Below, one piece after another: positions 1-64,000 of a stretch of 64,000 bases of DNA (positions within the stretch are counted from its first letter, which is position 1; the number at the start of each line of letters is the position of its first letter). The stretch comes from Streptomyces humicola. GTDB lineage: Bacteria > Actinomycetota > Actinomycetes > Streptomycetales > Streptomycetaceae. The stretch spans positions 1 to 64,000 of the forward strand of contig NZ_JANFNG010000028.1 of NCBI RefSeq assembly GCF_024436035.1. Direction: 5' to 3'. The notes below the pieces were generated by a model. That model saw nothing but the letters and a program-made list of their open reading frames with translations. It made no database searches and was not told the DNA's origin. The translations under genes were made by a program, and so were the position numbers.

Positions 1-82
1 GGAACGGGCAAACCGACCCCCAAAGGCCCAGCGCCCAGCGCAGCGTCACCGCAACGGGCGGGCGGCGGGAAAAACACCTACG

Positions 83-988
83 TCAGGACCACCCGTCAGG
101 CTTGGCGCTCTGATCCTTCGTCAAGCCGACGCGGTCCAGATTGAAATTGCACGTGTCGCCCGACCCGCAGCTCAGCGCAATCGTGTTGGAGCCCTGATTC
201 AGGTTGACGGTGACGTACGACGTGAACCACTGGTCCCAGTTCCCCTGCTGACCGTAGTCCGCGAGGTTTATCTTCCAGCCCAGCGGCTTGCCGTTGACCA
301 GGACCTCGGAGGTCGCCTTGTTGCCGTCGGCGTTGGCGTAGCGCACCCAGAGGATGTACGAGCCGGCCTGCTGGACCTGGGTGGTCCAGGTGGCGGTCGC
401 GCCCTGGGCGTCCATGCCGTCGACGAAGGCGCCGTTGGGGCCCTGCGCGCCCTTGTGGTTGGTGTTGGTCTCCGCGCCGCCGGAAAGCGTCAGGCTCGCC
501 GCGTACTGCTGCGGCAGGCCCGCGTTGGGGTCGGTGCTCGCCGACGGGGAGGGCTGGGAGTCCGAGGCGTTGGGCGACGGGCTCTGTCCGGCGGCCTGAT
601 TGGTCTTGCCGCCGTTGCTGTCGGTGAGCGCCGCGACGGCGATGCCGGCCACGACCACCACGACCACCGCGATCGCGCCGATCATCAGGCCGCGGCGGTT
701 GCCTCCGAGGACGCCCCCGCCGCCGTGCGCGCCGCCGCGCTGCGGCGGCAACTGCCGACCGCCGTACTGGTCCGGCGCCTGCGGCGCCTGCGGTGGCTGC
801 TGCTGCGGGTACGGCTGCGTCTGCTGCGGCGAGGCGCGCCGTTCGCCCACCCGGCCGACCTGGTGGTACGAGGTACGCGAGAGGCCGGGACGGGCGCTCT
901 GCGCGGCCTCGTCGCCTTCCCCGCGGTACAGGTACGCGAACGGGTCGTCGTTCTCGGGCTCTGGCGTGCCGTTGTTGCCGGCCGTCAT
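83..988 (-). CDS. membrane-anchored carbohydrate-binding (CBM6/CBM35-like) protein
   Basis: The protein has about 301 residues. A Pro/Gln-rich N-terminal head (roughly residues 45-95) is followed by one transmembrane helix (GLMIGAIAVVVVVVAGIAV), a Ser/Pro/Asn-rich linker and a C-terminal beta-sandwich. That domain has the look of CBM6/CBM35 modules (GSYILWVRYANADG, then a closing FNLDRVGL), so it probably binds a cell-surface or environmental glycan outside the membrane. No catalytic domain is present. I start it at ATG 988 (MTAGNNGTPEPENDDPF) because GGGGAG lies 10 nt upstream; an in-frame start 45 nt earlier has no such support. It ends close to the 3' end of cdgB and is transcribed in the same direction after it. 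The binding target is not predictable from sequence. Confidence 0.8.
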   Translation of the reverse strand: MTAGNNGTPEPENDDPFAYLYRGEGDEAAQSARPGLSRTSYHQVGRVGERRASPQQTQPYPQQQPPQAPQAPDQYGGRQLPPQRGGAHGGGGVLGGNRRGLMIGAIAVVVVVVAGIAVAALTDSNGGKTNQAAGQSPSPNASDSQPSPSASTDPNAGLPQQYAASLTLSGGAETNTNHKGAQGPNGAFVDGMDAQGATATWTTQVQQAGSYILWVRYANADGNKATSEVLVNGKPLGWKINLADYGQQGNWDQWFTSYVTVNLNQGSNTIALSCGSGDTCNFNLDRVGLTKDQSAKPDGWS

Positions 989-1111
989 CCGCTGCTCACT
1001 CCCCACTGTGTCCGGCCACCGCGGACCGGACATGTCTTGACCCGCGCGAGCCTACCCCGATCCGCGGCGGCAACGCGTGGGCCGCCGCGGTCCTCGCCAC
1101 GGTAAGACGGC

Positions 1112-2755
1112 TCAGCCCGCCCTGCGGTTCGCCTTGGAGCGGGAGCGCTTTTCGACGTACATGCGCTGGTCGGCAGAGTGCAGCACCTCTTCGACGGTCA
1201 TCCCGCAACCCGCCCAGCCGATGCCGAAGCTCGCGCCGACGCGGACCGCCCGGCCGTCGACCCTGATCGGCGGAATGATCGCGTTCCTCAGCCGCACGGC
1301 GAGCTCCTGCGCCCCGTCGCTGTCGAGCCCGTCGGCGAGCACCACGAACTCGTCGCCGCCGAGCCGGGCGACGGTGTCCCCGTCCCGCACGACGCTGGTC
1401 AGCCGCCGGGCGACCTCGATCAGGACCGCGTCGCCGGTGTGGTGACCGAATCTGTCGTTGATCGACTTGAAGCCGTCGAGGTCGCAGAAGAGCACGGCGA
1501 GCCCCTTGCCGCCGCTGTCCTCGCCGGGGACGAGGTTCGGGTCGACCGCGTGGACGTGGTGGTCGTACGGCTTGCCCGGCGCCATCGGGAAGCTGTAGCC
1601 GAACTCCTCGAGCGCCTCCACGTCCTCCAGGTCCTCGTTCGCGACGCCGCCGCGCCCGTCGAGCGCCTTCGGCCGCGAGCAGAGGCGGGCGCTCAGCCGG
1701 GCGCGCAGCTCGGCGCTGTTGGGCAGCCCGGTGAGCGAGTCGTGGCTGGCACGGTGGGCGAGCGCCAGCTCGTGCCGCTTGCGCTCCTCGATGTCCTCGA
1801 CGTGGGTGAGCAGGAAGCGCGGCCCGTCGGTGGTGTCGGCGACCACCGAGTTGCGCAGGCTCACCCACAGGTACGAGCCGTCGCGGCGCGCGAGGCGCAG
1901 CTCGGCGCGGCCGCCCTCGGCCGCGGTGCGCAGCAGCAGCCCGATGTCCTCGGGGTGGACGAGGTCGGAGAAGGAGTAGCGCCGCATCACTGCCGCCGGG
2001 CGGCCGAGCATCCGGCACAGCGCGTCGTTGGCGCGCAGCAGCCTGCCGTGCTGGTCGCCGCCCATCTCCGCGATGGCCATGCCGCTCGGCGCGTACTCGA
2101 ACGCCTGCCGGAAGCTCTCCTCGCTCGCCCGCAGCGCCTGCTGCTCCCGTTCCAGACGCACCAGGGCGCGCTGCATGTTGGCGCGCAGCCGGGCGTTGCT
2201 GATCGCGATGGCGGCCTGGAAGGAGTACATCTGCAGCGCCTCGCGGGCCCAGGCGCCGGGGCGCCGCCCGTTGCGCGGCCGGTCGACGGAGATGACGCCG
2301 ATGAGTTCGCCGCCGCCGGCCGGGGTCGCGTACATGGGGGCGAGGAGCCGGTCGTCGGGGTGCCACGCGTCGGGCCTGCTCGGGGCGGGCCCCTCGTTGC
2401 GCCAGGTGGGGATGTCGTCGCCGTCGAGCACCCACCCCTCGTCGTGCGGGATGAACCGCAGCGAGCCCCAGCGGTGACCCATGGCCAGCCTCCGCTCCCA
2501 GGAGGCGCGTGAGCCGACGCGTCCGGCCATCAGCGCCTCGGCGCCCACGTTGCCTCCGACCGCGGCCACGATGAGATCGCCGTCCGGCCGCACGAGGTTG
2601 ACGGCCGCCAGCTCATAGCCGAGGCCATTGACGGCGCCGTCGGCGACCGCCTGCAGCGTGTCGGCCAGGGAGCGGGCGGTGTTGAGGTCCGCCACCACCT
2701 GGTGCAGCTGGCGCAGGGTCGCGAGGCGGACGTATGGCTCCGACTCGGTGTCCAT
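1112..2755 (-). CDS. cdgB: GAF-PAS-GGDEF diguanylate cyclase, CdgB type
   Basis: The 547-aa protein is predicted to make cyclic di-GMP from two GTP. It has an N-terminal GAF domain (about residues 1-190), a PAS/PAC domain (about 200-330, with HPEDIGLL and SYLWVSLRNS) and a C-terminal GGDEF domain with an intact active-site loop RLGGDEFVVL near residue 468. A charged insertion sits in the GGDEF domain between LPNSAELRARL and LAVLFCDLDGFKSIND. No EAL or HD-GYP domain is fused. This architecture is that of Streptomyces CdgB, whose family influences the aerial-growth decision and is controlled by BldD. The start at ATG 2755 (MDTESEPYVRL) has GGGGGAG just upstream; longer in-frame starts lack a ribosome binding site. 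A BldD-like dyad lies about 150 nt upstream. Confidence 0.88.
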   Translation of the reverse strand: MDTESEPYVRLATLRQLHQVVADLNTARSLADTLQAVADGAVNGLGYELAAVNLVRPDGDLIVAAVGGNVGAEALMAGRVGSRASWERRLAMGHRWGSLRFIPHDEGWVLDGDDIPTWRNEGPAPSRPDAWHPDDRLLAPMYATPAGGGELIGVISVDRPRNGRRPGAWAREALQMYSFQAAIAISNARLRANMQRALVRLEREQQALRASEESFRQAFEYAPSGMAIAEMGGDQHGRLLRANDALCRMLGRPAAVMRRYSFSDLVHPEDIGLLLRTAAEGGRAELRLARRDGSYLWVSLRNSVVADTTDGPRFLLTHVEDIEERKRHELALAHRASHDSLTGLPNSAELRARLSARLCSRPKALDGRGGVANEDLEDVEALEEFGYSFPMAPGKPYDHHVHAVDPNLVPGEDSGGKGLAVLFCDLDGFKSINDRFGHHTGDAVLIEVARRLTSVVRDGDTVARLGGDEFVVLADGLDSDGAQELAVRLRNAIIPPIRVDGRAVRVGASFGIGWAGCGMTVEEVLHSADQRMYVEKRSRSKANRRAG

Positions 2756-2907
2756 GTCTCTCCCCCGAGCCTCGACGTTTCGACTCCTGAGATTCGTCCG
2801 GGCGATTCCTTGGGTCCTTCGAGATTTCTTATCGTCCGACTGCCACGGCAACTGAATCACAGCGAGCAGCCCGACGGGTACACAGGGTCAACATTTCCAC
2901 TCCTCTT

Positions 2908-2921
2908 GTGACTCAAGTCAC
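2908..2921. promoter_or_regulatory. BldD-like inverted repeat upstream of cdgB
   Basis: GTGACT-CA-AGTCAC forms a dyad with 6-bp arms in the 395-bp gap between the divergent cdgB and flavin reductase genes. Known BldD operators have AC/GT half-sites and cdgB is a known BldD target in Streptomyces, so an operator role is plausible. The spacing between AC and GT here is 4 nt, one less than the usual consensus, so this remains a candidate. The rest of the gap (2756-3151) shows no gene. Confidence 0.45.
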
Positions 2922-3151
2922 AGCAGTACGTCGAGGTCCGCGCACGCTCGGTACGTCTCTTGCGGAGAACTTTCCTCGCTTTCCGTACACCTCTTGAAGA
3001 CGCTTGGTGAAGCTGGCCCGGAGCGTACGACAGATCGCTGTGCGGCACGACCTAGGTCCGGACCTGACCGGTGCCCCGAGGGCCGGTGTTCCGAGGGACT
3101 AGGACGGCGGCCCGATGCGCGGGGCCCGCCGGGCCGGTTAGCGTTCAGAAC

Positions 3152-3673
3152 GTGTTTCAGCCCAAGAGCGCGCCGACCGAGGACGAGTTCCGCGCGGCCA
3201 TGTCACGCCTTGCGTCCGGTGTGACCCTGGTGACCGCGCACGACCCCGAGGAGGGCGTGAGCGGCGAGGACGTCGGGATGACCGCGACCGCGTTCCTCTC
3301 GGTCTCTCTGGAACCGCCGATGGTCCTGATCAGCGTGCGCGAGGGCTCCCGCATGGACGAGCTGCTCGAACGACAGCCGCTGTGGGCGGCATCGGTGCTC
3401 AGCGAGAGCCAGCGTCACATCGCGGGCCGCTTCGCCATGCGCGGCCGCATCAGCGACCGCCTTCTGTTCGAGGACGTCCCGTACTACCGCGGTGACGTCT
3501 CCGGCGCCCCGCTGCTCGGCGGCGCGCTCGCCGTCCTCGAATGCCATACGGCCCAGCGCCTCCAGGCCGGCGACCACACCCTGGTCGTCGCCCACGCCCT
3601 GACCGCCCGCACCCCCAGCACGGCAGGCCGCCCGCTGACGTACTTCCGCGGCCGCTACCACCAACTGGGCTGA
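3152..3673 (+). CDS. flavin reductase-like domain protein
   Basis: The 173-aa protein matches the flavin reductase-like (FMN-binding split barrel) family: MSRLASGVTLVTA near the N-terminus, GMTATAFLSVSLEPPMVLIS in the core and a closing PLTYFRGRYHQLG. Members either reduce FMN with NAD(P)H for a partner monooxygenase or bind flavin without a known partner. No monooxygenase lies nearby, so the partner is unknown. I start it at GTG 3152 (VFQPKSAPTEDEF). There is no obvious Shine-Dalgarno sequence, but TTAGCGT lies 7 nt before the GTG, which suggests a leaderless transcript. It is divergent from cdgB. Confidence 0.85.
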   Translation: MFQPKSAPTEDEFRAAMSRLASGVTLVTAHDPEEGVSGEDVGMTATAFLSVSLEPPMVLISVREGSRMDELLERQPLWAASVLSESQRHIAGRFAMRGRISDRLLFEDVPYYRGDVSGAPLLGGALAVLECHTAQRLQAGDHTLVVAHALTARTPSTAGRPLTYFRGRYHQLG

Positions 3674-3682
3674 TTCAGGCTC

Positions 3683-4111
3683 CTACTCCCAGCCGCGCGC
3701 TCCGCGGCCGCGCTTGGTCTCGGCGCGCCGCTTCTTCTCCCTCAGCCGCCGCTCGTTGACCCCGCGCGGGATTCTCGTCGGGCGTCGCTGCTTCGGCGGC
3801 GGAGCCGTCGCCTCCGCCAGCAGCGCACCGAGCCGCACCGCGGCCGTCTCCCGGTTGCGCCACTGCGAGCGGTGCTCGCTCGCCCGTACGACGAGCACGC
3901 CGCCCACCAGCCGCCCCGCGAGCCGTTCCAGCGCACGCTGCTTCCACAGCGGCGGCAGCGACTCCGTGCCTGCCAGGTCGAAGCGGAGTTCCACCTGGCT
4001 GTCGCTGGTGTTGACGTGCTGGCCGCCGGGCCCGGACGAGCGTGAGAAACGCCACATGAGCTCGGCCTCCGGGACGGAGACCGAGCCGCGGATGACGACG
4101 GGCCCGGACAT
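3683..4111 (-). CDS. arfB: ArfB-type alternative ribosome-rescue factor (peptidyl-tRNA hydrolase)
   Basis: The 142-aa protein carries the class I release-factor catalytic loop SSGPGGQHVNTSDSQ near residue 26, with the GGQ tripeptide that hydrolyses peptidyl-tRNA. It lacks the codon-recognition domains of RF1/RF2. Its C-terminus is a basic tail (RRLREKKRRAETKRGRGARG) of the type that ArfB/YaeJ inserts into the empty mRNA channel of stalled ribosomes. The length is normal for ArfB. The start is ATG 4111 (MSGPVVIRGS), which matches the family's usual N-terminus; ATG 4120 is an alternative. It is convergent with the flavin reductase gene, 9 nt apart. Confidence 0.88.
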   Translation of the reverse strand: MSGPVVIRGSVSVPEAELMWRFSRSSGPGGQHVNTSDSQVELRFDLAGTESLPPLWKQRALERLAGRLVGGVLVVRASEHRSQWRNRETAAVRLGALLAEATAPPPKQRRPTRIPRGVNERRLREKKRRAETKRGRGARGWE

Positions 4112-4195
4112 GCGTTCCATGATCCCGGCCGGCGGCGGTTCCGTCACGGGGTTTTCCGCCGCCTTCCGGCTTCTTCCGGCCGGAGGTCCGCGGCC

Positions 4196-4207
4196 TACGA
4201 TTCCGGG
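4196..4207 (+). promoter_or_regulatory. -10 element of an apparently leaderless gene
   Basis: TACGAT is followed by six bases and then the GTG start codon at 4208. This spacing puts the transcription start at or next to the start codon, and no Shine-Dalgarno sequence is visible. No clear -35 box was recognised. Confidence 0.5.
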
Positions 4208-4696
4208 GTGATCGACCTCGGCTACGCCCTCTCCCGCCGCTTCCCCGACCCGCCGCAGACCGACTACCGCACCGCGGACGTCCAGGCGCTGCGGCATGAC
4301 CTGTTCTGCGGCGACGTCTACATTGCGGAGGGCGAGCACGAGCTGTCCACACCCTGGGGATGGGTGCCCGTCCTCGACTTCGCCTGGGCGCTGTGCGACA
4401 TCACCGAGCGGCTCGACCAGGACCCGCTCGGCAGCCGGGCGTCGCGTCCGCAGCGAGCGGAGCTCGACTTCACCCAGTCGACGGAAATGCTGCGCTTCGA
4501 GCGCCGTTTCGGCTGGGTGGAGATCACCGCCGACTGGGCGCCGCGGCTGCCGCCGCTCTCCGTCAACCACGGTGAGCTCAGGCGTGAGGCCCGAGACTTC
4601 TTGCACGACCTCGTCGCCGACCTGGTAGACATGCACGACGAACTGGCCGGTAACCCGGTCGTGTGGAACCTGCTGGCCCGCTTTCCGCGTGTATAG
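4208..4696 (+). CDS. conserved-looking protein of unknown function
   Basis: The 162-aa protein is soluble and acidic, with no signal peptide or membrane helix. It opens MIDLGYALSRRFPDPP and contains TPWGWVPVLDFAWALCDITERL and an aromatic-rich segment FERRFGWVEITADWAPRLPP. It ends in a helical segment DFLHDLVADLVDMHDELAGN. I do not recognise the family. Codon use is typical of the window, so the reading frame is credible. It starts at GTG 4208 behind a leaderless-type promoter and is divergent from arfB, with about 95 bp between them. Confidence 0.7.
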   Translation: MIDLGYALSRRFPDPPQTDYRTADVQALRHDLFCGDVYIAEGEHELSTPWGWVPVLDFAWALCDITERLDQDPLGSRASRPQRAELDFTQSTEMLRFERRFGWVEITADWAPRLPPLSVNHGELRREARDFLHDLVADLVDMHDELAGNPVVWNLLARFPRV

Positions 4697-4751
4697 CTCC
4701 CGGGGGAAGCAGAACCCCCAGCAAACTCAGACACGGTGGACGTAGACGTAG

Positions 4752-5363
4752 ATGCAGAACGAATCCAGGCGCTCGGGTAGAAGGAGCGGCCGCGGGTGCC
4801 TGGTGAGCCTGGCCCTCGGGGTCGTGCTCCTTGTCGCTGCCGGGCTCGGTGTCTTCTGGTGGCTGACCAGGCCGCCGGCGCTGCCGCGCATCCCTATCGC
4901 CTACCTGCCGACGGTGCAGCAGGCCGCCAAGTCCTGTCCCGAGCTGAGCGTCCCGCTGCTCGCGGCGCAGATCGAGGCGGAGAGCAAGTGGAATCCGCAG
5001 GCGGACTCCGGCAAGGCGCAGGGCATCGCCCAGTTCGACCCTACGACGTGGGCCGAGTGGGGCAAGGACTACGCAGGCGACGGCAAGGCCGACGTCTGGG
5101 ACCCGAAGGACGCGATCCCGACGCAGGGCGCGTACATGTGCCACCTGTTCCAGGTCGTCAAGAACGTGCCGGGCAACCCCACGCAGCTCGCTCTCGCGGC
5201 GTACAACGCGGGCCCCAACGCCGTGCTGCAGGCGCAGGGCATCCCGCAGATCAACGAGACGCAGAACTACGTCAACAAGATCGAGCAGCTGATACCGCAG
5301 TACACCACGACCTACGCCCAGCAGATCGGCGCGACGACGAGCCCCTCACCGTCGAGCGGGTGA
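4752..5363 (+). CDS. membrane-anchored lytic transglycosylase (SLT domain)
   Basis: The 203-aa protein has an Arg-rich N-terminus, a signal-anchor helix (CLVSLALGVVLLVAAGLGVFW) and an extracytoplasmic SLT/lysozyme-like domain. The catalytic glutamate is likely the one in AAQIEAESKWNPQADS. The motifs GIAQFDPTTW and LALAAYNAGPNAV are the usual motif II and III of goose-type lytic transglycosylases. Such enzymes cleave peptidoglycan between MurNAc and GlcNAc. The gene follows the hypothetical gene by 55 bp on the same strand and may be cotranscribed. The start ATG 4752 lacks a strong ribosome binding site. Confidence 0.87.
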   Translation: MQNESRRSGRRSGRGCLVSLALGVVLLVAAGLGVFWWLTRPPALPRIPIAYLPTVQQAAKSCPELSVPLLAAQIEAESKWNPQADSGKAQGIAQFDPTTWAEWGKDYAGDGKADVWDPKDAIPTQGAYMCHLFQVVKNVPGNPTQLALAAYNAGPNAVLQAQGIPQINETQNYVNKIEQLIPQYTTTYAQQIGATTSPSPSSG

Positions 5364-5385
5364 CCACGGGTCAGCCGGAGGCGCG

Positions 5386-6378
5386 TCAGCCGGAGGGCCC
5401 GCGCATGTGCTCGCTGATCCACTGCATGGTGCCCTCGGCCATGCCCTTGGTGTAGCTGCGCGCGGTGTGCCGGCCACCATCGATCACCTGCAGCCGGGTG
5501 TGGACCGGCCCTACGCCGTACTGCGCGATGAACCTCTTCACCTTCGCCATGTCATAGCGCTCCGTCGAGCCGACCTGGAACCCCAGATAGACGTCGGGCC
5601 CTCCGTTGCGGATCAGCTGGTCGGCGAGGTGGCGCGGGTCGTCGGCCTGCATCGCCGCCTCGTTCCCGTGCCACAGCGGCGAGTCCGGCGCGATGTCGGG
5701 ACCGCTCGCGACCGCGGCCTTGAAGGTCTGCGGGTACCGAAGCACACTCTTGAGCGCGCAGAAGCCGCCGGACGAGGACCCCATGAACCCCCAGCCGTCG
5801 CGTGCCCTGAGCGTGCGGAAGTTCTGCCTCACCAGGTCGGGCACGTCCTGGGTGAGCCAGGTGCCCATCTTCTGCTGGCCGGGGATGTCGCTGCAGTCGT
5901 GGTAATGCCTGTCCGGGTTGAGCACCGGCATGACGACGATGAACGGCAGGGACGTCCCGTCCCGGGACCAGTTGTAGATCTTCTCCTGGAGTCGCAGATC
6001 GGCACCGAACCAGTAGTTGCTGGGATAGCCGAGGCCGCCTGGGAGGGCGATGAGCACCGGAAAGCCCATGGTGGCGTACTTCGGGTCGAAGTACTGAGGC
6101 GGCGCCCACACCCATACCCTCCCGGTGAAGCCGGACTTCCTGCCGTGATAGGTGGTCACGCCGATCTTGGTGCTGTCCGCGTCGTCGACCGTGCGCTGCA
6201 CCGTGAACGACGCGTCGGGCCCGGTCGGCATCTGCGCCGGCGACGACCTGCCGCCCATCGGGCCGGGCCGCGCGGTGTTGGCCGGGGCGTTGAAGGTGAC
6301 CGGATCCCCCTCGTCGCTGCACCCCGCGACCAGCACCGGACAGACCAAGGCAGCGGCCGCGGCCAGCAAACATTTCAT
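5386..6378 (-). CDS. putative esterase lipoprotein (esterase D/antigen 85-like alpha/beta hydrolase)
   Basis: The 330-aa protein begins with a lipoprotein signal (MKCLLAAAAALVCPVLVAGC) whose lipobox cysteine would be acylated, so it is probably anchored outside the membrane. The mature part is an alpha/beta hydrolase of the putative esterase type, with a nucleophile elbow GFMGSSSGGFCAL and a likely catalytic histidine in IDGGRHTARSY. Relatives include trehalose/mycolyl esterases and S-formylglutathione hydrolases; the substrate here is unknown. ATG 6378 is chosen because GGAGGG lies at the right distance; an in-frame GTG 15 nt upstream overlaps that ribosome binding site. It is convergent with the lytic transglycosylase. 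Confidence 0.82.
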   Translation of the reverse strand: MKCLLAAAAALVCPVLVAGCSDEGDPVTFNAPANTARPGPMGGRSSPAQMPTGPDASFTVQRTVDDADSTKIGVTTYHGRKSGFTGRVWVWAPPQYFDPKYATMGFPVLIALPGGLGYPSNYWFGADLRLQEKIYNWSRDGTSLPFIVVMPVLNPDRHYHDCSDIPGQQKMGTWLTQDVPDLVRQNFRTLRARDGWGFMGSSSGGFCALKSVLRYPQTFKAAVASGPDIAPDSPLWHGNEAAMQADDPRHLADQLIRNGGPDVYLGFQVGSTERYDMAKVKRFIAQYGVGPVHTRLQVIDGGRHTARSYTKGMAEGTMQWISEHMRGPSG

Positions 6379-6565
6379 CGCGGATCCCTCCACCGGTTTC
6401 CGGCTTCCTCATAACCTGCCCGCATCCGTGCCCGCCATTCGGGATCATGTGGCTATATCCTGATAAACGCCCAAACAGTGCATTTCAACAGGCGGCTGAC
6501 GGCAGATGGGCTGACGATGGCGGTACGCCGTACGTCGTCCGCCGCCCGACAGGGGAGGAACTCCC

Positions 6566-7591
6566 GTGACAGCCAGCCTCGACCAGTTGCGCCGCTGCTC
6601 AGTCGCCGTGGACCTCGGCGCCGCCAGGACACGGGTCTATCTGAAGGGGACGGGGATCGTCGTCGACGAGCCCAGCGTCGCCGCGGTCGACTGCCGCAGC
6701 GGGTCCCTCGTCGCCGTCGGCACCCGAGCCGAACGTATGGCAGGCCGCACGCCCGAGCACATCCAGGTGGTCCGTCCGGTGTCCGGCGGCACTGTCGTCG
6801 ACATCGGGATGGCGCAACGCATGCTGCGCCATCTGATGGGCGACAAGTTGCGCAACACCTGGCGCCGCAAGCCGGTGCTGCGCGCCGCGGTCTGCACCCC
6901 GCACGGCAGCGAGCCGCTCGCCCACCGCGCCGCGATCGAGACGCTCACCGGGCTCGGCGCCCGGCATGTGGAGCTCGTCGACACGCTCATCGCCGCCGCC
7001 GTGGGGTGCGGGCTCCCGGTCGAGTACCCGGAGGCGACGATGATCGTGGTGTGCGGGGCCGCGACGACACAGATCGCGGTCCTGTCGCTGGGGTCGATCG
7101 TCGCCGCGGAGACGATCCCGGTGGGCGGTGAGGCGATCGACCGCGCCGTCGTGCACTACCTGCGCAACCAGCACGCGCTGATGCTGCCGAGCCAGTCCGT
7201 ACGGCCGCTGCACACGATGCTCAGCACGCTGGACGACGAGTCGTCAAGCGCCGTCGTGCACGGCATGGACGCGGCGAGCGGCCTGGCCCGCTCGGTACAG
7301 GTCGACCCGGAAGGCGTACGGCTTGCCATCCGTCCCCAGCTCAACTCGGTGCTCGACGGCATCCGCGCGGTGCTGCGCCGCTGCCCGCCCGACCTCGTCG
7401 CCGACCTGACCGACCGCGGCATCATGCTCGCGGGCGGCAGCGCACTGCTGCCGGGGCTCGACACGATGCTGCGCACGTCGACGGGGGTGCCGGTGAGCAT
7501 CCCTGAACGCCCGGACATCTGCGCCGTACAGGGCCTCGGCGCGATGGTGGAGGGCAAGGTGCGGCCGATGCCACTGGAGGCGATCGGCTGA
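6566..7591 (+). CDS. mbl: MreB-family actin homologue, Mbl-like
   Basis: The 341-aa protein belongs to the MreB/Mbl actin family. It has the phosphate-1 loop SVAVDLGAARTRVYLKG, the PVSGGTVVDIGMAQRMLRHL segment, a second phosphate loop MIVVCGAATTQIAVLS and the adenosine motif RGIMLAGGSALLPGLD. In Streptomyces, MreB and Mbl act in spore-wall synthesis rather than hyphal growth. The genuine MreB sits in the mre/rod operon; no mreC, mreD or rodA is nearby here, which fits the separate Mbl paralogue. The GTG start at 6566 follows GGGGAGGA by a good distance. The closest Streptomyces relative I recall is the Mbl protein, but the symbol is by resemblance. Confidence 0.75.
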   Translation: MTASLDQLRRCSVAVDLGAARTRVYLKGTGIVVDEPSVAAVDCRSGSLVAVGTRAERMAGRTPEHIQVVRPVSGGTVVDIGMAQRMLRHLMGDKLRNTWRRKPVLRAAVCTPHGSEPLAHRAAIETLTGLGARHVELVDTLIAAAVGCGLPVEYPEATMIVVCGAATTQIAVLSLGSIVAAETIPVGGEAIDRAVVHYLRNQHALMLPSQSVRPLHTMLSTLDDESSSAVVHGMDAASGLARSVQVDPEGVRLAIRPQLNSVLDGIRAVLRRCPPDLVADLTDRGIMLAGGSALLPGLDTMLRTSTGVPVSIPERPDICAVQGLGAMVEGKVRPMPLEAIG

Positions 7592-7909
7592 CCGACGGCG
7601 CAGGGTGCGCGGGAGGGCGGGACAGCCCCACCCCGGACGTCGCGCGGGCCGGATGGCACGGCGGGCGTGACGCGCGAAGGCCTTGACGGGCGGCGCAGAC
7701 ACCCGGCATCCACGGTGACCGAGAACATCGGCCCGTCGACCCTCGGCGCGCGGTCGCCGCCGAAGAGGCGTATATTTCCGCGTTCTTCGACCGATGGCTG
7801 CGCGGGCGCGACGAGAACGGCTTGCTGGACGGCCCGTCGCTGCGTCATCCAAAGATTTTGCTTCGCACGATACCCGCGTGACCTGCAGCCCGAACACCCG
7901 GCCACGGCA

Positions 7910-8537
7910 ACCGCCGAGATCTTCGAGATCAGTACCGCCAACCCCCTGGAGGATCAGAAGGGGTGGCGCCCGCCGCACGGGCCGGTGCGCAGGATGCGCC
8001 ACCCGCGCGTGCTCTGCGACACCACGCTGCTCGCCGACGGCACCGTGCTCAAGGCCGGCAGCACCGGCGGCTTCGGAGACAACCGCAAGGGGAGCATCCT
8101 GCGGGATCCGAAGACCGGCGTCCCGTGGATGACCGTCCATACCGACGCGGAGCGGTACTTCCCGTCGTACCTGTGGCGCGGCCCCCGCCCGGTCATCGAA
8201 TCCGTGGGGGTGGACGGATACGGGCTCGCCGGAGCGCCCGACGCTGACGTACGGCAGCGTGATCACGCTGGACGTCTCGGGTGAGAGCCTCTACCGCGAT
8301 GCCCGCGCGGCGCTCATCCGCTTCGGGTGCACGACGCACGGCAATGACATGGACCAGCGCTTCGTGTGGCTCAGGGTGCTCGGCCACCGCCGCGAGGACA
8401 TCGAGCGCGGCCTGCGCACCCTGCGCGCGCAGATTCCGCAGAACGCGGCGGCGGCGCCTCCCGGCGACTACCAGCTGGTGGTCGTCGGCGGTGAGGGCGT
8501 GCCCTCCAGGGGCCGCATCGTGCGCATGACGACCTGA
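7910..8537 (+). pseudogene. remnant of a galactose oxidase-like (DUF1929/kelch radical copper oxidase) gene
   Basis: Two reading frames together resemble the C-terminal part of galactose oxidase-like proteins. The first (to about 8235) contains PHGPVRRMRHPRVLCDTTLL and ERYFPSYLWRGPRPVIESV. The second (from about 8244) continues with LTYGSVITLDVSGESLYRDA, THGNDMDQRFVWL and GDYQLVVVGGEGVPSRGRIV, which match the DUF1929 immunoglobulin-like domain. A frameshift near 8235-8245 joins them. Most of the kelch propeller that should precede is missing, and 7592-7910 shows no coding sequence I can place. The gene is therefore both truncated and frameshifted. Family members with a signal peptide act outside the cell; none is left here. 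Confidence 0.65.
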
Positions 8538-8702
8538 CACGCGAACAACCGTTCGCCATCCCCTGGGCGGCGGCGCGGCAGCGCGCTGTGGATGCCGCCC
8601 AGGGTATGGCCCTGGCGCATCTCCTGTGACACAAGTGGTGTAACAGGGGGTGGCTTGACTGCGTTCGTGGCCCCGGCGAGCGATCATTGGTTGAGGGAGG
8701 CG

Positions 8703-8948
8703 ATGGACGTGGTCACCAGAATCCGACTCCACGGGGGCCCGGGCGACGGGCTCACGCTGGGCATTGTCGTCACCGGCGCCCAGCCGCCCGAGGGCATCCT
8801 CTACGACCCCGAGGCGATCACCGTGCAGGACGCCGACGCCCACCAGGCGTGGCCCGAAAGCGCCGCATACTACAAACGCACCGAACACGTCTCCGACGAG
8901 CCCTGGAACTACGAGTACCAGAGCGAGGCCACGCCACCACTCGAATAG
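8703..8948 (+). CDS. small hypothetical protein
   Basis: The protein has about 80 residues (MDVVTRIRLHGGPGDGLTLG at the start, WNYEYQSEATPPLE at the end). It is soluble and I do not recognise the family. GGAGG ends only 2 nt before ATG 8703 but 8 nt before the in-frame GTG 8709, so the true start may be GTG 8709. Composition and third-position GC support a real gene. Confidence 0.55.
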   Translation: MDVVTRIRLHGGPGDGLTLGIVVTGAQPPEGILYDPEAITVQDADAHQAWPESAAYYKRTEHVSDEPWNYEYQSEATPPLE

Positions 8949-8998
8949 CCGAACGCCCGTGCCCTCGGTGCCGTCGGTGCCGTGGCTCCGTGTGCCGG

Positions 8999-9790
8999 TC
9001 AGCCCGCCTGTCCGGCGCCTGGCGGAGGCGTCATGACGCAGAAGCTCGCGCCGCCCTTGTCGCGCGCGACGGCGAAGCGGCCGAAGGGCGCGTCCTGCGG
9101 CTGCACCAGGATCTGCCCGCCCAGCTCCCCGATCTTCGCCACGGCCGCGTCGGTGTCGGCGACGACGAAGTAGGTGTTCCAGAACGAGGGCGTGCCCTGC
9201 GGGATCATCTCCGGCTGCGCGCCGATCCCGCCCACCATGTCCCCTCCGGCCTTGCAGACGACGTAGTCGGGCAGGGTCATCCCCTGCGGCTCCTCGTACT
9301 CGTAGCCGAAGACCTGCTGGTAGAAGTCGCGAGTGCGGGCCGGGTCAGTGGAGAGGTTCTCGTTCCAGACGATGGTGCCCGGCTCGTTGACCAGGCCCGC
9401 GCCGCGGTGCGCGTTTCCCTGCCAGATCCCGAAGACGGCCCCGGCCGCGTCGGTGGCGATGGCCATCCGGCCCTGCTCCATGACGTCCATCGGCCCCATC
9501 ATCACGGTGCCGCCCGCTGCGCCGATCTTCCGCACGGTCTCGTCGGCGTCATCGGCCCACAGATACGTCGTCCACGCAGGCGGCGACGGCTGGTCGGCCA
9601 TCGCCGGCGCGAGCCCGGCGACCATCTCCCCCTTCAGCTTGGCGAGGGTGTAATGGCCGGTCTGCTCGCCGGTGTCTTCGTACTCCCAGCCGAACAGCGC
9701 CGCGTAGAACTGCTTGGCTTCGCCGAGGTCCGGTGCCGTCACGTCGATCCAACACGGCGTGCCGTTGCTGTAAGAGGTCTTCTTGGGCAT
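8999..9790 (-). CDS. tandem VOC-domain (glyoxalase/bleomycin-resistance fold) protein
   Basis: The 263-aa protein contains two vicinal-oxygen-chelate domains. The first (about residues 8-125) has TPCWIDVTAPDLGEAKQFYA and GAVFGIWQG; the second (about 140-255) has IVWNENLSTDPARTRDFYQQ and GASFCVMTPP. This two-domain pattern is common in actinobacteria and usually has no assigned substrate. The start ATG 9790 (MPKKTSYSNGTPCW) follows a GGTGG-containing leader and matches the family's N-terminus; a longer upstream extension lacks support. It is convergent with the small gene on its left. Confidence 0.85.
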   Translation of the reverse strand: MPKKTSYSNGTPCWIDVTAPDLGEAKQFYAALFGWEYEDTGEQTGHYTLAKLKGEMVAGLAPAMADQPSPPAWTTYLWADDADETVRKIGAAGGTVMMGPMDVMEQGRMAIATDAAGAVFGIWQGNAHRGAGLVNEPGTIVWNENLSTDPARTRDFYQQVFGYEYEEPQGMTLPDYVVCKAGGDMVGGIGAQPEMIPQGTPSFWNTYFVVADTDAAVAKIGELGGQILVQPQDAPFGRFAVARDKGGASFCVMTPPPGAGQAG

Positions 9791-9871
9791 GGCCACCAGC
9801 TTTCTCACGCCTGGTCCGGGCGGCAACCGCACATGGACCGCTCGGGTCACGCGCCGTCAGCCGCCGGGCCG

Positions 9872-10035
9872 TCAGCCGTCGAGCAGCCGTTCCAGAGTGG
9901 CCAGCCCGGTCAGGACGGCTGCCCGCTCGTCGTCGGTGCCCGGCGCAGTGCGGCCTCCAGCGGCTGCAACCGTGAGCCGGGAAGGTGCTGTTCGAGCCAG
10001 TCGAGCACGGGCGCGGGCCGAAGGCCGGCCGTCAC
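9872..10035 (-). pseudogene. short decayed frame coupled to the Tm-1-like gene
   Basis: A GTG at 10035 overlaps the TGA of the Tm-1-like frame (GTGA), which suggests former translational coupling. The frame runs MTAGLRPAPVLDWLEQHLPG and on to EAALRRAP, then meets a stop. One frame over, it continues plausibly as TDDERAAVLTGLATLERLLD before a stop at 9872. A single-base deletion near 9935 would explain this. I do not recognise the product, which would be only about 55 residues. Confidence 0.3.
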
Positions 10036-11238
10036 CCCGCAGCGGGCCCGGCGGCGTCCTGTGTGATCATCGAGTGCAGGCGCTCGGCCGTGACCCGGCC
10101 GAACGCCGGGTCATTGATGTGCGTGTCGAGTTCGACGACGTCCACCCCGCTGCCGCGCAGGCTGCCCCGGAGCGCCGCGAACAGCGCCTCGTCGGTCGCC
10201 GGCTCGCGGTACGGGCCGCCCGGTCCGCCCAGGGTCGACAGGCCGCGGCGGGGTATGTACACGGCGGTCGGCCCGGTCGCCTCCCGCAGCTTCGCCGCGA
10301 CCCGCCGCCCCAGCTCCTCGCATTCCTCCACCGTGGTGCGGATGACCGTGATCGAAGGGTTGTGCACCCGTACACGGCGGTCACGGAAGCGCTCGGGGAG
10401 CGAGTCGAGCGGCCCGAACTTGACCATGTCCAGCGCACCCAGGCTCACCACCTGCGGAACCCCCTTGCGCCCGGCGGCTCGCAGCCGGTCCGGCCCTGCG
10501 GTGAGGATGCCGCCCACCAGGTCGTCGGCGAGCTCACTCAGCGTCAGATCGAGCACGCCGGCGAAGAGGCCCTGGCCGGCCAGCATCTCCAACGACCTAC
10601 CGCCGGAACCGGAGACATGGAAGACGAGCACCTCGTAGCCGAGTTCGGTCAGCCGCTCGCGCGCCGCGTCGACCCCCGGCGTCGTCACGCCCGCCATCGT
10701 CGTCGCCACCAGGGGCTTGCCGCCCCCCACGAGATCCACCGACCGCTCGGCACGGGGCGCGGCCGCGTACCCCTTCGCCATCCCGGCGATCGCGTCGGCG
10801 GCATTGGCGAGTATGGGCGCCGACACCCTGTTGACGCCCGCGATGTCGACAATGCTGTACATCATCGCGAGGTCGGCGGAGCCCACGTACGGTGAGACGT
10901 CACCGGCAGCCATCGACGAGACCATCAGCTTGGGCACGCCCAGCGGCAGCGCCCGCATCGCCCGCGTCGCGATCGAGGTGCCGCCGCTGCCGCCGATGGC
11001 CAGCACGCCGTGCAGCCGCCCCTGCGCGTGCAGCCGGACGATCGTCTCGGCCGCGCCGCGTGCCATCGCCGTGACCGCCGCACCCCGGTCGCCGTCCGCC
11101 CGCAACCACCCCGGCGTCGACGAGCAGGACCCCCACCCCCAGATGCCGCAGGCGCTCCTGCAGCCAGCCGTACTCCTCCCCTTTGGTGTCAAGCGTTCCC
11201 ACCAGCACGACTGTCGGTATCGGTATCGGTATCGGCAT
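10032..11238 (-). pseudogene. frameshifted Tm-1-like/UPF0261 ATP-binding protein gene
   Basis: The two frames cover most of a Tm-1-like protein, about 400 residues. The N-terminal frame gives VVLVGTLDTKGEEYGWLQER and VGVLLVDAGVV. The C-terminal frame gives DGDRGAAVTAMARGAAETIV, LAIGGSGGTSIATRAM and GDVSPYVGSADLAMMYSIVD. They meet near 11100 with a change of frame, and the linker the family usually has between them appears shortened. The plant relative Tm-1 inhibits viral replication; bacterial members are often paired with a TIM-barrel PEP hydrolase-like protein, which is absent here. The start ATG 11238 sits on a hexanucleotide repeat, giving an unusual PIPIPIP N-terminus. It is probably inactive unless the shift is a sequence error. 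Confidence 0.7.
11214..11237. repeat. four tandem TCGGTA hexamers
   Basis: Three perfect TCGGTA units and one variant (TCGGCA) occupy the first codons of the Tm-1-like gene. On the coding strand they encode alternating Pro-Ile. Such repeats expand and contract by slippage, but the unit is 6 bp, so copy-number changes keep the frame. Confidence 0.8.
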
Positions 11239-11348
11239 GGCTCGTAGTGTTGGGCAGGCGCCGAGGGCCGACAAGGCCGCGTGCGACGAAACCGGGCATT
11301 CGGCAGATCGAGTGATATGCACCCGCTCGTGGCGGGTAGGAATCCGTT

Positions 11349-11633
11349 ATGTCCGAGCAGCTTCACATCGAACCACTGGGCGATCACGAATATCTGCTGC
11401 GCGCCCGCGAGACGCGCGGAACGGTCGTGTCGCGCTTCCAGGCCAACCCGTCGGTCCTCGAGGAGCTGCACGTCCCCGAGGCCGAGGAGCAGCGGGTGGT
11501 GAACGAGACCGCCGCCTTCCTCGCCGAGCGGCAGCCGCTCATCGACCTCCCGCAGATGGTCGACCTCGAAGACGTCGCGGCCGCCTACAGCGACTACGTG
11601 GACGTACTGAGCCGCCGCCTCACCGACCGCTGA
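11349..11633 (+). CDS. small conserved-looking soluble protein of unknown function
   Basis: The 94-aa protein (MSEQLHIEPLGDHEYLLRAR) is acidic and predicted mostly helical after an N-terminal beta segment. It lacks signal or membrane features. AGGA lies 7 nt before ATG 11349. Actinobacterial genomes often carry proteins of this look, but I cannot name a family. It stands alone between the divergent Tm-1-like gene and the MerR gene. Confidence 0.65.
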   Translation: MSEQLHIEPLGDHEYLLRARETRGTVVSRFQANPSVLEELHVPEAEEQRVVNETAAFLAERQPLIDLPQMVDLEDVAAAYSDYVDVLSRRLTDR

Positions 11634-11657
11634 GTCCTTCCGCCGATAGCCGCTGGC

Positions 11658-11675
11658 CTTGACGCCCAGGTCAAG
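11658..11675 (+). promoter_or_regulatory. MerR-family operator/promoter dyad
   Basis: CTTGAC-GCCCAG-GTCAAG is a perfect 6-bp dyad 48 nt before the merR start. MerR regulators bind dyads lying in an overlong spacer between -35 and -10. The left arm contains TTGACG as a possible -35 box, and TCATGG lies 19 bp further on, the classic MerR spacing, although it is a weak -10. Autoregulation by the downstream MerR protein is the natural inference. Confidence 0.6.
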
Positions 11676-11723
11676 GTCTACCGTCATGGGTGTCGAAGCG
11701 GAGCGGCACGGAAGGGGTGGGAC

Positions 11724-12137
11724 ATGCGGATCGGCGAGCTTGCCGAACGGGCGGGTACGACCACCCGCGCGCTGCGGTACTACGAGGCCCGCGGCCTGCT
11801 GACCTCCCGCCGCACTGGAAACGGCTACCGCTCCTACGACGAGGACGATCTGCGTCTGCTGCGGCAGATCAAGACGCTGCAGGACTTCGGCTTCGAGCTG
11901 GAGGAGACCAGGCCCTTCGTGGAGTGCCTGCGCACCGGCCACCCCGAGGGCGACTCGTGCCCCGCCTCGCTCGACGTCTACCGGCGCAAGCTGGCCGAAC
12001 TCGACGACTGCATCGCGCAGCTTCAACAGGTGCGGGAGCGCATCGGCGCCCGGCTGGCCCAGGCGGAGCTCGAAGCCGAGGCCGGCGTGCCGGGCGGCCC
12101 CGAGCCGCGGTGCGAGCTTGTGCCGCACGAACCCTGA
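11724..12137 (+). CDS. MerR-family transcriptional regulator
   Basis: The 137-aa protein opens with the MerR winged helix (MRIGELAERAGTTTRALRYY, then EARGLLTSRRTGNGYRSYDE) and continues with a dimerisation coiled coil (about residues 75-115). Cys appears at ECLRTGHPEGDSCPASLDVY, similar to spacing in redox- or metal-responsive members, but the effector is unknown. The C-terminus is short. A thioredoxin gene follows 34 bp downstream on the same strand, so a thiol-stress response is a fair inference. The strong dyad at 11658-11675 is its likely operator. Confidence 0.85.
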   Translation: MRIGELAERAGTTTRALRYYEARGLLTSRRTGNGYRSYDEDDLRLLRQIKTLQDFGFELEETRPFVECLRTGHPEGDSCPASLDVYRRKLAELDDCIAQLQQVRERIGARLAQAELEAEAGVPGGPEPRCELVPHEP

Positions 12138-12171
12138 GACTTGCGCAGAGGACAAGCAGAGGAGCATCATC

Positions 12172-12522
12172 ATGCGCCAGATGTTGGCAGGAACACGCCA
12201 AAACCAGCTTCCCCGGGTCACGGACGCGACCTTCACCACAGAAGTCCTGGAGGCGGAGCTTCCGGTGCTCGTGGACTTCACCGCCGCGTGGTGCGGCCCG
12301 TGCCGGATGATCACGCCCGTGCTCGCGGAGATCGCGCAGGAGGAGGCCGGCCGCCTGAAGGTGGTCCGACTCGATGTGGACACCAATCCCGGCACTCAGG
12401 CCGCATACGGAGTCCTGTCGATGCCGACGCTGATGGTCTTCCGTGGCGGCGAGCCGGTGATGTCCGTCGTCGGTGCCCGCCCCAAGCGCCGGCTGCTCAA
12501 GGAGCTCGCCGATGTGATCTGA
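12172..12522 (+). CDS. trxA: thioredoxin
   Basis: The 116-aa protein is a thioredoxin with the active site FTAAWCGPCRMITP and the cis-proline segment VLSMPTLMVFRGGEPV. It reduces protein disulfides, taking electrons from thioredoxin reductase; no reductase gene is adjacent. The N-terminus is about ten residues longer than the shortest thioredoxins. The start ATG 12172 is preceded by AGAGGAGC at good spacing, which rules out the longer frame upstream. It lies in a likely MerR-controlled operon. Confidence 0.88.
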   Translation: MRQMLAGTRQNQLPRVTDATFTTEVLEAELPVLVDFTAAWCGPCRMITPVLAEIAQEEAGRLKVVRLDVDTNPGTQAAYGVLSMPTLMVFRGGEPVMSVVGARPKRRLLKELADVI

Positions 12523-12523
12523 C

Positions 12524-12724
12524 GTCTGCGAGGCCGTCCTCCCTGCGCACCGCAAGCACGGCCGCATCGTCGCGCGCCCGGGGTCCGGCGTACTCTCGTA
12601 CGTCGGCGAGCAGGCGGTTCACCAGCACCTCCGGGTCGTGGTCGCCGCACGTGCGCGCGATACCGGCGAGCCGCTCCGACGGCGGGGGTGCGCCTGTCGT
12701 GCGCAGCCGGGAGGCGGTGTGCAC
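12524..12724 (-). pseudogene. C-terminal scrap of a SpoIIE/PP2C-type phosphatase
   Basis: The frame SERLAGIARTCGDHDPEVLV followed by NRLLADVREYAGPRARDDAA and VLAVRRE resembles the last helix-strand unit of SpoIIE-type PP2C phosphatases, where DDAA(V/L)LAVR is the metal-binding end of the domain. Nothing upstream on this strand continues the domain, and the scrap lies back-to-back with a second phosphatase remnant on the other strand. It is a truncated relic. Confidence 0.5.
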
Positions 12725-13257
12725 GATGGGTGGAGGAGTGCGCCTCCCGCTACCTTGCGGCGCGCGGCCCGGCCGGGATCGGCGGCGACTGGTTCGACGT
12801 CATACCCTGTCCAGCGCCCGTCTGGCCCTGGTGGTCGGCGACGTGACCGAACGCGGCATCGACGCCATCGCCCGTGTGGGACGGCTGCGTACGGTGATTC
12901 GCACCTTGGCCGGCATGGACCTGCCCCCGGACGAGGTGCTGGCGCACATCGACCTCCATCGTCGGCCGGGCGGCCGAAGTGCAGCAGGCGGCCGGTGAGC
13001 CGGTCACCGAGGTGGGCACCAGCTGCCTGTATGCGGGGTACGACCCGGTCTCCGCCCCGATCCGCGTCGCCTGCGCGGGCCATCCCGCCGGTTCCCGCCC
13101 GGGTCACCCGGCCCGGCTCCTCGATGTTCCGATCGGTCCACCGCTCGGCCTGGGCGGCCTGTCCTTCGAGGCGACCGAGACGGACCTGCCCGACGGCAGC
13201 ACCCGCTACACCCCCACCCGCAAGACGATCTGGGCGGAACAGGCAACGGCGCCACAC
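12722..13257 (+). pseudogene. multiply frameshifted SpoIIE/PP2C-type phosphatase
   Basis: Three frames must be joined to read a SpoIIE phosphatase core: ASRYLAARGPAGIGGDWFDV in the first, ARLALVVGDVTERGIDAIAR to DLPPDEVLAHIDL in the second, and TSCLYAGYDPVSAPIRVACA with LDVPIGPPLGLGG in the third. GGDWFD and VGDVTERG are the metal-binding motifs of this family, which dephosphorylates anti-anti-sigma factors in Streptomyces. The shifts fall near 12815 and 12965. The N-terminal sensor and C-terminal parts are missing. Confidence 0.65.
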
Positions 13258-13334
13258 TGACCAGGGCGAGCGCGGTGACGCAGGCAGCCCGAGCGCGGCG
13301 TGTAGGTCGGCCTCGGGAAGCGGCCGACGCGCCC

Positions 13335-13680
13335 GGGCCGTGCCAAGAAGGCACTGGAACTGACGCTACGTCATGCTGCCGCGCTCGGGAGCCGCGCATC
13401 GACATCGAGCACATTCTGCTCGGCCTGCTCGCGGAGGGCGAAGGCGTCGCGATCCAGGTCCTGTCGGAGCTCGATGTGGACACGGAGTCGCTGCGCCAGG
13501 CGATCCTCGACCGCGCGAGCGCAAGCCTCGTAACCCCCGTCGTGAACGTGCGTCGCGCCACCCGGTGGACGGGCGAGGCACTTGACCTCATCACCGGCGC
13601 CGCCTCGGCGGGCGACATCCTCGCCGAGCTCGTCGTGGGAGCCGAACGCCCCTCCCCTCGGCGGGTCGGGGCCGCTGATC
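13335..13680 (+). pseudogene. remnant of a Clp N-terminal (ClpN repeat) domain protein
   Basis: One frame gives RAKKALELTLRHAAALGSR and another, from about 13395, gives IDIEHILLGLLAEGEGVAIQ and VLSELDVDTESLRQAILDRA. Joined, they read as a Clp R-type N-domain repeat, whose hallmark is (I/T)EH(I/L)LLGLL. Streptomyces encode small stand-alone ClpN proteins as well as ClpC. The tail (DLITGAASAGDILAELVVGA) then drifts into unrelated sequence. The frameshift near 13393 and lack of a start mark it as decayed. 13680-14031 holds no gene I can support. Confidence 0.55.
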
Positions 13681-14031
13681 GCCGGACTCCGCGAGTTCAC
13701 CCGAATGGCGCACACCCATGGCATCCACACCATCGGCGCCGCGCTCGCGCCCTTCGCTCCGCCCGCCGGGTGGTCGTCCCGCTTGAGCCACCGCACGGGA
13801 GAATCCCCTGAGCGGGATGCTGCGGGTTTGCCCTGAGGAGTGAACTCGTGCACCGTTGCCAGGCGCCCCTCCGCACGCCGCGGGGGCGGGGCCGGCCTCG
13901 CCATGGGGCCACCCAAGTCCATATCGCCTACCGAGATCACCGCTTATGAGTGCAGATACCGACATACCGCCCATTGCACGCACGGCGATGGCCTTGACGG
14001 CGTTGTGTGGCTCCGCTCGGCGGATGTCTTC

Positions 14032-15207
14032 ATGAGCGCGCCCGCGGCAGCCGGGGCGCCAGGCCACGCCACGGGGCCGGTGCGTGCCGAGCGGACGGAG
14101 CCGGGTGGTCACGGTGGATCGCGGCCGCCGCTGCCGTCGCTGACCGGGTTGCGATGGCTGGCGGCGCTGCTCGTCTTCGGCCTGCACATCGACCTTGCCG
14201 GTTATTTCGGCGGCAGGGGCGGCAAGGTGGCGTCGTGGGCTTTCGCTTCGGGCGACACCGGAGTGTCGTTCTTCTTCATCCTGTCCGGCTTCATCCTGAT
14301 GTGGTCGGCCAGACCACAGGACCGGGCCACCCGCTTCTGGAGGCGGCGGATCGCCCGCATCTACCCGGTCCACCTGGTCACTGCCGGTCTCGCGCTGCTG
14401 ATGGCGTACACCGTCATGCCGTACATGAAACCGACCGGGCAGGAGACGGTCGCCAACCTGCTGCTGGTCCACTCCTGGACGTACTCCTGGCGCGAGACGC
14501 TCAACCCGGTCAGCTGGTCACTGGCGTGCGAGGCCTTCTTCTACGCGCTCTTCCCGCTCATTGCCTTTCTGCTGCGCCACAGCTCCGCACGAGCCGCCGC
14601 GGCGATCGCCGGCCTCAGCGCGCTGGCCGCCGTGTTCATGCCCTTCGTCAACACGCAGTTCGGCCTCGGCTGGAACGACTACTACTATCCGCCGGCCCGA
14701 CTGCCCGAATTCGTCCTGGGCGTTGCTCTCGCCCGCCTGATGCTCCTCGACCGCTGGCGCGGTCCGGGCCTGAAGACGTCGCTGGCGATCACAGTCGTCG
14801 GATACTTCCTCGCACCCGAGCTCGGCGGCGACCACCATGCCGTCGGCCCGCTGCTCGGCTTCGCCCTGCTGATCCCGGCTGCCGCCCGCGCCGACCTCAC
14901 CGGCGCCGCGTCGCTGTGGCGACGCCCCGTGCTCGTGCGGCTCGGCGAGCTGTCCTTCGCCTTCTACATGATCCACCTGCTGGCGATCCGCTTCGGCGAG
15001 CGCCTGTTCCACGCGTACTCCCCGCGCCTGCCGGTCCTGTCCGCGCTCGGCGCCACCGCTGCCGCGCTGGCCGCATCCCTCGCCTTGTCCTGGCTGCTGT
15101 ACGCGGGAGTGGAACGCCCGGGACGGAGGCTGCTACTGCTCCGCGGGCGACGCAGCCCCGCTGACTCCCCGGCAACCGCTGCCCGGGCGGACCGGTCCCG
15201 AGGCTGA
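14032..15207 (+). CDS. acyltransferase 3 family integral membrane protein (OafA/YrhL type)
   Basis: The 391-aa protein belongs to the acyltransferase 3 family, which moves acyl groups onto carbohydrates or antibiotics at the membrane. It has about ten membrane helices and the usual opening LPSLTGLRWLAALLVFGLHI with the catalytic-type histidine. It also has SGFILMWSARP with WRRRIARIYPVHLV, and a late LSFAFYMIHLLAIRFGERLF. The first 40 residues are a hydrophilic leader. The start ATG 14032 has only a weak GGCGGA upstream. It stands alone, so the acceptor is unknown. Confidence 0.85.
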   Translation: MSAPAAAGAPGHATGPVRAERTEPGGHGGSRPPLPSLTGLRWLAALLVFGLHIDLAGYFGGRGGKVASWAFASGDTGVSFFFILSGFILMWSARPQDRATRFWRRRIARIYPVHLVTAGLALLMAYTVMPYMKPTGQETVANLLLVHSWTYSWRETLNPVSWSLACEAFFYALFPLIAFLLRHSSARAAAAIAGLSALAAVFMPFVNTQFGLGWNDYYYPPARLPEFVLGVALARLMLLDRWRGPGLKTSLAITVVGYFLAPELGGDHHAVGPLLGFALLIPAAARADLTGAASLWRRPVLVRLGELSFAFYMIHLLAIRFGERLFHAYSPRLPVLSALGATAAALAASLALSWLLYAGVERPGRRLLLLRGRRSPADSPATAARADRSRG

Positions 15208-15419
15208 CCCGGCAGCGGGTCTGGTCCCGCATCTTGGGATTGGCCAAGAAGTCTTCTAAAGTCGGGAACCCATCGGCACCTCACCCCGTCTTCGACGTAT
15301 TGAGCATCCTATGATCCAGTTCAGGGCCACCCTCATGCCTCCGGCAGAAGGAGTCCTCCAGTGAAACGCCCTGCCAGACCGCCCTCTCGCGCACGGATAC
15401 GGCCGGGGGACGTCCGCTG

Positions 15420-15770
15420 ATGGCTCGGTATCTACTGGTCGTGGCGAGCATGGCGGTCTGGGCGTGCGCGCTCGTCGACTGCCTTGCCACGCCTCGGCAC
15501 CAGGTACGGCAGCTACCCAAGGCCGTGTGGCTCGTGTTCATCGCGGCCTTCGGAATGGTGCTGGCCGGTCCGCTCGCCTGGTTCGCCGCCGGCCGCCCGC
15601 GCGCTGATGCGGCAGGCGGGGGCGCGGGCCTGCACGTTCGGGAAGATCCCATCGACGAACCGGCCCACTGGATTCCGCCGGACGACAACCTCGCATTCCT
15701 GCACTCGCTGGAGGAGCGGCTGCGCCGTCGGCAGAGCGGCGGCACCGACGACGCCCCCTCCGCCGTGTAG
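15420..15770 (+). CDS. PLDc_N-domain membrane protein
   Basis: The 116-aa protein has two membrane helices at the N-terminus (LLVVASMAVWACALVDCL and VWLVFIAAFGMVLAGPLAWF) separated by a short basic loop. This is the PLDc_N pattern found at the start of cardiolipin synthases and as stand-alone actinobacterial proteins. The C-terminal 50 residues are hydrophilic, with DDNLAFLHSLEERLRRR near the end. There is no phospholipase D catalytic domain. Function is unknown. A strong hairpin follows. Confidence 0.75.
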   Translation: MARYLLVVASMAVWACALVDCLATPRHQVRQLPKAVWLVFIAAFGMVLAGPLAWFAAGRPRADAAGGGAGLHVREDPIDEPAHWIPPDDNLAFLHSLEERLRRRQSGGTDDAPSAV

Positions 15771-15791
15771 CGCCGGGCAACGCGACAGGCG

Positions 15792-15822
15792 CGCCCCGCC
15801 CGGAGCCGACCCGGGCGGGGCG
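15792..15822. terminator. bidirectional hairpin between convergent genes
   Basis: CGCCCCGCCCGG pairs perfectly with CCGGGCGGGGCG across a 7-nt loop (12-bp stem). It lies between the convergent PLDc_N and SH3 genes. It has no U-tract, as is usual for Streptomyces terminators. Confidence 0.75.
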
Positions 15823-15860
15823 AACGTTTCTGCGCTGGCTTGCGTCAGCCCTGGCCTGTG

Positions 15861-16220
15861 TCAGCCCTGGCTGTCGCACCACGGGACGTAGCCGTTGGTA
15901 TTGACATAGTGGGCGGAGACCCAACCCTGGTTGTTGGTCAGCTGATACCAGCGGTTGTTTCCTCCGATGTTGGTGCCCTCCGACTTGCACGCGATCCAGA
16001 TGCTTGTGCCGTTGCCGAGCGAGCTGCTGATCCAGTGGTCGGTCCCGGGGCCATAGCGGACGTTCAGCGGAGCGGGGGTCACCACGCTCCCCTGCACCGC
16101 CGCATAGGGCTGGGCGGAGTCAGCCTGCGCGCCGACGGCCCCCGCTACCACACCGGCGGCGACACCGCCGGTGAGCAGGACCGCGGCGGCCGCCCTACCG
16201 ATGGAGTGACGATTCATCAT
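15861..16220 (-). CDS. secreted SH3-domain protein
   Basis: The 119-aa protein has a signal peptide (MMNRHSIGRAAAAVLLTGGV and a likely cleavage after GAVGAQA) and one bacterial SH3 domain (APLNVRYGPGTDHWISSSLG to NNRWYQLTNNQGWVSAHYVN). Bacterial SH3 domains usually bind cell-wall peptides. No enzymatic domain is fused. AGAAGG precedes ATG 16220; ATG 16217 is an alternative. An inverted repeat sits just upstream. Confidence 0.8.
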   Translation of the reverse strand: MMNRHSIGRAAAAVLLTGGVAAGVVAGAVGAQADSAQPYAAVQGSVVTPAPLNVRYGPGTDHWISSSLGNGTSIWIACKSEGTNIGGNNRWYQLTNNQGWVSAHYVNTNGYVPWCDSQG

Positions 16221-16235
16221 GACGCCTTCTTCCCG

Positions 16236-16279
16236 CAATACAGATACATGCGATGGGATTTGATGGTTTGTCTGTATTG
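16236..16279 (-). promoter_or_regulatory. inverted repeat upstream of the SH3 gene
   Basis: CAATACAGA (16236-16244) and TCTGTATTG (16271-16279) form perfect 9-bp arms 26 nt apart, starting 16 nt before the SH3 start codon. The AT content is high for this genome. It could be an operator or an mRNA leader hairpin; no regulator can be assigned. Confidence 0.45.
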
Positions 16280-16379
16280 CTGTGAAGAGTCTGCCCATGT
16301 CGATATCCGCGCCACGCCACACGATCAGGCGAACAATAGGCCAGCCTGCTTGACAAGCACATAGCAGTACCATAGGCAG

Positions 16380-16860
16380 AGCGACCCGCCCGACCGCGGG
16401 GGCCTGTCAGAGGATGACGGTCACGTGGAGCCGCCGCCAGTAGGATCCGGGCGACGGCCGAAGTCACAGGTCCGTGTGCGCAGCCGGCGTCCGCTTGGCG
16501 GTCAGCCGCCCGGCGGACGACCCGGCCGGACTACCCCCGGCTGCGCGGCGAGGTCGACGACATCCTCCGGGTGACCACGACCGACCTCCAGCCACGCCCA
16601 CCCCGTTGCCGGTATCGCCGAGACCCGCGCCCGCGTCCTGCTCGCCCATGTCGCCGTCGAACTCACCCGCCACCCCGCACTGCGCCACCGCGGCATCGAC
16701 GCCATGACCGAGCACGACCGCACGTCGGACATGATCGCCTGCCGGGCCGAGCCGGGCCGGGGAGCGGGACGCTGCGGGTGGCCAGGGCCTGATCTGCTGT
16801 TCACCCTGGCCGATCTGGCCCCGCCCGCGGACCTCGCAGGAGCATCACCAGCGTCAGGCG
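16380..16860. other. no supported gene
   Basis: This stretch between the SH3 and TSUP genes has short open frames on both strands but none with a ribosome binding site and family resemblance. One plus-strand frame (TRARVLLAHVAVELTRHPAL) looks protein-like and could be a scrap of a decayed gene. Confidence 0.4.
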
Positions 16861-16869
16861 AATGATCGC

Positions 16870-17628
16870 TCAACCGGCCAGCAGCTGGCCGATCGCCACC
16901 AGGCCCACCACGACGATCACTGCCCGCAGCACGGTGGACGACAGCCTGCGGCCCAGACGAGCCCCCGCCTGGCCACCGATGACAGAACCGGCGGCGATCA
17001 GAAGCACCGCCGACCAGTCGAAGTGGGCCACGAAGAGGAAGACCACGGCCGCAACAGCGTTGACCAGCAGGGCCAGGACGTTCTTGACAGCGTTGATCCG
17101 CTGGAGATCCTCGTGCAGGACCGCACCGAGCAGTCCGAGCAGCAGCACACCCTGCGCGGCGCCGAAGTACCCCCCGTACACTCCGGTGGTGAACACCCCG
17201 GCGCTGAGGATCGCGCTCGTGCGCGCCCCTGCCGCACCACCGGGCCGCGCGGCGACTCTGCGTGCGAGGCGCGGCTGAAGCATCACCAGGACCAGCGCCA
17301 TCGCGATGAACACCGGAACGACCGTTGCGAAGATCCCCGCGGGCAGGGTCAGCAGCAGGGCCGCGCCGACGACGCCACCGGTCAAGGCGGCCACACCCAG
17401 CCGGAGCAGCAGCGTGCGCAGGCCCGCAAGTTCACGGCGATAGCCGACGACGGCGCTGACCGACCCCGGCACCAGGCCGAGGGTGTTGGAGACATTGGCG
17501 GCAACGGGCGGCACGCCCACGGCAAGCAGTACCGGAAAGGTGAGGAGCGTCCCGGAGCCGACGACAGCATTGATCGTTCCAGCCCCTGTGCCCGCCACGA
17601 AGACGGCACACGTGTCCCATATCGTCAT
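16870..17628 (-). CDS. TSUP-family (TauE/SafE) anion permease
   Basis: The 252-aa protein is a TSUP permease with about eight membrane helices. The family's two half-repeats are visible: GTGAGTINAVVGSGTLLTFP with NVSNTLGLVPGSVSAVVGYR in the first, and GVFTTGVYGGYFGAAQGVLL with RINAVKNVLALLVNAVAAV in the second. Members export sulfite, sulfoacetate or other organosulfur anions. No sulfur-metabolism gene is adjacent, so the substrate is open. GGGATG precedes ATG 17628. Confidence 0.87.
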   Translation of the reverse strand: MTIWDTCAVFVAGTGAGTINAVVGSGTLLTFPVLLAVGVPPVAANVSNTLGLVPGSVSAVVGYRRELAGLRTLLLRLGVAALTGGVVGAALLLTLPAGIFATVVPVFIAMALVLVMLQPRLARRVAARPGGAAGARTSAILSAGVFTTGVYGGYFGAAQGVLLLGLLGAVLHEDLQRINAVKNVLALLVNAVAAVVFLFVAHFDWSAVLLIAAGSVIGGQAGARLGRRLSSTVLRAVIVVVGLVAIGQLLAG

Positions 17629-17822
17629 GTGTTCATCCCACCATCGTGCTCCGGTCCGGCTGGTACCGGTCGCTGGTGTAAGGCTGAAGAACCGTAGACG
17701 CTGGGCCTGCGAGGGATGCGTCGGCCATGGCGGATCAGTGCTGCGGCTATGCCGATGAACGCGAGACCGGTCAGGGAGAGTCGGGCGCGCACACCGAGAC
17801 CGCCAACGGCGAAGGCAGACAA
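17625..17822 (-). CDS. uncertain short frame overlapping the TSUP start
   Basis: A 65-aa frame (MSAFAVGGLGVRARLSLTGL, then AFIGIAAALIRHGRR) ends in a TGA overlapping the TSUP ATG (ATGA). The overlap and one hydrophobic segment hint at a coupled small membrane protein or a relic of a longer permease. There is no family match and no clear ribosome binding site, so it may be chance. The rest of the gap to 17995 holds short GAGTGGCGC-type repeats only. Confidence 0.25.
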   Translation of the reverse strand: MSAFAVGGLGVRARLSLTGLAFIGIAAALIRHGRRIPRRPSVYGSSALHQRPVPAGPEHDGGMNT

Positions 17823-17994
17823 GCGCGGTTACCGCCGCGCGGGCGGCTCGCCCTGACGCGGCTGACCACTCTCACCAGCAGCCTGCCCGCCGCCCGTGCC
17901 TGGGCAACGTGGGTGGCGCGAGTGGCGCGAGTGGCGTCGCAACCGTGCCGTGCCGTCCGGCATCCGCGGCGAGGCGAACCACCCTTGCGAGACA

Positions 17995-18594
17995 ATGACC
18001 GCCGTGAATGACACGGTCGCGGTTGCCCTGATCACCTCCCTGTCAACGCTGACCGCTGCAGGGCTGGCGGGTTCGGTCTCGGCCTGGACGGCCAATAAGC
18101 AACTACGACATCAGGCATTGCTCGCTCGTGAGGAACGCGCCGAGCAGCGTGCGACCGACCACAGGCAGATGCGCCGCGAGGCGTATGAGCGGTTCCTGTC
18201 TCATGCTGATGCTGCCTACCGGGTGCTGGACGAGAGGTGGTTGGCCCGGCTGCCGGCTGAGTCACAGCACGGCGGATCGGGGTTCGCTGCGCGCCGGGCG
18301 TTGGATGAGGCTTACATCCGGGTGCGGTTGGTGGGACCGGAAGACGTCGCAGAGCGGGGAGCTGCGGTAGTGCGCGGCATAGGGAACGAGTTCCACCAGC
18401 ACGCGCGCGTCGTGAACTCTCATCCGGACACCGAGGACTGCGTAGTTGACCTCGACCCATCGGCCCGGGCGCAAGCGCTCCGTGTTCGAGGTGCCACTAC
18501 CGGGGAGTTCGTTGCCGCAGCACGTCGAGCGCTTGGAGGTGAATTCTCACTGAGTCCTGACGTGCCCGCCGAGGAACCGCGCCCCCGCCGCTGA
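17995..18594 (+). CDS. single-pass membrane protein of unknown function
   Basis: The 199-aa protein starts with one membrane helix (VALITSLSTLTAAGLAGSVS) followed by a charged coiled coil (QALLAREERAEQRATDHRQM) and a helical domain. The pattern resembles many uncharacterised Streptomyces proteins in which a short membrane anchor precedes a cytoplasmic coiled coil. Start ATG 17995 or GTG 18004 cannot be separated. GC bias in third positions supports coding. I recognise no catalytic motif. Confidence 0.6.
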   Translation: MTAVNDTVAVALITSLSTLTAAGLAGSVSAWTANKQLRHQALLAREERAEQRATDHRQMRREAYERFLSHADAAYRVLDERWLARLPAESQHGGSGFAARRALDEAYIRVRLVGPEDVAERGAAVVRGIGNEFHQHARVVNSHPDTEDCVVDLDPSARAQALRVRGATTGEFVAAARRALGGEFSLSPDVPAEEPRPRR

Positions 18595-18629
18595 GCTCCC
18601 GCACTCGTGGCCAGGGAGAGATCCGGGAC

Positions 18630-19070
18630 ATGAGTGAAGCGGCGGCGTTCCACTTCACGGCGGGCTGGTGCGAGCTCGCCTTGGGCGAGGGTCCGCAGCG
18701 GCGCGCTTACCGGGCGGCCGGGATCAACGACGCCTCGAGGCGCCTGGCTCAGGCCGTCGCGGCGCTCGCCCGCCCGGAGCCCGAGACGCGCCTACGGGCG
18801 GTGCTGTGGGGCGACGAGCCAGGCGGGGTCTGCCTGGCCTTCGTCTCGGTCGCACCGGATCACCTTGCGCTGGTGGTGCACACGCCGGCGATCCCGAACC
18901 GGATTGTCGGCACCGCGGCGGAGTTGATGCCGGTGCGGGGCGAGGTGATGCTGAAGCGTCTGGCGCCGCGCCGCGGGCTCGTCGAGGCCTTCTTGCGCGG
19001 CTTCACCGCGGTCGGTGCCCGGACTTGGGCGGGTGGCGCGCTCGTGGGCAGGCAGCGTCGGCAACTGTGA
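18630..19070 (+). CDS. hypothetical soluble protein
   Basis: The 146-aa protein opens MSEAAAFHFTAGWCELALGE. It has alternating beta strands and a helix in the middle (RLRAVLWGDEPGGVCLAFVS) and ends basic (RTWAGGALVGRQRRQL). GGGAGAG precedes ATG 18630 at fair spacing. I recognise no family. It follows the membrane protein by 35 bp on the same strand, so the two may be cotranscribed. Confidence 0.55.
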   Translation: MSEAAAFHFTAGWCELALGEGPQRRAYRAAGINDASRRLAQAVAALARPEPETRLRAVLWGDEPGGVCLAFVSVAPDHLALVVHTPAIPNRIVGTAAELMPVRGEVMLKRLAPRRGLVEAFLRGFTAVGARTWAGGALVGRQRRQL

Positions 19071-19151
19071 AACTCACTCTTTCAGTGAAGCCGCCGTGCA
19101 CACGCTCGTCGCCTCCACTCCTGCGGCCACGACTCACCGCACAGTGGAGAC

Positions 19152-19592
19152 ATGAACGCAGACGACAGGAACGCAGACGACGGGAACGCTCTGGCCCTGG
19201 CACGCGTGGCGACCAGGCTTCCGGCCCAGGACCTGGACCGGGCGCGGCGCTTCTACTCCGAGCAGCTCGCTCTGGAACCCGTCGATGAACGGCCCGGCGG
19301 GCTGCTGTACCGGTGCGGAGGCGCGGAGTTCGTACTGTTCCGGTCGACGGGAGTCTCTCCCGGCACTTTCACTCAGATGGCCTGGGAGGTCGACGACCTC
19401 AAGGCAGTTGTGTCGGAACTCAAACGGCGGGGCGTCGTGTTCGAAGAGGTCGACGTACCTGGGTTTCGAACGAGGAACGGGATCGCCGAGATCGAAGGGA
19501 ACTACCCGAGCAAGGGCGCACGGGGCGAACGCGGTGCCTGGTTCCGTGACAGCGAGGGAAACATGCTGGGCATCGGCGAACCGGTCGTCTGA
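19152..19592 (+). CDS. single-domain VOC (glyoxalase-fold) protein
   Basis: The 146-aa protein has one VOC domain: VATRLPAQDLDRARRFYSEQ at the front and GAWFRDSEGNMLGIGEPVV at the end, where the glutamate-bearing strand usually binds metal. Such proteins range from glyoxalases to antibiotic-binding resistance proteins; the substrate is unknown. The N-terminus contains a short direct repeat (NADDRNADDGNA) from duplicated DNA. It is a different subtype from the tandem VOC protein at 8999-9790. Confidence 0.82.
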   Translation: MNADDRNADDGNALALARVATRLPAQDLDRARRFYSEQLALEPVDERPGGLLYRCGGAEFVLFRSTGVSPGTFTQMAWEVDDLKAVVSELKRRGVVFEEVDVPGFRTRNGIAEIEGNYPSKGARGERGAWFRDSEGNMLGIGEPVV

Positions 19593-19740
19593 GGAGAGAC
19601 CCCGATCGGTGCCGCACCCGGATGGGTGCTGTCTCAGCGAAGGTCAACCGATCCCAATCCGACCTCAAAACGGCCACCAACGGATCAGCCGGTCGGGAGA
19701 CGGGTCCGCGCATGGGCGAGCCGGCGTTCATGCCCTGCGC

Positions 19741-19770
19741 CTACGGATTACTACGGATTACTACGGACTG
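19741..19770. repeat. three tandem 10-bp repeats
   Basis: CTACGGATTA occurs twice in tandem, followed by a third copy with changes at the end (CTACGGACTG). It lies about 100 bp past the stop of the lipase gene on the other strand, in a gap with no gene. Confidence 0.8.
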
Positions 19771-19867
19771 CTAAGGATCATGGAATCCCTGCGCTGGGCC
19801 GGCCCCGGGTGCGGGGCCGACCCGTTCGCGTACGTCCGGCCGGGCGCGCGCTTGGCGTTCCATCCCG

Positions 19868-21211
19868 TCAGCGGACGAACGAGATCTCCGGGTACTGCTT
19901 GGCCGGCCCGTCGAGCAGGGTGCTGTGCTGGTGGCGCAGCTCCTGGTCGAAGAAGGCCGCCAGGTACACGCGCTCGATGTAGATCGCCCGGTTCGGGTCG
20001 ATCGTGCCGAACTCCTGCCGAAGCTGGGCCCGGGAGAGCCCCAGCACGCCCGCCTCCTGGGGCACCATCGCCTCGTTGTCGCTGAACGACAGGTGCGCCG
20101 AGCCCTTGAGCTGGATGTCGAGTCGGTAGCCCGTCAGGTGCGACCAGAACGTGCGCCACGACGAGTCGTCGTTGCGGTTGTGGCTGCCCGAGCTGAACAA
20201 CATGAAGGGGCGGCCCAGGTTCTTGCTGGTCGCCGACCCGAAGAACTGGCCGTCCAGGTTGGCGCCGGCGGCGATGCGGGGGTCGAGCTGCATGGAGGTC
20301 GCCACCGCCGCGCCGCCCAGCGACCAGCCGAACATCCCGATGCGGGACATGTCCACGGCGCCCGAGAGTCCGGCAGGGAGCGTGGCGTGGTCCACGTCAG
20401 GGTTGCCGCCCTTGGCTATCGTGGCGAGTTGGTTGATGACGAAGTGGATGTCCGCCGCCCGCACGTTGAGCGTGTCGGCGGAGTGGGCACCGGACGGCAT
20501 GGTGTCGACCTCGAGTCGCCCGCCGGGAAACTGCACCTCGTTGGCGTCGTGGGTGTGGTCGACGGCTATGACGAGGTAGCCGCGGCTGGCGAGGTCCTCG
20601 ACGAGGGCTGTGCCCATCGCGCGGTCCGAGTGCAGCCCGGTCGAGTACAGCAGGACGGGCAGCCTTCCGAGCTCGGTGTCCACCGGGGCGCCGGTGCGCC
20701 CCGCGGTCTGCGGCAGGGAGACCTGCCACGGGGACAGGCCGCGGGAGGCGAGGAAGTGGTCCCCTGCGATCGACTGCATCCACGGTGCCTGCGCGTGGCC
20801 GGAGGCGGAGGCGGCCGGATACCAGACCGAGACCATCAGCTCACGCGGCTTGTTGCCGGGCACGTACGGGTCCGTGCGGGATTTGTCGACGAGGTGGAGG
20901 TTGATCGTCCCCACCGGGTAACGCCCGGTCAGCGCGGGCAGGTTGAGCTGGAGGGAATCGTCCCCCACGCGGCCGGGCGTGGCGGCCGAGTGGGCGGGCG
21001 CGTTCGGCAACCGCGGCTCGTCGGCGGTGGGTGCCCAGGGCGCGTCCTCGTCGGGCGAGAATCCAGTGGCCGTGGGCGTGGGCTTGCCGGGCGCCTTCCC
21101 GGCGGCCGTCGCAGGCGTTATCCCCGCACTCAGGGCGACGGCCAGCGCGCCCGCCGTACCGACGGCTTTGGCAAGCAGTCTGCGACGGCGGCGCGTTCGA
21201 CGGTGTGACAT
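19868..21211 (-). CDS. secreted PAF-acetylhydrolase-like alpha/beta hydrolase
   Basis: The 447-aa protein has a twin-Arg-like basic N-terminus (MSHRRTRRRRRLLAKAVGTA) and an Ala-rich signal peptide, so it is probably exported. The mature part resembles platelet-activating-factor acetylhydrolase II. The nucleophile elbow is GMFGWSLGGAAVATSM, with a preceding oxyanion region LPVLLYSTGLHSDRAM, an acid in GANLDGQFF and a histidine in KGSAHLSFSD. Relatives hydrolyse short or oxidised acyl esters. AGGGGG precedes ATG 21211, which decides the start. It is convergent with the VOC gene. Confidence 0.83.
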   Translation of the reverse strand: MSHRRTRRRRRLLAKAVGTAGALAVALSAGITPATAAGKAPGKPTPTATGFSPDEDAPWAPTADEPRLPNAPAHSAATPGRVGDDSLQLNLPALTGRYPVGTINLHLVDKSRTDPYVPGNKPRELMVSVWYPAASASGHAQAPWMQSIAGDHFLASRGLSPWQVSLPQTAGRTGAPVDTELGRLPVLLYSTGLHSDRAMGTALVEDLASRGYLVIAVDHTHDANEVQFPGGRLEVDTMPSGAHSADTLNVRAADIHFVINQLATIAKGGNPDVDHATLPAGLSGAVDMSRIGMFGWSLGGAAVATSMQLDPRIAAGANLDGQFFGSATSKNLGRPFMLFSSGSHNRNDDSSWRTFWSHLTGYRLDIQLKGSAHLSFSDNEAMVPQEAGVLGLSRAQLRQEFGTIDPNRAIYIERVYLAAFFDQELRHQHSTLLDGPAKQYPEISFVR

Positions 21212-21460
21212 GGACAACCCCCTTGATGGTCCGCGATCGAGCGAATGGCGATCGGCTGCCGCACACCGTACCCCCACTCCGCCCGCGCCCCTCCTCCACA
21301 TCCATCGGTAACGACTCTCCAGCCAACTCCTTTACATCTCATGCCAGATGAGCCGTGCCCGCGAAGGCGGTCCGGAAGCGGCGATGACCGGGTCGGGCAC
21401 CGCGTCGGCTGGCGACTGACGACTGCGCGGGACGCCTGGCCGACACCCCTGAGCCGGGGG

Positions 21461-21494
21461 TTGTCAACTTTCCTTAAAGTGATCTATATAGATC
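21461..21494 (+). promoter_or_regulatory. promoter with a perfect AT-rich palindrome over the -10 region
   Basis: TTGTCA (21461-21466) and TCTATA (21483-21488) are 16 bp apart and form a likely promoter for the DUF2267 gene. The -10 lies inside the perfect 14-bp palindrome GATCTATATAGATC (21481-21494). A protein binding that palindrome would block transcription. Such an AT-rich palindrome is unusual in this GC-rich DNA. Confidence 0.55.
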
Positions 21495-21544
21495 TGCGCA
21501 TGGGCATCGCTGGACCCCACGTCAGGGAGGGAGAGAAACAAGCC

Positions 21545-21997
21545 ATGCGGTGGAGCGATCTCGTCGGCCAGGTGCGCGAGCGCGGGCAGTACACCACCAC
21601 CCGCAAGGCCGAGCGCATCATCCGGATCGTGCTGTCCGCCCTCGGCGGACAGCTGACGGGGACGGAACGCATCATGCTGTCCCGACGCCTGCCGACCGAG
21701 GCGGCGGGCCTGTTGCTGGGGCAGAAGGCCGCGGTCAGGCCGTTGACCGCGGCGCAGTTCGTCGACAGCGTCGCCGCCGGGGTCGACGGAATCGACGGAA
21801 TCGAGAACACGACCCCGGCCATTGCGCGTTGGGACGCCGGCTCGGTGCTGAGCGTCGTCGCCGAACTCGCCGGGGACGAGCTCGTCGACCGCATGGTGCG
21901 CCGACTTCCCCCGGGATACGCGCTGTTGTTCGGCCGAGCCCAGCTGTCGACGACCGTCCCGGCCGAGCACCTCTCCGCCCAGGCCGACCCTGCCTAG
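21545..21997 (+). CDS. DUF2267-domain protein
   Basis: The 150-aa protein matches the DUF2267 pattern: MRWSDLVGQVRERGQYTTTR, then AERIIRIVLSALGGQLTGTE, a RRLPTEAAGLLLGQ segment and a second half ending RRLPPGYALLFGRA. The two RLP motifs mark duplicated half-domains. DUF2267 proteins are common in stress and gas-vesicle-type gene sets but have no established biochemical role. GGGAGGGAG lies about 11 nt before ATG 21545. Confidence 0.82.
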   Translation: MRWSDLVGQVRERGQYTTTRKAERIIRIVLSALGGQLTGTERIMLSRRLPTEAAGLLLGQKAAVRPLTAAQFVDSVAAGVDGIDGIENTTPAIARWDAGSVLSVVAELAGDELVDRMVRRLPPGYALLFGRAQLSTTVPAEHLSAQADPA

Positions 21998-22013
21998 GTG
22001 GCCGTCGTATGTT

Positions 22014-23243
22014 TCATGCCCCGGTATCGGTGTCCCACAGTTCGATACGGTGAGCGTCGACGAGAGCGCTGATGCGGTTCAACACCTCGGAGGCGGCGAG
22101 GGCGTTCAGGCGACGTCCGTCGCGCAGTCGCAGGGCGACCTGGTCGTCGGCGGCCTCCTTGGCACCGATCACCGCCTGGTAGGGCACGAGCCGGGCGGCC
22201 CGGATGCGGGCGCCCAAAGTGCCGTGCTCCGGCCCGGCGAGATCGGTCCGCAGCCCTTGGTCGGCGCATCGCTCGGCGAGCCGTGCGGCTTGGTCCACCT
22301 CGGCGTCGGACACCGGGAGGATCACGAGCTGGGTGGGCGCCAGCCAGGCGGGGAAGGCGCCGCCGTGCTGCTCGATCAGGTGGGCGACGGCCCGCTCCAC
22401 GCTGCCGATGATGCTGCGGTGGACCATGACCGGGCGGTGCTTGGCGCCGTCGGCACCGATGTAGTGCAGGCCGAACCGCTCGGGTTGGTGGAAGTCGACC
22501 TGGACGGTGGACAGGGTCGACTCCCGGCCGACGCTGTCACTGATCTGGACGTCGATCTTGGGCCCGTAGAACGCTGCCTCGCCCTCGGCCGCCTCGTACG
22601 GCAAGCCGCAGCGGTCCAGGATCTGGGTCAGCAGGGCGACGGACCGCCGCCACATCTCGGGGGCGGCCACGTACTTGCCGCCCGGTCCGGGCAGCGAGAG
22701 CCGGTAGCGGGCCGGGGTGATGCCCAGCGCCTGGTACGCCCTGCGGATCATCTCCAGGGCGGCCTGCGCCTCGCCGGCGACCTGGTCCAGGGTGCAGAAG
22801 ATGTGAGCATCGTTGAGCTGGATGGCCCGCACGCGGGTCAGCCCGCCCAGCACGCCGGACGGCTCCGAGCGGTACATGCCGCCCAGCTCGGCCATCCGCA
22901 GGGGCAGCTCTCGATAACTGTGGGAGCGGGAGCGGTAGATCACCGCGTGATGGGGGCACAGGCTCGGCCGCAGCACGACCTGCTCACCGCCCAGATCCAT
23001 GGGCGGGAACATGTCGTCGCTGTAGTGCGACCAGTGCCCGGAGATCTCGTACAGGTCCCGCTTGCCGAGCACCGGCGAGTACACATGCCAGTAGCCAGCC
23101 CGCCGCTCTTGGTCGCGGATGTACTCCTCCAGGCTGTGCCGCACGGCCGCGCCGTCAGGCAGCCAGTAGGGCAGCCCGGCGCCGATCAGCGGGTCGGTGT
23201 CGAACAGGCCCAGCTCACGGCCGAGCTTGCGGTGGTCATGCAT
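22014..23243 (-). CDS. thrS: threonyl-tRNA synthetase lacking the TGS and editing domains
   Basis: The 409-aa protein holds the class II catalytic core and the anticodon-binding domain. Motif 2 is YRSEPSGVLGGLTRVRAIQL, motif 3 lies in HRSIIGSVERAVAHLIEQHG, and the zinc ligands appear in RPSLCPHHAVIY and DAHIFC. Housekeeping ThrRS has about 650 residues; the N-terminal TGS and serine-editing domains are absent here from the start. It is therefore probably a second, inducible or resistance-type copy that cannot clear Ser-tRNA(Thr) itself. The start ATG 23243 has GAGGAG close upstream. A leader peptide with consecutive Thr codons and a terminator hairpin precede it. Confidence 0.9.
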   Translation of the reverse strand: MHDHRKLGRELGLFDTDPLIGAGLPYWLPDGAAVRHSLEEYIRDQERRAGYWHVYSPVLGKRDLYEISGHWSHYSDDMFPPMDLGGEQVVLRPSLCPHHAVIYRSRSHSYRELPLRMAELGGMYRSEPSGVLGGLTRVRAIQLNDAHIFCTLDQVAGEAQAALEMIRRAYQALGITPARYRLSLPGPGGKYVAAPEMWRRSVALLTQILDRCGLPYEAAEGEAAFYGPKIDVQISDSVGRESTLSTVQVDFHQPERFGLHYIGADGAKHRPVMVHRSIIGSVERAVAHLIEQHGGAFPAWLAPTQLVILPVSDAEVDQAARLAERCADQGLRTDLAGPEHGTLGARIRAARLVPYQAVIGAKEAADDQVALRLRDGRRLNALAASEVLNRISALVDAHRIELWDTDTGA

Positions 23244-23282
23244 GGCGGTCTCCTCGCGGGTGCTGGGACGAGTGACCGCAAG

Positions 23283-23316
23283 CCGAAGCCCCGGGGCGCT
23301 CGCCCCGGGGCTTCGG
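23283..23316 (-). terminator. attenuator hairpin in the thrS leader
   Basis: Perfect 16-bp arms (23283-23298 and 23301-23316; core CCCCGGGG) form a very stable hairpin between the leader peptide and thrS. No U-tract follows. A competing pairing exists: CCCGGCGCGCU in the leader (23342-23332) can pair with AGCGCCCCGGG (23300-23290), the loop and 3' arm of the hairpin, in 10 of 11 positions. Confidence 0.8.
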
Positions 23317-23330
23317 ACTCACAACAGCTG

Positions 23331-23381
23331 TCAGCGCGCCGGGACACTCTCCGGCGTCGTCGTCATACCAGCGCGCTTCAT
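23331..23381 (-). CDS. thrS leader peptide with three consecutive Thr codons
   Basis: ATG 23381 opens a 16-codon frame, MKRAGMTTTPESVPAR, that ends 88 nt before thrS. The three ACG codons sit immediately before the 5' arm (CGCCGG) of a small hairpin with CCGGCG. A ribosome stalled there for lack of Thr-tRNA would cover that arm and free the antiterminator strand. The layout is that of classical ribosome-mediated attenuation. The frame has no Shine-Dalgarno sequence, but TACGGT lies 7 nt before the ATG, so the transcript is probably leaderless, as for other Streptomyces leader peptides. An internal ATG at 23366 would give MTTTPESVPAR. Confidence 0.75.
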   Translation of the reverse strand: MKRAGMTTTPESVPAR

Positions 23382-23388
23382 GGAGGCG

Positions 23389-23394
23389 ACCGTA
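23389..23394 (-). promoter_or_regulatory. -10 box of the thrS leader transcript
   Basis: TACGGT lies 7 nt before the leader-peptide ATG at 23381, placing the transcription start at or beside that A. The -35 region is poor. Confidence 0.5.
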
Positions 23395-23800
23395 GCAGAT
23401 TCGCCCGATCTCCACGCCGTCGTTTTCTCGGTGGTACTCCACTGTCTGACAGGCAGACCCATCGAGTGCGCGAAGCGGCTATCTGAGTCTGAATACGCCT
23501 ATTCATGGCCCGACCCCGACACACGCCGGATACTCGAAGCGCCCGCAGCGTACGTGACTCGATGAGTGACCATCTCGAGGCGGGCTAACGGCGGAACGGT
23601 TCTCCAGGTCTGCTCAGCTGGTCGGTCGGCTGGCTGGAGTTGCCGGCGGTCGAGTGCGGTCGCGGTTGGACCGTCAGGCGCGGTTGCTCCTCAGCCGCGG
23701 CCGTGGTGCAGCCAACCGGTTCCAAGTTGTGCAGGTGCGAGATGCTGTGACCGAATCTAGGGTGGTTTCACTACGTCTCGCTTCTTGGAGGTGGAAGAGC

Positions 23801-24097
23801 ATGCCGACCTACGTTGCGCTGACGAACTGGACTGATCAGGGGATCCGGACGTATAGGGACACCGCAAAGCGTGCCGACGCGTTCGCCGCAGCGCTGGGGA
23901 AGTTCGGGGCGAAGCTCGTGAATATTTACTGGACTGTCGGACCATACGACATAGTGATCATCGTTGAGGCACCCGACGATGAAGCCGCCACTGCGGCTCT
24001 CCTGCAGATCGGCGGGATAGGCAACGTCCGCACCACGACCCTGAGGGCTTTCAGCCGAGAAGAGATGGACCGGGTCATTGCCAAAGCCGCCGGATGA
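23801..24097 (+). CDS. GYD-domain protein
   Basis: The 98-aa protein carries the GYD domain named after its conserved tripeptide; here the motif reads YWTVGPYDIVIIVEAPDDEA. It starts MPTYVALTNWTDQGIRTYRD and is a single ferredoxin-like domain. Family members are widespread in bacteria and have no firm function. GGAGGTGGAAGAGC precedes ATG 23801, so the start is secure. The 400 bp upstream has no gene. Confidence 0.88.
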   Translation: MPTYVALTNWTDQGIRTYRDTAKRADAFAAALGKFGAKLVNIYWTVGPYDIVIIVEAPDDEAATAALLQIGGIGNVRTTTLRAFSREEMDRVIAKAAG

Positions 24098-24238
24098 GTG
24101 AGTCCAGCCTCAGGAGCTTGGGAATCACCGGGCATGACGCCCACCAAACCGGACAGGCGGTGGCCGCAGCAGGTCACAGCGCAAGCCCTGCCCGCTGGTG
24201 GGCGAAGTTCGACCAGATGATGGCGTGGATCGCCGCCT

Positions 24239-24723
24239 TCAGAGGATGACCCTGAGCTGCCATTCCTGATTAGTTGACGCGAATGGGGCTGCGGTGGGAA
24301 GAGTTGAACCTGGGTGCCCGGATGATTCCCTCCTCCCCTCACGTCCATCGCGAGCGTCCCGGGGACCGCCTCGTTGGGTCCGATGCGAAAAACCCCGGGC
24401 CGCCCTGGATTCTCCGTCAGGGCCCACAGCTGACTGGCGGAATTAGGGTCGTCCACACTGACAACGAGTGGGGTATGGGGAGCCAAGCCGCCAGCGCCCA
24501 GGTCCAGGCTCAGGGTCATCGCATTGGTGGTTTCCGCTGAAGGCTGCTGAATCCTAAAAACATTATCGCCGTTGTCAGACGGCGCGAAATACCACCCCTG
24601 ATAGGTGCCTTTAGTGAAGTCTTCCTGTACTACGTCGCCATCCCGAGTTGCATAGCGCGCCATGCTGCCGTCATTTCTGTCAGAAACGATCAACAACGCG
24701 GGCGTAGGGATGGGCATACCCAT
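24239..24723 (-). pseudogene. frameshifted ricin-type lectin-like protein
   Basis: AGGAGG precedes ATG 24723 (MGMPIPTPALLIVSDRNDGS). The frame has repeated Trp/Phe-containing beta-trefoil-like units (GTYQGWYFAPSDNGDNVFRI, NSASQLWALTENPGRPGVFR) and a GTQVQLFPP segment near the end. About 24290 the natural ending NQEWQLRVIL and stop lie one frame over, while the original frame runs on for more than 100 codons of improbable sequence. A 1-nt indel is the simplest reading. The intact protein would be about 160 residues, without a signal peptide, and would bind carbohydrate if truly ricin-like. Confidence 0.55.
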
Positions 24724-25108
24724 GGCCAAGCCTCCTGCTTTCTCGAACAGTTGATATGCCGCACGCTTGACGCTCGAATGCCCCGCCTCATTGCCCGGCG
24801 CCACAAAGCTTCCCGGGATCACGCCCCTGAGCCTGCACTCCCTCTCCACCACGCTCTCCACCACGGAAGCGGCCCCAAGCTGGTTGACTTACCGGTGAGT
24901 ACGGCACCCCCCACCACACTGCGCCGTCCGGTGAAACTGCGCAACCGCAGAGGCGTGTGCTGCGAGTAGGAGACAGGGCGGCCCAAGGGGCTCCGGTTGG
25001 CGCGGGTCGCACGGTGATCACGCGTTCGAATCAGGCGCACACAACCTTTTCGGCTCTGACACATCCGCTTGCTGGGATGGTCTGCCCGTCCGCGGGCAGT
25101 GTCCCTGT
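24724..25108. other. no supported gene
   Basis: The gap between the ricin-like gene and the divergent rhomboid gene has no frame with a ribosome binding site or family resemblance. It presumably holds both promoters. Confidence 0.5.
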
Positions 25109-25918
25109 GTGGTCATACCCGTCCATGACGTCAATCCGGTGCGCCGCACACCGTGGATCACGTACGGGCTGATCGCGGCGAACGTCGTGGTTTTCCTGCG
25201 CATGCCCGCCGCCGCACACACCCTGGCGGGCAACGTCACGGCCAGCCAACTGTGCCAGCTGCAGGCATTCGTCGAGCACTGGGGTGCCGTGCCCCGCGAA
25301 CTGATCCTCAACCGGCCACCCGGCCTCGTCCCCGTCGGCCAGGTCGGCATCGGCCCGCACGGCGTAGGCTGCCTGCTCGGGCCACGCCCTTACGGCAAGC
25401 CTCCCGCCCTGTCGGTGCTGACCGCGATGTTCGTCCACGGCAGCTGGCTGCACCTGCTCGGCAACATGCTCTTCTTGTGGATCTTCGGCAACAACATCGA
25501 AGACCGCATGGGACGACTGCGCTACCTGCTGTTCTACCTCGTCTGCGGATACGCCGCCGGATACGGCTTCGCCCTGACCGACCCCGCCTCCACACAACCC
25601 CTGGTCGGGGCATCCGGAGCGATCGCCGGCGTCCTCGGCGCCTACCTGGTGCTCTACCCCAGGGCCCGGGTGTGGAGCCTGGTGCCGTTCCTGTTCTTCA
25701 TCCCGCTGCGGCTGCCCGCCTGGCTGATCTTGGGCATGTGGTTCGTCCTGCAGGCGCTCTACTCCACCGGCAACGGCGTCGCGACAGGGGCAGAAGCAGT
25801 GGCCTACATCGCCCACGTAATCGGCTTCATCGTCGGGCTCCTCATCGCCCTGCCGCTGCGTCCCGGCACCCCACCCCCACCCGTCCCGCGGCGCCGCAGC
25901 CAAGCCCACCACACATGA
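25109..25918 (+). CDS. rhomboid-family intramembrane serine protease
   Basis: The 269-aa protein has about six membrane helices. The rhomboid signature motifs are present: HGSWLHLLGNMLFLWIFGNN, the catalytic serine in VGASGAIAGVLGAYL and the catalytic histidine in AYIAHVIGFIVGLL. It opens MVIPVHDVNPVRRTPWITYG, the usual start of this actinobacterial subgroup, from GTG 25109. Rhomboids cleave transmembrane segments of other proteins; the substrate is unknown. An insertion of about 25 residues in the first periplasmic loop is typical of the group. Confidence 0.9.
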   Translation: MVIPVHDVNPVRRTPWITYGLIAANVVVFLRMPAAAHTLAGNVTASQLCQLQAFVEHWGAVPRELILNRPPGLVPVGQVGIGPHGVGCLLGPRPYGKPPALSVLTAMFVHGSWLHLLGNMLFLWIFGNNIEDRMGRLRYLLFYLVCGYAAGYGFALTDPASTQPLVGASGAIAGVLGAYLVLYPRARVWSLVPFLFFIPLRLPAWLILGMWFVLQALYSTGNGVATGAEAVAYIAHVIGFIVGLLIALPLRPGTPPPPVPRRRSQAHHT

Positions 25919-26320
25919 GCGCTGGCCACCCAACCGATCTCCTCACACAGCATCCGAACGGCTTGGGATTGCCTCGCGGCCTCCGGTGTGCGGCCTGCTC
26001 TGACGGCGCGAGACCGGCGCCATGTGCTGGATCCGATGAACTCACCAGAGCGATCGAGCTGGTCCAGTTCCCACTCGGCGTCCGTCAGGTAGCAGGTGAT
26101 GCTGCTCGGCGGGGGCGACCGTGGGTAGACCCCCGGTCGAACGGACGTTGCCTCATGCCGGCCGGTGGGCGCGGCCAGGGCTGCGTGGGTGGCGCGGCCG
26201 TCGCGCGCCGGCTCAGCCAGCAGCCGTGATCGCCCTCGTCCTGCTCGATCGGTCGCGCCGCCTGCTGGTGCCAGCTGCTCGGGCCGCACCCCGAGGCGCA
26301 CGCGGTGATGCGGGAGTTGA
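25919..26320. other. gap with a possible transposase scrap
   Basis: On the minus strand near 26040-26100, YLTDAEWELDQLDR resembles the N-terminus of IS5-type transposases (LTDAEWEL). Nothing before or after continues it, and no terminal inverted repeats were found. The rest of the gap shows no gene. Confidence 0.25.
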
Positions 26321-27049
26321 TCAGGGTCCGTGGTGGTACACCACGCCCGGCTTCATGCCGCCGGTCTTCGCGAACAGCTGTGGCAGGGTGACCAGGCTGT
26401 AGCCGCGGGCCTTGAGGGTGGTGAGGATCTGCGGAATGGCCGGAGGGGTGGTCGCGTACGTGTCGTGCATCTCGATGATCGCGCCCGGCCGCACTGCGGC
26501 GAGCACGCGCCGCTCGATGAGCGGGGTGTTGTGGTACTTCCAGTCCTGCGGGTCGACGTTCCACATGATCACCGACAGCCCCGCCTTCCCGGCCAGCGAC
26601 CGCACCCTGGCGTTCCATGCGCCGTACGGAGGCCTGAGCATCGTCGGCCGGTGCCCGGTGATCGACGCGATCTGCTGGGCGGCGGTGTTGATCTCGTAGC
26701 TGACCCGCGCCGAGGAGATCTTGGTGAGGTCCGGGTGGTGGACGGTGTGATCCCCGATCGCATCGCCGTCCCGGTACTCGCGCAGCACGTCCTGCCGGTA
26801 GGCAAGGGCGTGCGGCCCGATGAGGAAGAATGTGGCCACCGCGTGCCGTGCCTCAAGGGTGCCGAGCAGCTGCGGGGTGTACCGAGAAGGGCCGTCGTCG
26901 AAGCTCAGCGCGACGCACTTGGTCACGAGGCAGTTGGGCGCGGGCCTTGGGGCCGCGGCGTGCGCGCCCACCGCACCCGCGGGCGTCATCGCGACCGCGG
27001 CAGCGGCCCCCGTGATCAGCACCCGCCGCCAGTTCATCCGGTTCGGCAT
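26321..27049 (-). CDS. secreted polysaccharide deacetylase (CE4, NodB homology)
   Basis: The 242-aa protein has a signal peptide (RRVLITGAAAAVAMTPAGAV) and a NodB-type domain. The metal-site motifs are all present: VALSFDDGPSRYT with the catalytic Asp pair, GDHTVHHPDLTK with the two His ligands, LRPPYGAWN, VDPQDW and IEMHDTYATT with the catalytic His. Such enzymes remove N-acetyl groups from peptidoglycan, chitin or similar glycans. Cys39/Cys45 in NCLVTKC may form a disulfide. It stands alone. ATG 27049 or ATG 27037 could be the start. Confidence 0.88.
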   Translation of the reverse strand: MPNRMNWRRVLITGAAAAVAMTPAGAVGAHAAAPRPAPNCLVTKCVALSFDDGPSRYTPQLLGTLEARHAVATFFLIGPHALAYRQDVLREYRDGDAIGDHTVHHPDLTKISSARVSYEINTAAQQIASITGHRPTMLRPPYGAWNARVRSLAGKAGLSVIMWNVDPQDWKYHNTPLIERRVLAAVRPGAIIEMHDTYATTPPAIPQILTTLKARGYSLVTLPQLFAKTGGMKPGVVYHHGP

Positions 27050-27641
27050 AAGGCATCACCAGCGCGCTCTGTATCCCCCTGCCAGCCCTCTGCCCGCGGG
27101 ACACACATGGAAACCGGGGCACAGCACGTGATCCGCGCGCGCCTGGGCGGCGGCGCGGCCGATCCCGGCGGGCGCCGGGTGCACAGACGATCAGCGCGCG
27201 AGGGGGACACCCGCCCCTTGCCCAGCCTGACGCGCACGGAGGCTGGCCGGCCGCTCCCACCGCATCCCATGCTGATGCAGGCTTGCGGTTCTTGCTCTGC
27301 TGCTCTACGCCCCCTGCCAGGGCGAACGCTCCTCCCGCCAGATCGACCGCCGGTGCCGCGAGGACGCGGCCTATCGCATGAGCACGGCGAATACGGCTCC
27401 CGGCCACGCCGTCATCGCCCGCTTCCGGACCGGACAACACCGTGATCAAAAGGCTTTGAAACGTCCCTGGGGCGGACTCGCGGAGGGGCGGTCGGCCGGG
27501 GCCGGTTAGTCATTCAGTCGGCAAACACATCCCAAAGGATCAGTCATGCCGACTAAGAACTTCTGCACGATTGTGTGAGAAATTTCTGTGTTCCGGCTCC
27601 TGTGGCGTGCCCGCTGCCTGGCGTCATGGAGACTGCTGGAC
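27050..27641. other. no supported gene
   Basis: The 590-bp divergent gap holds only short chance frames on both strands. TTGTGTGAGAAATTT near 27572 is AT-rich relative to its surroundings and may be part of the promoter of the GT39 gene. Confidence 0.5.
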
Positions 27642-29972
27642 ATGGTGACGACTGTGCTGACCCCGACAGCCCCCGCCGGCTGGCCGCCCCGCCGTGCGCC
27701 GTGGCAATCGCCGGACGACCAACCTGCATACGTACGTCCCGTATTGCTGGTCATCGTCATGCTTGCGGCGTTGCTGTACGCATGGGGCATATCCACCAGC
27801 CCTTTCCACTCGTTCTACGCCGACGCTGTGCGGAGCATGTCGGAGAGTTGGAAGGCCTTCTTCTTCGGATCGTTCGACCCGGCTAACTCGATCACGATCG
27901 ACAAGCTGCCCGGATTCCTGTGGCCGCAGGCGCTGTCGGCGCGCCTCTTCGGATTCCACTCATGGGCGCTGACTCTCCCCCAGGTCCTTGAGGGTGTCGC
28001 CAGCGTTGTTGTCCTCTACCGTGTCGTGCGGCGCTGGATGGGTGTCAACGCGGCACTGCTCGCCAGCGGCGCTTTCCTGTGCATCCCGGCCGCGGACGGC
28101 CTGTTCCGTACCCAGACCGAAGATCCCATGTTCACGCTGTGCGTGCTGCTGGCGGCTGGTGCCACCCAGCGCGCGGCGCACAGCGGCCGGCTACGTTCGC
28201 TGATCATGGCCGGAGTCTGGGTCGGCATTGGTTTTCAGGCCAAGATGCTGGAGGCTTGGGCCGTCCTGCCCGCGCTCGCGGTGGTCTACCTGGTCACGGC
28301 GCCCGCTGCGTTGCGTAAGCGGATCGTCCACGTCCTGCTCGCCGCAGTGGTGACGGTCGCGGTGTCTTCGGTCTGGGTGGTCGCGGTCGCCCTCACCCCG
28401 GCCAAGGACCGTCCCTATATCGACGGCACGACCAACAACTCCGCGTTCAGCATGGTCGTCGGCTACAACTTCCTCAACCGCTTCTCCTCGGTCGGCCTGA
28501 ACGCCAGCGACACGGGCAGTATCAGTGCGACTCAGGGCGGCGGCCACCGCGGCGGCTTCGGGGCGGCCGGTGGTGAGGGCCACTTCGGCCAGCTCGGCGC
28601 AGGTCAGTACGGCGGCGGCCACGTTGGCGGTGGTCTTGGCGGTGGTCTTGGCGGTGGAAGCGGCCAGTACCGCACCGGCAACAGCGGCTCCGGCTACGGC
28701 GGTTCCTGGACGACGGGTGCGGGCGGCGCGTTCGGCGGTTACCACCGCGGGATGTACGGCGGCGGCCAGGCGGACGGCGCACACGGCGACATGAACGCTG
28801 CGGCGCACTCCGGTGGCGGCTTCGGTGCTGGCGAGAATGGCTGGGGCAAGATGTTCGGCTCCGCGCTCGCCTCGCAGACCGGCTGGCTCTACCCGCTCGC
28901 AGCCCTCGCCACCGTCTGCGGCCTGGTATGGCGCCGCCGCGCGCCACGTACAGACAAGATCCGTGCGGGTTTCCTGCTCTGGGGCGTCTGGCTCGTCACG
29001 TACTTCCTGGTGTTCAGCGCGGGCGCCGTAAGCGGCCACACGTACTACATGGGCGTGATCGCAGTGCCGTGCGCCGCGCTGGCGGGCGGCGGCGTCGCCC
29101 TGATGTGGCGGGCGTACCGGGCCGGCGGCCCGCGTGCCTGGGCGCTGCCGGTCGCGGTGGGTGCCACTGCGGTCTGGAGCGCCTACATCTCGTCGCAGTT
29201 CCCCTCCTTCCAGTCCTGGCTCGCGCCCGCCTCGATCGTTCTGGGCCTGGGCTCGGTCATCGCCCTCGCTGTCGGCCGCCCCGGACGGCGCCCGGTGGGC
29301 AGGGGCCGCGTGGCCATCGTGGGCTTGTTGGTCGGCCTGGTCTCGATGCTGGTCGCCCCGGCCGCGTGGGCCTCGCAGGTCTTCGCCTCGAGCAGTTCGA
29401 TGACGTCGATGATGGGCAGCGTCGGCCCGTCTTCGGGTTTCGGGGGCGGGAGCGGCGGCGGCCGGTTCGCGGCGATGACGGACCACGGCGCCTCGCGCGG
29501 CGGCAGAAGCTTCGGCGGGTTCGGTGGCAGCTCCACTCAACTCGACGCCCAGCAGCAGCAGTTGCTCGACTACACCGCGGCGCACAAGGGGTCTTCCGAG
29601 TACGACTTCGCGACCAACAGCTGGAGCACGGCCTCCCCCTACATCGTCGACACCGGCGCCAACGTCCTGGCGATGGGCGGCTTCACCGGACAGGTCCCGT
29701 TCCCGAGCCTGCCGGCATTCCAGCAATTGGTGAACTCCGGCAAGCTCAACTTCGTGCTGGTGGGCGGTGAGAGCGGCATGGGTGCGTTCTTCGGCGGCGG
29801 CACCTCCGATGCGAGCACTCCGGCGGCGAAGATCACCAACTGGGTGAAATCGAACTGCTCTCAGGTCCCGGCCAAGGACTACGCAGGCACAACCACCGCG
29901 GTATCAGGCCAGACCACAATGGCCGGCGGATCGCAGGGACAGACGCTCTACCAATGCACGGCCGAGCACTGA
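27642..29972 (+). CDS. GT39-family membrane glycosyltransferase with Gly-rich insert
   Basis: The 776-aa protein belongs to the PMT/ArnT-like GT39 group, which uses polyprenyl-phosphate sugars at the outer face of the membrane. It has about a dozen helices. The acidic first loop SPFHSFYADAVRSMSESWKA and the PGFLWPQALSARLFG segment are typical of the YkcB-like actinobacterial subgroup. Residues about 296-403 are an insertion rich in Gly, His, Tyr and Ser in the large extracytoplasmic loop; a second Gly/Ser-rich stretch lies near 590-630. The last 150 residues form a soluble exported domain (GANVLAMGGFTGQVPFPSLP). The start ATG 27642 is preceded by GGAG. A hairpin terminator follows. Confidence 0.85.
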   Translation: MVTTVLTPTAPAGWPPRRAPWQSPDDQPAYVRPVLLVIVMLAALLYAWGISTSPFHSFYADAVRSMSESWKAFFFGSFDPANSITIDKLPGFLWPQALSARLFGFHSWALTLPQVLEGVASVVVLYRVVRRWMGVNAALLASGAFLCIPAADGLFRTQTEDPMFTLCVLLAAGATQRAAHSGRLRSLIMAGVWVGIGFQAKMLEAWAVLPALAVVYLVTAPAALRKRIVHVLLAAVVTVAVSSVWVVAVALTPAKDRPYIDGTTNNSAFSMVVGYNFLNRFSSVGLNASDTGSISATQGGGHRGGFGAAGGEGHFGQLGAGQYGGGHVGGGLGGGLGGGSGQYRTGNSGSGYGGSWTTGAGGAFGGYHRGMYGGGQADGAHGDMNAAAHSGGGFGAGENGWGKMFGSALASQTGWLYPLAALATVCGLVWRRRAPRTDKIRAGFLLWGVWLVTYFLVFSAGAVSGHTYYMGVIAVPCAALAGGGVALMWRAYRAGGPRAWALPVAVGATAVWSAYISSQFPSFQSWLAPASIVLGLGSVIALAVGRPGRRPVGRGRVAIVGLLVGLVSMLVAPAAWASQVFASSSSMTSMMGSVGPSSGFGGGSGGGRFAAMTDHGASRGGRSFGGFGGSSTQLDAQQQQLLDYTAAHKGSSEYDFATNSWSTASPYIVDTGANVLAMGGFTGQVPFPSLPAFQQLVNSGKLNFVLVGGESGMGAFFGGGTSDASTPAAKITNWVKSNCSQVPAKDYAGTTTAVSGQTTMAGGSQGQTLYQCTAEH

Positions 29973-30007
29973 AATCCCCGGCCCGCCCGAGAACCAGCCA
30001 GTGAAAA

Positions 30008-30040
30008 GCCCGGACCGGTCGCCTCAGGTTCGGTCCGGGC
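30008..30040. terminator. hairpin between the convergent GT39 and NRPS genes
   Basis: GCCCGGACCG and CGGTCCGGGC form a perfect 10-bp stem with a 13-nt loop, between two convergent genes. Confidence 0.7.
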
Positions 30041-30091
30041 CCTTCGCCATGTCGGGTGAAGCCCGGGTTCGGCAGGAGGACGGAGCATGTG

Positions 30092-33000
30092 CTACCAGCG
30101 GGCCACCGGGTTGCCCACCCAACGCGTTCCGGCCGGGACGGATTCACCGCGCATGACCAGGGATGAGGGGCCGATCACCGAGCCTTCGCCGAGGGTCGAG
30201 CCGAGCAGGACGATCGAGTGGGGGCCGAGCGTCGCTCCGGCGGCCACGTCGATGGCGTCCATCCGCATCAGCCGGTCGTGGAAGAGGTGGGTCTGCACCA
30301 CGACTCCGCGGTTGACCGAGACACCGGCGTTGAGCCTGACCAGGTCGGTCTCCGGGAGCCAGTGGCTTTCGCACCACACGCCCCGGCCGATCTTCGCGCC
30401 CAGGCTGCGCAGCCACATGTTGAGGAACGGAGTGCCCAGCAGCGACTGCCCGAGCCACGGCATCGCCAGCTCCTCGACGAAGATGTCGTAGAGCTCGTTG
30501 CGCCACACGAACGAACTCCACAGAGGGCGCTGTCCCACTCGGAACCGCCCCACCAGGAACCACTTGGCGAACGTGGTGGTCAGGCAGGCCGTCACACCGC
30601 AGGCGAGCAGCAGCGGGCCGGCGCAGAGGGCACAGTCATCCAGGCCGTAGTAGTTGAGCACCGCCTGGAGCCCCATCATCACCACGTCGCCCAGCGTCAC
30701 GGCGAGGATCACGGGCAGGAAGCGGCAGAACTCCACCATTCCTCGTGCCCACTTCAGCCGGGCCGGCGGCGCGTAGGTGCGGCCCGCGTCGTCCGTGCCC
30801 TCCGACACACGCTGGATGGTGAAGCCGGGGCGGCCCAGCCAGGAGGTGCCCGGCTCGGTGTTCGAGGGTGCGTCGGACAGCACGCCCACCAGCGTGTCGG
30901 CCGCCAGTTGCCGCTCGGGGCCGACGATGCCGGAGTTGCCCACGAACGAGCGCTGTCCCACGCTCGCGCGTCCCAGCCGCAGCCAGCCTCCGCGCACCTC
31001 GAAGGGTGCGACCAGCGTGTCGTCGGCGAGGAAGGCGTGGTCGCCGATCTCCATCAGGCCCGGCAGCGCCAGGACCGTGGAGGCCTCCACTCCCGTGCCG
31101 ACCTTCGCCCCGAGCATGCGCAGCCAGGTGGGCGTGAGCAGGCTCGCGTACAGCGGGAACAGGTCGGTCCTGACGGTGTCCATCAGCTGGTGGACGAACC
31201 ACACGCACAGCGCCACCCGGCCGTGCGCCGGGTACGTCCCCGGCTTGAGCGACCGGGAGAACAGCCGCACCAAAGCGGCGACCATCAGCGCGTACACGGC
31301 CATCGTGCCCAGGGCCAGCGGCGCGGTGAGTGCCAGTATCAGCTCGACGACGTAGGTGTATGTGGGGTCGTGCCCGACCAGCTTGTACACCAGCAGCAGT
31401 GCGGGAACAGCCGTCGCGATGGGCAGCGCCTGCAATAACGGCAGCGAGACGGTGTAGGCCAAGTCCCAGAACCAGGACCGCCGGTAGCGCGGCGCGGGCC
31501 AGACGTCCGGCTGTACGCCCTCGTCCCGCCGGGCGGGCGTGCCGTGCCAGCGCTCGTGGGCCGGGACACGGCCCATCACACAGCTGCCCGGCATGATCTC
31601 AGCGCCCACCCCGATCTCCGTGCCCGGCATCAGCATGCTGCGGGTGCCCGCCCTGGCCCCGGGGCCGACGCGCACGCTGCCCAGGTGCAGGACGTCGCCG
31701 TCCAGCCACCATCCGGCCGCGTCCACCTCCGGCTCCAGCACACACCCGTCGCCGAACACCGCGTAGCCGGTGACCGGCGGCATCGCGTGCAGCTCCACGT
31801 CCTTGCCGACCCTGCAGCCCAGCATGCGGGCGTAACGCCGGGCCAGCGGAGTGCCTAGCACACCAGCCACGTTGAAGGTCTCCACCAGCCGCTCCGCGGT
31901 CCACAGCCGCAGGTGCGCCAGACCGCCGCGCGGGTAGGAGCCCAGGCGCAGGCCGCCGGTGAGCAGCCGGGCGCCCAGGGCGCCGATGACACAGCGGCCG
32001 AAGGGACTGGACAGGACGAGCCAGCCGCCGGCGATCAGCCACCAGGATGTGTGCGGCGTCCAGGCCAGCGGACCGATGACGTTGTCGACGGCCGCGAGGC
32101 CGAGCACCCAACGGACTCCGGTGACGCAGTACAAGACCGTGATGACGATCGCCTGGTACGGACCGACCCACAGCGGGGTCGGACGGACCTGGCGGTTCTC
32201 GTTTTCCTGACCTGCGCCGTTGTCCAGGTGGGCGGCGAGGTCCGCCAGCCGAGGCTGGTGATAGAGGTCGGCCACGGAGGCGCCGGGGAACCGTTCACGG
32301 AGCATCGAGACCAGCCGGGCCGCGGCGAGGCTGGTGCCGCCGAGGGCGAAGAAGTCGCTTTCGGCGCCTGCGGGGACGCCCAGCAGGTTCTGCCACAGCT
32401 CGGCCAGCCACCCGGCCGTACCCTCCAGCGCGGCACCGCCGCCTGCTGGATCGTCACGTCCGGTCAGCGGCCAGGGCAGCGCCTTGCGGTCCACCTTGCC
32501 CGAGGTCCGGGTGGGCAGATCGCCGACCACCGCGAGGACCGGCACCAATGCCCGCGGCAGCCGCTCAAGCAGCAACTCCCGGGCCGCGGCCTCGTCGAAC
32601 GGGACGTCAGCCCGCTCCAGCACCAGGTAGCCGACGAGCACCTGACCGCCCGCCGCGGTCTTCTGCACGGCGGAAGCAGCGGCACGCACGCCGGGCAGCG
32701 CCTGGAGGGCCGCATCGACCTCGCCGAGTTCGATGCGCCGCCCGCCCAGCTTGACCTGCTCGTCGGCGCGGCCGACGAAGACCAGGCCCTCGGGCTCGGC
32801 CCGCACCAGGTCGCCGCTGCGGTAGATCCGCTCGCTGCCCAGGGCGGGGTGCGGACGGTACTTCTCGGCGTCCTTGGCCGGGTCGAGGTAACGGGCCGCG
32901 CCCACACCGCCGATCAGCAGCTCGCCCGTCTCCCCCCAGGCGACCGCCTTGCCCTCCTTGTCGACGACGGCCAGCTCCCAGCCGTCCAACGGTTCACCGA

Positions 33001-34063
33001 TGCGCACGGGTTGGCCGGCGCGCATCAGCGAGGCGCAGGCGACGACGGTGGTCTCGGTGGGACCATAGGTGTTCCAGAACTCGCGGCCGGGAGTGTCGAG
33101 CCGCTCGACCAATTCGGCGGGGCACGCCTCACCGCCGACGATCAGCAGCCGGACCCGGTCGAGGGCCTCGGCGGGCCACAGCGCGACCAGGGTGGGCACG
33201 GTCGAGACGACGGTGATGCGGCGCTCCACCAGCCAAGGGCCGAGATCGGTGCCGGCCTTGACCAGCGACCGCGGCGCCGGCACCAAACAGGCGCCGTGCC
33301 GCCAGGCAAGCCACATCTCCTCACAGGAAGCGTCGAACGCCACCGAGAGTCCGGCCAGCACCCGGTCGCCGGGCCCCAGCGGGGCATCCTGCAGGAAGAG
33401 CCGGGCCTCGGCGTCCACGAAGGCGGCCGCGGAACGGTGACTGACCGCGACGCCCTTGGGCCGCCCGGTGGTTCCGGAGGTGAAGATGATCCAGGCGTCA
33501 TCGGTGACCGTTGGAGTCCCCGGCCGCCCGCCGGGCGGCTTCGGCCCCTCGGCCACGGAGCAGCCCTCGCCGATGATGGCGCAGACCCCGGCGTCCTCCC
33601 AGATCATCTCGGCTCGCTCGTCGGGGTCGTCAACGTCGACCGGCACGTAAGCGGCGCCCGCGCACAAAATGCCAAGGATCGCCACGTACAAGTCCACGGT
33701 GCCGGAGGGCACCCGCACGCCCACCCGATCGCCGGGGCCGACACCGTCCGACCCGAGTCGGCCGGCCAGATCTCCGGCCATCGCGCGCAGCCTCCGGTAG
33801 TTCAGGACAGTTCCGCCTGCATCGAGCGCCGCGGCCTGCGGCAGGCGCTCGGCGGTAGCGTCCAGCACGTCCAGCAGCGTCCGTGGCGCGGCGGCCGGTC
33901 GCACCGGCCAGACCGCACCGGAACCCTTGAGGGCGTCCGCGGGTCGGTGGACCGCGGGGACGTCACCGCCTGCGTGGCCGGTTCCGAAGTGCACGTTTTT
34001 CTGAGCACCGATCAAACTCTGACTGACCGTCAATCCTTGATCAGTCGCACGCGCGTCGCTCAC
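30092..34063 (-). CDS. Pls/PosA-family membrane nonribosomal peptide synthetase
   Basis: The 1323-aa protein has the layout and length of epsilon-poly-lysine synthetase (Pls) and its relatives. It has an adenylation domain (about 55-545; WIIFTSGTTGRPKGV, FDASCEEMWLAW, EFWNTYGPTETTV, RSGDLV) and a carrier domain with the phosphopantetheine serine in FFALGGTSLAAARLV (about 575). The remaining 700 residues contain about six membrane helices separating three left-handed beta-helix, acyltransferase-like domains (e.g. VGPGARAGTRSMLMPGTEIG and GATLGPHSIVLLGSTLGEGS). The family polymerises one amino acid through isopeptide bonds without a thioesterase. The amino acid used here cannot be read safely. 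Its ATG overlaps the stop of a small upstream frame. Confidence 0.88.
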   Translation of the reverse strand: MSDARATDQGLTVSQSLIGAQKNVHFGTGHAGGDVPAVHRPADALKGSGAVWPVRPAAAPRTLLDVLDATAERLPQAAALDAGGTVLNYRRLRAMAGDLAGRLGSDGVGPGDRVGVRVPSGTVDLYVAILGILCAGAAYVPVDVDDPDERAEMIWEDAGVCAIIGEGCSVAEGPKPPGGRPGTPTVTDDAWIIFTSGTTGRPKGVAVSHRSAAAFVDAEARLFLQDAPLGPGDRVLAGLSVAFDASCEEMWLAWRHGACLVPAPRSLVKAGTDLGPWLVERRITVVSTVPTLVALWPAEALDRVRLLIVGGEACPAELVERLDTPGREFWNTYGPTETTVVACASLMRAGQPVRIGEPLDGWELAVVDKEGKAVAWGETGELLIGGVGAARYLDPAKDAEKYRPHPALGSERIYRSGDLVRAEPEGLVFVGRADEQVKLGGRRIELGEVDAALQALPGVRAAASAVQKTAAGGQVLVGYLVLERADVPFDEAAARELLLERLPRALVPVLAVVGDLPTRTSGKVDRKALPWPLTGRDDPAGGGAALEGTAGWLAELWQNLLGVPAGAESDFFALGGTSLAAARLVSMLRERFPGASVADLYHQPRLADLAAHLDNGAGQENENRQVRPTPLWVGPYQAIVITVLYCVTGVRWVLGLAAVDNVIGPLAWTPHTSWWLIAGGWLVLSSPFGRCVIGALGARLLTGGLRLGSYPRGGLAHLRLWTAERLVETFNVAGVLGTPLARRYARMLGCRVGKDVELHAMPPVTGYAVFGDGCVLEPEVDAAGWWLDGDVLHLGSVRVGPGARAGTRSMLMPGTEIGVGAEIMPGSCVMGRVPAHERWHGTPARRDEGVQPDVWPAPRYRRSWFWDLAYTVSLPLLQALPIATAVPALLLVYKLVGHDPTYTYVVELILALTAPLALGTMAVYALMVAALVRLFSRSLKPGTYPAHGRVALCVWFVHQLMDTVRTDLFPLYASLLTPTWLRMLGAKVGTGVEASTVLALPGLMEIGDHAFLADDTLVAPFEVRGGWLRLGRASVGQRSFVGNSGIVGPERQLAADTLVGVLSDAPSNTEPGTSWLGRPGFTIQRVSEGTDDAGRTYAPPARLKWARGMVEFCRFLPVILAVTLGDVVMMGLQAVLNYYGLDDCALCAGPLLLACGVTACLTTTFAKWFLVGRFRVGQRPLWSSFVWRNELYDIFVEELAMPWLGQSLLGTPFLNMWLRSLGAKIGRGVWCESHWLPETDLVRLNAGVSVNRGVVVQTHLFHDRLMRMDAIDVAAGATLGPHSIVLLGSTLGEGSVIGPSSLVMRGESVPAGTRWVGNPVARW

Positions 34064-34383
34064 GCGGCCGAGCCCGTCCGTTCAGCGCACTGTGCCCCGG
34101 ACGTTGCGATGGTGCGCCCGACCTCATGGGCAGTGCCGCTGCCCCCAGCCGCGAACGGGACAGCCTGTGCGCCGCCGATGACGAAGCCCCTGATCTTCCT
34201 GCCACTACGGAAGACCACGGGTGAGGGTTCGAAGCTGCCCACGGCGGCGGATATCCCACCCGCGACCGGCACCCAGCCCAGCGCAGTTCCGGCCACAGCG
34301 GCCCGAACTGCCCACAGCAACAACATCTTCAGCACGAGGTTGACCCCTCCCCAAAGAGACGCCGTCGTCTCTGCGGCGCGCAT
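34060..34383 (-). CDS. small coupled membrane-associated protein upstream of the NRPS
   Basis: A 107-aa frame starting MRAAETTASLWGGVNLVLKM ends in a TGA that overlaps the NRPS ATG (ATGA), as expected for translational coupling. It has one hydrophobic segment (MLLLWAVRAAVAGTALGWVP) followed by a basic, Gly-rich tail. There is no obvious ribosome binding site at ATG 34383, and I recognise no family, so it could also be a relic. If real it would be made in step with the synthetase. Confidence 0.4.
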   Translation of the reverse strand: MRAAETTASLWGGVNLVLKMLLLWAVRAAVAGTALGWVPVAGGISAAVGSFEPSPVVFRSGRKIRGFVIGGAQAVPFAAGGSGTAHEVGRTIATSGAQCAERTGSAA

Positions 34384-34746
34384 GATATGAGCCGAACCTG
34401 TGAAAACGTTGTGGTGCACCGCAGCGCTTGTAAGGCCTCGACGGCTGGTGTTGCCGGTCGTCCCGCCTTCGCGGGGGGCCGGTCGAGTCCTCACTGGCGT
34501 GTACCGCTTGGACGGCGCGACGGCCACTGCTGGGCAGCATGGTCAGCGTTGGCCAAGAGGGGAGAGTGCGACTCTGCGTTCCGTGAGAAACCTGTGAGTA
34601 TGGGCGGGGCCGCAGTAAGCCGCTCGCGGAGGGCGTGACCAAGACCAGGCCCGGCGGCAAAACCTTCCGCTCGGCCGGGAGGGCCCCTTCCTGTGAATCT
34701 GCGGCGCAGATTGACAGCGGCCGTGCCCCTCCATGAAGTTGAGCGC

Positions 34747-35493
34747 ATGGAACGTCGGCATCTTCTGACCCGTGTACTTCCGCTCACAGCCGCTGCTCTC
34801 GTGCAGGCGGCCTGCTCAGACAACCAGAGGCCCGGACCGCTCGCGCTGGTCTACCGAGGTCCGGCCGCCTGCGACGGCTGCGCGGAATCCGCGGCGGCGT
34901 TGCTGACCAGTTCACCGTCGCGATTCCAGGTCAAGTACTGCGGACCCCAGGAGAAACTTCCGTTGTCTGCCGACACGTTGGCAACAGCACACCTTTACGT
35001 GCAGCCCGGTGGCGGAAACGATCTGCACAAGGCCTGGAGATCGGTCAGGAAGTTCGGCGATCCGCTCCGCGAGTGGCTGCACAACGGCGGTCGCTACCTC
35101 GGGATCTGCATGGGCGCCTATCTGGCCGGACGTGAGCCGGGTTGGGGACTGCTGCCCGGCGACACCGCCGAGTACGTCGGTTCCCAGGGCGCGACGGTCA
35201 GCAGTCCGTCGGATACCGTCGTATCGGTGCGCTGGCGCGGAAAGCCCCGCCACATGTATTTCCAGGACGGCCCCTACTTCGTCCTGAACAAGGGCGCTAA
35301 AGCGACGGTGCTCGCAACCTACGACAACGGCGTGCCCGCTGCCGTTGTCGCCCCTTACGGAGCGGGACAGGTCGGCGTGGTAGGACCACATCCGGAGGCC
35401 GACGCATCCTGGTACGCCGAGTACAACTTGAAGAACCCGGACGGTATTCATTTCGATCTCGGCTACGATCTTGTGAAAACGGTCATGAGTTGA
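34747..35493 (+). CDS. lipoprotein with a biotin-protein-ligase N-terminal-like (BPL_N, class I amidotransferase fold) domain
   Basis: The 248-aa protein has a lipobox-type signal (MERRHLLTRVLPLTAAALVQ followed by AAC) and is likely anchored outside the membrane. The mature part has the BPL_N/glutaminase-like fold: LALVYRGPAACDGCAESAAA, HLYVQPGGGNDLHKAW and the nucleophile elbow RYLGICMGAYLAG with cysteine. A histidine near GVVGPHPEADASWY could complete the active site. Eukaryotic biotin ligases carry this domain without activity known for it; the bacterial stand-alone form is uncharacterised. Start ATG 34747 is chosen by the signal peptide; a longer frame begins at 34693. Confidence 0.75.
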   Translation: MERRHLLTRVLPLTAAALVQAACSDNQRPGPLALVYRGPAACDGCAESAAALLTSSPSRFQVKYCGPQEKLPLSADTLATAHLYVQPGGGNDLHKAWRSVRKFGDPLREWLHNGGRYLGICMGAYLAGREPGWGLLPGDTAEYVGSQGATVSSPSDTVVSVRWRGKPRHMYFQDGPYFVLNKGAKATVLATYDNGVPAAVVAPYGAGQVGVVGPHPEADASWYAEYNLKNPDGIHFDLGYDLVKTVMS

Positions 35494-35569
35494 CCCATAA
35501 CGTACGTTTCCTGATTCTTCGCGCGCCCCGGCAGCACCGGCCCGATGAGGGACGCGTTGACCGACGCAC

Positions 35570-36106
35570 CTACAACGCCACGTACTGGTCGGATGACAAC
35601 TCGAACACCCGTACTCGTCGACCGCAGGTGGGATTGACAGTCTCACGGACTGGATGCATCCCCAGTTTGGTCATGATCCGTTCGGAGCCGTCGTTGCCCA
35701 CTTGAGTGATGCTGACGATCCGCTCCAGCCCTCGCTCTTCGAACCCGAACCGCACAGCAGCTCTCGCGGCCTCGGTGGCCAAGCCCTGCCCCCAGTGGGA
35801 ACGTCCCAGCCGCCAGCCGACCTCAACCGCCGGCAGTACCTCCGGCAAGAAGTCGGGCACCGAAAGGCCGGTGAACCCGGCCAGCTCGCCAGTGGACCGG
35901 ATCTCCACGGCGAACAGGCCGAAGCCCTGTGACTCCCACTCGCTCTCCCATGCCTGGACCCCGCCGCGAGTCTGCTGTTCGTCACGGACGCTGCCGTCAC
36001 GGATCCACCGCATGACCTCGGGGTCGGCATTGACGGCAGCCATGGGCGCGACGTCTTCCTCGCGCCAGCGACGCAGGATCAAACGGGGAGTCTCAAGCGT
36101 GACCAT
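35570..36106 (-). CDS. GNAT acetyltransferase, RimJ/RimL type
   Basis: The 178-aa protein is a GNAT enzyme of the RimJ/RimL type: LETPRLILRRWREEDVAPMA at the start, VEVGWRLGRSHWGQGLATEA as the acetyl-CoA-binding motif A, and RIVSITQVGNDGSERIMTKL followed by GM after it. Relatives acetylate N-termini, spermidine or antibiotics. ATG 36106 matches the family start; an upstream GTG or ATG would add about 14 residues and has a somewhat better GGAG. It is convergent with the BPL_N gene, and its 5' region borders a decayed ABC transporter. Confidence 0.85.
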   Translation of the reverse strand: MVTLETPRLILRRWREEDVAPMAAVNADPEVMRWIRDGSVRDEQQTRGGVQAWESEWESQGFGLFAVEIRSTGELAGFTGLSVPDFLPEVLPAVEVGWRLGRSHWGQGLATEAARAAVRFGFEERGLERIVSITQVGNDGSERIMTKLGMHPVRETVNPTCGRRVRVFELSSDQYVAL

Positions 36107-36149
36107 CCAATCATTCTGGATCACAAATGGGCTCTCCGCCATCCTCACC

Positions 36150-36819
36150 AGGCACTTTCGATGTTCTGCAGCCTCCTCGGGATACCGCGAGGGACGTACG
36201 CGCGCTGCTGGTTACCGAGGCTGAGGGAGTCCACCTGGCGGTCGCGGTACTGGGCCACGTCCAGCCGCTCGGTCCACATCCGCATGGCTCCGACGGCGTC
36301 CACGCGGGACAGGCCGTGCAGCCGGGCCGCCGCACTCGTTCACGACCCGCAGGTGCTGCTGCTCGACGAGCCGTCCTCCGGCCTGGACCCACTGGCCGTG
36401 GACACCATGAGCGCCGTACTGCGGGAGCGCGCCGAGCAGGGAGCTCCGGTGCTCTTCTCCAGCCACCAACTCGACCTGGTGGAGCGGCTGTGCGACCGGA
36501 TCGGCATTGTCCGCTCCGGCTCGATGGTGGCCCGCGGTTCGGTCGAGGAGCTGCGGGCCCGCGGAGGCGAGGGCCTGTACATCGAGATCGACGGTGCACC
36601 ACGGGATTGGGCCCAAGCCCTACGCGGCATCGACTCGTTCCGCAGTCAGGGGCGGGGCACCCTGGTACGTGTCACGACGGCTGCGACGAGGGCGAGCTCA
36701 TACGGCACGTCGCTTCTTTGGGCCGACTGCGCATCTTCCGGCGACAACAGGCCACGCTCTCCGAGCTGTTCCGTGCGTACGTGACTGACGCCGACGAGTC
36801 TACGGAGACTGCAGCATGA
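36150..36819 (+). pseudogene. ABC transporter ATPase (NatA type) broken by an internal inversion
   Basis: From about 36328 the plus strand encodes the second half of an ABC ATPase: LVHDPQVLLLDEPSSGLDPL (Walker B), VLFSSHQLDLVERLCDRIGI (H-loop) and VRSGSMVARGSVEELRARGG. The preceding signature region is on the other strand: the reverse complement of about 36203-36327 reads RLHGLSRVDAVGAMRMWTER, LDVAQYRDRQVDSLSLGNQQR, including the signature LSLGNQQR. Turned over, it fits exactly between the flanks. The Walker A part is missing and a further frameshift lies near 36685, where the frame passes to GELIRHVASLGRLRIFRRQQ. The gene cannot make an active ATPase. Confidence 0.75.
36203..36327 (-). other. 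inverted ABC-signature segment inside the pseudogene
   Basis: About 125 bp encode 41 residues of an NatA-type ATPase in the opposite orientation to the surrounding gene. CGTACG and GCGCGC palindromes lie at the left junction. Boundaries are good to a few bases only. Confidence 0.7.
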
Positions 36820-37049
36820 GCCGTATGAACGAGGGGACCACCACGACCAGGGCCAGGGCGGGTGGTTCCGCGACGGCGGACGTATGGCTCGTCATGAAGC
36901 GGGAGACAGCCGCCCGGGTCGCCAACCGTGCCTACATTATCGGCACGTTGCTCAACATCGCGGTGATCCTGGGGCTGCTGTACTTCTTCGCCCCGTCCCA
37001 GTCGGACGAGCACCATGCCACTGCGACCGTCGCCGTTACCGGCCCGTGA
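36816..37049 (+). pseudogene. truncated ABC-2 permease (NatB type)
   Basis: The 77-aa frame overlaps the ATPase stop (ATGA) and opens MSRMNEGTTTTRARAGGSAT. It contains VWLVMKRETAARVANRAYII and one membrane helix (GTLLNIAVILGLLYFF), the usual N-terminus of NatB-type permeases, and stops after VAVTGP. A normal permease has about 400 residues with six helices, so the rest has been lost. Together with the broken ATPase it marks a dead exporter operon. Confidence 0.7.
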
Positions 37050-37215
37050 TCAGCCCGCGAGGTACGCGAGGGTTTCAGAGACGAGGGTCCGTACGTCCGG
37101 CGCGACGGTGAACGGGTCGCACGCGACGTGCGGGTTGTGGTTGCTCGGGACGGCCTGGAACTTCTCCGGCAACTCGGTGCCCGACGCCGTGTCCCACATG
37201 TCGATCCGGAGTACT
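37050..37215 (-). pseudogene. C-terminal scrap of a hydrolase, possibly M20 amidohydrolase
   Basis: The minus strand reads WDTASGTELPEKFQAVPSNH and NPHVACDPFTVAPDVRTLVS before a stop. The PSNHNP segment and the closing helix resemble the end of M20-family amidohydrolases, where PSNHSP is common. There is no start and the frame breaks to the right. The match is weak. Confidence 0.35.
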
Positions 37216-37421
37216 CGTCACGAACCGGTGGGAGTACTGGCTCCGTCGGGGATCTTGTCCTTCCAGGGTCATCTGCCTCGGCGCCACCACAGGGTTTGGT
37301 GTACTTCTCGGGCGTCGAGGTCTGGAAGTGGGATCGAGATCTTGATCGGGGGTCAACTCATGCCGGGTGGTGCTGCCCACGCATCGATGCCAGCCTGCTC
37401 ACCGTAGCCAAGCAACTCGTC

Positions 37422-37675
37422 GTCGATGGGTGGAGGTCTACGAGGACGACCCCAAGACCGACTCCGGCGCCCGTACCATCGCGCTCGACTCCGCCACCGT
37501 CACCGTGCTCAAAGCTCACCGCGAGCAGCAGGAGAAGGACCGCGCCGAATGGGGCACCGCCTGGGTCGAGACCGCGACGGATGCGCCGTCCGCTCACGCA
37601 AACGGCCCCGGACCCATCGTCCGAGGCCGCCGATCAAGCCTCCGGAGACCCAAAACTGCAGGTCATTTTAGGTGA
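37422..37675 (+). pseudogene. middle fragment of a tyrosine recombinase (integrase)
   Basis: The frame VEVYEDDPKTDSGARTIALD followed by SATVTVLKAHREQQEKDRAE resembles the region of phage-type integrases before the catalytic R-H-R-Y box (PKT..G.R.I.LD...V..L..H). The catalytic part is missing; the sequence degenerates and ends a few bases before the tRNA-like repeat at 37682. This is the expected position of an integrase next to its attachment site. Confidence 0.6.
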
Positions 37676-37681
37676 AGCCGT

Positions 37682-37725
37682 GAGCCCCCTGTCGGGTTCG
37701 AACCGACGACCCCCGCTTTACAAGA
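37682..37725 (-). repeat. attachment-site copy: 3' end of tRNA-Thr(TGT), left
   Basis: The minus strand reads CTTGTAAAGCGG, GGGTCGTCGGTTCGAACCC and GACAGGGGGCTC: anticodon loop with TGT, variable loop, T-arm and acceptor strand of a tRNA-Thr. The D-arm and 5' acceptor are missing, so this is a tRNA fragment, not a gene. The same 44 bp recur exactly at 42674-42717. Integrative elements commonly use this part of tRNA genes as att core. 37726-38063 contains no gene I can support. Confidence 0.8.
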
Positions 37726-38063
37726 TCTTCCGCAGGCACGATGTATCTCAGTCGATCGATCCTTGCCGCGTGCTGCCTGGTCCGTAGAGTGCCATCGAGG
37801 TTTTCTGATGTACGCCGACGTTGCTGTCAGTCTTCGCCGTCAGGACACGGCCTTCGGTGATGTCACGGCGGCTGCTCTGCGCGCGTCCCACGGGCATATG
37901 ACCTGAGCCGCCTCGGCATCTTCGTGCAGGACGAATACCTCCTCGCGGAGACAGTCCTGCGGTTGTGGACCAGGCCGCCGGAGTGACCCGTCCGGTGTTC
38001 GACCTACGCAGCCTCTACGCGGCGTCCGCAAAGAAGGGCCCCGAGCCGCCCAGCCCTGGACGT

Positions 38064-39173
38064 CTAATGGTGGCCGCTTCGCGGATTGGGCGATCGGTCG
38101 CGTAGCGCACACACCACAGCCCAGGCGACCGACAGCATGGGGACGGCCACGACCGCGCCGATAACACCAGCGACGATGCCACCCGCGACCACTGAGACTG
38201 CGATCACCACCGGGTGGAGCCGGACGGCCCAAGCCATCACGAGCGGGTGCAGGACATGTCCTTCGATCTGCCCGATGATGACGATGAGCAGCAGAACGAC
38301 CACCGCGATGATCGGGCCTCGTCCGGCCAGGGCGACCACGCTCGCTACAGCCAGCGCGATGGGCGATCCGACGAGCGGGACGAAGGAGGCGAAGAACTCC
38401 AGGACTGCCAGCGGCAGGGCGAGCGGCACCCGGAGCAGGGACAGGGCGACACCGACCAGGACAGCGTTGGTGACTGCCACGATGATGATGCCGCGGGTGT
38501 AGCCGGCGAAGGTAGTCCAGGCTGCCCGGCCCGCGCGGTCCCAAGCCGATCGGGAGGTCCTGGGGAGCTGGAGGTGGAACCAGTGCCACAGCCGCTCTCC
38601 CGAGTAGATGAAGAAGATGGAGCAGAACAGCGCCAGAGCCGCTCCGGTGGCCGCCTCCACCACTCGGCTGGCACCGGTGAGTGCGCTGCTGACCAGGAGG
38701 GAGCGGTGCGAGGAGATGAACGAGCCGATCTTGCCCTGCAGATCCGACAGCGTGCGAGGGCTGATCCGGAAGGGGGGACGCTCCAGCCATCGTTCGATCT
38801 GTCCGATACCGCCGCGGAACTCGGTAGCCAACTTGGCCGACTCGCCCGCCACCAGGTAGCCCGCCAGGGATAGGAGGGCGAAAAGCAACAACAGGCTGCC
38901 CAGTAGGGCCAACACCACCGCGAGAGACCGGGGGAGATGGCGCCCCATCAGATCGGTCAGCGGCCGCAGCGCGGACGTCACCACCAGGGCGAGGAATACG
39001 GCGACCGCGACCAGCTGGAATCGTCCAAGGATGGTGAACGTCTCGTAGACGAGCACCCCGACAACCAGGAGGCGCCAGGCGTAACCGGCCGCTTTGCGCA
39101 GGCCCCGGGAGACCGACTCATCGTCGCCACGCGGCGTGGCCTGGACGGCTGCGGCCGAGCGGGCCCGGTCCAC
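38064..39173 (-). CDS. AI-2E family transporter (PF01594-type permease)
   Basis: The protein has about 369 residues and seven or eight membrane helices. The family's C-terminal signature is clear: LEFFASFVPLVGSPIALAVA and IIGQIEGHVLHPLVMAWAVR, followed by LHPVVIAVSVVAGGIVAGVI. Members include the E. coli AI-2 exporter TqsA and sodium/proton antiporters of halophiles, so the cargo is open. The start is uncertain; GTG 39173 has GGGAAAG upstream, and other GTG codons lie 39-42 nt further out. It lies inside the segment bracketed by the tRNA-Thr repeats. Confidence 0.82.
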   Translation of the reverse strand: MDRARSAAAVQATPRGDDESVSRGLRKAAGYAWRLLVVGVLVYETFTILGRFQLVAVAVFLALVVTSALRPLTDLMGRHLPRSLAVVLALLGSLLLLFALLSLAGYLVAGESAKLATEFRGGIGQIERWLERPPFRISPRTLSDLQGKIGSFISSHRSLLVSSALTGASRVVEAATGAALALFCSIFFIYSGERLWHWFHLQLPRTSRSAWDRAGRAAWTTFAGYTRGIIIVAVTNAVLVGVALSLLRVPLALPLAVLEFFASFVPLVGSPIALAVASVVALAGRGPIIAVVVLLLIVIIGQIEGHVLHPLVMAWAVRLHPVVIAVSVVAGGIVAGVIGAVVAVPMLSVAWAVVCALRDRSPNPRSGHH

Positions 39174-39530
39174 GGCTTTCCCGGAGTGCGCGGGGCGGCT
39201 GCCTAGCACCACGGAGCGGGTCCGGGGCCGCGATTGGTGTCCGCGCGACCTCCGTCGAGGGCCGAATGACCCGTCACTCACCTCGTGCCACCGCCTCCCG
39301 CCTTCTGACAGGAGGGACGGCAGAGTACGCCGGCGCCAGTCAGTTCCAGAACGTCGCTCAGCGACGACGGCTTCTCCATGGCACGGCTCTTTCCGGTGCC
39401 GTCCCTTCCCGCTTGACTGGCCGGCTCCCGGCTTCAGTTCCGGGCCGCCGCCTGGCCGTCCGCGCGGCCTGGGTCGAGCGCACGAGCGGCCAGGATTCAC
39501 CCCGGCCGGCCTGCGGAGCGGCGGATTCGA

Positions 39531-39704
39531 TCAGCGCTTGAAAGCGTCCTTGATGTTCTGTCCGGCCTGTTTGACGCCACCCTCTGCTTGCTCGCCCTTG
39601 CCCTCGGCCTCGAGGTAGGGGTCATCCATGGCCTTGCCGGTGTCCTTCTTGATCTTGCCTTTGATCCTCTTGACAGCGTGCTCAGCCTTCTTGCCCGTAC
39701 TCAT
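39531..39704 (-). CDS. csbD: CsbD-family stress protein
   Basis: The 57-aa protein opens MSTGKKAEHAVKRIKGKIKK, continues with DTGKAMDDPYLEAEGKGEQA and ends GQNIKDAFKR. This is the CsbD-like pattern of repeated short charged helices. In Bacillus subtilis csbD is a sigma-B general-stress gene; the function of the protein is unknown. AAGGAG precedes ATG 39704. A GTTT-N14-GGGCAT promoter upstream fits stress-sigma control. Confidence 0.85.
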   Translation of the reverse strand: MSTGKKAEHAVKRIKGKIKKDTGKAMDDPYLEAEGKGEQAEGGVKQAGQNIKDAFKR

Positions 39705-39762
39705 GGCCAACTCCTTTCAACGGGCTTCAAACACCACCCCGTGGGGGCCTTCAGGGCCATCC

Positions 39763-39786
39763 ATGCCCTTACAGCATCACTTAAAC
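39763..39786 (-). promoter_or_regulatory. SigB-type promoter for csbD
   Basis: GTTT (39786-39783) and GGGCAT (39768-39763) are separated by 14 nt. This fits the Streptomyces SigB pattern GNNT-N14-16-GGGTAY with one mismatch and lies about 60 nt before the csbD start. Confidence 0.5.
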
Positions 39787-39865
39787 CATATTTAGTGGGT
39801 TTGGAGTGTTCTGGGTGGGGAACGCGGTCTGTCGGTGATTACCCGCACCACAGGGGGTGAGCCCG

Positions 39866-40423
39866 ATGTCCACAGGGACACTCATCACCATCATCGTCCC
39901 CATAGCGGTTGTGGTCGTCCTCCTCGCGTTGGCCACATCGCTCCTCATGCGCCGCCGTCAGCTGCGGAAGCGCTTCGGACCGGAGTACGAGCGGGCGGTC
40001 CAGACCACTGACAGCCGTTTGGCCGCCGAGCGGGAATTGAGTGCACGCGAGAAGCGGCACGACTCGCTGAATATCAAGCCCCTCCCCCCGGCAGTCCGAG
40101 ACCGGTACAGCCATGACTGGACGCGAGTGCAGGAGGAGTTCGTCGACAGCCCTGGGGAAGCGGTACACGATGCGGACCGACTGGTGACGACCCTGATGCA
40201 GGAACGCGGTTACCCGACCGAGGGCTACGAGCAGCGACTCAAGGACCTCTCCGTCGAACACGGCCGCACCCTCGAGCACTACCGGACCGCCCACGAGATC
40301 GACGAACGCAGTACCCGTCACTATGCGACCACAGAAGAGTTGCGAAGCGCCATGGTGCACTATCGCGCACTGTTCGAAGAACTCCTCAGCGACGGCGGCC
40401 AGCAACGCCCCGTCCGGGCCTAG
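39866..40423 (+). CDS. single-pass membrane protein with FVD-x2-AV domain
   Basis: The 185-aa protein has an N-terminal membrane helix (LITIIVPIAVVVVLLALATS) followed by a cytoplasmic coil with RRQLRKRFGPEYERAVQTTD. The C-terminal domain contains DWTRVQEEFVDSPGEAVHDA and ELRSAMVHYRALFEELLSD. The next gene encodes a soluble protein with the same domain, so the two are related. GGGGGTGAG lies 6 nt before ATG 39866, which is why I prefer it to GTG 39857. It is divergent from csbD and probably shares its stress regulation. The biochemical role is unknown. Confidence 0.75.
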   Translation: MSTGTLITIIVPIAVVVVLLALATSLLMRRRQLRKRFGPEYERAVQTTDSRLAAERELSAREKRHDSLNIKPLPPAVRDRYSHDWTRVQEEFVDSPGEAVHDADRLVTTLMQERGYPTEGYEQRLKDLSVEHGRTLEHYRTAHEIDERSTRHYATTEELRSAMVHYRALFEELLSDGGQQRPVRA

Positions 40424-40493
40424 CCGAGGAACCCCGGCCGCCATGAACTGAACGAACACAAGGGCCGGATCGAAACGGAAAGAGCACAGACTC

Positions 40494-40955
40494 ATGCAAC
40501 GCAAACCAGACACCGCTGAAGTCGGCCTCTCAACCGAGGACCTCGCCAGCACCCAGGGAAACACCGAAGACACGACAGCGCCGCCGGCCGAACAACCCAC
40601 CTACCCAGGTGAAGGCACGGCCGTCGAGGCGGAACCGGCCGCGCCGAAACCCCAGGAGGGCGGGCCCGCAGCGGCGGAAGAGGAGATGCCGCAACTCCTC
40701 AACGAGCATGACCAGGAGACCTTCCGATCCCAGTGGAAGGAAATCCAGAACAAGTTCGTCGACGACCCGCGCGACGCGGTGCACTCGGCTGACGCTCTCG
40801 TCGCCACCGTCATGCAATCGCTTGCCACTACCTTCGCCGAGTACAAGCAGGAACTCGAAGGACAGTGGAATCGAGGCGAACAGGTGAGCACTGAAGATCT
40901 ACGGACCGCACTGCAACAGTACCGCTCGTTCTTCAACCGCCTGCTCAGCACCTGA
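40494..40955 (+). CDS. acidic protein sharing the FVD-x2-AV domain of its neighbour
   Basis: The 153-aa protein has a disordered acidic and Pro-rich N-terminus (about residues 20-65) and a helical C-terminal domain. The domain reads FRSQWKEIQNKFVDDPRDAV, HSADALVATVMQ and DLRTALQQYRSFFNRLL, aligning with the C-terminal half of the preceding protein (QEEFVDSPGEAVHDADRLVT). It has no membrane helix. It lies 70 bp downstream on the same strand, so the pair is probably an operon. The function is unknown. Confidence 0.75.
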   Translation: MQRKPDTAEVGLSTEDLASTQGNTEDTTAPPAEQPTYPGEGTAVEAEPAAPKPQEGGPAAAEEEMPQLLNEHDQETFRSQWKEIQNKFVDDPRDAVHSADALVATVMQSLATTFAEYKQELEGQWNRGEQVSTEDLRTALQQYRSFFNRLLST

Positions 40956-41075
40956 GTCGAGACGGTGCGGAGCAAGATTCGAACCTACCGCACCGCCAAA
41001 TTGTGGCAGGAGTTCTCGACGCAAGGTGATCACTGTTCCAGGCGGGGAACAAGAACCACCGATATGGAGGATGCA

Positions 41076-41231
41076 ATGATCGCCCTCGGCATCATTCTAT
41101 TGATCGTCGGATTCGTGGCCAACATCGCCATTTTGTGGACCATCGGCATCATACTGGTCGTCATCGGAGCCGCACTGTGGCTCCTTGGATCCATGGGGCA
41201 CGCGGTCTTCGGCCGGCGACACTACTGGTAA
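41076..41231 (+). CDS. DUF6131-like small membrane protein
   Basis: The 51-aa protein is almost entirely two membrane helices: MIALGIILLIVGFVANIAIL and IGIILVVIGAALWLLGSMGH, ending GRRHYW. This matches the small DUF6131 family of actinobacteria, which has no known function. GGAGG lies 5 nt before ATG 41076, so the ATG 12 nt earlier, which overlaps the ribosome binding site, is less likely. Confidence 0.75.
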   Translation: MIALGIILLIVGFVANIAILWTIGIILVVIGAALWLLGSMGHAVFGRRHYW

Positions 41232-41236
41232 AAGGC

Positions 41237-42448
41237 ATGGAAGACGCGGAATTCGGCGCGTTGCTCGGTGCACTGCTGGAGGAGTCGCATCATCTGCCCG
41301 TGGAGGGAGTGCCTGCCCTGCTGTCACGGGCGGCCCAGCAACTCGGGCTGGACGAGGCCAACCTCTACCTGGCCGACGTGCAACAGGAGCGGCTGATGCC
41401 GTTGGGCACGTCGGCAGACGATCACGGCGCTGGGCTGCTGGTCGATGCCACGCTTCCGGGCTGGACGTACCGCACGCTCTCGTTGCAGGTGGCCGAGAAC
41501 GACCAGGACGGTCTGACGGCGTGGCTTCCGCTGATGGACGGCATCGAACGCGTCGGTGTGCTGGGGGTGCGCGCCCGATCGCTGGACACCACAATGCTGG
41601 GCCGCTGCCGCGCGTTGGCGTCGCTCGCCACCTTGCTGGTGGTGTCCAGGAGCCTGTACAGCGACACCTATCTGCAGGTCCAGCGCGCCCGACAGATGCA
41701 GCTACCAGCGGAGATGGTGTGGGCCTTTCTACCGCCACGGACGGTGGGCACCCAACAGGTCACCTCCAGCGCCGTGATGGAGCCGGCCTACGATATCGGG
41801 GGCGATGCCTTCGACCACTCGCTGTCCGACAAGGTACTGCACGCCACGATTATCGACGCGATGGGCCACGATGTGGCCTCGGGCATGGCCGCGGCCCTCG
41901 CCCTGGCGGGCTGCCGAGTCGCCCGTCGCGCCGGGAGTGGCCTGTCCGAGATCGTGGAGACCATCGACCAGGCCCTGGCTCGGTGGCTCCCGCGTCGCTT
42001 CATCACCGCGATCTTTGCCCACCTCGACTTGATCTCCGGACGACTGAGCTGGGCCAACTGCGGGCACCCACCGCCGTTGCTCATCCGTGGCCAGCACGTC
42101 ATCACCGGCGCCTTGGAGCACCACGCCGAGCTGCCGCTGGGTCTTGGCCCCGGCTACCCCGACGTGCCCCGCCACATTCACCAAACCCAGCTGGAACCCG
42201 GCGACCGCGTCCTGCTCCACACCGATGGTGTCACCGATGCCCGCTCCGGCACCGGGGAGGTATTCGGGGAGGAGCGCTTCACCGACTTCATCATCCGTGC
42301 CACCGCCGCCGGCGAGCCAGCCCCCGAAGCCCTACGCCGCCTGCTCCGCGCGATACTCGTCCACCAGCACGGACGGCTCGACGACGACACCACCATTCTG
42401 CTCTTCGAATGGCATCCCCAGCCGAACACGGGGGTCGGAACGACTTGA
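41237..42448 (+). CDS. SpoIIE-family PP2C serine phosphatase with GAF-like sensor
   Basis: The 403-aa protein has an N-terminal GAF-like region (about 1-165) and a C-terminal SpoIIE phosphatase domain. Metal-site motifs are intact: MEPAYDIGGDAFDHSLSDKV, ATIIDAMGHDVASGMAAALA, NCGHPPPLLIRGQ, LLHTDGVTDARS and DDDTTILLFEW. Such enzymes dephosphorylate anti-anti-sigma proteins and thereby release alternative sigma factors. The start ATG 41237 lies 5 bp after the DUF6131 stop with AAAGG upstream, so it belongs to the same operon. Its setting with csbD suggests a role in general stress signalling. No ATPase (anti-sigma) domain is fused. Confidence 0.87.
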   Translation: MEDAEFGALLGALLEESHHLPVEGVPALLSRAAQQLGLDEANLYLADVQQERLMPLGTSADDHGAGLLVDATLPGWTYRTLSLQVAENDQDGLTAWLPLMDGIERVGVLGVRARSLDTTMLGRCRALASLATLLVVSRSLYSDTYLQVQRARQMQLPAEMVWAFLPPRTVGTQQVTSSAVMEPAYDIGGDAFDHSLSDKVLHATIIDAMGHDVASGMAAALALAGCRVARRAGSGLSEIVETIDQALARWLPRRFITAIFAHLDLISGRLSWANCGHPPPLLIRGQHVITGALEHHAELPLGLGPGYPDVPRHIHQTQLEPGDRVLLHTDGVTDARSGTGEVFGEERFTDFIIRATAAGEPAPEALRRLLRAILVHQHGRLDDDTTILLFEWHPQPNTGVGTT

Positions 42449-42489
42449 ACCCGGTAAGGAAGATTCACCGCCGCTCCGGTCGGTCGCCA

Positions 42490-42582
42490 CGTGGGCCCTA
42501 CACACACGTTGTGCAGGACCGACAGCGGGAAGCGATCAACCACATGGACCGCCTGCTCAAAAGGCGCCGTCAGCAGCGCTGA
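42490..42582 (+). pseudogene. C-terminal fragment of a tyrosine recombinase (integrase)
   Basis: The frame YTHVVQDRQREAINHMDRLL ends KRRRQQR and a stop. It is the C-terminus of a phage-type integrase, where the first Tyr of YTHV is the likely nucleophile. The catalytic core before it is missing. It ends 91 bp before the right tRNA-Thr repeat, mirroring the left side. Confidence 0.6.
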
Positions 42583-42673
42583 CATCAGCGGTTGCCGTCA
42601 ACCATAGCGGTCAAAGGCCCCGGACCTTGATCGATCCAGGGTCTTTGGCAGTCGTTTTCCCTGGTCAGGCATG

Positions 42674-42717
42674 GAGCCCCCTGTCGGGTTCGAACCGACG
42701 ACCCCCGCTTTACAAGA
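42674..42717 (-). repeat. attachment-site copy: 3' end of tRNA-Thr(TGT), right
   Basis: This is an exact 44-bp copy of 37682-37725, again with anticodon loop, T-arm and acceptor 3' strand but no D-arm. The DNA on either side differs from the left copy. The complete tRNA gene is not in the window. Confidence 0.8.
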
Positions 42718-42930
42718 GAGGGATGGGCCCTGGGCCTTGACCTGCGGGTCTGTGAGCTGGGCCGACGGCTACGGTCTTGACCGTGGTTGTCCGGTGTTGA
42801 CCGTAGCTGCCCGCTGGATCTGGCGCGGGAGTGAGCGTGCGCAGGTCCGTGATCTCGGCTCCATGGTCGAAGCAAGGGAGGCCGTAATTCGGTTGATGGA
42901 CTGGCCGCGCGTTGGTAGCAATGCCGCAGG

Positions 42931-43455
42931 ATGCGCGGTGCAAAGATCGGGCTGCGGGCCCGGCACGAGGCTGACGTTCCGGTTCTTCATGCTGGGCTGT
43001 ACGACGACGTGGCGACCCGATCGCGCGCCGACTCCCGTCCTTGGCGACCCATACCTCCATCTGCCCAGTCTCCCTATGCGGTTGCTGAGCCATCAGATAA
43101 CGCTGCATGCTTCTCGGTGGTAGAACTCGACTCGCAGGCGCTCGCCGGTGAAGCCTTGCTCTGGCGCATTGACACGCATAACAGAACAGCCCACTTGGGG
43201 ATTTCCTTGCTCCCGGATTACCGCGGCCGTGGGTACGGCTCGGACGTCGTCCGTGTGCTGTGCGAGTACGGGTTTGCCGTGCGCGGATTGCAACGGCTAC
43301 AGGTTGAGACCCTGGCGGACAACGCTCCGATGATCGCGGCGGCAACGAATGCCGGGTTCACCATCGAGGGCACGATACGGCGCTCAGCTTGGGTGTATGG
43401 CGCATTCGCCGACGAGGTTGTCCTCGGCCTCCTCGCCCACGAATGGACGTTGTAG
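42931..43455 (+). CDS. GNAT acetyltransferase
   Basis: The 174-aa protein is a GNAT enzyme: LRARHEADVPVLHAGLYDDV at the start, AHLGISLLPDYRGRGYGSDV as the acetyl-CoA loop (RGRGYG), RLQVETLADNAPMIAAATNA and a final GTIRRSAWVYGAFADEVVLG. The arrangement is that of RimJ/RimL-like enzymes. The substrate is unknown. CAGG lies just before ATG 42931, rather close. It sits immediately outside the tRNA-Thr-bracketed segment. Confidence 0.82.
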   Translation: MRGAKIGLRARHEADVPVLHAGLYDDVATRSRADSRPWRPIPPSAQSPYAVAEPSDNAACFSVVELDSQALAGEALLWRIDTHNRTAHLGISLLPDYRGRGYGSDVVRVLCEYGFAVRGLQRLQVETLADNAPMIAAATNAGFTIEGTIRRSAWVYGAFADEVVLGLLAHEWTL

Positions 43456-43544
43456 GCGCCCCCGGTGATCGAGTGGCGACAGCCTGGATGGGCCCATCCC
43501 CAGCCATCGACCACGCCCACACACCACCTTGATGACGCTAACAA

Positions 43545-43640
43545 CGCAGACGGCTCGGGGGGCTTGCCTCCCGACTGTTCCAGCAGGTCACGGCGCCTGT
43601 GGCTCGTCCACGTGGTACCGCTCGTCCACAGATAGTCCAC
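43545..43640 (-). repeat. mini-frame repeat, copy 1
   Basis: From GTG 43640 the minus strand reads VDYLWTSGTTWTSHRRRDLL and EQSGGKPPEP. A closely similar frame occurs at 47477-47578. The two DNA segments align over about 85 bp. In this copy the frame continues past the similarity without a prompt stop. Confidence 0.6.
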
Positions 43641-43711
43641 GGCGCGGCAGTCGGCCTCTCTCCGCGGCTCCTTCGCACCGGGCAATCACGGGGCGGTAGT
43701 TAGGCCCGCGG

Positions 43712-44146
43712 TCACCTGTCGCCGTCGACGTAGTAAGTGGCATACTCCGCCGCCCGACGCACGACGGAGAAGCCCTCGAAGTCTCCAGCCGCTTCACAGC
43801 CCAGCAGCCGCTGTAGGGCCGCCTGGGCTTGCTCCGAAGCAGGGTGCCTGCACAGGAACGCCTTCGTCCCGGCAAGGCCAGCTCCGCATAGCAACTGGAC
43901 GTCGATCGAACAATCGGCGTCCCAGCTGGACGTCTTCGCGCGCCATATGGTCAGAACGTCACTGAGCGCACCCGTGTTGAACAACTGGAAACAACTCAGT
44001 CTCATCAGTTCGGTGTCCCCGAGCCCTTGCTGTCGCCGTTCCTTGCGCGTCTCCGCATCCAGCAGCTCGCGCACCTCGTCGAGTAGCGCGCCCGCCGGGC
44101 GCAAGCCATAGCGGTCAAGGCTCTCGTCAACGGTCATCACGGTCAC
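43712..44146 (-). CDS. hypothetical protein
   Basis: The 144-aa protein (MTVDESLDRYGLRPAGALLD from ATG 44137, or three residues longer from GTG 44146) is predicted mostly helical and soluble. It contains LLDAETRKERRQQGLGDTEL and CSIDVQLLCGAGLAGTKAFL. TATGCT lies 7 nt before GTG 44146, which supports a leaderless start there. I recognise no family; the overall look is of a small regulatory or immunity-type protein. Confidence 0.6.
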   Translation of the reverse strand: MTVMTVDESLDRYGLRPAGALLDEVRELLDAETRKERRQQGLGDTELMRLSCFQLFNTGALSDVLTIWRAKTSSWDADCSIDVQLLCGAGLAGTKAFLCRHPASEQAQAALQRLLGCEAAGDFEGFSVVRRAAEYATYYVDGDR

Positions 44147-44228
44147 GGTGGGGAGCATAGGGCTCAGGGACGAGCAAAGATCCACGCGGGACTGCCGGGA
44201 CCCTCGCATTACAAGTTCGGTCCCGGGT

Positions 44229-44582
44229 TCAAGCAACCTGCTTGAACCCATGCTTCCGCTGGAAGGCTGGTCCGCCGATGTCCGCTTCGGTCCGCCGCCG
44301 TCCGGCGACGTTGATGTCACCTGGTGATGTCAAAACGGTGCGCTGGAACAGGTGCTTAGAAGATATTGGCGGCGTCCCGGAGTGGGCGTTTCTAGCCCCG
44401 AGCACCTGCGTCGATGGCCGCTGGCGTCCGGCTGTGTCGGATTCGTTGCCGTCAGCGGTGCCGCCACGGCCGTCGGCTCCAGCCGCCTCGTCCCGAACTA
44501 CGAGCCGGGCGGTCGCTGACGTCTGCCGGTTGAGCAGACGAGCGGCCCGACCCAGTGCCTCGGCCGACCAGGCACCGGGCAT
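44229..44582 (-). CDS. uncertain hypothetical protein
   Basis: The 117-aa frame (MPGAWSAEALGRAARLLNRQ) has a strong GGGAGG just 3-4 nt before ATG 44582, rather too close. The second half is rich in Arg, Gly and Ser and looks less protein-like. It may be a decayed gene. I assign no function. Confidence 0.3.
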   Translation of the reverse strand: MPGAWSAEALGRAARLLNRQTSATARLVVRDEAAGADGRGGTADGNESDTAGRQRPSTQVLGARNAHSGTPPISSKHLFQRTVLTSPGDINVAGRRRTEADIGGPAFQRKHGFKQVA

Positions 44583-44669
44583 AGCCCTCCCTAAGATAAT
44601 CGATCGCGTATGACCACTGAAGACATCGGACTCAGTCACCTAGTGCTCCAGCTGTAGATGGCTTCCGGG

Positions 44670-44954
44670 CTAGCCGATGTGTTGCATTCCACCGCTGATG
44701 TTGCCGCTCTTAAATAGATTCGCGGAGTTTACGGAGTCGTTTACGATAGTGAAATTTCCACTGTTCACTGAATTTCCATAAACGACGAAGTTTCCGCTGT
44801 CGACACTGTTACCGCTGCCGACGGGTTCGTTGATGCACCCCGTGGGCCGAAGGTGGGCACTGGCCGGCTCCTGAGCGTGCGAGACCCCCGCTGTCACCGC
44901 GAGCAAGCCGCAGGTTCCCGCTGCGGCGGCCGCGTTGCGGACACGTCTCGTCAC
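44670..44954 (-). CDS. small secreted Asn-Ser-Gly repeat protein
   Basis: The 94-aa protein has a signal peptide (RNAAAAAGTCGLLAVTAGVS, cleavage near SHA) and a mature part built from short repeats: GSGNSVDSGNFVVYGNSVNS, GNFTIVNDSVNSANLFKSGN. The unit is roughly (N/S)SGNxxxx. GGGAG precedes the GTG start at 44954. A gene on the other strand 175 bp away encodes a relative. The function is unknown; secreted Asn/Gly repeat proteins often assemble on the cell surface. Confidence 0.7.
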   Translation of the reverse strand: MTRRVRNAAAAAGTCGLLAVTAGVSHAQEPASAHLRPTGCINEPVGSGNSVDSGNFVVYGNSVNSGNFTIVNDSVNSANLFKSGNISGGMQHIG

Positions 44955-45129
44955 GGTTGTCTCCCGGCCTTTTACGCCAACAGGTGCCTAGTTCCCCGGA
45001 CGAGCGGTGCGGAAAACGGCCAGGCGCCGCCGCTCACCTTTCTGGCCGTGAGCTGATGCCGCATGCCACGCGCCAGGCGAGGATGGATGCGCCAGACGGA
45101 GGGTGCAGCGAGATTGGGAGAATGCGGTG

Positions 45130-45381
45130 ATGAAACCCATGCGTATGGGCGCTGTCGTCATAGGAGCCTGCGGTCTACTCCTGGCGGCAGCTGGTACCTC
45201 GGCAGCTCAGACGGCGGCTGACCATGGCCCCGGATGGTGGCCCCGAGACCGAGATGGTGTAACCAACTCTTACAACTTCTCAAATACTATTAATTCCTTT
45301 CGCAGTGGAAACACGTTCAACAGCGGAAATATGGCCAACGGCAACCAGTGGATCGCTGGTGGCGGTCGTCAGAACAATTAG
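45130..45381 (+). CDS. small secreted Asn-Ser-Gly repeat protein, divergent partner
   Basis: The 83-aa protein has a signal peptide (MGAVVIGACGLLLAAAGTSA) and a C-terminal stretch SYNFSNTINSFRSGNTFNSG then NMANGNQW with the same NSGN-type repeats as the divergent neighbour. GGGAG lies about 10 nt before ATG 45130; other in-frame ATGs lie at 45139 and 45145. The two genes share a 175-bp divergent promoter region and are probably regulated together. Confidence 0.7.
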   Translation: MKPMRMGAVVIGACGLLLAAAGTSAAQTAADHGPGWWPRDRDGVTNSYNFSNTINSFRSGNTFNSGNMANGNQWIAGGGRQNN

Positions 45382-45968
45382 ACTGAGTCCGTCCGCAGTG
45401 GAGAGGATTGGGCTGACCTGCCTCAACCCTGGCCTGGGCGAACGGCGCAGGGTGCCCGTGTTTCCCCGCCATTCCCCGTGGCTCCCCGCCTCGTCTGGCA
45501 CGAATTGGCTGCATCACCTCATGCCGAGGAACTGGACCTCCAGGTGAGCGAATTGCTGGATTAGCGCACCGAGGGATCCCGCCGAACTGGAGGAATGAGG
45601 TCTCTCTCGGAGGCACTACGGGCGGCCGCCTCAGACCATCGTGGCCACCCCATGCCTCGACACACTCCCCCGCTGGTTATCGAACCAGAAACCGCGCAGC
45701 GCCGTCACGGCGGTTGCCGCTCTTGACCCCCAGAGCAGCGGGTTAAGGGTTTTTTGCAGGTCAGAACGCATCTGATGCACGCGCTGTCGTTCTCTTGAGC
45801 TGTCGTTGTGTGCTCGCCGCATAGCGCGTGGTCCCCAGATGGTCCCCAAGCGACCGGGGCAAGGCACGCCCGTGGCACGAGTCCGCCAGGGCCCCTCTGC
45901 TGTTCCCGCCATCCCGGGATGACCCCACCACCTCCTCCCGGGAGGTCGCACGGCTGGTCACTGGAAGC
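45382..45968. other. no supported gene
   Basis: About 590 bp without a convincing frame. GGTCCCCAGATGGTCCCC near 45830 contains a direct repeat GGTCCCC of the kind seen near integrase genes of Streptomyces elements, but no integrase is left here. Confidence 0.45.
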
Positions 45969-47372
45969 TCAGGAGCTACCGCCGTACTCCCTCAGCAACT
46001 TGTTGAGGTTTCGAATCTTATCCACGTCCGCTCTCGGCAAGGGATCGCTGCTGTTGAAATGCATGACGTTGTTGCGGATCCTGCGGATCTCCTCGAGCCG
46101 CCCGATGAACACCTTACGGTCCAACGGCCACCCCAGTTGTTGCCACCGGTCAGGGTTCTCAAGGAGCCGGAGATAGTCTCCGACGGTCATGTCACCGAAA
46201 GACGTGACGCGCTCGCCCGCTGGGTCGCACAGGCCGGTCACCTCGGACAAGGTGAAGGTCCCTGCGATGACCTGCCGCAGCCTGCGATCCATCTCTCCGA
46301 TCAGAAGGAAGTGGCTGGCCAGGTCGCCGTACGCCTGCGCTACGTCGGCGGCGGTGACGATACCGGCGATTGCGTTGTGATGGTCCTTTACAAGTACGAA
46401 GTCCAACTCCGCAAGCGCGGGCAGGATATCGATCAGATCATGATCGTAACGAACGTCGCGGGCATCCACGATGGCCTGGGAGAGGGAAGCATCCGGATCG
46501 GCATGCCGGGCACGGGCTATGGACTTCCAGGAGAGGGCACCCCGCAGGTTGTGCGGACCAGCGAGGACGGGGAGTTGAGAGAAGTCATGGAGCGCCATCA
46601 GCGTGATTGCCTCCTCGAAGGTCGCAGTCGGCTTGACACTGATCACTCCACCAAGGGCGGAAGGCAGCGTGCCCACCGTCAATCCAGTCTCGCGAGATTC
46701 ATCCTCGTCTGAAGCGGTCGTGAACGCCGGTGCACCGGCGACGAGCCCTTCTGCCGAATTCCCTTCCGCAGCCTTGACGAGCTGGATGGTCGAGGCCAGC
46801 GGGACCTTGTCGAATCCCGGCGCGGTAACCAGGCTGTGGTTAGCGAGCTCGGCCTCGATCTGCTCATTGACGAGACCGCGCCCCGTGGCGCCCCACCAGG
46901 TCAGGAGTTCCTCTACCGAAAGAGACTGCGGCTGGCCAGCCTCGGCCAGCTCACGGGCCCTCTTCAGCCGAGCGTGCCTTTCACTAGGCGCAACCGAAGT
47001 TTGCTGCTCTTCCGCCGTGTCCGGATCGGCTTCCTCGGCAGCCTGGTCCAGCAGTTGCTGGCGCAAGGTGGCGAGAGGTCTGCCGTCGGTCACCGCCCAT
47101 GCAGTCCACCCGTCGAACGATCCCCTGCCAACGGCGACAGCGGCGGCCTTGGACGGCGAGCGGAACTCTTCCCCGTCGTCCAGGCGAATCCAGCCCTTGG
47201 CGGTGACGGTGGCATGATGGGTATCTCCGACGAGGGGCCGTACGAACGTCAGCCGCTCACCTTCCTTGAGCAGCCCGTTGCTCAGCAGGTCGGCGAGTCT
47301 CACCCGCCGCCCGTCCAGGAGGTACCGGGCCCGGGAACGTCTTTCGGTCGGCTCGGCTGCCGAATCGCTCAT
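45969..47372 (-). CDS. RAMA-CBS-CBS-HEPN protein, putative defence or stress effector
   Basis: The 467-aa protein has four parts. Residues 17-93 match the RAMA domain (VRLADLLSNGLLKEGERLTF, WIRLDDGEEFRSPSKAAAVA), which accompanies restriction enzymes and methylases and is thought to read modified DNA. A charged linker follows, then a segment at 150-200 (LTWWGATGRGLVNEQIEAEL). Two CBS motifs cover about 230-350 (GVISVKPTATFEEAITLMAL; DFVLVKDHHNAIAGIVTAAD), the fold that binds adenine nucleotides. The C-terminal 110 residues are HEPN/Swt1-like and contain RNNVMH (Arg433-His438), the RX4H signature of HEPN ribonucleases. The chain thus joins a DNA-modification reader, a nucleotide sensor and a likely RNase. 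AAGG precedes ATG 47372. No partner gene is adjacent. Confidence 0.7.
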   Translation of the reverse strand: MSDSAAEPTERRSRARYLLDGRRVRLADLLSNGLLKEGERLTFVRPLVGDTHHATVTAKGWIRLDDGEEFRSPSKAAAVAVGRGSFDGWTAWAVTDGRPLATLRQQLLDQAAEEADPDTAEEQQTSVAPSERHARLKRARELAEAGQPQSLSVEELLTWWGATGRGLVNEQIEAELANHSLVTAPGFDKVPLASTIQLVKAAEGNSAEGLVAGAPAFTTASDEDESRETGLTVGTLPSALGGVISVKPTATFEEAITLMALHDFSQLPVLAGPHNLRGALSWKSIARARHADPDASLSQAIVDARDVRYDHDLIDILPALAELDFVLVKDHHNAIAGIVTAADVAQAYGDLASHFLLIGEMDRRLRQVIAGTFTLSEVTGLCDPAGERVTSFGDMTVGDYLRLLENPDRWQQLGWPLDRKVFIGRLEEIRRIRNNVMHFNSSDPLPRADVDKIRNLNKLLREYGGSS

Positions 47373-47476
47373 GAAACCTGCCTTCGCTCTGTGACTGGAG
47401 GCCGGAATCCGGCACTCAGGCGGGTGGACTCGTGCTAGTGCAGCATCTCATTCAGGGTCCCCGACAGGATTCAAAA

Positions 47477-47578
47477 CTACGCACCCGGCTCCGGAGGGGG
47501 CTTGCCTCCTGCCTGTTCCAGCAGGTCAGGGCGGCTGTGGATCGTCCATGTGGTGCCGCTCGTCCACAGATAGTCCAT
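47477..47578 (-). repeat. mini-frame repeat, copy 2
   Basis: ATG 47578 opens a 33-codon frame reading MDYLWTSGTTWTIHSRPDLL and EQAGGKPPPEPGA before a stop. It matches the copy at 43545-43640 at 26 or so of 30 residues. It may be a real very small protein or the end of a larger lost gene present twice. Confidence 0.5.
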
Positions 47579-47686
47579 GCCCGGTGAGTTGGCGGCGTCC
47601 TTGCTGCCTGTTCGCCCCGGCCGTGGGCTGTGATCAAACTCTGCTCGGCGAAGTGGCCACATCTCAAACCTTGTTGAAAACCCGTG

Positions 47687-47716
47687 TGAGACTCGCGCGC
47701 ATCTGACATAGTCTCA
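47687..47716 (+). promoter_or_regulatory. inverted repeat over the promoter of the 47719 gene
   Basis: TGAGACT (47687-47693) and AGTCTCA (47710-47716) are perfect 7-bp arms ending 2 nt before the start codon. CATAGT between them could be the -10 of a leaderless transcript, so a protein bound here would block both transcription and early translation. Confidence 0.5.
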
Positions 47717-47718
47717 TC

Positions 47719-48117
47719 ATGGTTAGTACTCCGTTCAGGGACACCGCGCGCAGCAGTGCGCGCAACAAGGACTACATCTCCATGTCGGTGGAGTGCGATC
47801 GAGCCCGCTCGCACTCGTGGTGGAAGAACATGGTGGAGTGCGGAGCTTGGGGAGTGACTCCCAGTGGCGCACGCGTGGGGCCTCCTACGCCCGATGAGTT
47901 TCCCGGCATCGCCAAGCTGTTCGGAACGACAGTGGAGCAGGTTGCTGCGATGGTCGCCGCCGATTGGTACGGGCAAGAGCCGCACGGCGGCGTTTCTCCG
48001 AGGGTGATGAACCTTGCGCCGCTAGTTGATCAGCTCACCCCAGAGCAGGCCGACGCGCTTGGCCTGATAGTCCGGAGCATGGTCGACCGGGGTGCGGAGA
48101 CCGAGCGGGCGGCGTAG
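47719..48117 (+). CDS. small protein of the regulator-like type, function unknown
   Basis: The 132-aa protein (MVSTPFRDTARSSARNKDYI) is soluble. Its middle (PTPDEFPGIAKLFGTTVEQV) resembles the C-terminal part of Streptomyces helix-turn-helix proteins encoded on integrative elements, though no complete DNA-binding motif is visible. A dyad spans its promoter, so autoregulation is possible. It is divergent from the RAMA-CBS-HEPN gene, about 350 bp away, and could be its regulator. 48118-48397 shows no gene. Confidence 0.5.
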   Translation: MVSTPFRDTARSSARNKDYISMSVECDRARSHSWWKNMVECGAWGVTPSGARVGPPTPDEFPGIAKLFGTTVEQVAAMVAADWYGQEPHGGVSPRVMNLAPLVDQLTPEQADALGLIVRSMVDRGAETERAA

Positions 48118-48397
48118 CGGGTTTGGCCGGTGGCCTGCCTGGGCTGGGGTCGGGCATGATCAGGGGGCCGTACGCTTGCTCAGCGAATCGGGCGGGGCGG
48201 AGCCCTGCCCGGTGAATCCGGCCGATTGGCCCCCTGGTCTTGCTCGACGCGGGTCCCTGACCAGGGAGGTGGGTAAAGCCGCGGAGTCGACCGCCCCAGC
48301 CACGGTGCAACCCTTTCAGGTAAGTCGGCTGTTGCGCTCGCGCGCGGCCGGCGGCCGGGGCCGGAGCGGGGCGGAGACATGAGCGTCGGCCCCGGCG

Positions 48398-48817
48398 GTG
48401 AGCCGGGGCGCGCGCGGCGAGCACGTCAGCAGGTTCAGCAACGCGAACGGGTGGGCTCGCGCAGTCACCGTCGACGCGGCAGGTGCACGGGCGGCGGTCG
48501 GCTCCGGTACCGGGGAGATCTCCGTGCGGGACATCGGCAGCGACAGGTTCATTGCGCATCTGGCGGGGCACACCGGACGCATCCTCATGCTCGGTTTCGC
48601 TGAGGATGGTGATGGACTGGTGTCGGCGGCTGCCGATGGAACGGTACGACTGTGGTCGCTCAGCGAGCAGCGGCAGACTGCGGAGGTGCGTGTCGATGCC
48701 TCGCTCCATTGCGCCGGGTTCGAGCGCGCGACGGGGCAGGTTCTCGTCGGCAGCGCGGCCGGCGTCGTCGCTCTGACCATCAACGACCAAGCAACCCCAG
48801 ACGGAGGAACTCGGTAG
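48398..48817 (+). CDS. WD40-repeat fragment
   Basis: The 139-aa frame from GTG 48398 encodes about two WD40 units: HLAGHTGRILMLGFAEDGDG, LVSAAADGTVRLWSLSEQ, then a last blade ending VLVGSAAGVVALTI. A full propeller needs six to eight blades, so this is probably the 3' end of a truncated STAND- or kinase-type WD40 gene that now begins at a chance GTG after an in-frame stop at 48380. It ends 3 nt before the ARMT1 gene, which suggests the two were cotranscribed. Confidence 0.55.
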   Translation: MSRGARGEHVSRFSNANGWARAVTVDAAGARAAVGSGTGEISVRDIGSDRFIAHLAGHTGRILMLGFAEDGDGLVSAAADGTVRLWSLSEQRQTAEVRVDASLHCAGFERATGQVLVGSAAGVVALTINDQATPDGGTR

Positions 48818-48820
48818 ACG

Positions 48821-50002
48821 ATGCCCGAAGCAGCGAACGCGCCCGAACACGGCGCACCCGTGATCACGAGCGAGACGCCGGGCTCCTTCGCCTGGAGCGT
48901 CCTCGACAAGCGGCACCCGGCCCTGATCCAGCAGGTGCGCGACGCCTTCCCGTACACGCCGGAGCAGCACCAGGCGCTTGACGCCCTGCTTGAGGAGATC
49001 ACGGACGGAGTGATCGAGCCGCTGCCCGTCGGTGCGCACGGCGAGAGGGAGTGGGCCGAGTGGGGGAAGGGGTACTTCGGCCGGTCCTGGTTCGAGGTGC
49101 CGTTCTTGTGGGCGGAGAGCTACTTCTACCGCAAGCTCCTCCAGGCCGTGGGCTACTTCGAGCCGGGACCATGGCAGGGCATCGATCCCTTCGCCCCGTT
49201 CAAACGCGCCGAGCTGCGCGGCTCGGCTGTCGCAGAGGAACTCGCCGCCCTCGACGATCTGGCCGATCTGCCGCCGGACGACCAGGACCGCGCCGTGCTC
49301 CTCGGCGCATTGTGGGGCAACCGCGCCGACCTCGGATTCCGCATCTCCTCCGGAGAGGTCGAGGAGAACGCCGGCAACCTCGTCGTGGACGACAGCGCCC
49401 AGCTCTGGGACCGCCTGGGCTCGTCGTCGCTTGCCACGGTGTGCCTGGTCGCGGACAACTCCGGTAGCGAACTGATCCCCGACCTGATCCTCATCGACCA
49501 TCTCCTGCAGACCGGCCGCGCCACCCACGCCGTGCTGCACATCAAGCCGTACCCGTACTACGTCTCCGACGCCACCACGGCCGACGTGATCGACTGCCTG
49601 CGCCGCATCGCCGAGGCGCCGGGCCGCGCACGTCAGATCGGCGGCCGATTGCGGGACGCCATGGGCAGCGGCCGACTGGATGTGCGGGCGCACTCATTCT
49701 CCTGCGCACCGCTGCCCTACGCCAAGATGCCCGTGGATCTGCGGGCCGACTTCGAACAAGCCACCCTCACCATCTTCAAGGGCGACCTGAACTACCGCCG
49801 CCTCGTCGGGGACCAGCTGTGGCCCGCGACCACCTCATTCACCGACCGCACCGTCTACTTCCCCGGCCCGGTGATTGCGCTGCGTACGCTGAAGTCCGAC
49901 GTGATCGTCGGCCTCGACGCTCAGACCCTCGCCGCGCTGGAAGCGACAGGAGAGGCGTGGCGCACGAGCGGGACGCATGCCGTCATCCAGGGTCGGCCGT
50001 AG
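48821..50002 (+). CDS. ARMT1/DUF89-family damage-control phosphatase
   Basis: The 393-aa protein matches the ARMT1-like (DUF89) family. The metal and phosphate motifs are LVADNSGSELIPDLILIDHL and LTIFKGDLNYRRLVGDQLWP. Members hydrolyse phosphate from damaged or excess sugar phosphates and phosphopantetheine-type metabolites; some were first reported as glutamate methyltransferases. The substrate here is unknown. The length and both motifs are normal, so the gene is probably active. GGAGGAACTCGG precedes ATG 48821 inside the end of the WD40 frame. Confidence 0.87.
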   Translation: MPEAANAPEHGAPVITSETPGSFAWSVLDKRHPALIQQVRDAFPYTPEQHQALDALLEEITDGVIEPLPVGAHGEREWAEWGKGYFGRSWFEVPFLWAESYFYRKLLQAVGYFEPGPWQGIDPFAPFKRAELRGSAVAEELAALDDLADLPPDDQDRAVLLGALWGNRADLGFRISSGEVEENAGNLVVDDSAQLWDRLGSSSLATVCLVADNSGSELIPDLILIDHLLQTGRATHAVLHIKPYPYYVSDATTADVIDCLRRIAEAPGRARQIGGRLRDAMGSGRLDVRAHSFSCAPLPYAKMPVDLRADFEQATLTIFKGDLNYRRLVGDQLWPATTSFTDRTVYFPGPVIALRTLKSDVIVGLDAQTLAALEATGEAWRTSGTHAVIQGRP

Positions 50003-50054
50003 GCGGAGCTTGTTGTCCGGGCGGCATGGCGCCGCCCGGACAATGGTGCTGCTG

Positions 50055-51327
50055 TCAGGGTGTCAGCCGGTGCAGGTCACGCGGGAACAGCGTGGTGCGG
50101 CGGATGTTGTCGGCCCCGGTGAGGCGGGCAGTCCACCGCTCCAGGCTCAGGGCGAACCCGCCGTGCGGCGGCATGCCGTGGGCGAAGGCGGACAAGTAGC
50201 TCTCGTACGGCCCGGTGGATTCACCGCGTGCGGCGAGGGCCTTACTCCTCGTGCCGGTGCAGCCGCTGGCCGCCGGTGACCAGTTCCAGCCCGCGGAAGA
50301 GCAGGTCGAAGCTGTTGGAGTACTGCGGGTGGCCCGGCTCGGGGTGGGTGTAGAAGGGGCGCTTGGCCATCGGGTAGCCGGTGACGAACAGGAACTCGCT
50401 GCCGTGCTCGCGTAGCGCCCACTCGCTCAGGTACCGCTCGTGCGCCGGGGCGAGGTCCGGCTCGTCCGCGCCGAGCATGGCCATGGCGTCGCCGAAGTGG
50501 ATCTGCGGGATCTCGGCCGGCACCTCCGGCAGCTTCACGCCGAGCAGCTGGACGGCCTCGGCGGCACGCGACGGGACGGCTTCGACCAGCCCGGCGACGG
50601 CCTCCCGCACCACGGCCATGACGTCGCGGTGGTCTGTGATGAACCCGAGTTCGGCGTCGAGGCTGGTGTACTGCGCCAGGTGCCTGGCGGTGTCGTGCGG
50701 CTCGGCGCGGAAGACCGGCCCGGTCTCGTACACCCGCTCGAAGACCCCGACCATGGCCTGCTTGAAGAACTGCGGCGACTGGGCCAGGTACGCGGTGCGG
50801 CCGAACCAGTCGAGGGTGAAGACGTTGGCGCCGGACTCGGTGGCCGAGGAGACGACCTTCGGGGTGTGGATCTCGGTGAAGTCCAGTGCGTCGAGGGCTG
50901 CGCGGAAGCCCGCGACGGAGGCGGCGGAGATCTGGTACGGGGCGCGCAGCTGCGGGTGCCGCAGGGTGACCGGGGCGTGGTCCAGGATCGTCGGCAAGAC
51001 CGCAGGCACGGTGGGCCGGTACAGGTCGAACGGCGGCGCCTCCGCCAGGCTCGACAGCGGCTCGATCTCGGGCGAGGTCAGCTCGACGCCGCCCGGGGCT
51101 TGGGCGTTGGCGGTCACGGTGCCGCGCACGCGCAGCACGGTCTCCTCAGGGAAGTCGCCGCCCGGCTCGGTCAGGACGATCTGGGCGAGTCCGGAGCGGT
51201 CACGCAGGATCAGGAAGGTGACGGATTTCAGCTCGCGGCGGCGGTGCAGCCAACCGGAGACTTCAACGGTTTGGCCGACGTGTTCTGGCAACTGGGCGGC
51301 CAGCACGCGGGTCGTAGGGTGGATCAT
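50055..51327 (-). pseudogene. aspS: archaeal-type aspartyl-tRNA synthetase, frameshifted before motif 3
   Basis: GGAGGG precedes ATG 51327. The N-terminal OB domain (GQTVEVSGWLHRRRELKSVT) and class II motif 2 (VYETGPVFRAEPHDTARHLA) are intact and typical of the short, archaeal-type AspRS of about 430 residues without the bacterial GAD insert. At 50242 the frame stops after GGQRLHRHEE. One frame over, it continues GESTGPYESYLSAFAHGMPP, HGGFALSLERWTARLTGADN and IRRTTLFPRDLHRLTP to a stop at 50055. About five bases seem deleted. Motif 3 (GGFALSLERW), needed for ATP binding, lies after the break, so the product should be inactive. A T-box leader precedes it. Such AspRS often also charge tRNA-Asn. 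Confidence 0.8.
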
Positions 51328-51332
51328 CGCGG

Positions 51333-51600
51333 CCCTCCAAGGGCGTCGTGGTGATCCCTTGGGGGTGCGGGCGAGAAGGGCAACTCGCTGTGCCACCGCA
51401 CCTTCGCCGCCGCAGCTGGGCGACGGCCTCGTTCGGGCCTGATGACGGGGGCTGGCCGGCGGGGCATTGGACCGTACGGGTCGTTCCTCCCCGCGCTCGG
51501 GAGGGTCTTCGCCTCGGGGCGCGAGGCTGCCTTCACAGCTCCCGGCAGCTCTCTCGGCTCGCGTGAGCCCGCGGCTACTCGTCTCCGTCGACGCGTTACG
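51333..51600 (-). ncRNA. T-box leader of the aspS gene, probably translational type
   Basis: On the minus strand, AGAGAGCTGCC-GGGAGCTGTGAA-GGCAG (51554-51527) is the Stem I distal bulge and apical loop of T-boxes. GAGTAG and GAAGAC lie at the specifier loop. GGTGGCACAGCGAG (51397-51384), with CTTCTCGCCC after it, matches the T-box sequence (GGUGGNACCGCG). CCAAGGG (51362-51356) and CCCTTGG (51343-51337) then form a hairpin that covers the ribosome binding site, which suggests control of translation. The specifier reads GAC (Asp) in one register or ACC in the next; GAC fits the gene. The 5' end is not defined. Confidence 0.8.
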
Positions 51601-51686
51601 TGCCAGGGTAAAGGCCACCTCACCACCCCGCCAACGAAATCCTTGCGGTGGCTGATATCGAGCTGCCTCCGCGTGACCGGCCTTGG

Positions 51687-52214
51687 TCAGTTCGTGGGGG
51701 TGCGGGTTACCTGTGTGATCGTTACGTGGGGATCGTTGCCGATCAGTCCGTTGGGATCGTCCAGCCTCTCGGAGGAGAAGGCAGAGGTTCCCGGCTGGAG
51801 GAGTCCGCTGTCGATGGTGAGGGTCTTGCCGGTTCCGGGAACGTCCCCTGCGACGCGGACGGTGACGCGGTAGTCGCCAGCGTCATGACCGTGGTTGGTG
51901 ATGCGCACCGGGACGATCACGGAGGGGGCATCGAAGGTGGGTTGCAGAACGGTCACGTCGCCGGAGGTGGCTATGGGAGGCGGCGTGACGTAGGGGGTTG
52001 CGGTTACCTCGGCGAAGGCTTCCCCGTCGTTCGGGTTGCTCGAGGTGGGGGATGCGGTTGGAGACGGCTGCGCGGCCGACACCGAAGGGGAGGTCGTGAA
52101 GCTTGGACGCGCAGCCGTCTTGTTGAGGTGCGTGTGATGTGCGGAGCACCCCGACAACGTCACGATTGAGGCGACGGCTATAGCCAGCGGCAGTCGAGCG
52201 TGTCGGGGTGCCAT
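51687..52214 (-). CDS. putative lipoprotein
   Basis: The 175-aa protein has a lipoprotein signal (LPLAIAVASIVTLSGC), a Ser/Thr/Pro-rich linker (about 28-65) and a C-terminal beta domain (VIVPVRITNHGHDAGDYRVT and VRVAGDVPGTGKTLTIDSGL). The domain looks like an exported immunoglobulin-type fold with no catalytic motif. AAGAGGAACC precedes ATG 52214. It lies 27 bp downstream of the secreted-protein gene on the same strand and is probably in the same operon. Confidence 0.75.
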   Translation of the reverse strand: MAPRHARLPLAIAVASIVTLSGCSAHHTHLNKTAARPSFTTSPSVSAAQPSPTASPTSSNPNDGEAFAEVTATPYVTPPPIATSGDVTVLQPTFDAPSVIVPVRITNHGHDAGDYRVTVRVAGDVPGTGKTLTIDSGLLQPGTSAFSSERLDDPNGLIGNDPHVTITQVTRTPTN

Positions 52215-52241
52215 GAGGGTTCCTCTTTCTTCAGCGGGGCG

Positions 52242-52763
52242 TCAGTCGCAGGGGCTCGTACCGATGGTGCCGCTCACGATGGTTGTACCGCCGTTCTTCA
52301 TCAGAACGGTGACAGTTCCGCAGAAGCCCCGCCTCTGGTACACCGGCCCGGCGTAGCTGGAGTAGTTGCCGGCGTCGCTGGTGCACGGGTCGCCGGTGTA
52401 GTTGTCGCAGAGGGTGATCTTCATGTAGCGGCTGGCGCCGATGTCGTTGAAGAAGGCGGCGCAGACGGGCTTGTCCTGGTAGTTCGGGCCGGTTGTCTGG
52501 CCGTTGGTGTAGGTGTACACGTCGCCGAGCGGGTTGCCCCTGGAGTCGGTCCAGCGCCTGGCTTCTTCGATGGTGGTGTAGCCGGATCCGCAGACGGTCG
52601 ATCCAGCGGCTTCCAGCTGGGCGTTGGGCCGGACGGTCACGGAGTGGACGGCCGTAGACGCGGTGGTGGCCGCCTGGGCCGGAGGAGTTGCGAAAGCCAT
52701 GGCAGAGATGGCGGTAGTGGCGCAGGCGACAGCGATGCGCGCTCCAGTGCGTACGGAGTGCAT
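52242..52763 (-). CDS. secreted Cys-containing protein of unknown function
   Basis: The 173-aa protein has a signal peptide (RIAVACATTAISAMAFATPP, cleavage near AQA). The mature part has six cysteines (in STVCGSGY, KPVCAAFF, ITLCDNYTGDPCTS, RGFCGTV and the final SPCD), likely forming disulfides, and is rich in Thr, Tyr and Asn. It may be a small beta-rich binding or inhibitor protein; I recognise no family. AAGGGGGAACC precedes ATG 52763. A 12-bp palindrome lies just upstream. Confidence 0.7.
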   Translation of the reverse strand: MHSVRTGARIAVACATTAISAMAFATPPAQAATTASTAVHSVTVRPNAQLEAAGSTVCGSGYTTIEEARRWTDSRGNPLGDVYTYTNGQTTGPNYQDKPVCAAFFNDIGASRYMKITLCDNYTGDPCTSDAGNYSSYAGPVYQRRGFCGTVTVLMKNGGTTIVSGTIGTSPCD

Positions 52764-52775
52764 GGTTCCCCCTTA

Positions 52776-52787
52776 AAGACATGTCTT
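52776..52787. promoter_or_regulatory. perfect palindrome AAGACATGTCTT
   Basis: The 12-bp palindrome lies 13 nt before the secreted-protein start on the minus strand. Its core GACATGTC recurs in the dyad at 52997-53022 in the same divergent gap. Confidence 0.45.
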
Positions 52788-52996
52788 CCCGCGTAGACCA
52801 ACTTTCCGTGGAGCGGAAGGGCGTTCGGCGAGAGGTGATGCCAACGGACAGTAAAGGACTGTCCGTATCAGCAAAAGAGATTATCTGATCAAAATTGGAA
52901 TTTAGCATTCCGGATGCGCGCAACTCGCAACGCTCAGTGACGGAATTCCCTGCAGGTCCCGCAGCTTTACACGATGTTCGGCGGAGGATAAGCCTC

Positions 52997-53022
52997 CACA
53001 TGTCACGGAAAGTTGACATGTG
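52997..53022. promoter_or_regulatory. inverted repeat CACATGTCA-N8-TGACATGTG
   Basis: Perfect 9-bp arms 8 nt apart lie in the 450-bp gap between the divergent secreted-protein genes. Each arm contains ACATGT, as does the palindrome at 52776. The gap (52764-53213) contains no gene. Confidence 0.5.
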
Positions 53023-53213
53023 ATGGTCGTCACCACCTTGCCTGCGTCGTCCGGTTAGGGGCGAGTGCAGCGCCAGAAAACATCTTGTGAGACTCTTTAC
53101 CGCGCTCATACCTTGAGATCCCTGTGGCGAACGACCGTTGCCAAGCTGAACGCCTGACGAGGTGTCATGCGCATGGCATCCGCCACGGGGATCAGTTAAC
53201 GGGAAGGACACCT

Positions 53214-56200
53214 GTGGGAAGACCGAGAAGAGTGCCCACACAAGCGATAGCGGGCGTGGCCACTGCGGCGACGTTCCTCTCGCTGCTGGCAACACCGGCG
53301 GCCTTCGCTGCCGCCAAACCATCTCCATCGCCGCAGTCCGCGAAACCGGCGGCCACGAGCGCCCGCATCAGCAACCCGGATGCCACCTTGCCGAAGGGGT
53401 GGAGGTCATCTAGCGACCGCGTAGCGGTCCTCGCACCTGACAGTGACGGCATCCACGTCATGACGGCGAGCGCCAAGGAGGCGTACGCCTGGCACACTCT
53501 GACAACCTTGTCGGAGCCCGGCTTCAGCACGGACATGTGGATCGGGAACTCCTGCCAGACTGACCCCGGCCACCTTGCGGTCGCTTACGCGCCGCGGGAC
53601 TTCACCAACTCCGAACAGCTCATGGAGCGCGGAGCGTTCACCGCCATCGTCAACCTCGACGACGGCAGCGTGAAGAAACTGCCGTTGAACGCATCCCTCG
53701 CCTACTTCGACCCAACCTGCGACACCACAGCGCACTCCGCGACGTTCACGCAGCTCGACGGCGACAAGACGCGGCTTACCACCGTTGATGACTCCGGCAA
53801 GCAGACCTCGAAGGTCGCGGTGAACGCGGAGATCACCAGCGCTACCACCGCTGGGGGAAAGCTGGTCGGGGCGACGGGCAATCAGCTCGTGTCGATTAGC
53901 GACGACGGACAACTGTCGACGCTGGCCAAGGGGACGTGGACGCCGTACGACATCCACGCCGACCTTTCCGGCGGCATCGACTTCGTGGACCAGGGACGCA
54001 ACCAGCAGGCCGCGAAGCGCTACGCCGCAGGCAAGGTCACCGCCTTCGCCACCTCGCCGCTGAACAAGATCGCGCTTCAGCAGAGCGCAAACGGCACGGT
54101 CTTCCTGACCGGATCACCGATGAGCAGTACGGCACTGCCCAAGGGCATGGCCAAGGCGGGCGTCTCGCCCGACGCAGTGCTGTCCAGCACCGGGATGCTC
54201 GCGGTCAACACCGTCACCGCACCCGGCGTCGCTGCCCGTGTCAAGCAGCCCATCGGCACCCTCCGCCCGGAGGACACCGCCACCACCCCGGTGGAGATCA
54301 CCGCCACCGTCCCGGCCACAGGGAAGACCGCTCAGTTCGCGGCCCAACAGACGGACACGGCTGGCAGGGGGATCGGGAACGCTGCCTCACCCTCCCTCGC
54401 CTCGGCCGGCAGCAGCCGGATGAATCCGAACGACTCTCCGGGCAGCACCTCCCACGACACCACCGACCCGGACCGCTGGTGCGCCGTTGCCCGCAACGAC
54501 CCGAACATCCAGGCATTGCAGCCGACCTCCAACCAGGTCGAGTGGGCCGTCGACATGGCGGTGCGCGGCGACTTGCACTCCGGTTACCTCACCCAGGGCG
54601 ACTGGCGTAGCCAGGAAGGGTCGGGGGCGGTCGACCCGCAGGGCATGTTCCCGCAGCCCGCGCTGACCGGAGGCGGCCGTGTCCCCGCTCAGGTCGTCCT
54701 TGGGATCCTGGCGCAGGAGTCGAACCTGTGGCAGGCCGAGGGCGGAGCGATCCCCGGACAGACCTCATCGCCGTTGACCAGCCAGAACGGCTTCTACGGC
54801 CACCCGAGCGCCACGGGTACCGCGTACTGGCAGATCGACTGGACGAAGTCCGACTGCGGGTACGGCATCGGGCAGATCACCGACGGCATGCGCGTTCCCG
54901 CGCACCCGAAGCCAGGTGAGACCGAGCTTCCCTACAATCAACAGCTCGCGATTGCGCTCGACTACACGGTCAACATCGCCAAGGCGGTCGAGCTGATCTC
55001 GGACAAGTGGAACGAGATTCACACTTCCGGGCAGACTATCAAGATCAACAACGATGACCCGTCGAAGATCGAGAACTGGTTCGCTGCGGTGTGGAACTAC
55101 AACGAGGGCTTCAACGCTCCAGGTTCCGACCCGTCCGGGAACTGGGGATTGGGCTGGTACGGCAACCCTGCCAACCCGATCTACCCGGCAAACCGCAACC
55201 CGTTCATGGACACCTCGGTGGATCCCAACGCCAACCACGACGCCGCCCACCCGCAGGACTGGCCATACCAGGAGAAGGTCATGGGCTGGGCCGGGTGGTC
55301 GCAGGACACCGGATGGTCGTTCGACGACACCGGAAAGCAGCAGCAAAAAGGCGACCCTGGCTACAGCACGATGGGTTTCAACCCCGCGTGGTGGAACGGC
55401 GACGCGACCACTGCCCCGGCGAACCGGTCGGCAGTCAAACCCCCGCTTGCGACCTTCTGCACGACGACGGACAACGCTTGCGATGTGAACAACCCGCCAC
55501 CGTGCGAGACCCAGCACTTGAAGAACTGCGACGTTCAGCACTGGTGGCACTCGTCCGCCACGTGGAAGAGCGACTGCAACCTCTCGTGCGGCAACGAGTC
55601 GATCAAGTACCAGACGCTACGCAGCGAGCTCGGGCGCGGACACGGAGGCATCGGAGACCCCGCATGCAATACCGCACCGTTGCCGTCAGGAAGCCTGATC
55701 GTGGACTCGGTCCCCGCGTCGGTTCCGACCTACCGCTCCGGCTGCTCCAAGATCACCCAGAACGACGGTAGTTTCACGTTCACCTTCCTGGCTGACTCCG
55801 GCGGCAATTACGAGGCGCGAGGGGACCTCCACCAGATCGGCGGCGGCTACAACGCCCACTACTGGTACGCGCACACTCGCGACACCGATACCGGCGTCGG
55901 CGACCTGAACTCCACAACCACGTGGTACGACCCTTCCACGGGAACGTTCTCGAAGGACCCTTCAGCGATCGCCCAGTTCATCTCCACGCCCATCCTTCCC
56001 GACGGGAACATGGCGATCACCGGCGATTGGAAGCTGAATAACAAGATCTCAGGATGGCGTCGGGTATGGGTCCACGTCCCCGACACCGGATCAACAGCTC
56101 AGCAGGAGATCTATACCATCCACACCGGTTCTTCGACGACGAACCGCGTCATCAACGCACATGACCGCATCAACGACTGGATCTCCCTCGGGGCGATCAA

Positions 56201-57191
56201 CTTCACCCCCGGCAGCGACTGGCAGGGCGTGACGCTGACGAACTACGCGTTCGGCGCCACGGCTGACAACACGATCGCCTGGGATGCGGTCGCCTTTTCA
56301 CCGCTCCCGGGCAAGCCGACCGACATGGTGACCCAGGTCGGTGACTCGTACGCCTCCGGCACCGGCGTCGGCCAGTACTACACCAACTCCGACACCGGAC
56401 CCCACATCGCCAACGGCGACCCCAAGCCCTCGGACTTCGACGCCTGCCTGCGAAGCTCACGCTCGTGGTCCCGACAGGTAGTCCTCCCCGGCACATCGAC
56501 GTCCGTCGGCGACAGGGAAGACCAGAGCGACGACACGATGGACTACCACAGCGTGGCGTGCAGCGGGGCAACCACGACACAGGCCACGCAGAAAGGACAG
56601 GAGGGAGAGATACCGCAGCTCTACTCCGGCTTCATCAACCCCGACACCACGCTGGTCGACATGACCATCGGCGGTGACGACGCAGGCTTCACCAGCGTGC
56701 TCACCGCATGCGCGACGACCGGATGCCCGGCCGACGCCACGGTCAAGGGGCAGATCAATACCGCCGCGCAGAACGCAGCCGACTTCGTGGCCCGGGTTCA
56801 CGCACTCGCCCCAAACGCCCGGATCATCGACATGGGCTACCCGGTGCTTTTCGACACCCAGGTGAGCACCTGCACCTCGATCGGTCTGGGAACCTCGGAG
56901 GTCATCACCATCCACGACTGGGGCCAGTACATGAACACCCAGCTCAGCAACGCCATCGGCTCGCTGAACACGAGCGGGAAGGCAAAGTTCTACGACCCGT
57001 CGGGCGAGTGGAACGGACACCTAATCTGCGACTCCAATGAAGGACTTCACGAACTCACTAAAGCACCGTCGTCCGACATCGCCTCCGATCCGAAATTCAC
57101 CCTTCCGTTCACGTCGAGTATGGAATCCTTCCACCCGAACGAACTCGGTGCAGAGGCATACGCCAAGGCCCTGCACGATGCACTCAGCTAG
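53214..57191 (+). CDS. large secreted protein: transglycosylase-like, golvesin and SGNH hydrolase domains
   Basis: The 1325-aa protein has a signal peptide (IAGVATAATFLSLLATPAAF). Residues 50-430 form repetitive beta structure of propeller type. Residues about 480-700 resemble a lysozyme/transglycosylase fold (VVLGILAQESNLWQ with a likely catalytic Glu; GYGIGQITDGM). A Cys-rich link follows. Residues about 850-1025 match the golvesin C-terminal-like domain (WRRVWVHVPDTGSTAQQEIY). The last 290 residues are an SGNH/GDSL esterase: VTQVGDSYASGTGVGQYY with the nucleophile Ser, TIGGDDAGF and the Asp/His region SFHPNELGAEAYA. It may open the wall and release acyl chains. GGAAGGACACCT precedes GTG 53214. 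It lies just upstream of an RHS toxin locus. Confidence 0.8.
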   Translation: MGRPRRVPTQAIAGVATAATFLSLLATPAAFAAAKPSPSPQSAKPAATSARISNPDATLPKGWRSSSDRVAVLAPDSDGIHVMTASAKEAYAWHTLTTLSEPGFSTDMWIGNSCQTDPGHLAVAYAPRDFTNSEQLMERGAFTAIVNLDDGSVKKLPLNASLAYFDPTCDTTAHSATFTQLDGDKTRLTTVDDSGKQTSKVAVNAEITSATTAGGKLVGATGNQLVSISDDGQLSTLAKGTWTPYDIHADLSGGIDFVDQGRNQQAAKRYAAGKVTAFATSPLNKIALQQSANGTVFLTGSPMSSTALPKGMAKAGVSPDAVLSSTGMLAVNTVTAPGVAARVKQPIGTLRPEDTATTPVEITATVPATGKTAQFAAQQTDTAGRGIGNAASPSLASAGSSRMNPNDSPGSTSHDTTDPDRWCAVARNDPNIQALQPTSNQVEWAVDMAVRGDLHSGYLTQGDWRSQEGSGAVDPQGMFPQPALTGGGRVPAQVVLGILAQESNLWQAEGGAIPGQTSSPLTSQNGFYGHPSATGTAYWQIDWTKSDCGYGIGQITDGMRVPAHPKPGETELPYNQQLAIALDYTVNIAKAVELISDKWNEIHTSGQTIKINNDDPSKIENWFAAVWNYNEGFNAPGSDPSGNWGLGWYGNPANPIYPANRNPFMDTSVDPNANHDAAHPQDWPYQEKVMGWAGWSQDTGWSFDDTGKQQQKGDPGYSTMGFNPAWWNGDATTAPANRSAVKPPLATFCTTTDNACDVNNPPPCETQHLKNCDVQHWWHSSATWKSDCNLSCGNESIKYQTLRSELGRGHGGIGDPACNTAPLPSGSLIVDSVPASVPTYRSGCSKITQNDGSFTFTFLADSGGNYEARGDLHQIGGGYNAHYWYAHTRDTDTGVGDLNSTTTWYDPSTGTFSKDPSAIAQFISTPILPDGNMAITGDWKLNNKISGWRRVWVHVPDTGSTAQQEIYTIHTGSSTTNRVINAHDRINDWISLGAINFTPGSDWQGVTLTNYAFGATADNTIAWDAVAFSPLPGKPTDMVTQVGDSYASGTGVGQYYTNSDTGPHIANGDPKPSDFDACLRSSRSWSRQVVLPGTSTSVGDREDQSDDTMDYHSVACSGATTTQATQKGQEGEIPQLYSGFINPDTTLVDMTIGGDDAGFTSVLTACATTGCPADATVKGQINTAAQNAADFVARVHALAPNARIIDMGYPVLFDTQVSTCTSIGLGTSEVITIHDWGQYMNTQLSNAIGSLNTSGKAKFYDPSGEWNGHLICDSNEGLHELTKAPSSDIASDPKFTLPFTSSMESFHPNELGAEAYAKALHDALS

Positions 57192-57204
57192 AACCTGAGC
57201 AGTA

Positions 57205-57240
57205 GCATGGGGGTCGTTGCGACAGCAGCGGCCCCCATGC
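57205..57240 (+). terminator. hairpin after the large secreted-protein gene
   Basis: GCATGGGGGTCG and CGGCCCCCATGC form a 12-bp stem with one G-U pair and a 12-nt loop, 14 nt after the stop codon. Confidence 0.75.
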
Positions 57241-57262
57241 GCGTCCCCGAGGAGTCTCTGCC

Positions 57263-57418
57263 ATGCCCTACCGCATACCAGGAAAGAACCCGGTTACCCG
57301 CGGCATAGCCATCGTCGCATTCGCCATCGGGATCGCCATAGCCGTGCTGATTATCTGGATCATCGTCTCGTACCTGGCAGATCCCAGCAGCTTCAACATG
57401 GACCCCGGCGGCTTGTGA
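57263..57418 (+). CDS. small single-pass membrane protein
   Basis: The 51-aa protein reads MPYRIPGKNPVTRGIAIVAF and continues with a membrane helix (AIGIAIAVLIIWIIVSYLA), ending PSSFNMDPGGL. GAGGAG lies 9 nt before ATG 57263, so translation is credible despite the size. It follows the terminator of the large secreted-protein gene. I recognise no family. Confidence 0.65.
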   Translation: MPYRIPGKNPVTRGIAIVAFAIGIAIAVLIIWIIVSYLADPSSFNMDPGGL

Positions 57419-57539
57419 CAGACGACCGCAACACAGCGCTCTATCTCCGGAAGACGGGAACCGGGTGAAGCCCCGGCTTCCACTGCCGCACGCCGAGCGG
57501 ACTGCACCCAGAGCGCGACCAATCGCCCGAGGCATCGTC

Positions 57540-58010
57540 GGCGAGCCGCTCGCGGCGAGAAGGTGGGCGTGCTGTCGCTCGGGTTTAGGCTCCGCCGACG
57601 CCGGTCTCCGCCGCTGCGAATGTGCGCGACGGGCATGCTTCTCATCGGGCCGCCCGAGGCTGCGGTCGCGGAGATAGAGGACCGACGGTACGTCGCGCTG
57701 GTCGACCTGCTGGACGATCTAGCCGGATGCGAGAACGACGGTGAGCGGGTGTTCATCGTCGCCGAGCTCGCCACCCGTGCGGCCCAACTCGCCCTCATCA
57801 TTACGGGGGCGTGGCTCGGCGGTGGCAAGTGGCTGGCCCAGGCTTGGCGAGCACGCGCCAGACCTGACGCAGCGCCTGAACACAGCAACGCGCCAGGCGC
57901 TCTCAGGACGTTCGGGCCCTCTCGTCAACCTGGTTGAGGAGATTCTGGGGCAGGCGGGAGGGCGGCTTTGGGCCGGATACCGGCGTGACGGCACGCGAGG
58001 AGTCCAGGGT
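57540..58010 (+). pseudogene. frameshifted nucleotidyltransferase-like C-terminal region
   Basis: One frame reads RRYVALVDLLDDLAGCENDG, ERVFIVAELATRAAQLALII and GAWLGGGKWLAQ. Another, from about 57855, reads APDLTQRLNTATRQALSGRS, PLVNLVEEILGQAGGRLWAG. Joined, they resemble the helical C-terminal half of actinobacterial nucleotidyltransferase-type proteins (..GKWL.., ..GGRLW.GYRR). No nucleotidyltransferase catalytic motif and no start are present. The relationship is by general pattern only. Confidence 0.4.
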
Positions 58011-58130
58011 TCGCGCCCGACTGGCGAGAATCGTTCGGACAGTTGTGTGCGTTCCGTGGTGACCGTCCGGCGGCATGTCCCGGCTGTCCTATGATCATGT
58101 GCTAGTCGTCATTGGTACCGCGAGTGGAGT

Positions 58131-58466
58131 GTGTTCGGGGGGTTGGGGGATCTCGTGGCGGATCTGAAGACGGAATCTGCATCGTTGTCCAGCGGTTCAT
58201 CGAAGATGTCGCACGCGTCGGACCCGTTGGTGCAGCCGCTGGGCGATTTCAAGAACGCCTCCAACGACCTGTCCGCCTTCGGGGCTCTCGGGTCGCTGCT
58301 GAGCGCGACGGGTCAGATCCGTGACGGCATGGATCAACTCACCTCCATCGTCACCGCGTTGCACGGCGAGTGGCAGGCCGAAGCCAAGGCCATCGGGGAT
58401 GTGGGCAAGGTGCTGGACCAGGTCGACGAGCAGTTGAAGGACGAAGCGGCGAAGAGGCAGGGCTGA
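58131..58466 (+). CDS. small helical WXG100-like partner of the RHS toxin
   Basis: The 111-aa protein is helical (MFGGLGDLVADLKTESASLS; DLSAFGALGSLLSATGQIRD; VLDQVDEQLKDEAAKR). Size, helices and position resemble WXG100/LXG-associated small proteins that pair with type VII-secreted toxins, though a canonical WXG is replaced by GEW. It ends 7 nt before the toxin gene, so the two are an operon. Start GTG 58131 has a GGAG immediately upstream, closer than usual. Its likely job is chaperoning or exporting the toxin. Confidence 0.7.
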   Translation: MFGGLGDLVADLKTESASLSSGSSKMSHASDPLVQPLGDFKNASNDLSAFGALGSLLSATGQIRDGMDQLTSIVTALHGEWQAEAKAIGDVGKVLDQVDEQLKDEAAKRQG

Positions 58467-58473
58467 GCATCTG

Positions 58474-61400
58474 ATGGACCTCAACCCGCTCGACATCATC
58501 AACGACCTGAACAACGCGATCGGCCACGACACCGCGAGCGTCCTGGAGTTCCTCCACATCACCGACCCCGCCGTCAAGCCCGAAGGGGTCCGTGAGGTCG
58601 CGCGGAAGTGGACGGCTCTCGCCCACGCGGTGGAGGACTCCAGCCGCGACGCCCACGACGCCCTGAGCGGCGTGGTGTGGGAGGGCAAGGCCGCCGACGC
58701 CTTCTCCCAGCGCACCGCGAAGGTACAGAACCAGGCCGCCGACATCGCGAACGCCCTGCACCAGGGCAGCGGGGCGATCAACCAGTTCGCCGACGCTGCG
58801 GAGAGCCTGATCGACGAGATCGGCAAGATCGCGGCAGAGATGATCGAGTTCGAAGTCGCCGGGCTGGCCTTGAGCGTGATCACCGCCGGGTTCTCCGAGG
58901 CGGCCTCGACCATCGCTGCTGGCGAGCGCGCCATGAAGATCGTGGAGCTCATCGGGAAGATCGAGGAAGAGGGCGGGATCCTCGGCAACGCGATCAAGGC
59001 GGTCATGGAGGCGATCCGTGGCCTCGACCGCGTCCTGGAGGCGCTGAAGGACATCAAGGGCGTCGCCACGGTGGCGAAGATGGCCAAGGACGGCATGGCC
59101 TTCTCCGCCTTCAGCACTCTCCTGGAGGACCCCAAGGCGCTGACCGACCCGGGCAAGCTCACCGACATCCTCGCCGAAGGCGCCATCGCCGGCATCGGCT
59201 TCGGCGTCCTCGGCAAAGCCCTCGGCAAGGGACTGAAAGCGATGTCCCCAGCGGCGCTGTCCGCGCTGAGCAAGGGCCTGTCCAAGCTTGATGATCTGAC
59301 ACCGGCCCGGTTCAAACTCCGCCCGGAGGACATGGAGAAGCTGCAGTCGGCAATCGAGAACGGCGCGAAGCTGTGCAGGCAAGACCCAGTCGACGTCGTC
59401 ACGGGCGACATGCTCCTCACGCAGAGAGACGTGGAACTGCCCGCAGCGCTGCCGGTGGTTCTGGAGCGCACGCATCTCTCGTCCTACCGCTCCGGAGGTT
59501 GGTTCGGTCGCACCTGGGCGTCTACGCTCGATCAGCGGCTCCAACTCGATGAGCACGGCGTGGTCTTCGCCACCGCCGACGGCCTGCGCCTGTGCTACCC
59601 GATCCCGCAACCGAACATCCCGGAGTACCCCGAGCACGGGCCGCGCTGGCCCCTGTTCTGGGACGGGCGCCACGGCGGGCGGATGCACATCACCGACCCG
59701 ACGGCCCGTCGCACCTACGTCTTTGCCCACCCATTGTCCACCAAGACCGACGGGGTGATCGACCTTCCGCTGCGCGCCATCGAGGACCGCAACGGCAACC
59801 GCATCACCATTGCCTACAGCATCGGCGAGGTGCCGGTCGAGATCCGCCACGACGGCGGCTACCGCATCGCCATCGACCGCCACCCCGACCAACCCCGCAT
59901 CACCGCCCTGCGTCTGCTCGACACCGATGGACCCGATACGAGCACCACCCTGGTCCGCTACGGCTACGACCAGGCCGGCCATCTCACCGAGGTCATCAAC
60001 TCCTCAGGCTTGCCCCTACAGTTCACCTACGACCACGTCGGCCGTGTCACTTCCTGGACCGACCGCAACGGCACCATCTACACGTACACCTACGACACCC
60101 AAGGCCGCTGCATCCGCGGCGAAGGCTCCAACGGCTACCAGTCCGGCACCTTCGTCTACGACGACGCCAACCGCACCACCCACATCACCAACGCCCTCGG
60201 CCACACCACCACGGTCGTCTACAACGAGGCGTATCGCCCCATCAGCGAAACCGACCCGCTCGGCAACACCACCCTCACCGAGTGGGACGCCGACAACCGA
60301 CTCATTACCGCCATAACCGACCCGCTGGGCCGAACAACTCAAAACGCTTATGACGACGCAGGGAACCCCACGACCATTCTGCGCGCTGATGGTTCGGTAA
60401 CCGATATAACCTACAACGCCCTCGGCCTGATCACTTCGGTGACCGAACCTGATGGCGCCATCTGGCGTTATGAGCACGACGACCGCGGTAACCGGACCTT
60501 GGTTGTGGACCCCAGCGGTTCCATGACCAAGTATGAGTACGACGGCCACGGTCGGCCTATGACCGTCACTGATGCGCTCGGCCATACCCATCGGATCGCG
60601 ACCAACAACGCCGGGCTACCGACAGCCGTCACCGACCCGCTAGGTCGCACCACCACCCTGGAACGGGACGCTTTCGGTCGGCTCACCGAAATGACCGATC
60701 CCCTGGGTCACCGGATATGCCACGGCTGGACTCCCGAAGGAAGGCTCTCCTGGCGCGAGGCCGCCGACGGTTCCCGTGAGACCTGGGCATGGGACGGCGA
60801 GGGCAACCTGACCGCGCATACTGACGCGGCGGGGAATACGAACCTCTACACCTACTCTTACTTCGATCTCCTTGCCTCCCACACCACACCTGATGGGACG
60901 ACCTACCGCTTCACCTATGACGCGGAGCTTCACCTCACCTCTGTCGTCAACCCGCAGGGCAGGACATGGTCCTATGAGTATGATCCAGCCGGGCACCTGG
61001 TCGCCGAGACTGATTTCAACGGTCGTCGCCTCACCTATGTGCATGACGCCGCTGGTCAACTCGTGCGCCGTACGAACGGCGCCGGTGAAACGGTCACGTA
61101 TCAGCGTGATCTTCTCGGCAGGACGATTGAGCGACGGGGCGGAAGCCACAGCGAAACTTTCCAGTACGACTCTGCAGGCCGACTCCTCCGGGCGGCGAAC
61201 AACGCCGCCACCGTGGCCTTCGAACACGACCAACTCGGTCGAGTACTGACAGAGAGCGTGAACGGGCGGCAATCCTCGTATGAGTACGATCTACTCGGGC
61301 GTCGCACTTCTCGGCAGCTACCGTCTGGGGCCGTCTCGCAATGGACCTACGATGCGGCCGGCCAGCCCACCGCACTGTCCGTGGGCGGCCACACGCTCAC

Positions 61401-62787
61401 CTTCGACTACGACGCTGCCGGTCGTGAGACGCACCGCCGTCTCGATCACGGCATCCGTCTGGTCCAAGAATGGAACCCCGTCGACCGACTGATCTCCCAG
61501 ACCCTGGAGACGGAGGGGGCCGGTGAGGCAGAGGCTCGGCTGCAGCACCGCACGTACGACTACCGCGAGGACGGCTTCCTGACCGAAATTCGCGAACTCA
61601 ACTCAGGCACCCGACGGTTCGACGTGAACCGAGGCGGCCAGGTAACTGCCGTACATGCTCGCGACTGGAGCGAGACGTACGCGTACGACAGCGCCGGCAA
61701 TCTCAGCCGGGCCTCCGTGCCGGAGTCCTCGATCGGCGACGAGCGCGAGTTCGAAGGAACCCTCATACGACGTACGACCAAGTGTCGTTACGACCACGAC
61801 GACCAGGGTCGTCTTATCCGCGCAACCAAGCGACTGCTAAACGGTCAAGTGCGCATATGGTCGTACACCTGGGACGTGAATGACCGGCTTACAGACGTCG
61901 TGACACCAGACGGTACGCACTGGCACTACGTCTACGACCCGCTGGGACGACGGCTTTCCAAGCAGCGCCTGCAACCCGATGGATCTCATGCCGAGTCGAC
62001 CAGTTTCATCTGGGACGGAACTCGCGTCACCGAACAGATTCAGGCGACGGGGCAAACAACAACGTGGGATTACGCCCTCGACGATCATCGCCCCTTGTAC
62101 CAGATCGATCACGATCCAACGCAGGCGGATTATGACGCTCGCTTCTACGCAATCGTCACTGACCTGGTCGGCGCTCCTGCCGAACTCGTCGGAAGTGACG
62201 GGCGGATTGCCTGGCAACAACGGAGTACCCTTTGGGGATCGACAGCGCCTTCAGCCAGTTCACAGAGCGAGGTCGACTGCCCTCTTCGATTCCCTGGGCA
62301 GTATCACGACCCAGAAACAGGATGGAACTACAACTACTTCCGTCACTACGATCCCGACACGGCGCGCTACGCAACTCCGGATCCGCTTGGACTGGAACCA
62401 GCCGACAATGACTACGCCTACGTATCGAATCCTCTCTTCTGGTTCGATCCGCTAGGACTCGGCGCCTGCCCGCGAACTGCCTCCGCCGCGCAACTTCAAG
62501 ACTTCTACCAGCAAGCGGAGAAGTACGGCAAGGGAGGCATACGAGACCTTGAAAGCGGACGGATCAGGTTCTACGGTGAGGTGTCGCTGGCAAGGAATCC
62601 AGGCGAGATGATCGGACGACGTCTGGTCCGCGAGTGGGATCCGATGACAGGCAACAAGCGAATCTGGCATGAGACGCTCGACAACGAGGGAAACGTTCGA
62701 ATCGTGCGCCCCGACGTCAACGTAACCGGCGGCAAGAAAGTGCATTACATGTTCGACAAGGACGGAAAGTTCACGGGGACATTCTGA
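58474..62787 (+). CDS. WXG/RHS-repeat polymorphic toxin
   Basis: The 1437-aa protein has an N-terminal WXG-type helical domain (about 30-130; LSGVVWEGKAADAFSQRTAK), a hydrophobic helical stretch (130-260) and a DUF6531-like entry (CRQDPVDVVTGDMLLTQRDV). About 25 YD repeats follow (480-1230; e.g. GYDQAGHLTEVINSSGLPLQ). The RHS core ends RYATPDPLGLEPADNDYAYV and FWFDPLGL at residue 1329. The last 108 residues are the variable toxin tip (IRFYGEVSLARNPGEMIGRR, VREWDPMTGNKRIWHETLDN, HYMFDKDGKFTGTF), resembling the polymorphic toxin type 24 tip, whose activity I cannot state. The RHS shell would encase the tip until delivery, probably through a type VII-like route. The immunity gene overlaps by 1 nt. 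From about 60300 on, codons are noticeably less GC-biased. Confidence 0.9.
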   Translation: MDLNPLDIINDLNNAIGHDTASVLEFLHITDPAVKPEGVREVARKWTALAHAVEDSSRDAHDALSGVVWEGKAADAFSQRTAKVQNQAADIANALHQGSGAINQFADAAESLIDEIGKIAAEMIEFEVAGLALSVITAGFSEAASTIAAGERAMKIVELIGKIEEEGGILGNAIKAVMEAIRGLDRVLEALKDIKGVATVAKMAKDGMAFSAFSTLLEDPKALTDPGKLTDILAEGAIAGIGFGVLGKALGKGLKAMSPAALSALSKGLSKLDDLTPARFKLRPEDMEKLQSAIENGAKLCRQDPVDVVTGDMLLTQRDVELPAALPVVLERTHLSSYRSGGWFGRTWASTLDQRLQLDEHGVVFATADGLRLCYPIPQPNIPEYPEHGPRWPLFWDGRHGGRMHITDPTARRTYVFAHPLSTKTDGVIDLPLRAIEDRNGNRITIAYSIGEVPVEIRHDGGYRIAIDRHPDQPRITALRLLDTDGPDTSTTLVRYGYDQAGHLTEVINSSGLPLQFTYDHVGRVTSWTDRNGTIYTYTYDTQGRCIRGEGSNGYQSGTFVYDDANRTTHITNALGHTTTVVYNEAYRPISETDPLGNTTLTEWDADNRLITAITDPLGRTTQNAYDDAGNPTTILRADGSVTDITYNALGLITSVTEPDGAIWRYEHDDRGNRTLVVDPSGSMTKYEYDGHGRPMTVTDALGHTHRIATNNAGLPTAVTDPLGRTTTLERDAFGRLTEMTDPLGHRICHGWTPEGRLSWREAADGSRETWAWDGEGNLTAHTDAAGNTNLYTYSYFDLLASHTTPDGTTYRFTYDAELHLTSVVNPQGRTWSYEYDPAGHLVAETDFNGRRLTYVHDAAGQLVRRTNGAGETVTYQRDLLGRTIERRGGSHSETFQYDSAGRLLRAANNAATVAFEHDQLGRVLTESVNGRQSSYEYDLLGRRTSRQLPSGAVSQWTYDAAGQPTALSVGGHTLTFDYDAAGRETHRRLDHGIRLVQEWNPVDRLISQTLETEGAGEAEARLQHRTYDYREDGFLTEIRELNSGTRRFDVNRGGQVTAVHARDWSETYAYDSAGNLSRASVPESSIGDEREFEGTLIRRTTKCRYDHDDQGRLIRATKRLLNGQVRIWSYTWDVNDRLTDVVTPDGTHWHYVYDPLGRRLSKQRLQPDGSHAESTSFIWDGTRVTEQIQATGQTTTWDYALDDHRPLYQIDHDPTQADYDARFYAIVTDLVGAPAELVGSDGRIAWQQRSTLWGSTAPSASSQSEVDCPLRFPGQYHDPETGWNYNYFRHYDPDTARYATPDPLGLEPADNDYAYVSNPLFWFDPLGLGACPRTASAAQLQDFYQQAEKYGKGGIRDLESGRIRFYGEVSLARNPGEMIGRRLVREWDPMTGNKRIWHETLDNEGNVRIVRPDVNVTGGKKVHYMFDKDGKFTGTF

Positions 62788-63032
62788 TGGACAGCCTCAA
62801 GCAGGAAGTGCACCAACGGCTCCGTCTGCTTGCAGCCGGGCAGGCGGACCCCGGGGAGGTTTCGGATTGGGCACTGGAGAAGATGGAGTCCGAGTCCGAC
62901 GAGCTGCGGGACGAGCGAACGTGGCGTGCCCTGGATCGACTCTCAGGGGCAGACCTCATGACCGGGCCCGGAGTCTACCTCCACAGCCACGAGGACTTCA
63001 GCGACTGGCTTCGTGAGTTCGAAAATCCATAG
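62787..63032 (+). CDS. putative immunity protein for the RHS toxin
   Basis: The 81-aa protein (MDSLKQEVHQRLRLLAAGQA) is acidic and helical. It contains DPGEVSDWALEKMESES, ERTWRALDRLSGADLM and YLHSHEDFSDWLREFEN, a pattern common among small immunity proteins of polymorphic toxins. Its ATG overlaps the toxin TGA (TGATG), which ensures coupled translation. Position alone makes it the likely antidote for the toxin tip. It has no signal peptide, as expected for a cytoplasmic antidote. Confidence 0.78.
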   Translation: MDSLKQEVHQRLRLLAAGQADPGEVSDWALEKMESESDELRDERTWRALDRLSGADLMTGPGVYLHSHEDFSDWLREFENP

Positions 63033-63118
63033 ATGCAGCATCGCCTCTTGCTGCGTCCTTACACCGGACGTGGCGGCACAGGACGAACTGAGCCAAGGCG
63101 TCGCGAAGATTGCAGAGC

Positions 63119-63601
63119 ATGAGTGGCACCGAATCCGTCGTGGCCCTGATCGAACTGCTGCACAACAACCCGGCTACCTGCGACTGGACGGGCGGACTCA
63201 GCACGCAGGACATCGCCCTGGCTGAGGAACAACTCGACGTACAATTCCCCCCGTCCTACCGATACTTCCTCGCCGAGCTGGGAAGCTGCGAAGTAGGCAG
63301 TGAGGAATTTCTCGGTATCTACCGGACGTCTACCCTGGGGGACGCTCTCTTGGGCACCGTCTGCGAAACCCTCGATGCTCGGGCGAACCCTCGATTCCCG
63401 CCCGACCTTGTGGTCATTCAGTACGACGGGATGGGAGGGCTCGTTTCACTCGATGTCTCCCGCAAGGACGACCAAGGCGAGTCACCAGTCGTCGTCTGGG
63501 ACCCCGGCTCCGCTGACCGCGGAGGCCCTGAATTGCTCGCCCAGGACTTCGGCACCTACGCGCTGCGCGAGTGCACCAGAGCCCTGAATCGCCCGGCATG
63601 A
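63119..63601 (+). CDS. SMI1/KNR4 (SUKH) superfamily protein, second immunity candidate
   Basis: The 160-aa protein has a SUKH fold: LSTQDIALAEEQLDVQFPPS followed by YRYFLAELGSCEVGSEEFLG, the usual opening of SMI1/KNR4 proteins, and a C-terminal DFGTYALRECTRAL helix. SUKH proteins are frequent immunity proteins in toxin loci and may neutralise this or an earlier, displaced tip. ATG 63119 is the best start, with only a weak ribosome binding site. It lies 86 bp after the first immunity gene on the same strand. 63602-63788 shows no gene. Confidence 0.83.
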   Translation: MSGTESVVALIELLHNNPATCDWTGGLSTQDIALAEEQLDVQFPPSYRYFLAELGSCEVGSEEFLGIYRTSTLGDALLGTVCETLDARANPRFPPDLVVIQYDGMGGLVSLDVSRKDDQGESPVVVWDPGSADRGGPELLAQDFGTYALRECTRALNRPA

Positions 63602-63788
63602 GCACTTAGAGCGATCCGTCGCCGCGCGCCTCTCGGTGCTCTGCCTCTGAACGAACTCCATAAGGGCGCTGCTCGCAGTCGGCGAAGACTGTAACGACGA
63701 TGCCGTCGGTCGTGAGACCGGGGCGTACTGACGATGATCTGGATAAGGGTGTCGCAGGCGGCGATGGCCCGAGGGGTCCGCGCCCGAC

Positions 63789-64000
63789 CTACGCACAGAG
63801 ATCATGTGCCTTAGCACCTTGCCCTTCAGCGGGCGGGCAGGCCGCCGGAGATCGCTCCATACCAAGAAGCCGAAGTAGGTCCGCGGTGACGACGCGGTAG
63901 GCGTTGCCAAGCCGCAGGACCTTGACCGGGTACTTCCCCTGCTTGGCGAGACCGTACCCGGTGCTGCGACCGATGGCCAGCGCGCGATTCGCTGTGTCCA
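63789..64000 (-). CDS. excisionase-like helix-turn-helix protein (partial, runs off the edge)
   Basis: The visible part reads ANRALAIGRSTGYGLAKQGK, YPVKVLRLGNAYRVVTADLL and RLLGMERSPA before a TAG at 63789. This is the Xis/AlpA-type winged helix of Streptomyces integrative elements, which guides excision and usually precedes the integrase gene. Its 5' end lies beyond 64000. Its presence suggests that an element extends to the right. Confidence 0.75.
   Translation of the reverse strand, partial: DTANRALAIGRSTGYGLAKQGKYPVKVLRLGNAYRVVTADLLRLLGMERSPAACPPAEGQGAKAHDLCA

Follow-up and report, generated by a model that had tools for sequence, protein, structure and literature searches.

Results

The window analysed here is a 64,000-nucleotide stretch of contig C20 of Streptomyces humicola, within which a segment of five kilobases is bracketed by two copies of a 44-bp sequence, att copy 1 (37682-37725, minus strand) and att copy 2 (42674-42717, minus strand). 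The copies are identical and share one orientation, exactly as the preliminary description had it, and no such repeat arose in any of 100 dinucleotide shuffles of the window. Each matches exactly the 3' part of a minus-strand tRNA-Thr(TGT), beginning in the anticodon loop and reaching the 3' end. That neither copy completes a tRNA is also correct: ARAGORN finds no complete tRNA within the window, and Rfam at gathering thresholds gives no match there. The full gene had been expected to lie beyond the window, probably on its right, and a search of the flanks found an intact tRNA-Thr(TGT) on the same contig, 3 kb beyond the right edge (C20:67002-67078, minus strand), containing a third 44-bp copy in the same orientation. 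The displaced 3' fragments are oriented as in this intact tRNA and lie on its 3' side. The 44-mer occurs three times on the contig, even with up to 14 mismatches, and its 40-base core three times in the whole 7.07-Mb genome (up to 3 mismatches allowed); the assembly is a draft of 78 contigs, and all three copies are on a single one.

Between copies 1 and 2 lies the five-kilobase cargo segment (unit B, 37726-42673), with exact att sequences on both sides, 29 integrase codons left and six open cargo frames, whose earlier gene list was confirmed by a Pfam scan. On the minus strand are an AI-2E family transporter (38064-39203; PF01594, E 8.7e-45, scanned as 38064-39245) and a CsbD-like protein (39531-39704; PF05532, E 1.7e-13). 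The plus strand encodes two unknown proteins, U188 (39857-40423), which has no Pfam or NCBIfam family above cut-off, and the weakly related U153 (40494-40955), followed by a DUF6131 protein (41076-41231; PF19626, E 1.9e-9) and a SpoIIE-type PP2C phosphatase (41237-42448; PF07228, E 3.1e-42, scanned as 41135-42448). These gene families suggest that the cargo has a role in stress. A sigma-B-like promoter pattern had no match in the gap between CsbD and U188, either here or in Streptomyces sp. RPT161, and a literature search gave no paper that brought together four or more of CsbD, Streptomyces, AI-2E, SpoIIE and stress. To the right follows unit A, which runs from 42718 to the window's end at 64000 and on to contig position 67001, ending at the intact tRNA-Thr. 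The G+C content of unit B (0.65) is like that of neighbouring unit A, compared with 0.70-0.71 at both contig ends.

An integrase or its remnant is found to the left of every att copy (3/3). Beside copy 1 is a frame-shifted piece from the middle of the catalytic domain of an integrase (scrap C, 37395-37574, plus strand), which matches the integrases of the relatives' loci L158, L161 and L163 at 81-82% DNA identity and, at the protein level, L161/L163-type integrases at 78-81% over 46-47 residues. The C-terminal tail of the same integrase, with the att-proximal arm, follows at 37591-37681 (plus strand), where an 80-84% DNA match to L155, L158, L160, L161 and L163 continues through the att core; the middle part and the tail are now joined after a deletion of ~330 bp. 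Beside copy 2 are the last 29 codons of another integrase, including its YTHV...RLLKRRR tail (scrap B, about 42493-42582, plus strand). Scrap B matches B-type integrases at the protein level (83% identity with the L165 integrase across 24 residues and 74% with the second integrase of L158 across 27), with no match to A- or C-type integrases. The third integrase, A, lies right of the window beside the intact tRNA-Thr (64829-66421, plus strand) and is a full-size gene with one in-frame stop.

Each unit has its own integrase: that of A is full-size but interrupted by one stop, and those of B and C survive as remnants from two different families. The families of scraps B and C are mutually 31-43% identical, and integrase A represents a third (L161 vs A 53%, L165 vs A 33%), so that the three kinds at the site are 31-54% alike. 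DNA similarity reaches the att copy for the C remnant with L158, L161 and L163, and for the B remnant with L158, L164, L165 and L166; B-type integrases adjoin att in L158, L165, L172 and L187. The motif search for integrases overlooked several degenerate ones. The closest matches of the C-type integrase of L161 are a Streptomyces phage integrase (50.7%) and a Streptomyces plasmid integrase (46.9%), values that do not settle where it came from.

Left ends were compared by score, and two A/C-type left ends that were tested reached 102-208 with their six best partners. What may be the left arm of the outermost element, resembling an A/C-type left end without its att core, lies at 37337-37375 (plus strand). 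Compared with 12 A/C-type left ends, it ranked first among 2150 contig windows taken from both strands, and 0 of 1000 shuffles reached it; the margin was small (43.5 vs 41.5) and the similarity is suggestive only. The left edge of remnant C showed no att core. Unit A, whose left end is at 42718, does not begin like an A/C-type element: its best score with any left end, 36, was to another class (reached by 0 of 380 shuffles). This mismatch suggests that unit A may be a fusion and makes the count of events given below a minimum. For the left end of unit B, similarity to every class is weak, with a best score of 34 that 1 of 380 shuffles reached. A DNA search of window positions 9000-37400 against six relatives left the array's left border unplaced, the matches listed being scattered over many contigs. 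When what the units contain was compared in translation with 13 array stretches, the result was mostly GC-rich background and was set aside.

The same site is reused across the family. We searched 297 family genomes, of which 109 had a match and 37 of these had two or more copies. For example, genome G073 (locus L158) has the same order as here, with a C-type integrase, att, a B-type integrase and the tRNA. G001, the sole other genome of the genus compared, also has three copies, and one of its integrases shares 92% identity with A across 160 aa. The site is differently filled in relatives of other species. The backbone whose end lies near window position 8958 is 1.7 kb from the tRNA in G006, and across G006, G013, G016 and G025 the left backbone is 1.7-12 kb away, compared with 58 kb here. 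The tRNA-Thr(TGT) gene is a recurrent landing site in the family, used by at least three integrase kinds, and stacking at the same tRNA gene end is an ordinary process in this bacterial family.

The preliminary description had named, as the observation that would count against it, cargo that is syntenic in relatives without the repeats. The outcome went half against it: in RPT161, CsbD, the two unknowns and SpoIIE stand in the same order (78-82% DNA identity), and the 16.6 kb examined there holds no repeat; the repeats, integrases and tRNA are unaffected by this result. Because most of the cluster is present there without repeats, the cargo does not define the element, and its value as a signature of a mobile element is weakened. 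The dN/dS values are 0.15 for CsbD (against RPT161), 0.19 for U188, 0.17 for U153 and 0.22 for SpoIIE. Relatives of U188 are present in 64 of 81 family genomes, our own counted, and a U153 relative adjoins U188 in 75 of the 82 loci examined; the AI-2E query in this survey included an upstream extension. A partial paralogous cluster is located on contig C16 of the same genome. At 22 tRNA-Thr stretches of other genomes, each of up to 20 kb such that cargo farther left would be missed, no U188, U153, CsbD, DUF6131 or AI-2E match was listed at E 1e-5.

Discussion

Taken together, the five-kilobase segment is very probably the middle unit of a tandem array, built by the accretion of decayed site-specific elements at one tRNA-Thr(TGT) gene. 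Tandem integration had been offered as one of two explanations and is borne out by three units of the form integrase, then att; the count of two units is revised to at least three. According to this model, at least three elements, with integrases of kinds A, B and C, would have entered the 3' part of the tRNA gene successively. Every incoming element would have carried a replacement for the 3' end of the tRNA, which would explain why the tRNA is intact at the right edge, and the older 3' end would have been displaced to the left as a 44-bp att copy. Deletions afterwards cut the outermost element, C, down to a few hundred bases and left unit B with its cargo and the last 29 integrase codons. 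The cargo cluster, of a chromosomal type known elsewhere in the family, was probably retained by selection during this decay of the mobility genes, given dN/dS values of 0.15-0.22. A gene cluster of chromosomal type can, as here, persist between att copies while mobility genes decay. As judged from its sequence, unit B resembles a cis-mobilisable element, whose movement would depend on the supply of an integrase able to act at the att copies on either side.

Another potential explanation is that the cargo is ordinary chromosome and was not brought in by element B; neighbouring elements would have left it flanked by att copies when they recombined or when sequence between them was deleted. The collinear block in RPT161, which covers most of the cargo without repeats, the partial cluster at C16 and the two ends of unit B, which are not clearly of one class, could all be read in this way. 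Opposed to it are the absence of cargo matches at the 22 tRNA-Thr stretches and a G+C content equal to that of unit A and below that of the contig ends, and we regard this origin as rather unlikely. A more elaborate version of accretion is similarly doubtful, in which unrelated integrase lineages used one 39-44-bp target at least four times and recombination across att sites followed; this would have produced units with ends from different lineages, and a domesticated stress unit still cis-movable by any family integrase using the site.

Two further possibilities have very little in their favor. In the first, a single element entered, and its one integrase gene was later broken in two by an insertion or rearrangement. 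The scraps do look initially like a middle part and a C-terminus, and the preliminary description was right that both are real, but it missed the left scrap's own C-terminal tail and the third integrase outside the window. Since the left scrap retains that tail beside att copy 1, and since the two scraps fall in different families (78-81% to the L161/L163 type on the left, 74-83% to the type of L165 and the second L158 integrase on the right), they are not halves of one integrase; nor was any single intact integrase joining both sequences seen. This makes a split gene highly improbable. A still-moving actinomycete integrative and conjugative element (AICE) would account for tyrosine integrases and for att sites at the 3' end of a tRNA, both described as typical of AICEs (PMC3218068), but a working AICE was rejected and can be given hardly any credence, as integrases A, B and C are all broken and the contig carries none of the genome's 11 FtsK/TraB (PF01580) or four RepSA (PF20199) matches. 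The earlier statement that the cargo lacks transfer genes holds for the FtsK/TraB and RepSA families, searched over the whole contig, and for the Pfam scans of the called frames.

Accretion at a single tRNA gene has published parallels. In a Streptomyces population, AICEs and defective AICEs accreted in tandem at tRNA-Arg, with a different integrase per element (PMC9513070). The array described here shares with these the several elements with different integrases, the identical direct repeats at one tRNA and the old remnant at the far end. Unlike them, it occupies a tRNA-Thr(TGT), its contig has no TraB or RepSA match, and its three integrases are broken. Integration into tRNA-Thr, as seen here, is itself on record in actinomycetes, for AICEs with pSE211-type integrases (PMC3218068) and for an ICE with 93-nt repeats (PMC9513070), compared with 44 bp here; the likeness is one of target. 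The Islander approach marks island ends by a tDNA and displaced tDNA fragments, both of which are present in our array, and needs a fragment and an integrase for each member of an array (PMC4383910). Candidates that lack an integrase reading frame are discarded, and island finders with this requirement might overlook units B and C, which have remnants only.

The decay of the units is best compared with the CIMEs and microCIMEs of Streptococcus salivarius, described as att-flanked decayed units that hold 1.2-13 kb of cargo or are gene-free at 130-220 bp (PMC7563491). They differ from the units here, which have a tRNA target, and of which remnant C has integrase pieces and no left att core. As in our array, the most decayed units are farthest from the target gene, and unit B has the features of a CIME in that both att copies are kept, the recombination genes are lost and the cargo is kept.

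An accretion array at a tRNA-Thr gene

The 44-bp repeats at 37682-37725 and 42674-42717 (att copies 1 and 2) are exact and lie in the same orientation, as given in the preliminary description, and none of 100 shuffles of the window yielded a 44-bp repeat pair. Each corresponds to a minus-strand tRNA-Thr from the anticodon loop through the T-arm to the 3' acceptor strand. The full gene had been expected outside the window, probably to the right. Since the window takes up the first 64 kb of contig C20 (86,092 bp), window and contig coordinates coincide; a third repeat copy was found at contig position 67004, within an intact tRNA-Thr(TGT) gene at 67002-67078 (minus strand). Allowing up to 14 mismatches, the contig has no further copy of the 44-mer, and with up to 3 allowed, the whole 7.07-Mb assembly has no further copy of its 40-base core.

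Every repeat has an integrase or integrase remnant directly to its left, at a distance of 0.1-0.6 kb, and each repeat is therefore taken as the right boundary of the element to its left. Integrase A (64829-66421, plus strand), left of the intact tRNA, is full size, its Phage_integrase domain carrying a single in-frame TAG stop. Remnant B, left of att copy 2, retains the last 29 codons. Remnant C, left of att copy 1, has a 180-bp middle piece, a deletion of ~330 bp, and then a C-terminal tail with repeat-proximal sequence. Over 46-47 residues, the protein sequence of scrap C shows 78-81% identity to the integrases of three loci in relatives, L158 (the first of two), L161 and L163; it is 57% identical to integrase A. 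Scrap B matches the L165 integrase (83%, 24 residues) and the second of L158 (74%, 27 residues), with no A- or C-type match among those listed. The types themselves are 31-43% (C vs B), 53-54% (C vs A) and 33-36% (B vs A) identical.

Two origins had been considered for the scraps, elements integrated in tandem and one integrase split in two. The second is ruled out, because the scraps derive from distinct integrase types and C has its own C-terminal tail. Tandem integration is borne out by three integrases of different types, each left of a repeat; with integrase A beside the intact tRNA, the minimum is three integrations and not the two elements first proposed.

Accretion at a Streptomyces tRNA, with a different integrase for each element, has been reported (PMC9513070), and tRNA-Thr is described as a target of AICEs and ICEs (PMC3218068, PMC9513070). 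The Islander table lists 3919 islands, with 125 tandems of at least two and 4 of at least three (PMC4383910). The present locus is a new, clearly readable case of an already known kind. A complete AICE is ruled out, since all three integrases are broken and C20 holds none of the genome's 11 FtsK/TraB-type or 4 RepSA matches; the FtsK/TraB-type result also agrees with the earlier statement that the cargo lacks transfer genes.

Order and boundaries of the elements

If the tRNA was rebuilt at the right with every integration, elements farther left would be older. The decay gradient agrees with this order: the two outer integrases survive as scraps, whereas the inner one is interrupted by just one stop. 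In a survey of Streptococcus, units farthest from the target gene are described as always the most decayed, att-flanked cargo remnants being termed CIMEs and gene-less ones microCIMEs (PMC7563491). In those terms, unit B (37726-42673) fits a CIME and remnant C resembles a microCIME. Just left of the array edge, a short membrane-protein-like frame stops (36816-37049); it looks like a truncated permease.

Left of scrap C, 39 bp at 37337-37375 resemble A/C-type left ends, scoring best of 2150 contig windows (43.5, vs 41.5 for the next; 0 of 1000 shuffles got there). Because the lead over the next-best window is narrow, we regard this as suggestive of the left end of an A/C-type element. A/C-type left ends are strongly alike: for the two tested, one being that of the A-type element of G001, another genome of the genus, comparison over 130 bp with their six best partners gave scores of 102-208. 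No such likeness to A/C-type left ends is seen at 42718, the left end of unit A (42718-67001). This end scores 36 at best (reached by 0 of 380 shuffles), against a left end from a different class, and the motif TGACCTGCGG is common to it and several left ends of that class. Either the A-type left end has been lost by deletion, or unit A arose by fusion with a fourth element. For the left end of unit B, matches are weak whatever the class (best score 34, reached by 1 of 380 shuffles).

Cargo of unit B

Unit B carries six genes: AI-2E (PF01594), CsbD (PF05532), U188, U153, DUF6131 (PF19626) and SpoIIE (PF07228), U188 and U153 being unknown proteins. Looking for these genes away from the repeats came out half against the preliminary picture: the cargo is not specific to the element, but the repeats, integrases and tRNA stand. 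In Streptomyces sp. RPT161, CsbD, U188, U153 and SpoIIE are collinear at 78-82% DNA identity; AI-2E and DUF6131 are absent from that locus, and the 16.6 kb fetched there contain no repeat. Of 81 family genomes, own genome counted, 64 have U188 relatives. We examined 82 U188 loci (80 named ones, retained from 330 that were confirmed, plus L017 and L018; L017 and L068 are one contig). A U153 relative adjoins U188 in 75. In the fetched flanks DUF6131 occurs at 25 of the loci, AI-2E at 4 and CsbD at 2; none has the tRNA repeat core, sought with up to 5 mismatches. The genome itself has a partial second cluster, U188-U153-DUF6131, on contig C16 (L018, 10118-11528; 70-78% DNA identity). dN/dS values against RPT161 (CsbD 0.15, U188 0.19, U153 0.17, SpoIIE 0.22) are a sign of constraint since the split from RPT161, short of proof for constraint since insertion. 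Taken together, these results describe a cluster of chromosomal type that lies between att copies. A role in stress is suggested by the family names.

The tRNA locus in relatives

The repeat core (up to 2 mismatches) was found in 109 of 297 family genomes sampled, own genome counted. At least two copies are present in 37 and at least three in 11, counts that include copies on other contigs or strands and take any core match, fragment or not. G001, for example, has an intact tRNA plus two fragments 2.4 kb apart, and its integrase shares 92% identity with A across 160 aa. Its fragments (L015, contig C169, 3695 and 6088) have two substitutions in common and nearly alike right flanks, which would fit a tandem duplication of a single element. 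Among fetched arrays, that of G073 (L158) has the order seen here: C-type integrase, repeat, B-type integrase, tRNA.

Right of the tRNA, collinear DNA matching C20 was present in 20 of 20 fetched stretches. The left backbone (window 7.6-9.0 kb) lies 1.7 kb from the tRNA in G006, 5.1 kb in G013, 7.5 kb in G016 and 11.9 kb in G025, vs 58 kb here; the remaining stretches had no match within their length. Part of window 9-37 kb may belong to the array; its genes have scattered matches in relatives, and G+C there is 0.69, near that of the contig ends, vs 0.65 in units B and A. Window 20511-20692 matches, inverted, a G013/G016/G025 stretch between the counterparts of 7.6 and 7.7 kb, and is possibly a rearranged piece.

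Other genes

In unit A, a CBS-domain protein carrying a RAMA domain at its N-terminus (45969-47372, minus strand) scores 264.5 bits against the DS11 anti-phage family, above the NCBIfam cut-off of 260. A 98-nt direct repeat, 86% identical (43558-43655 and 47496-47593), flanks this anti-phage-like gene. A threonyl-type aminoacyl-tRNA synthetase paralogue (22014-23243, minus strand) matches thrS positions 171-563, and an Asp-tRNA(Asn)-ligase-like paralogue in unit A (50242-51618, minus strand) is above its cut-off; both may be self-resistance genes. Also in unit A, a WXG100/RHS repeat protein (58474-62787, plus strand) is followed by a SUKH-type protein (contig 63110-63601, plus strand), possibly a polymorphic toxin/immunity pair.
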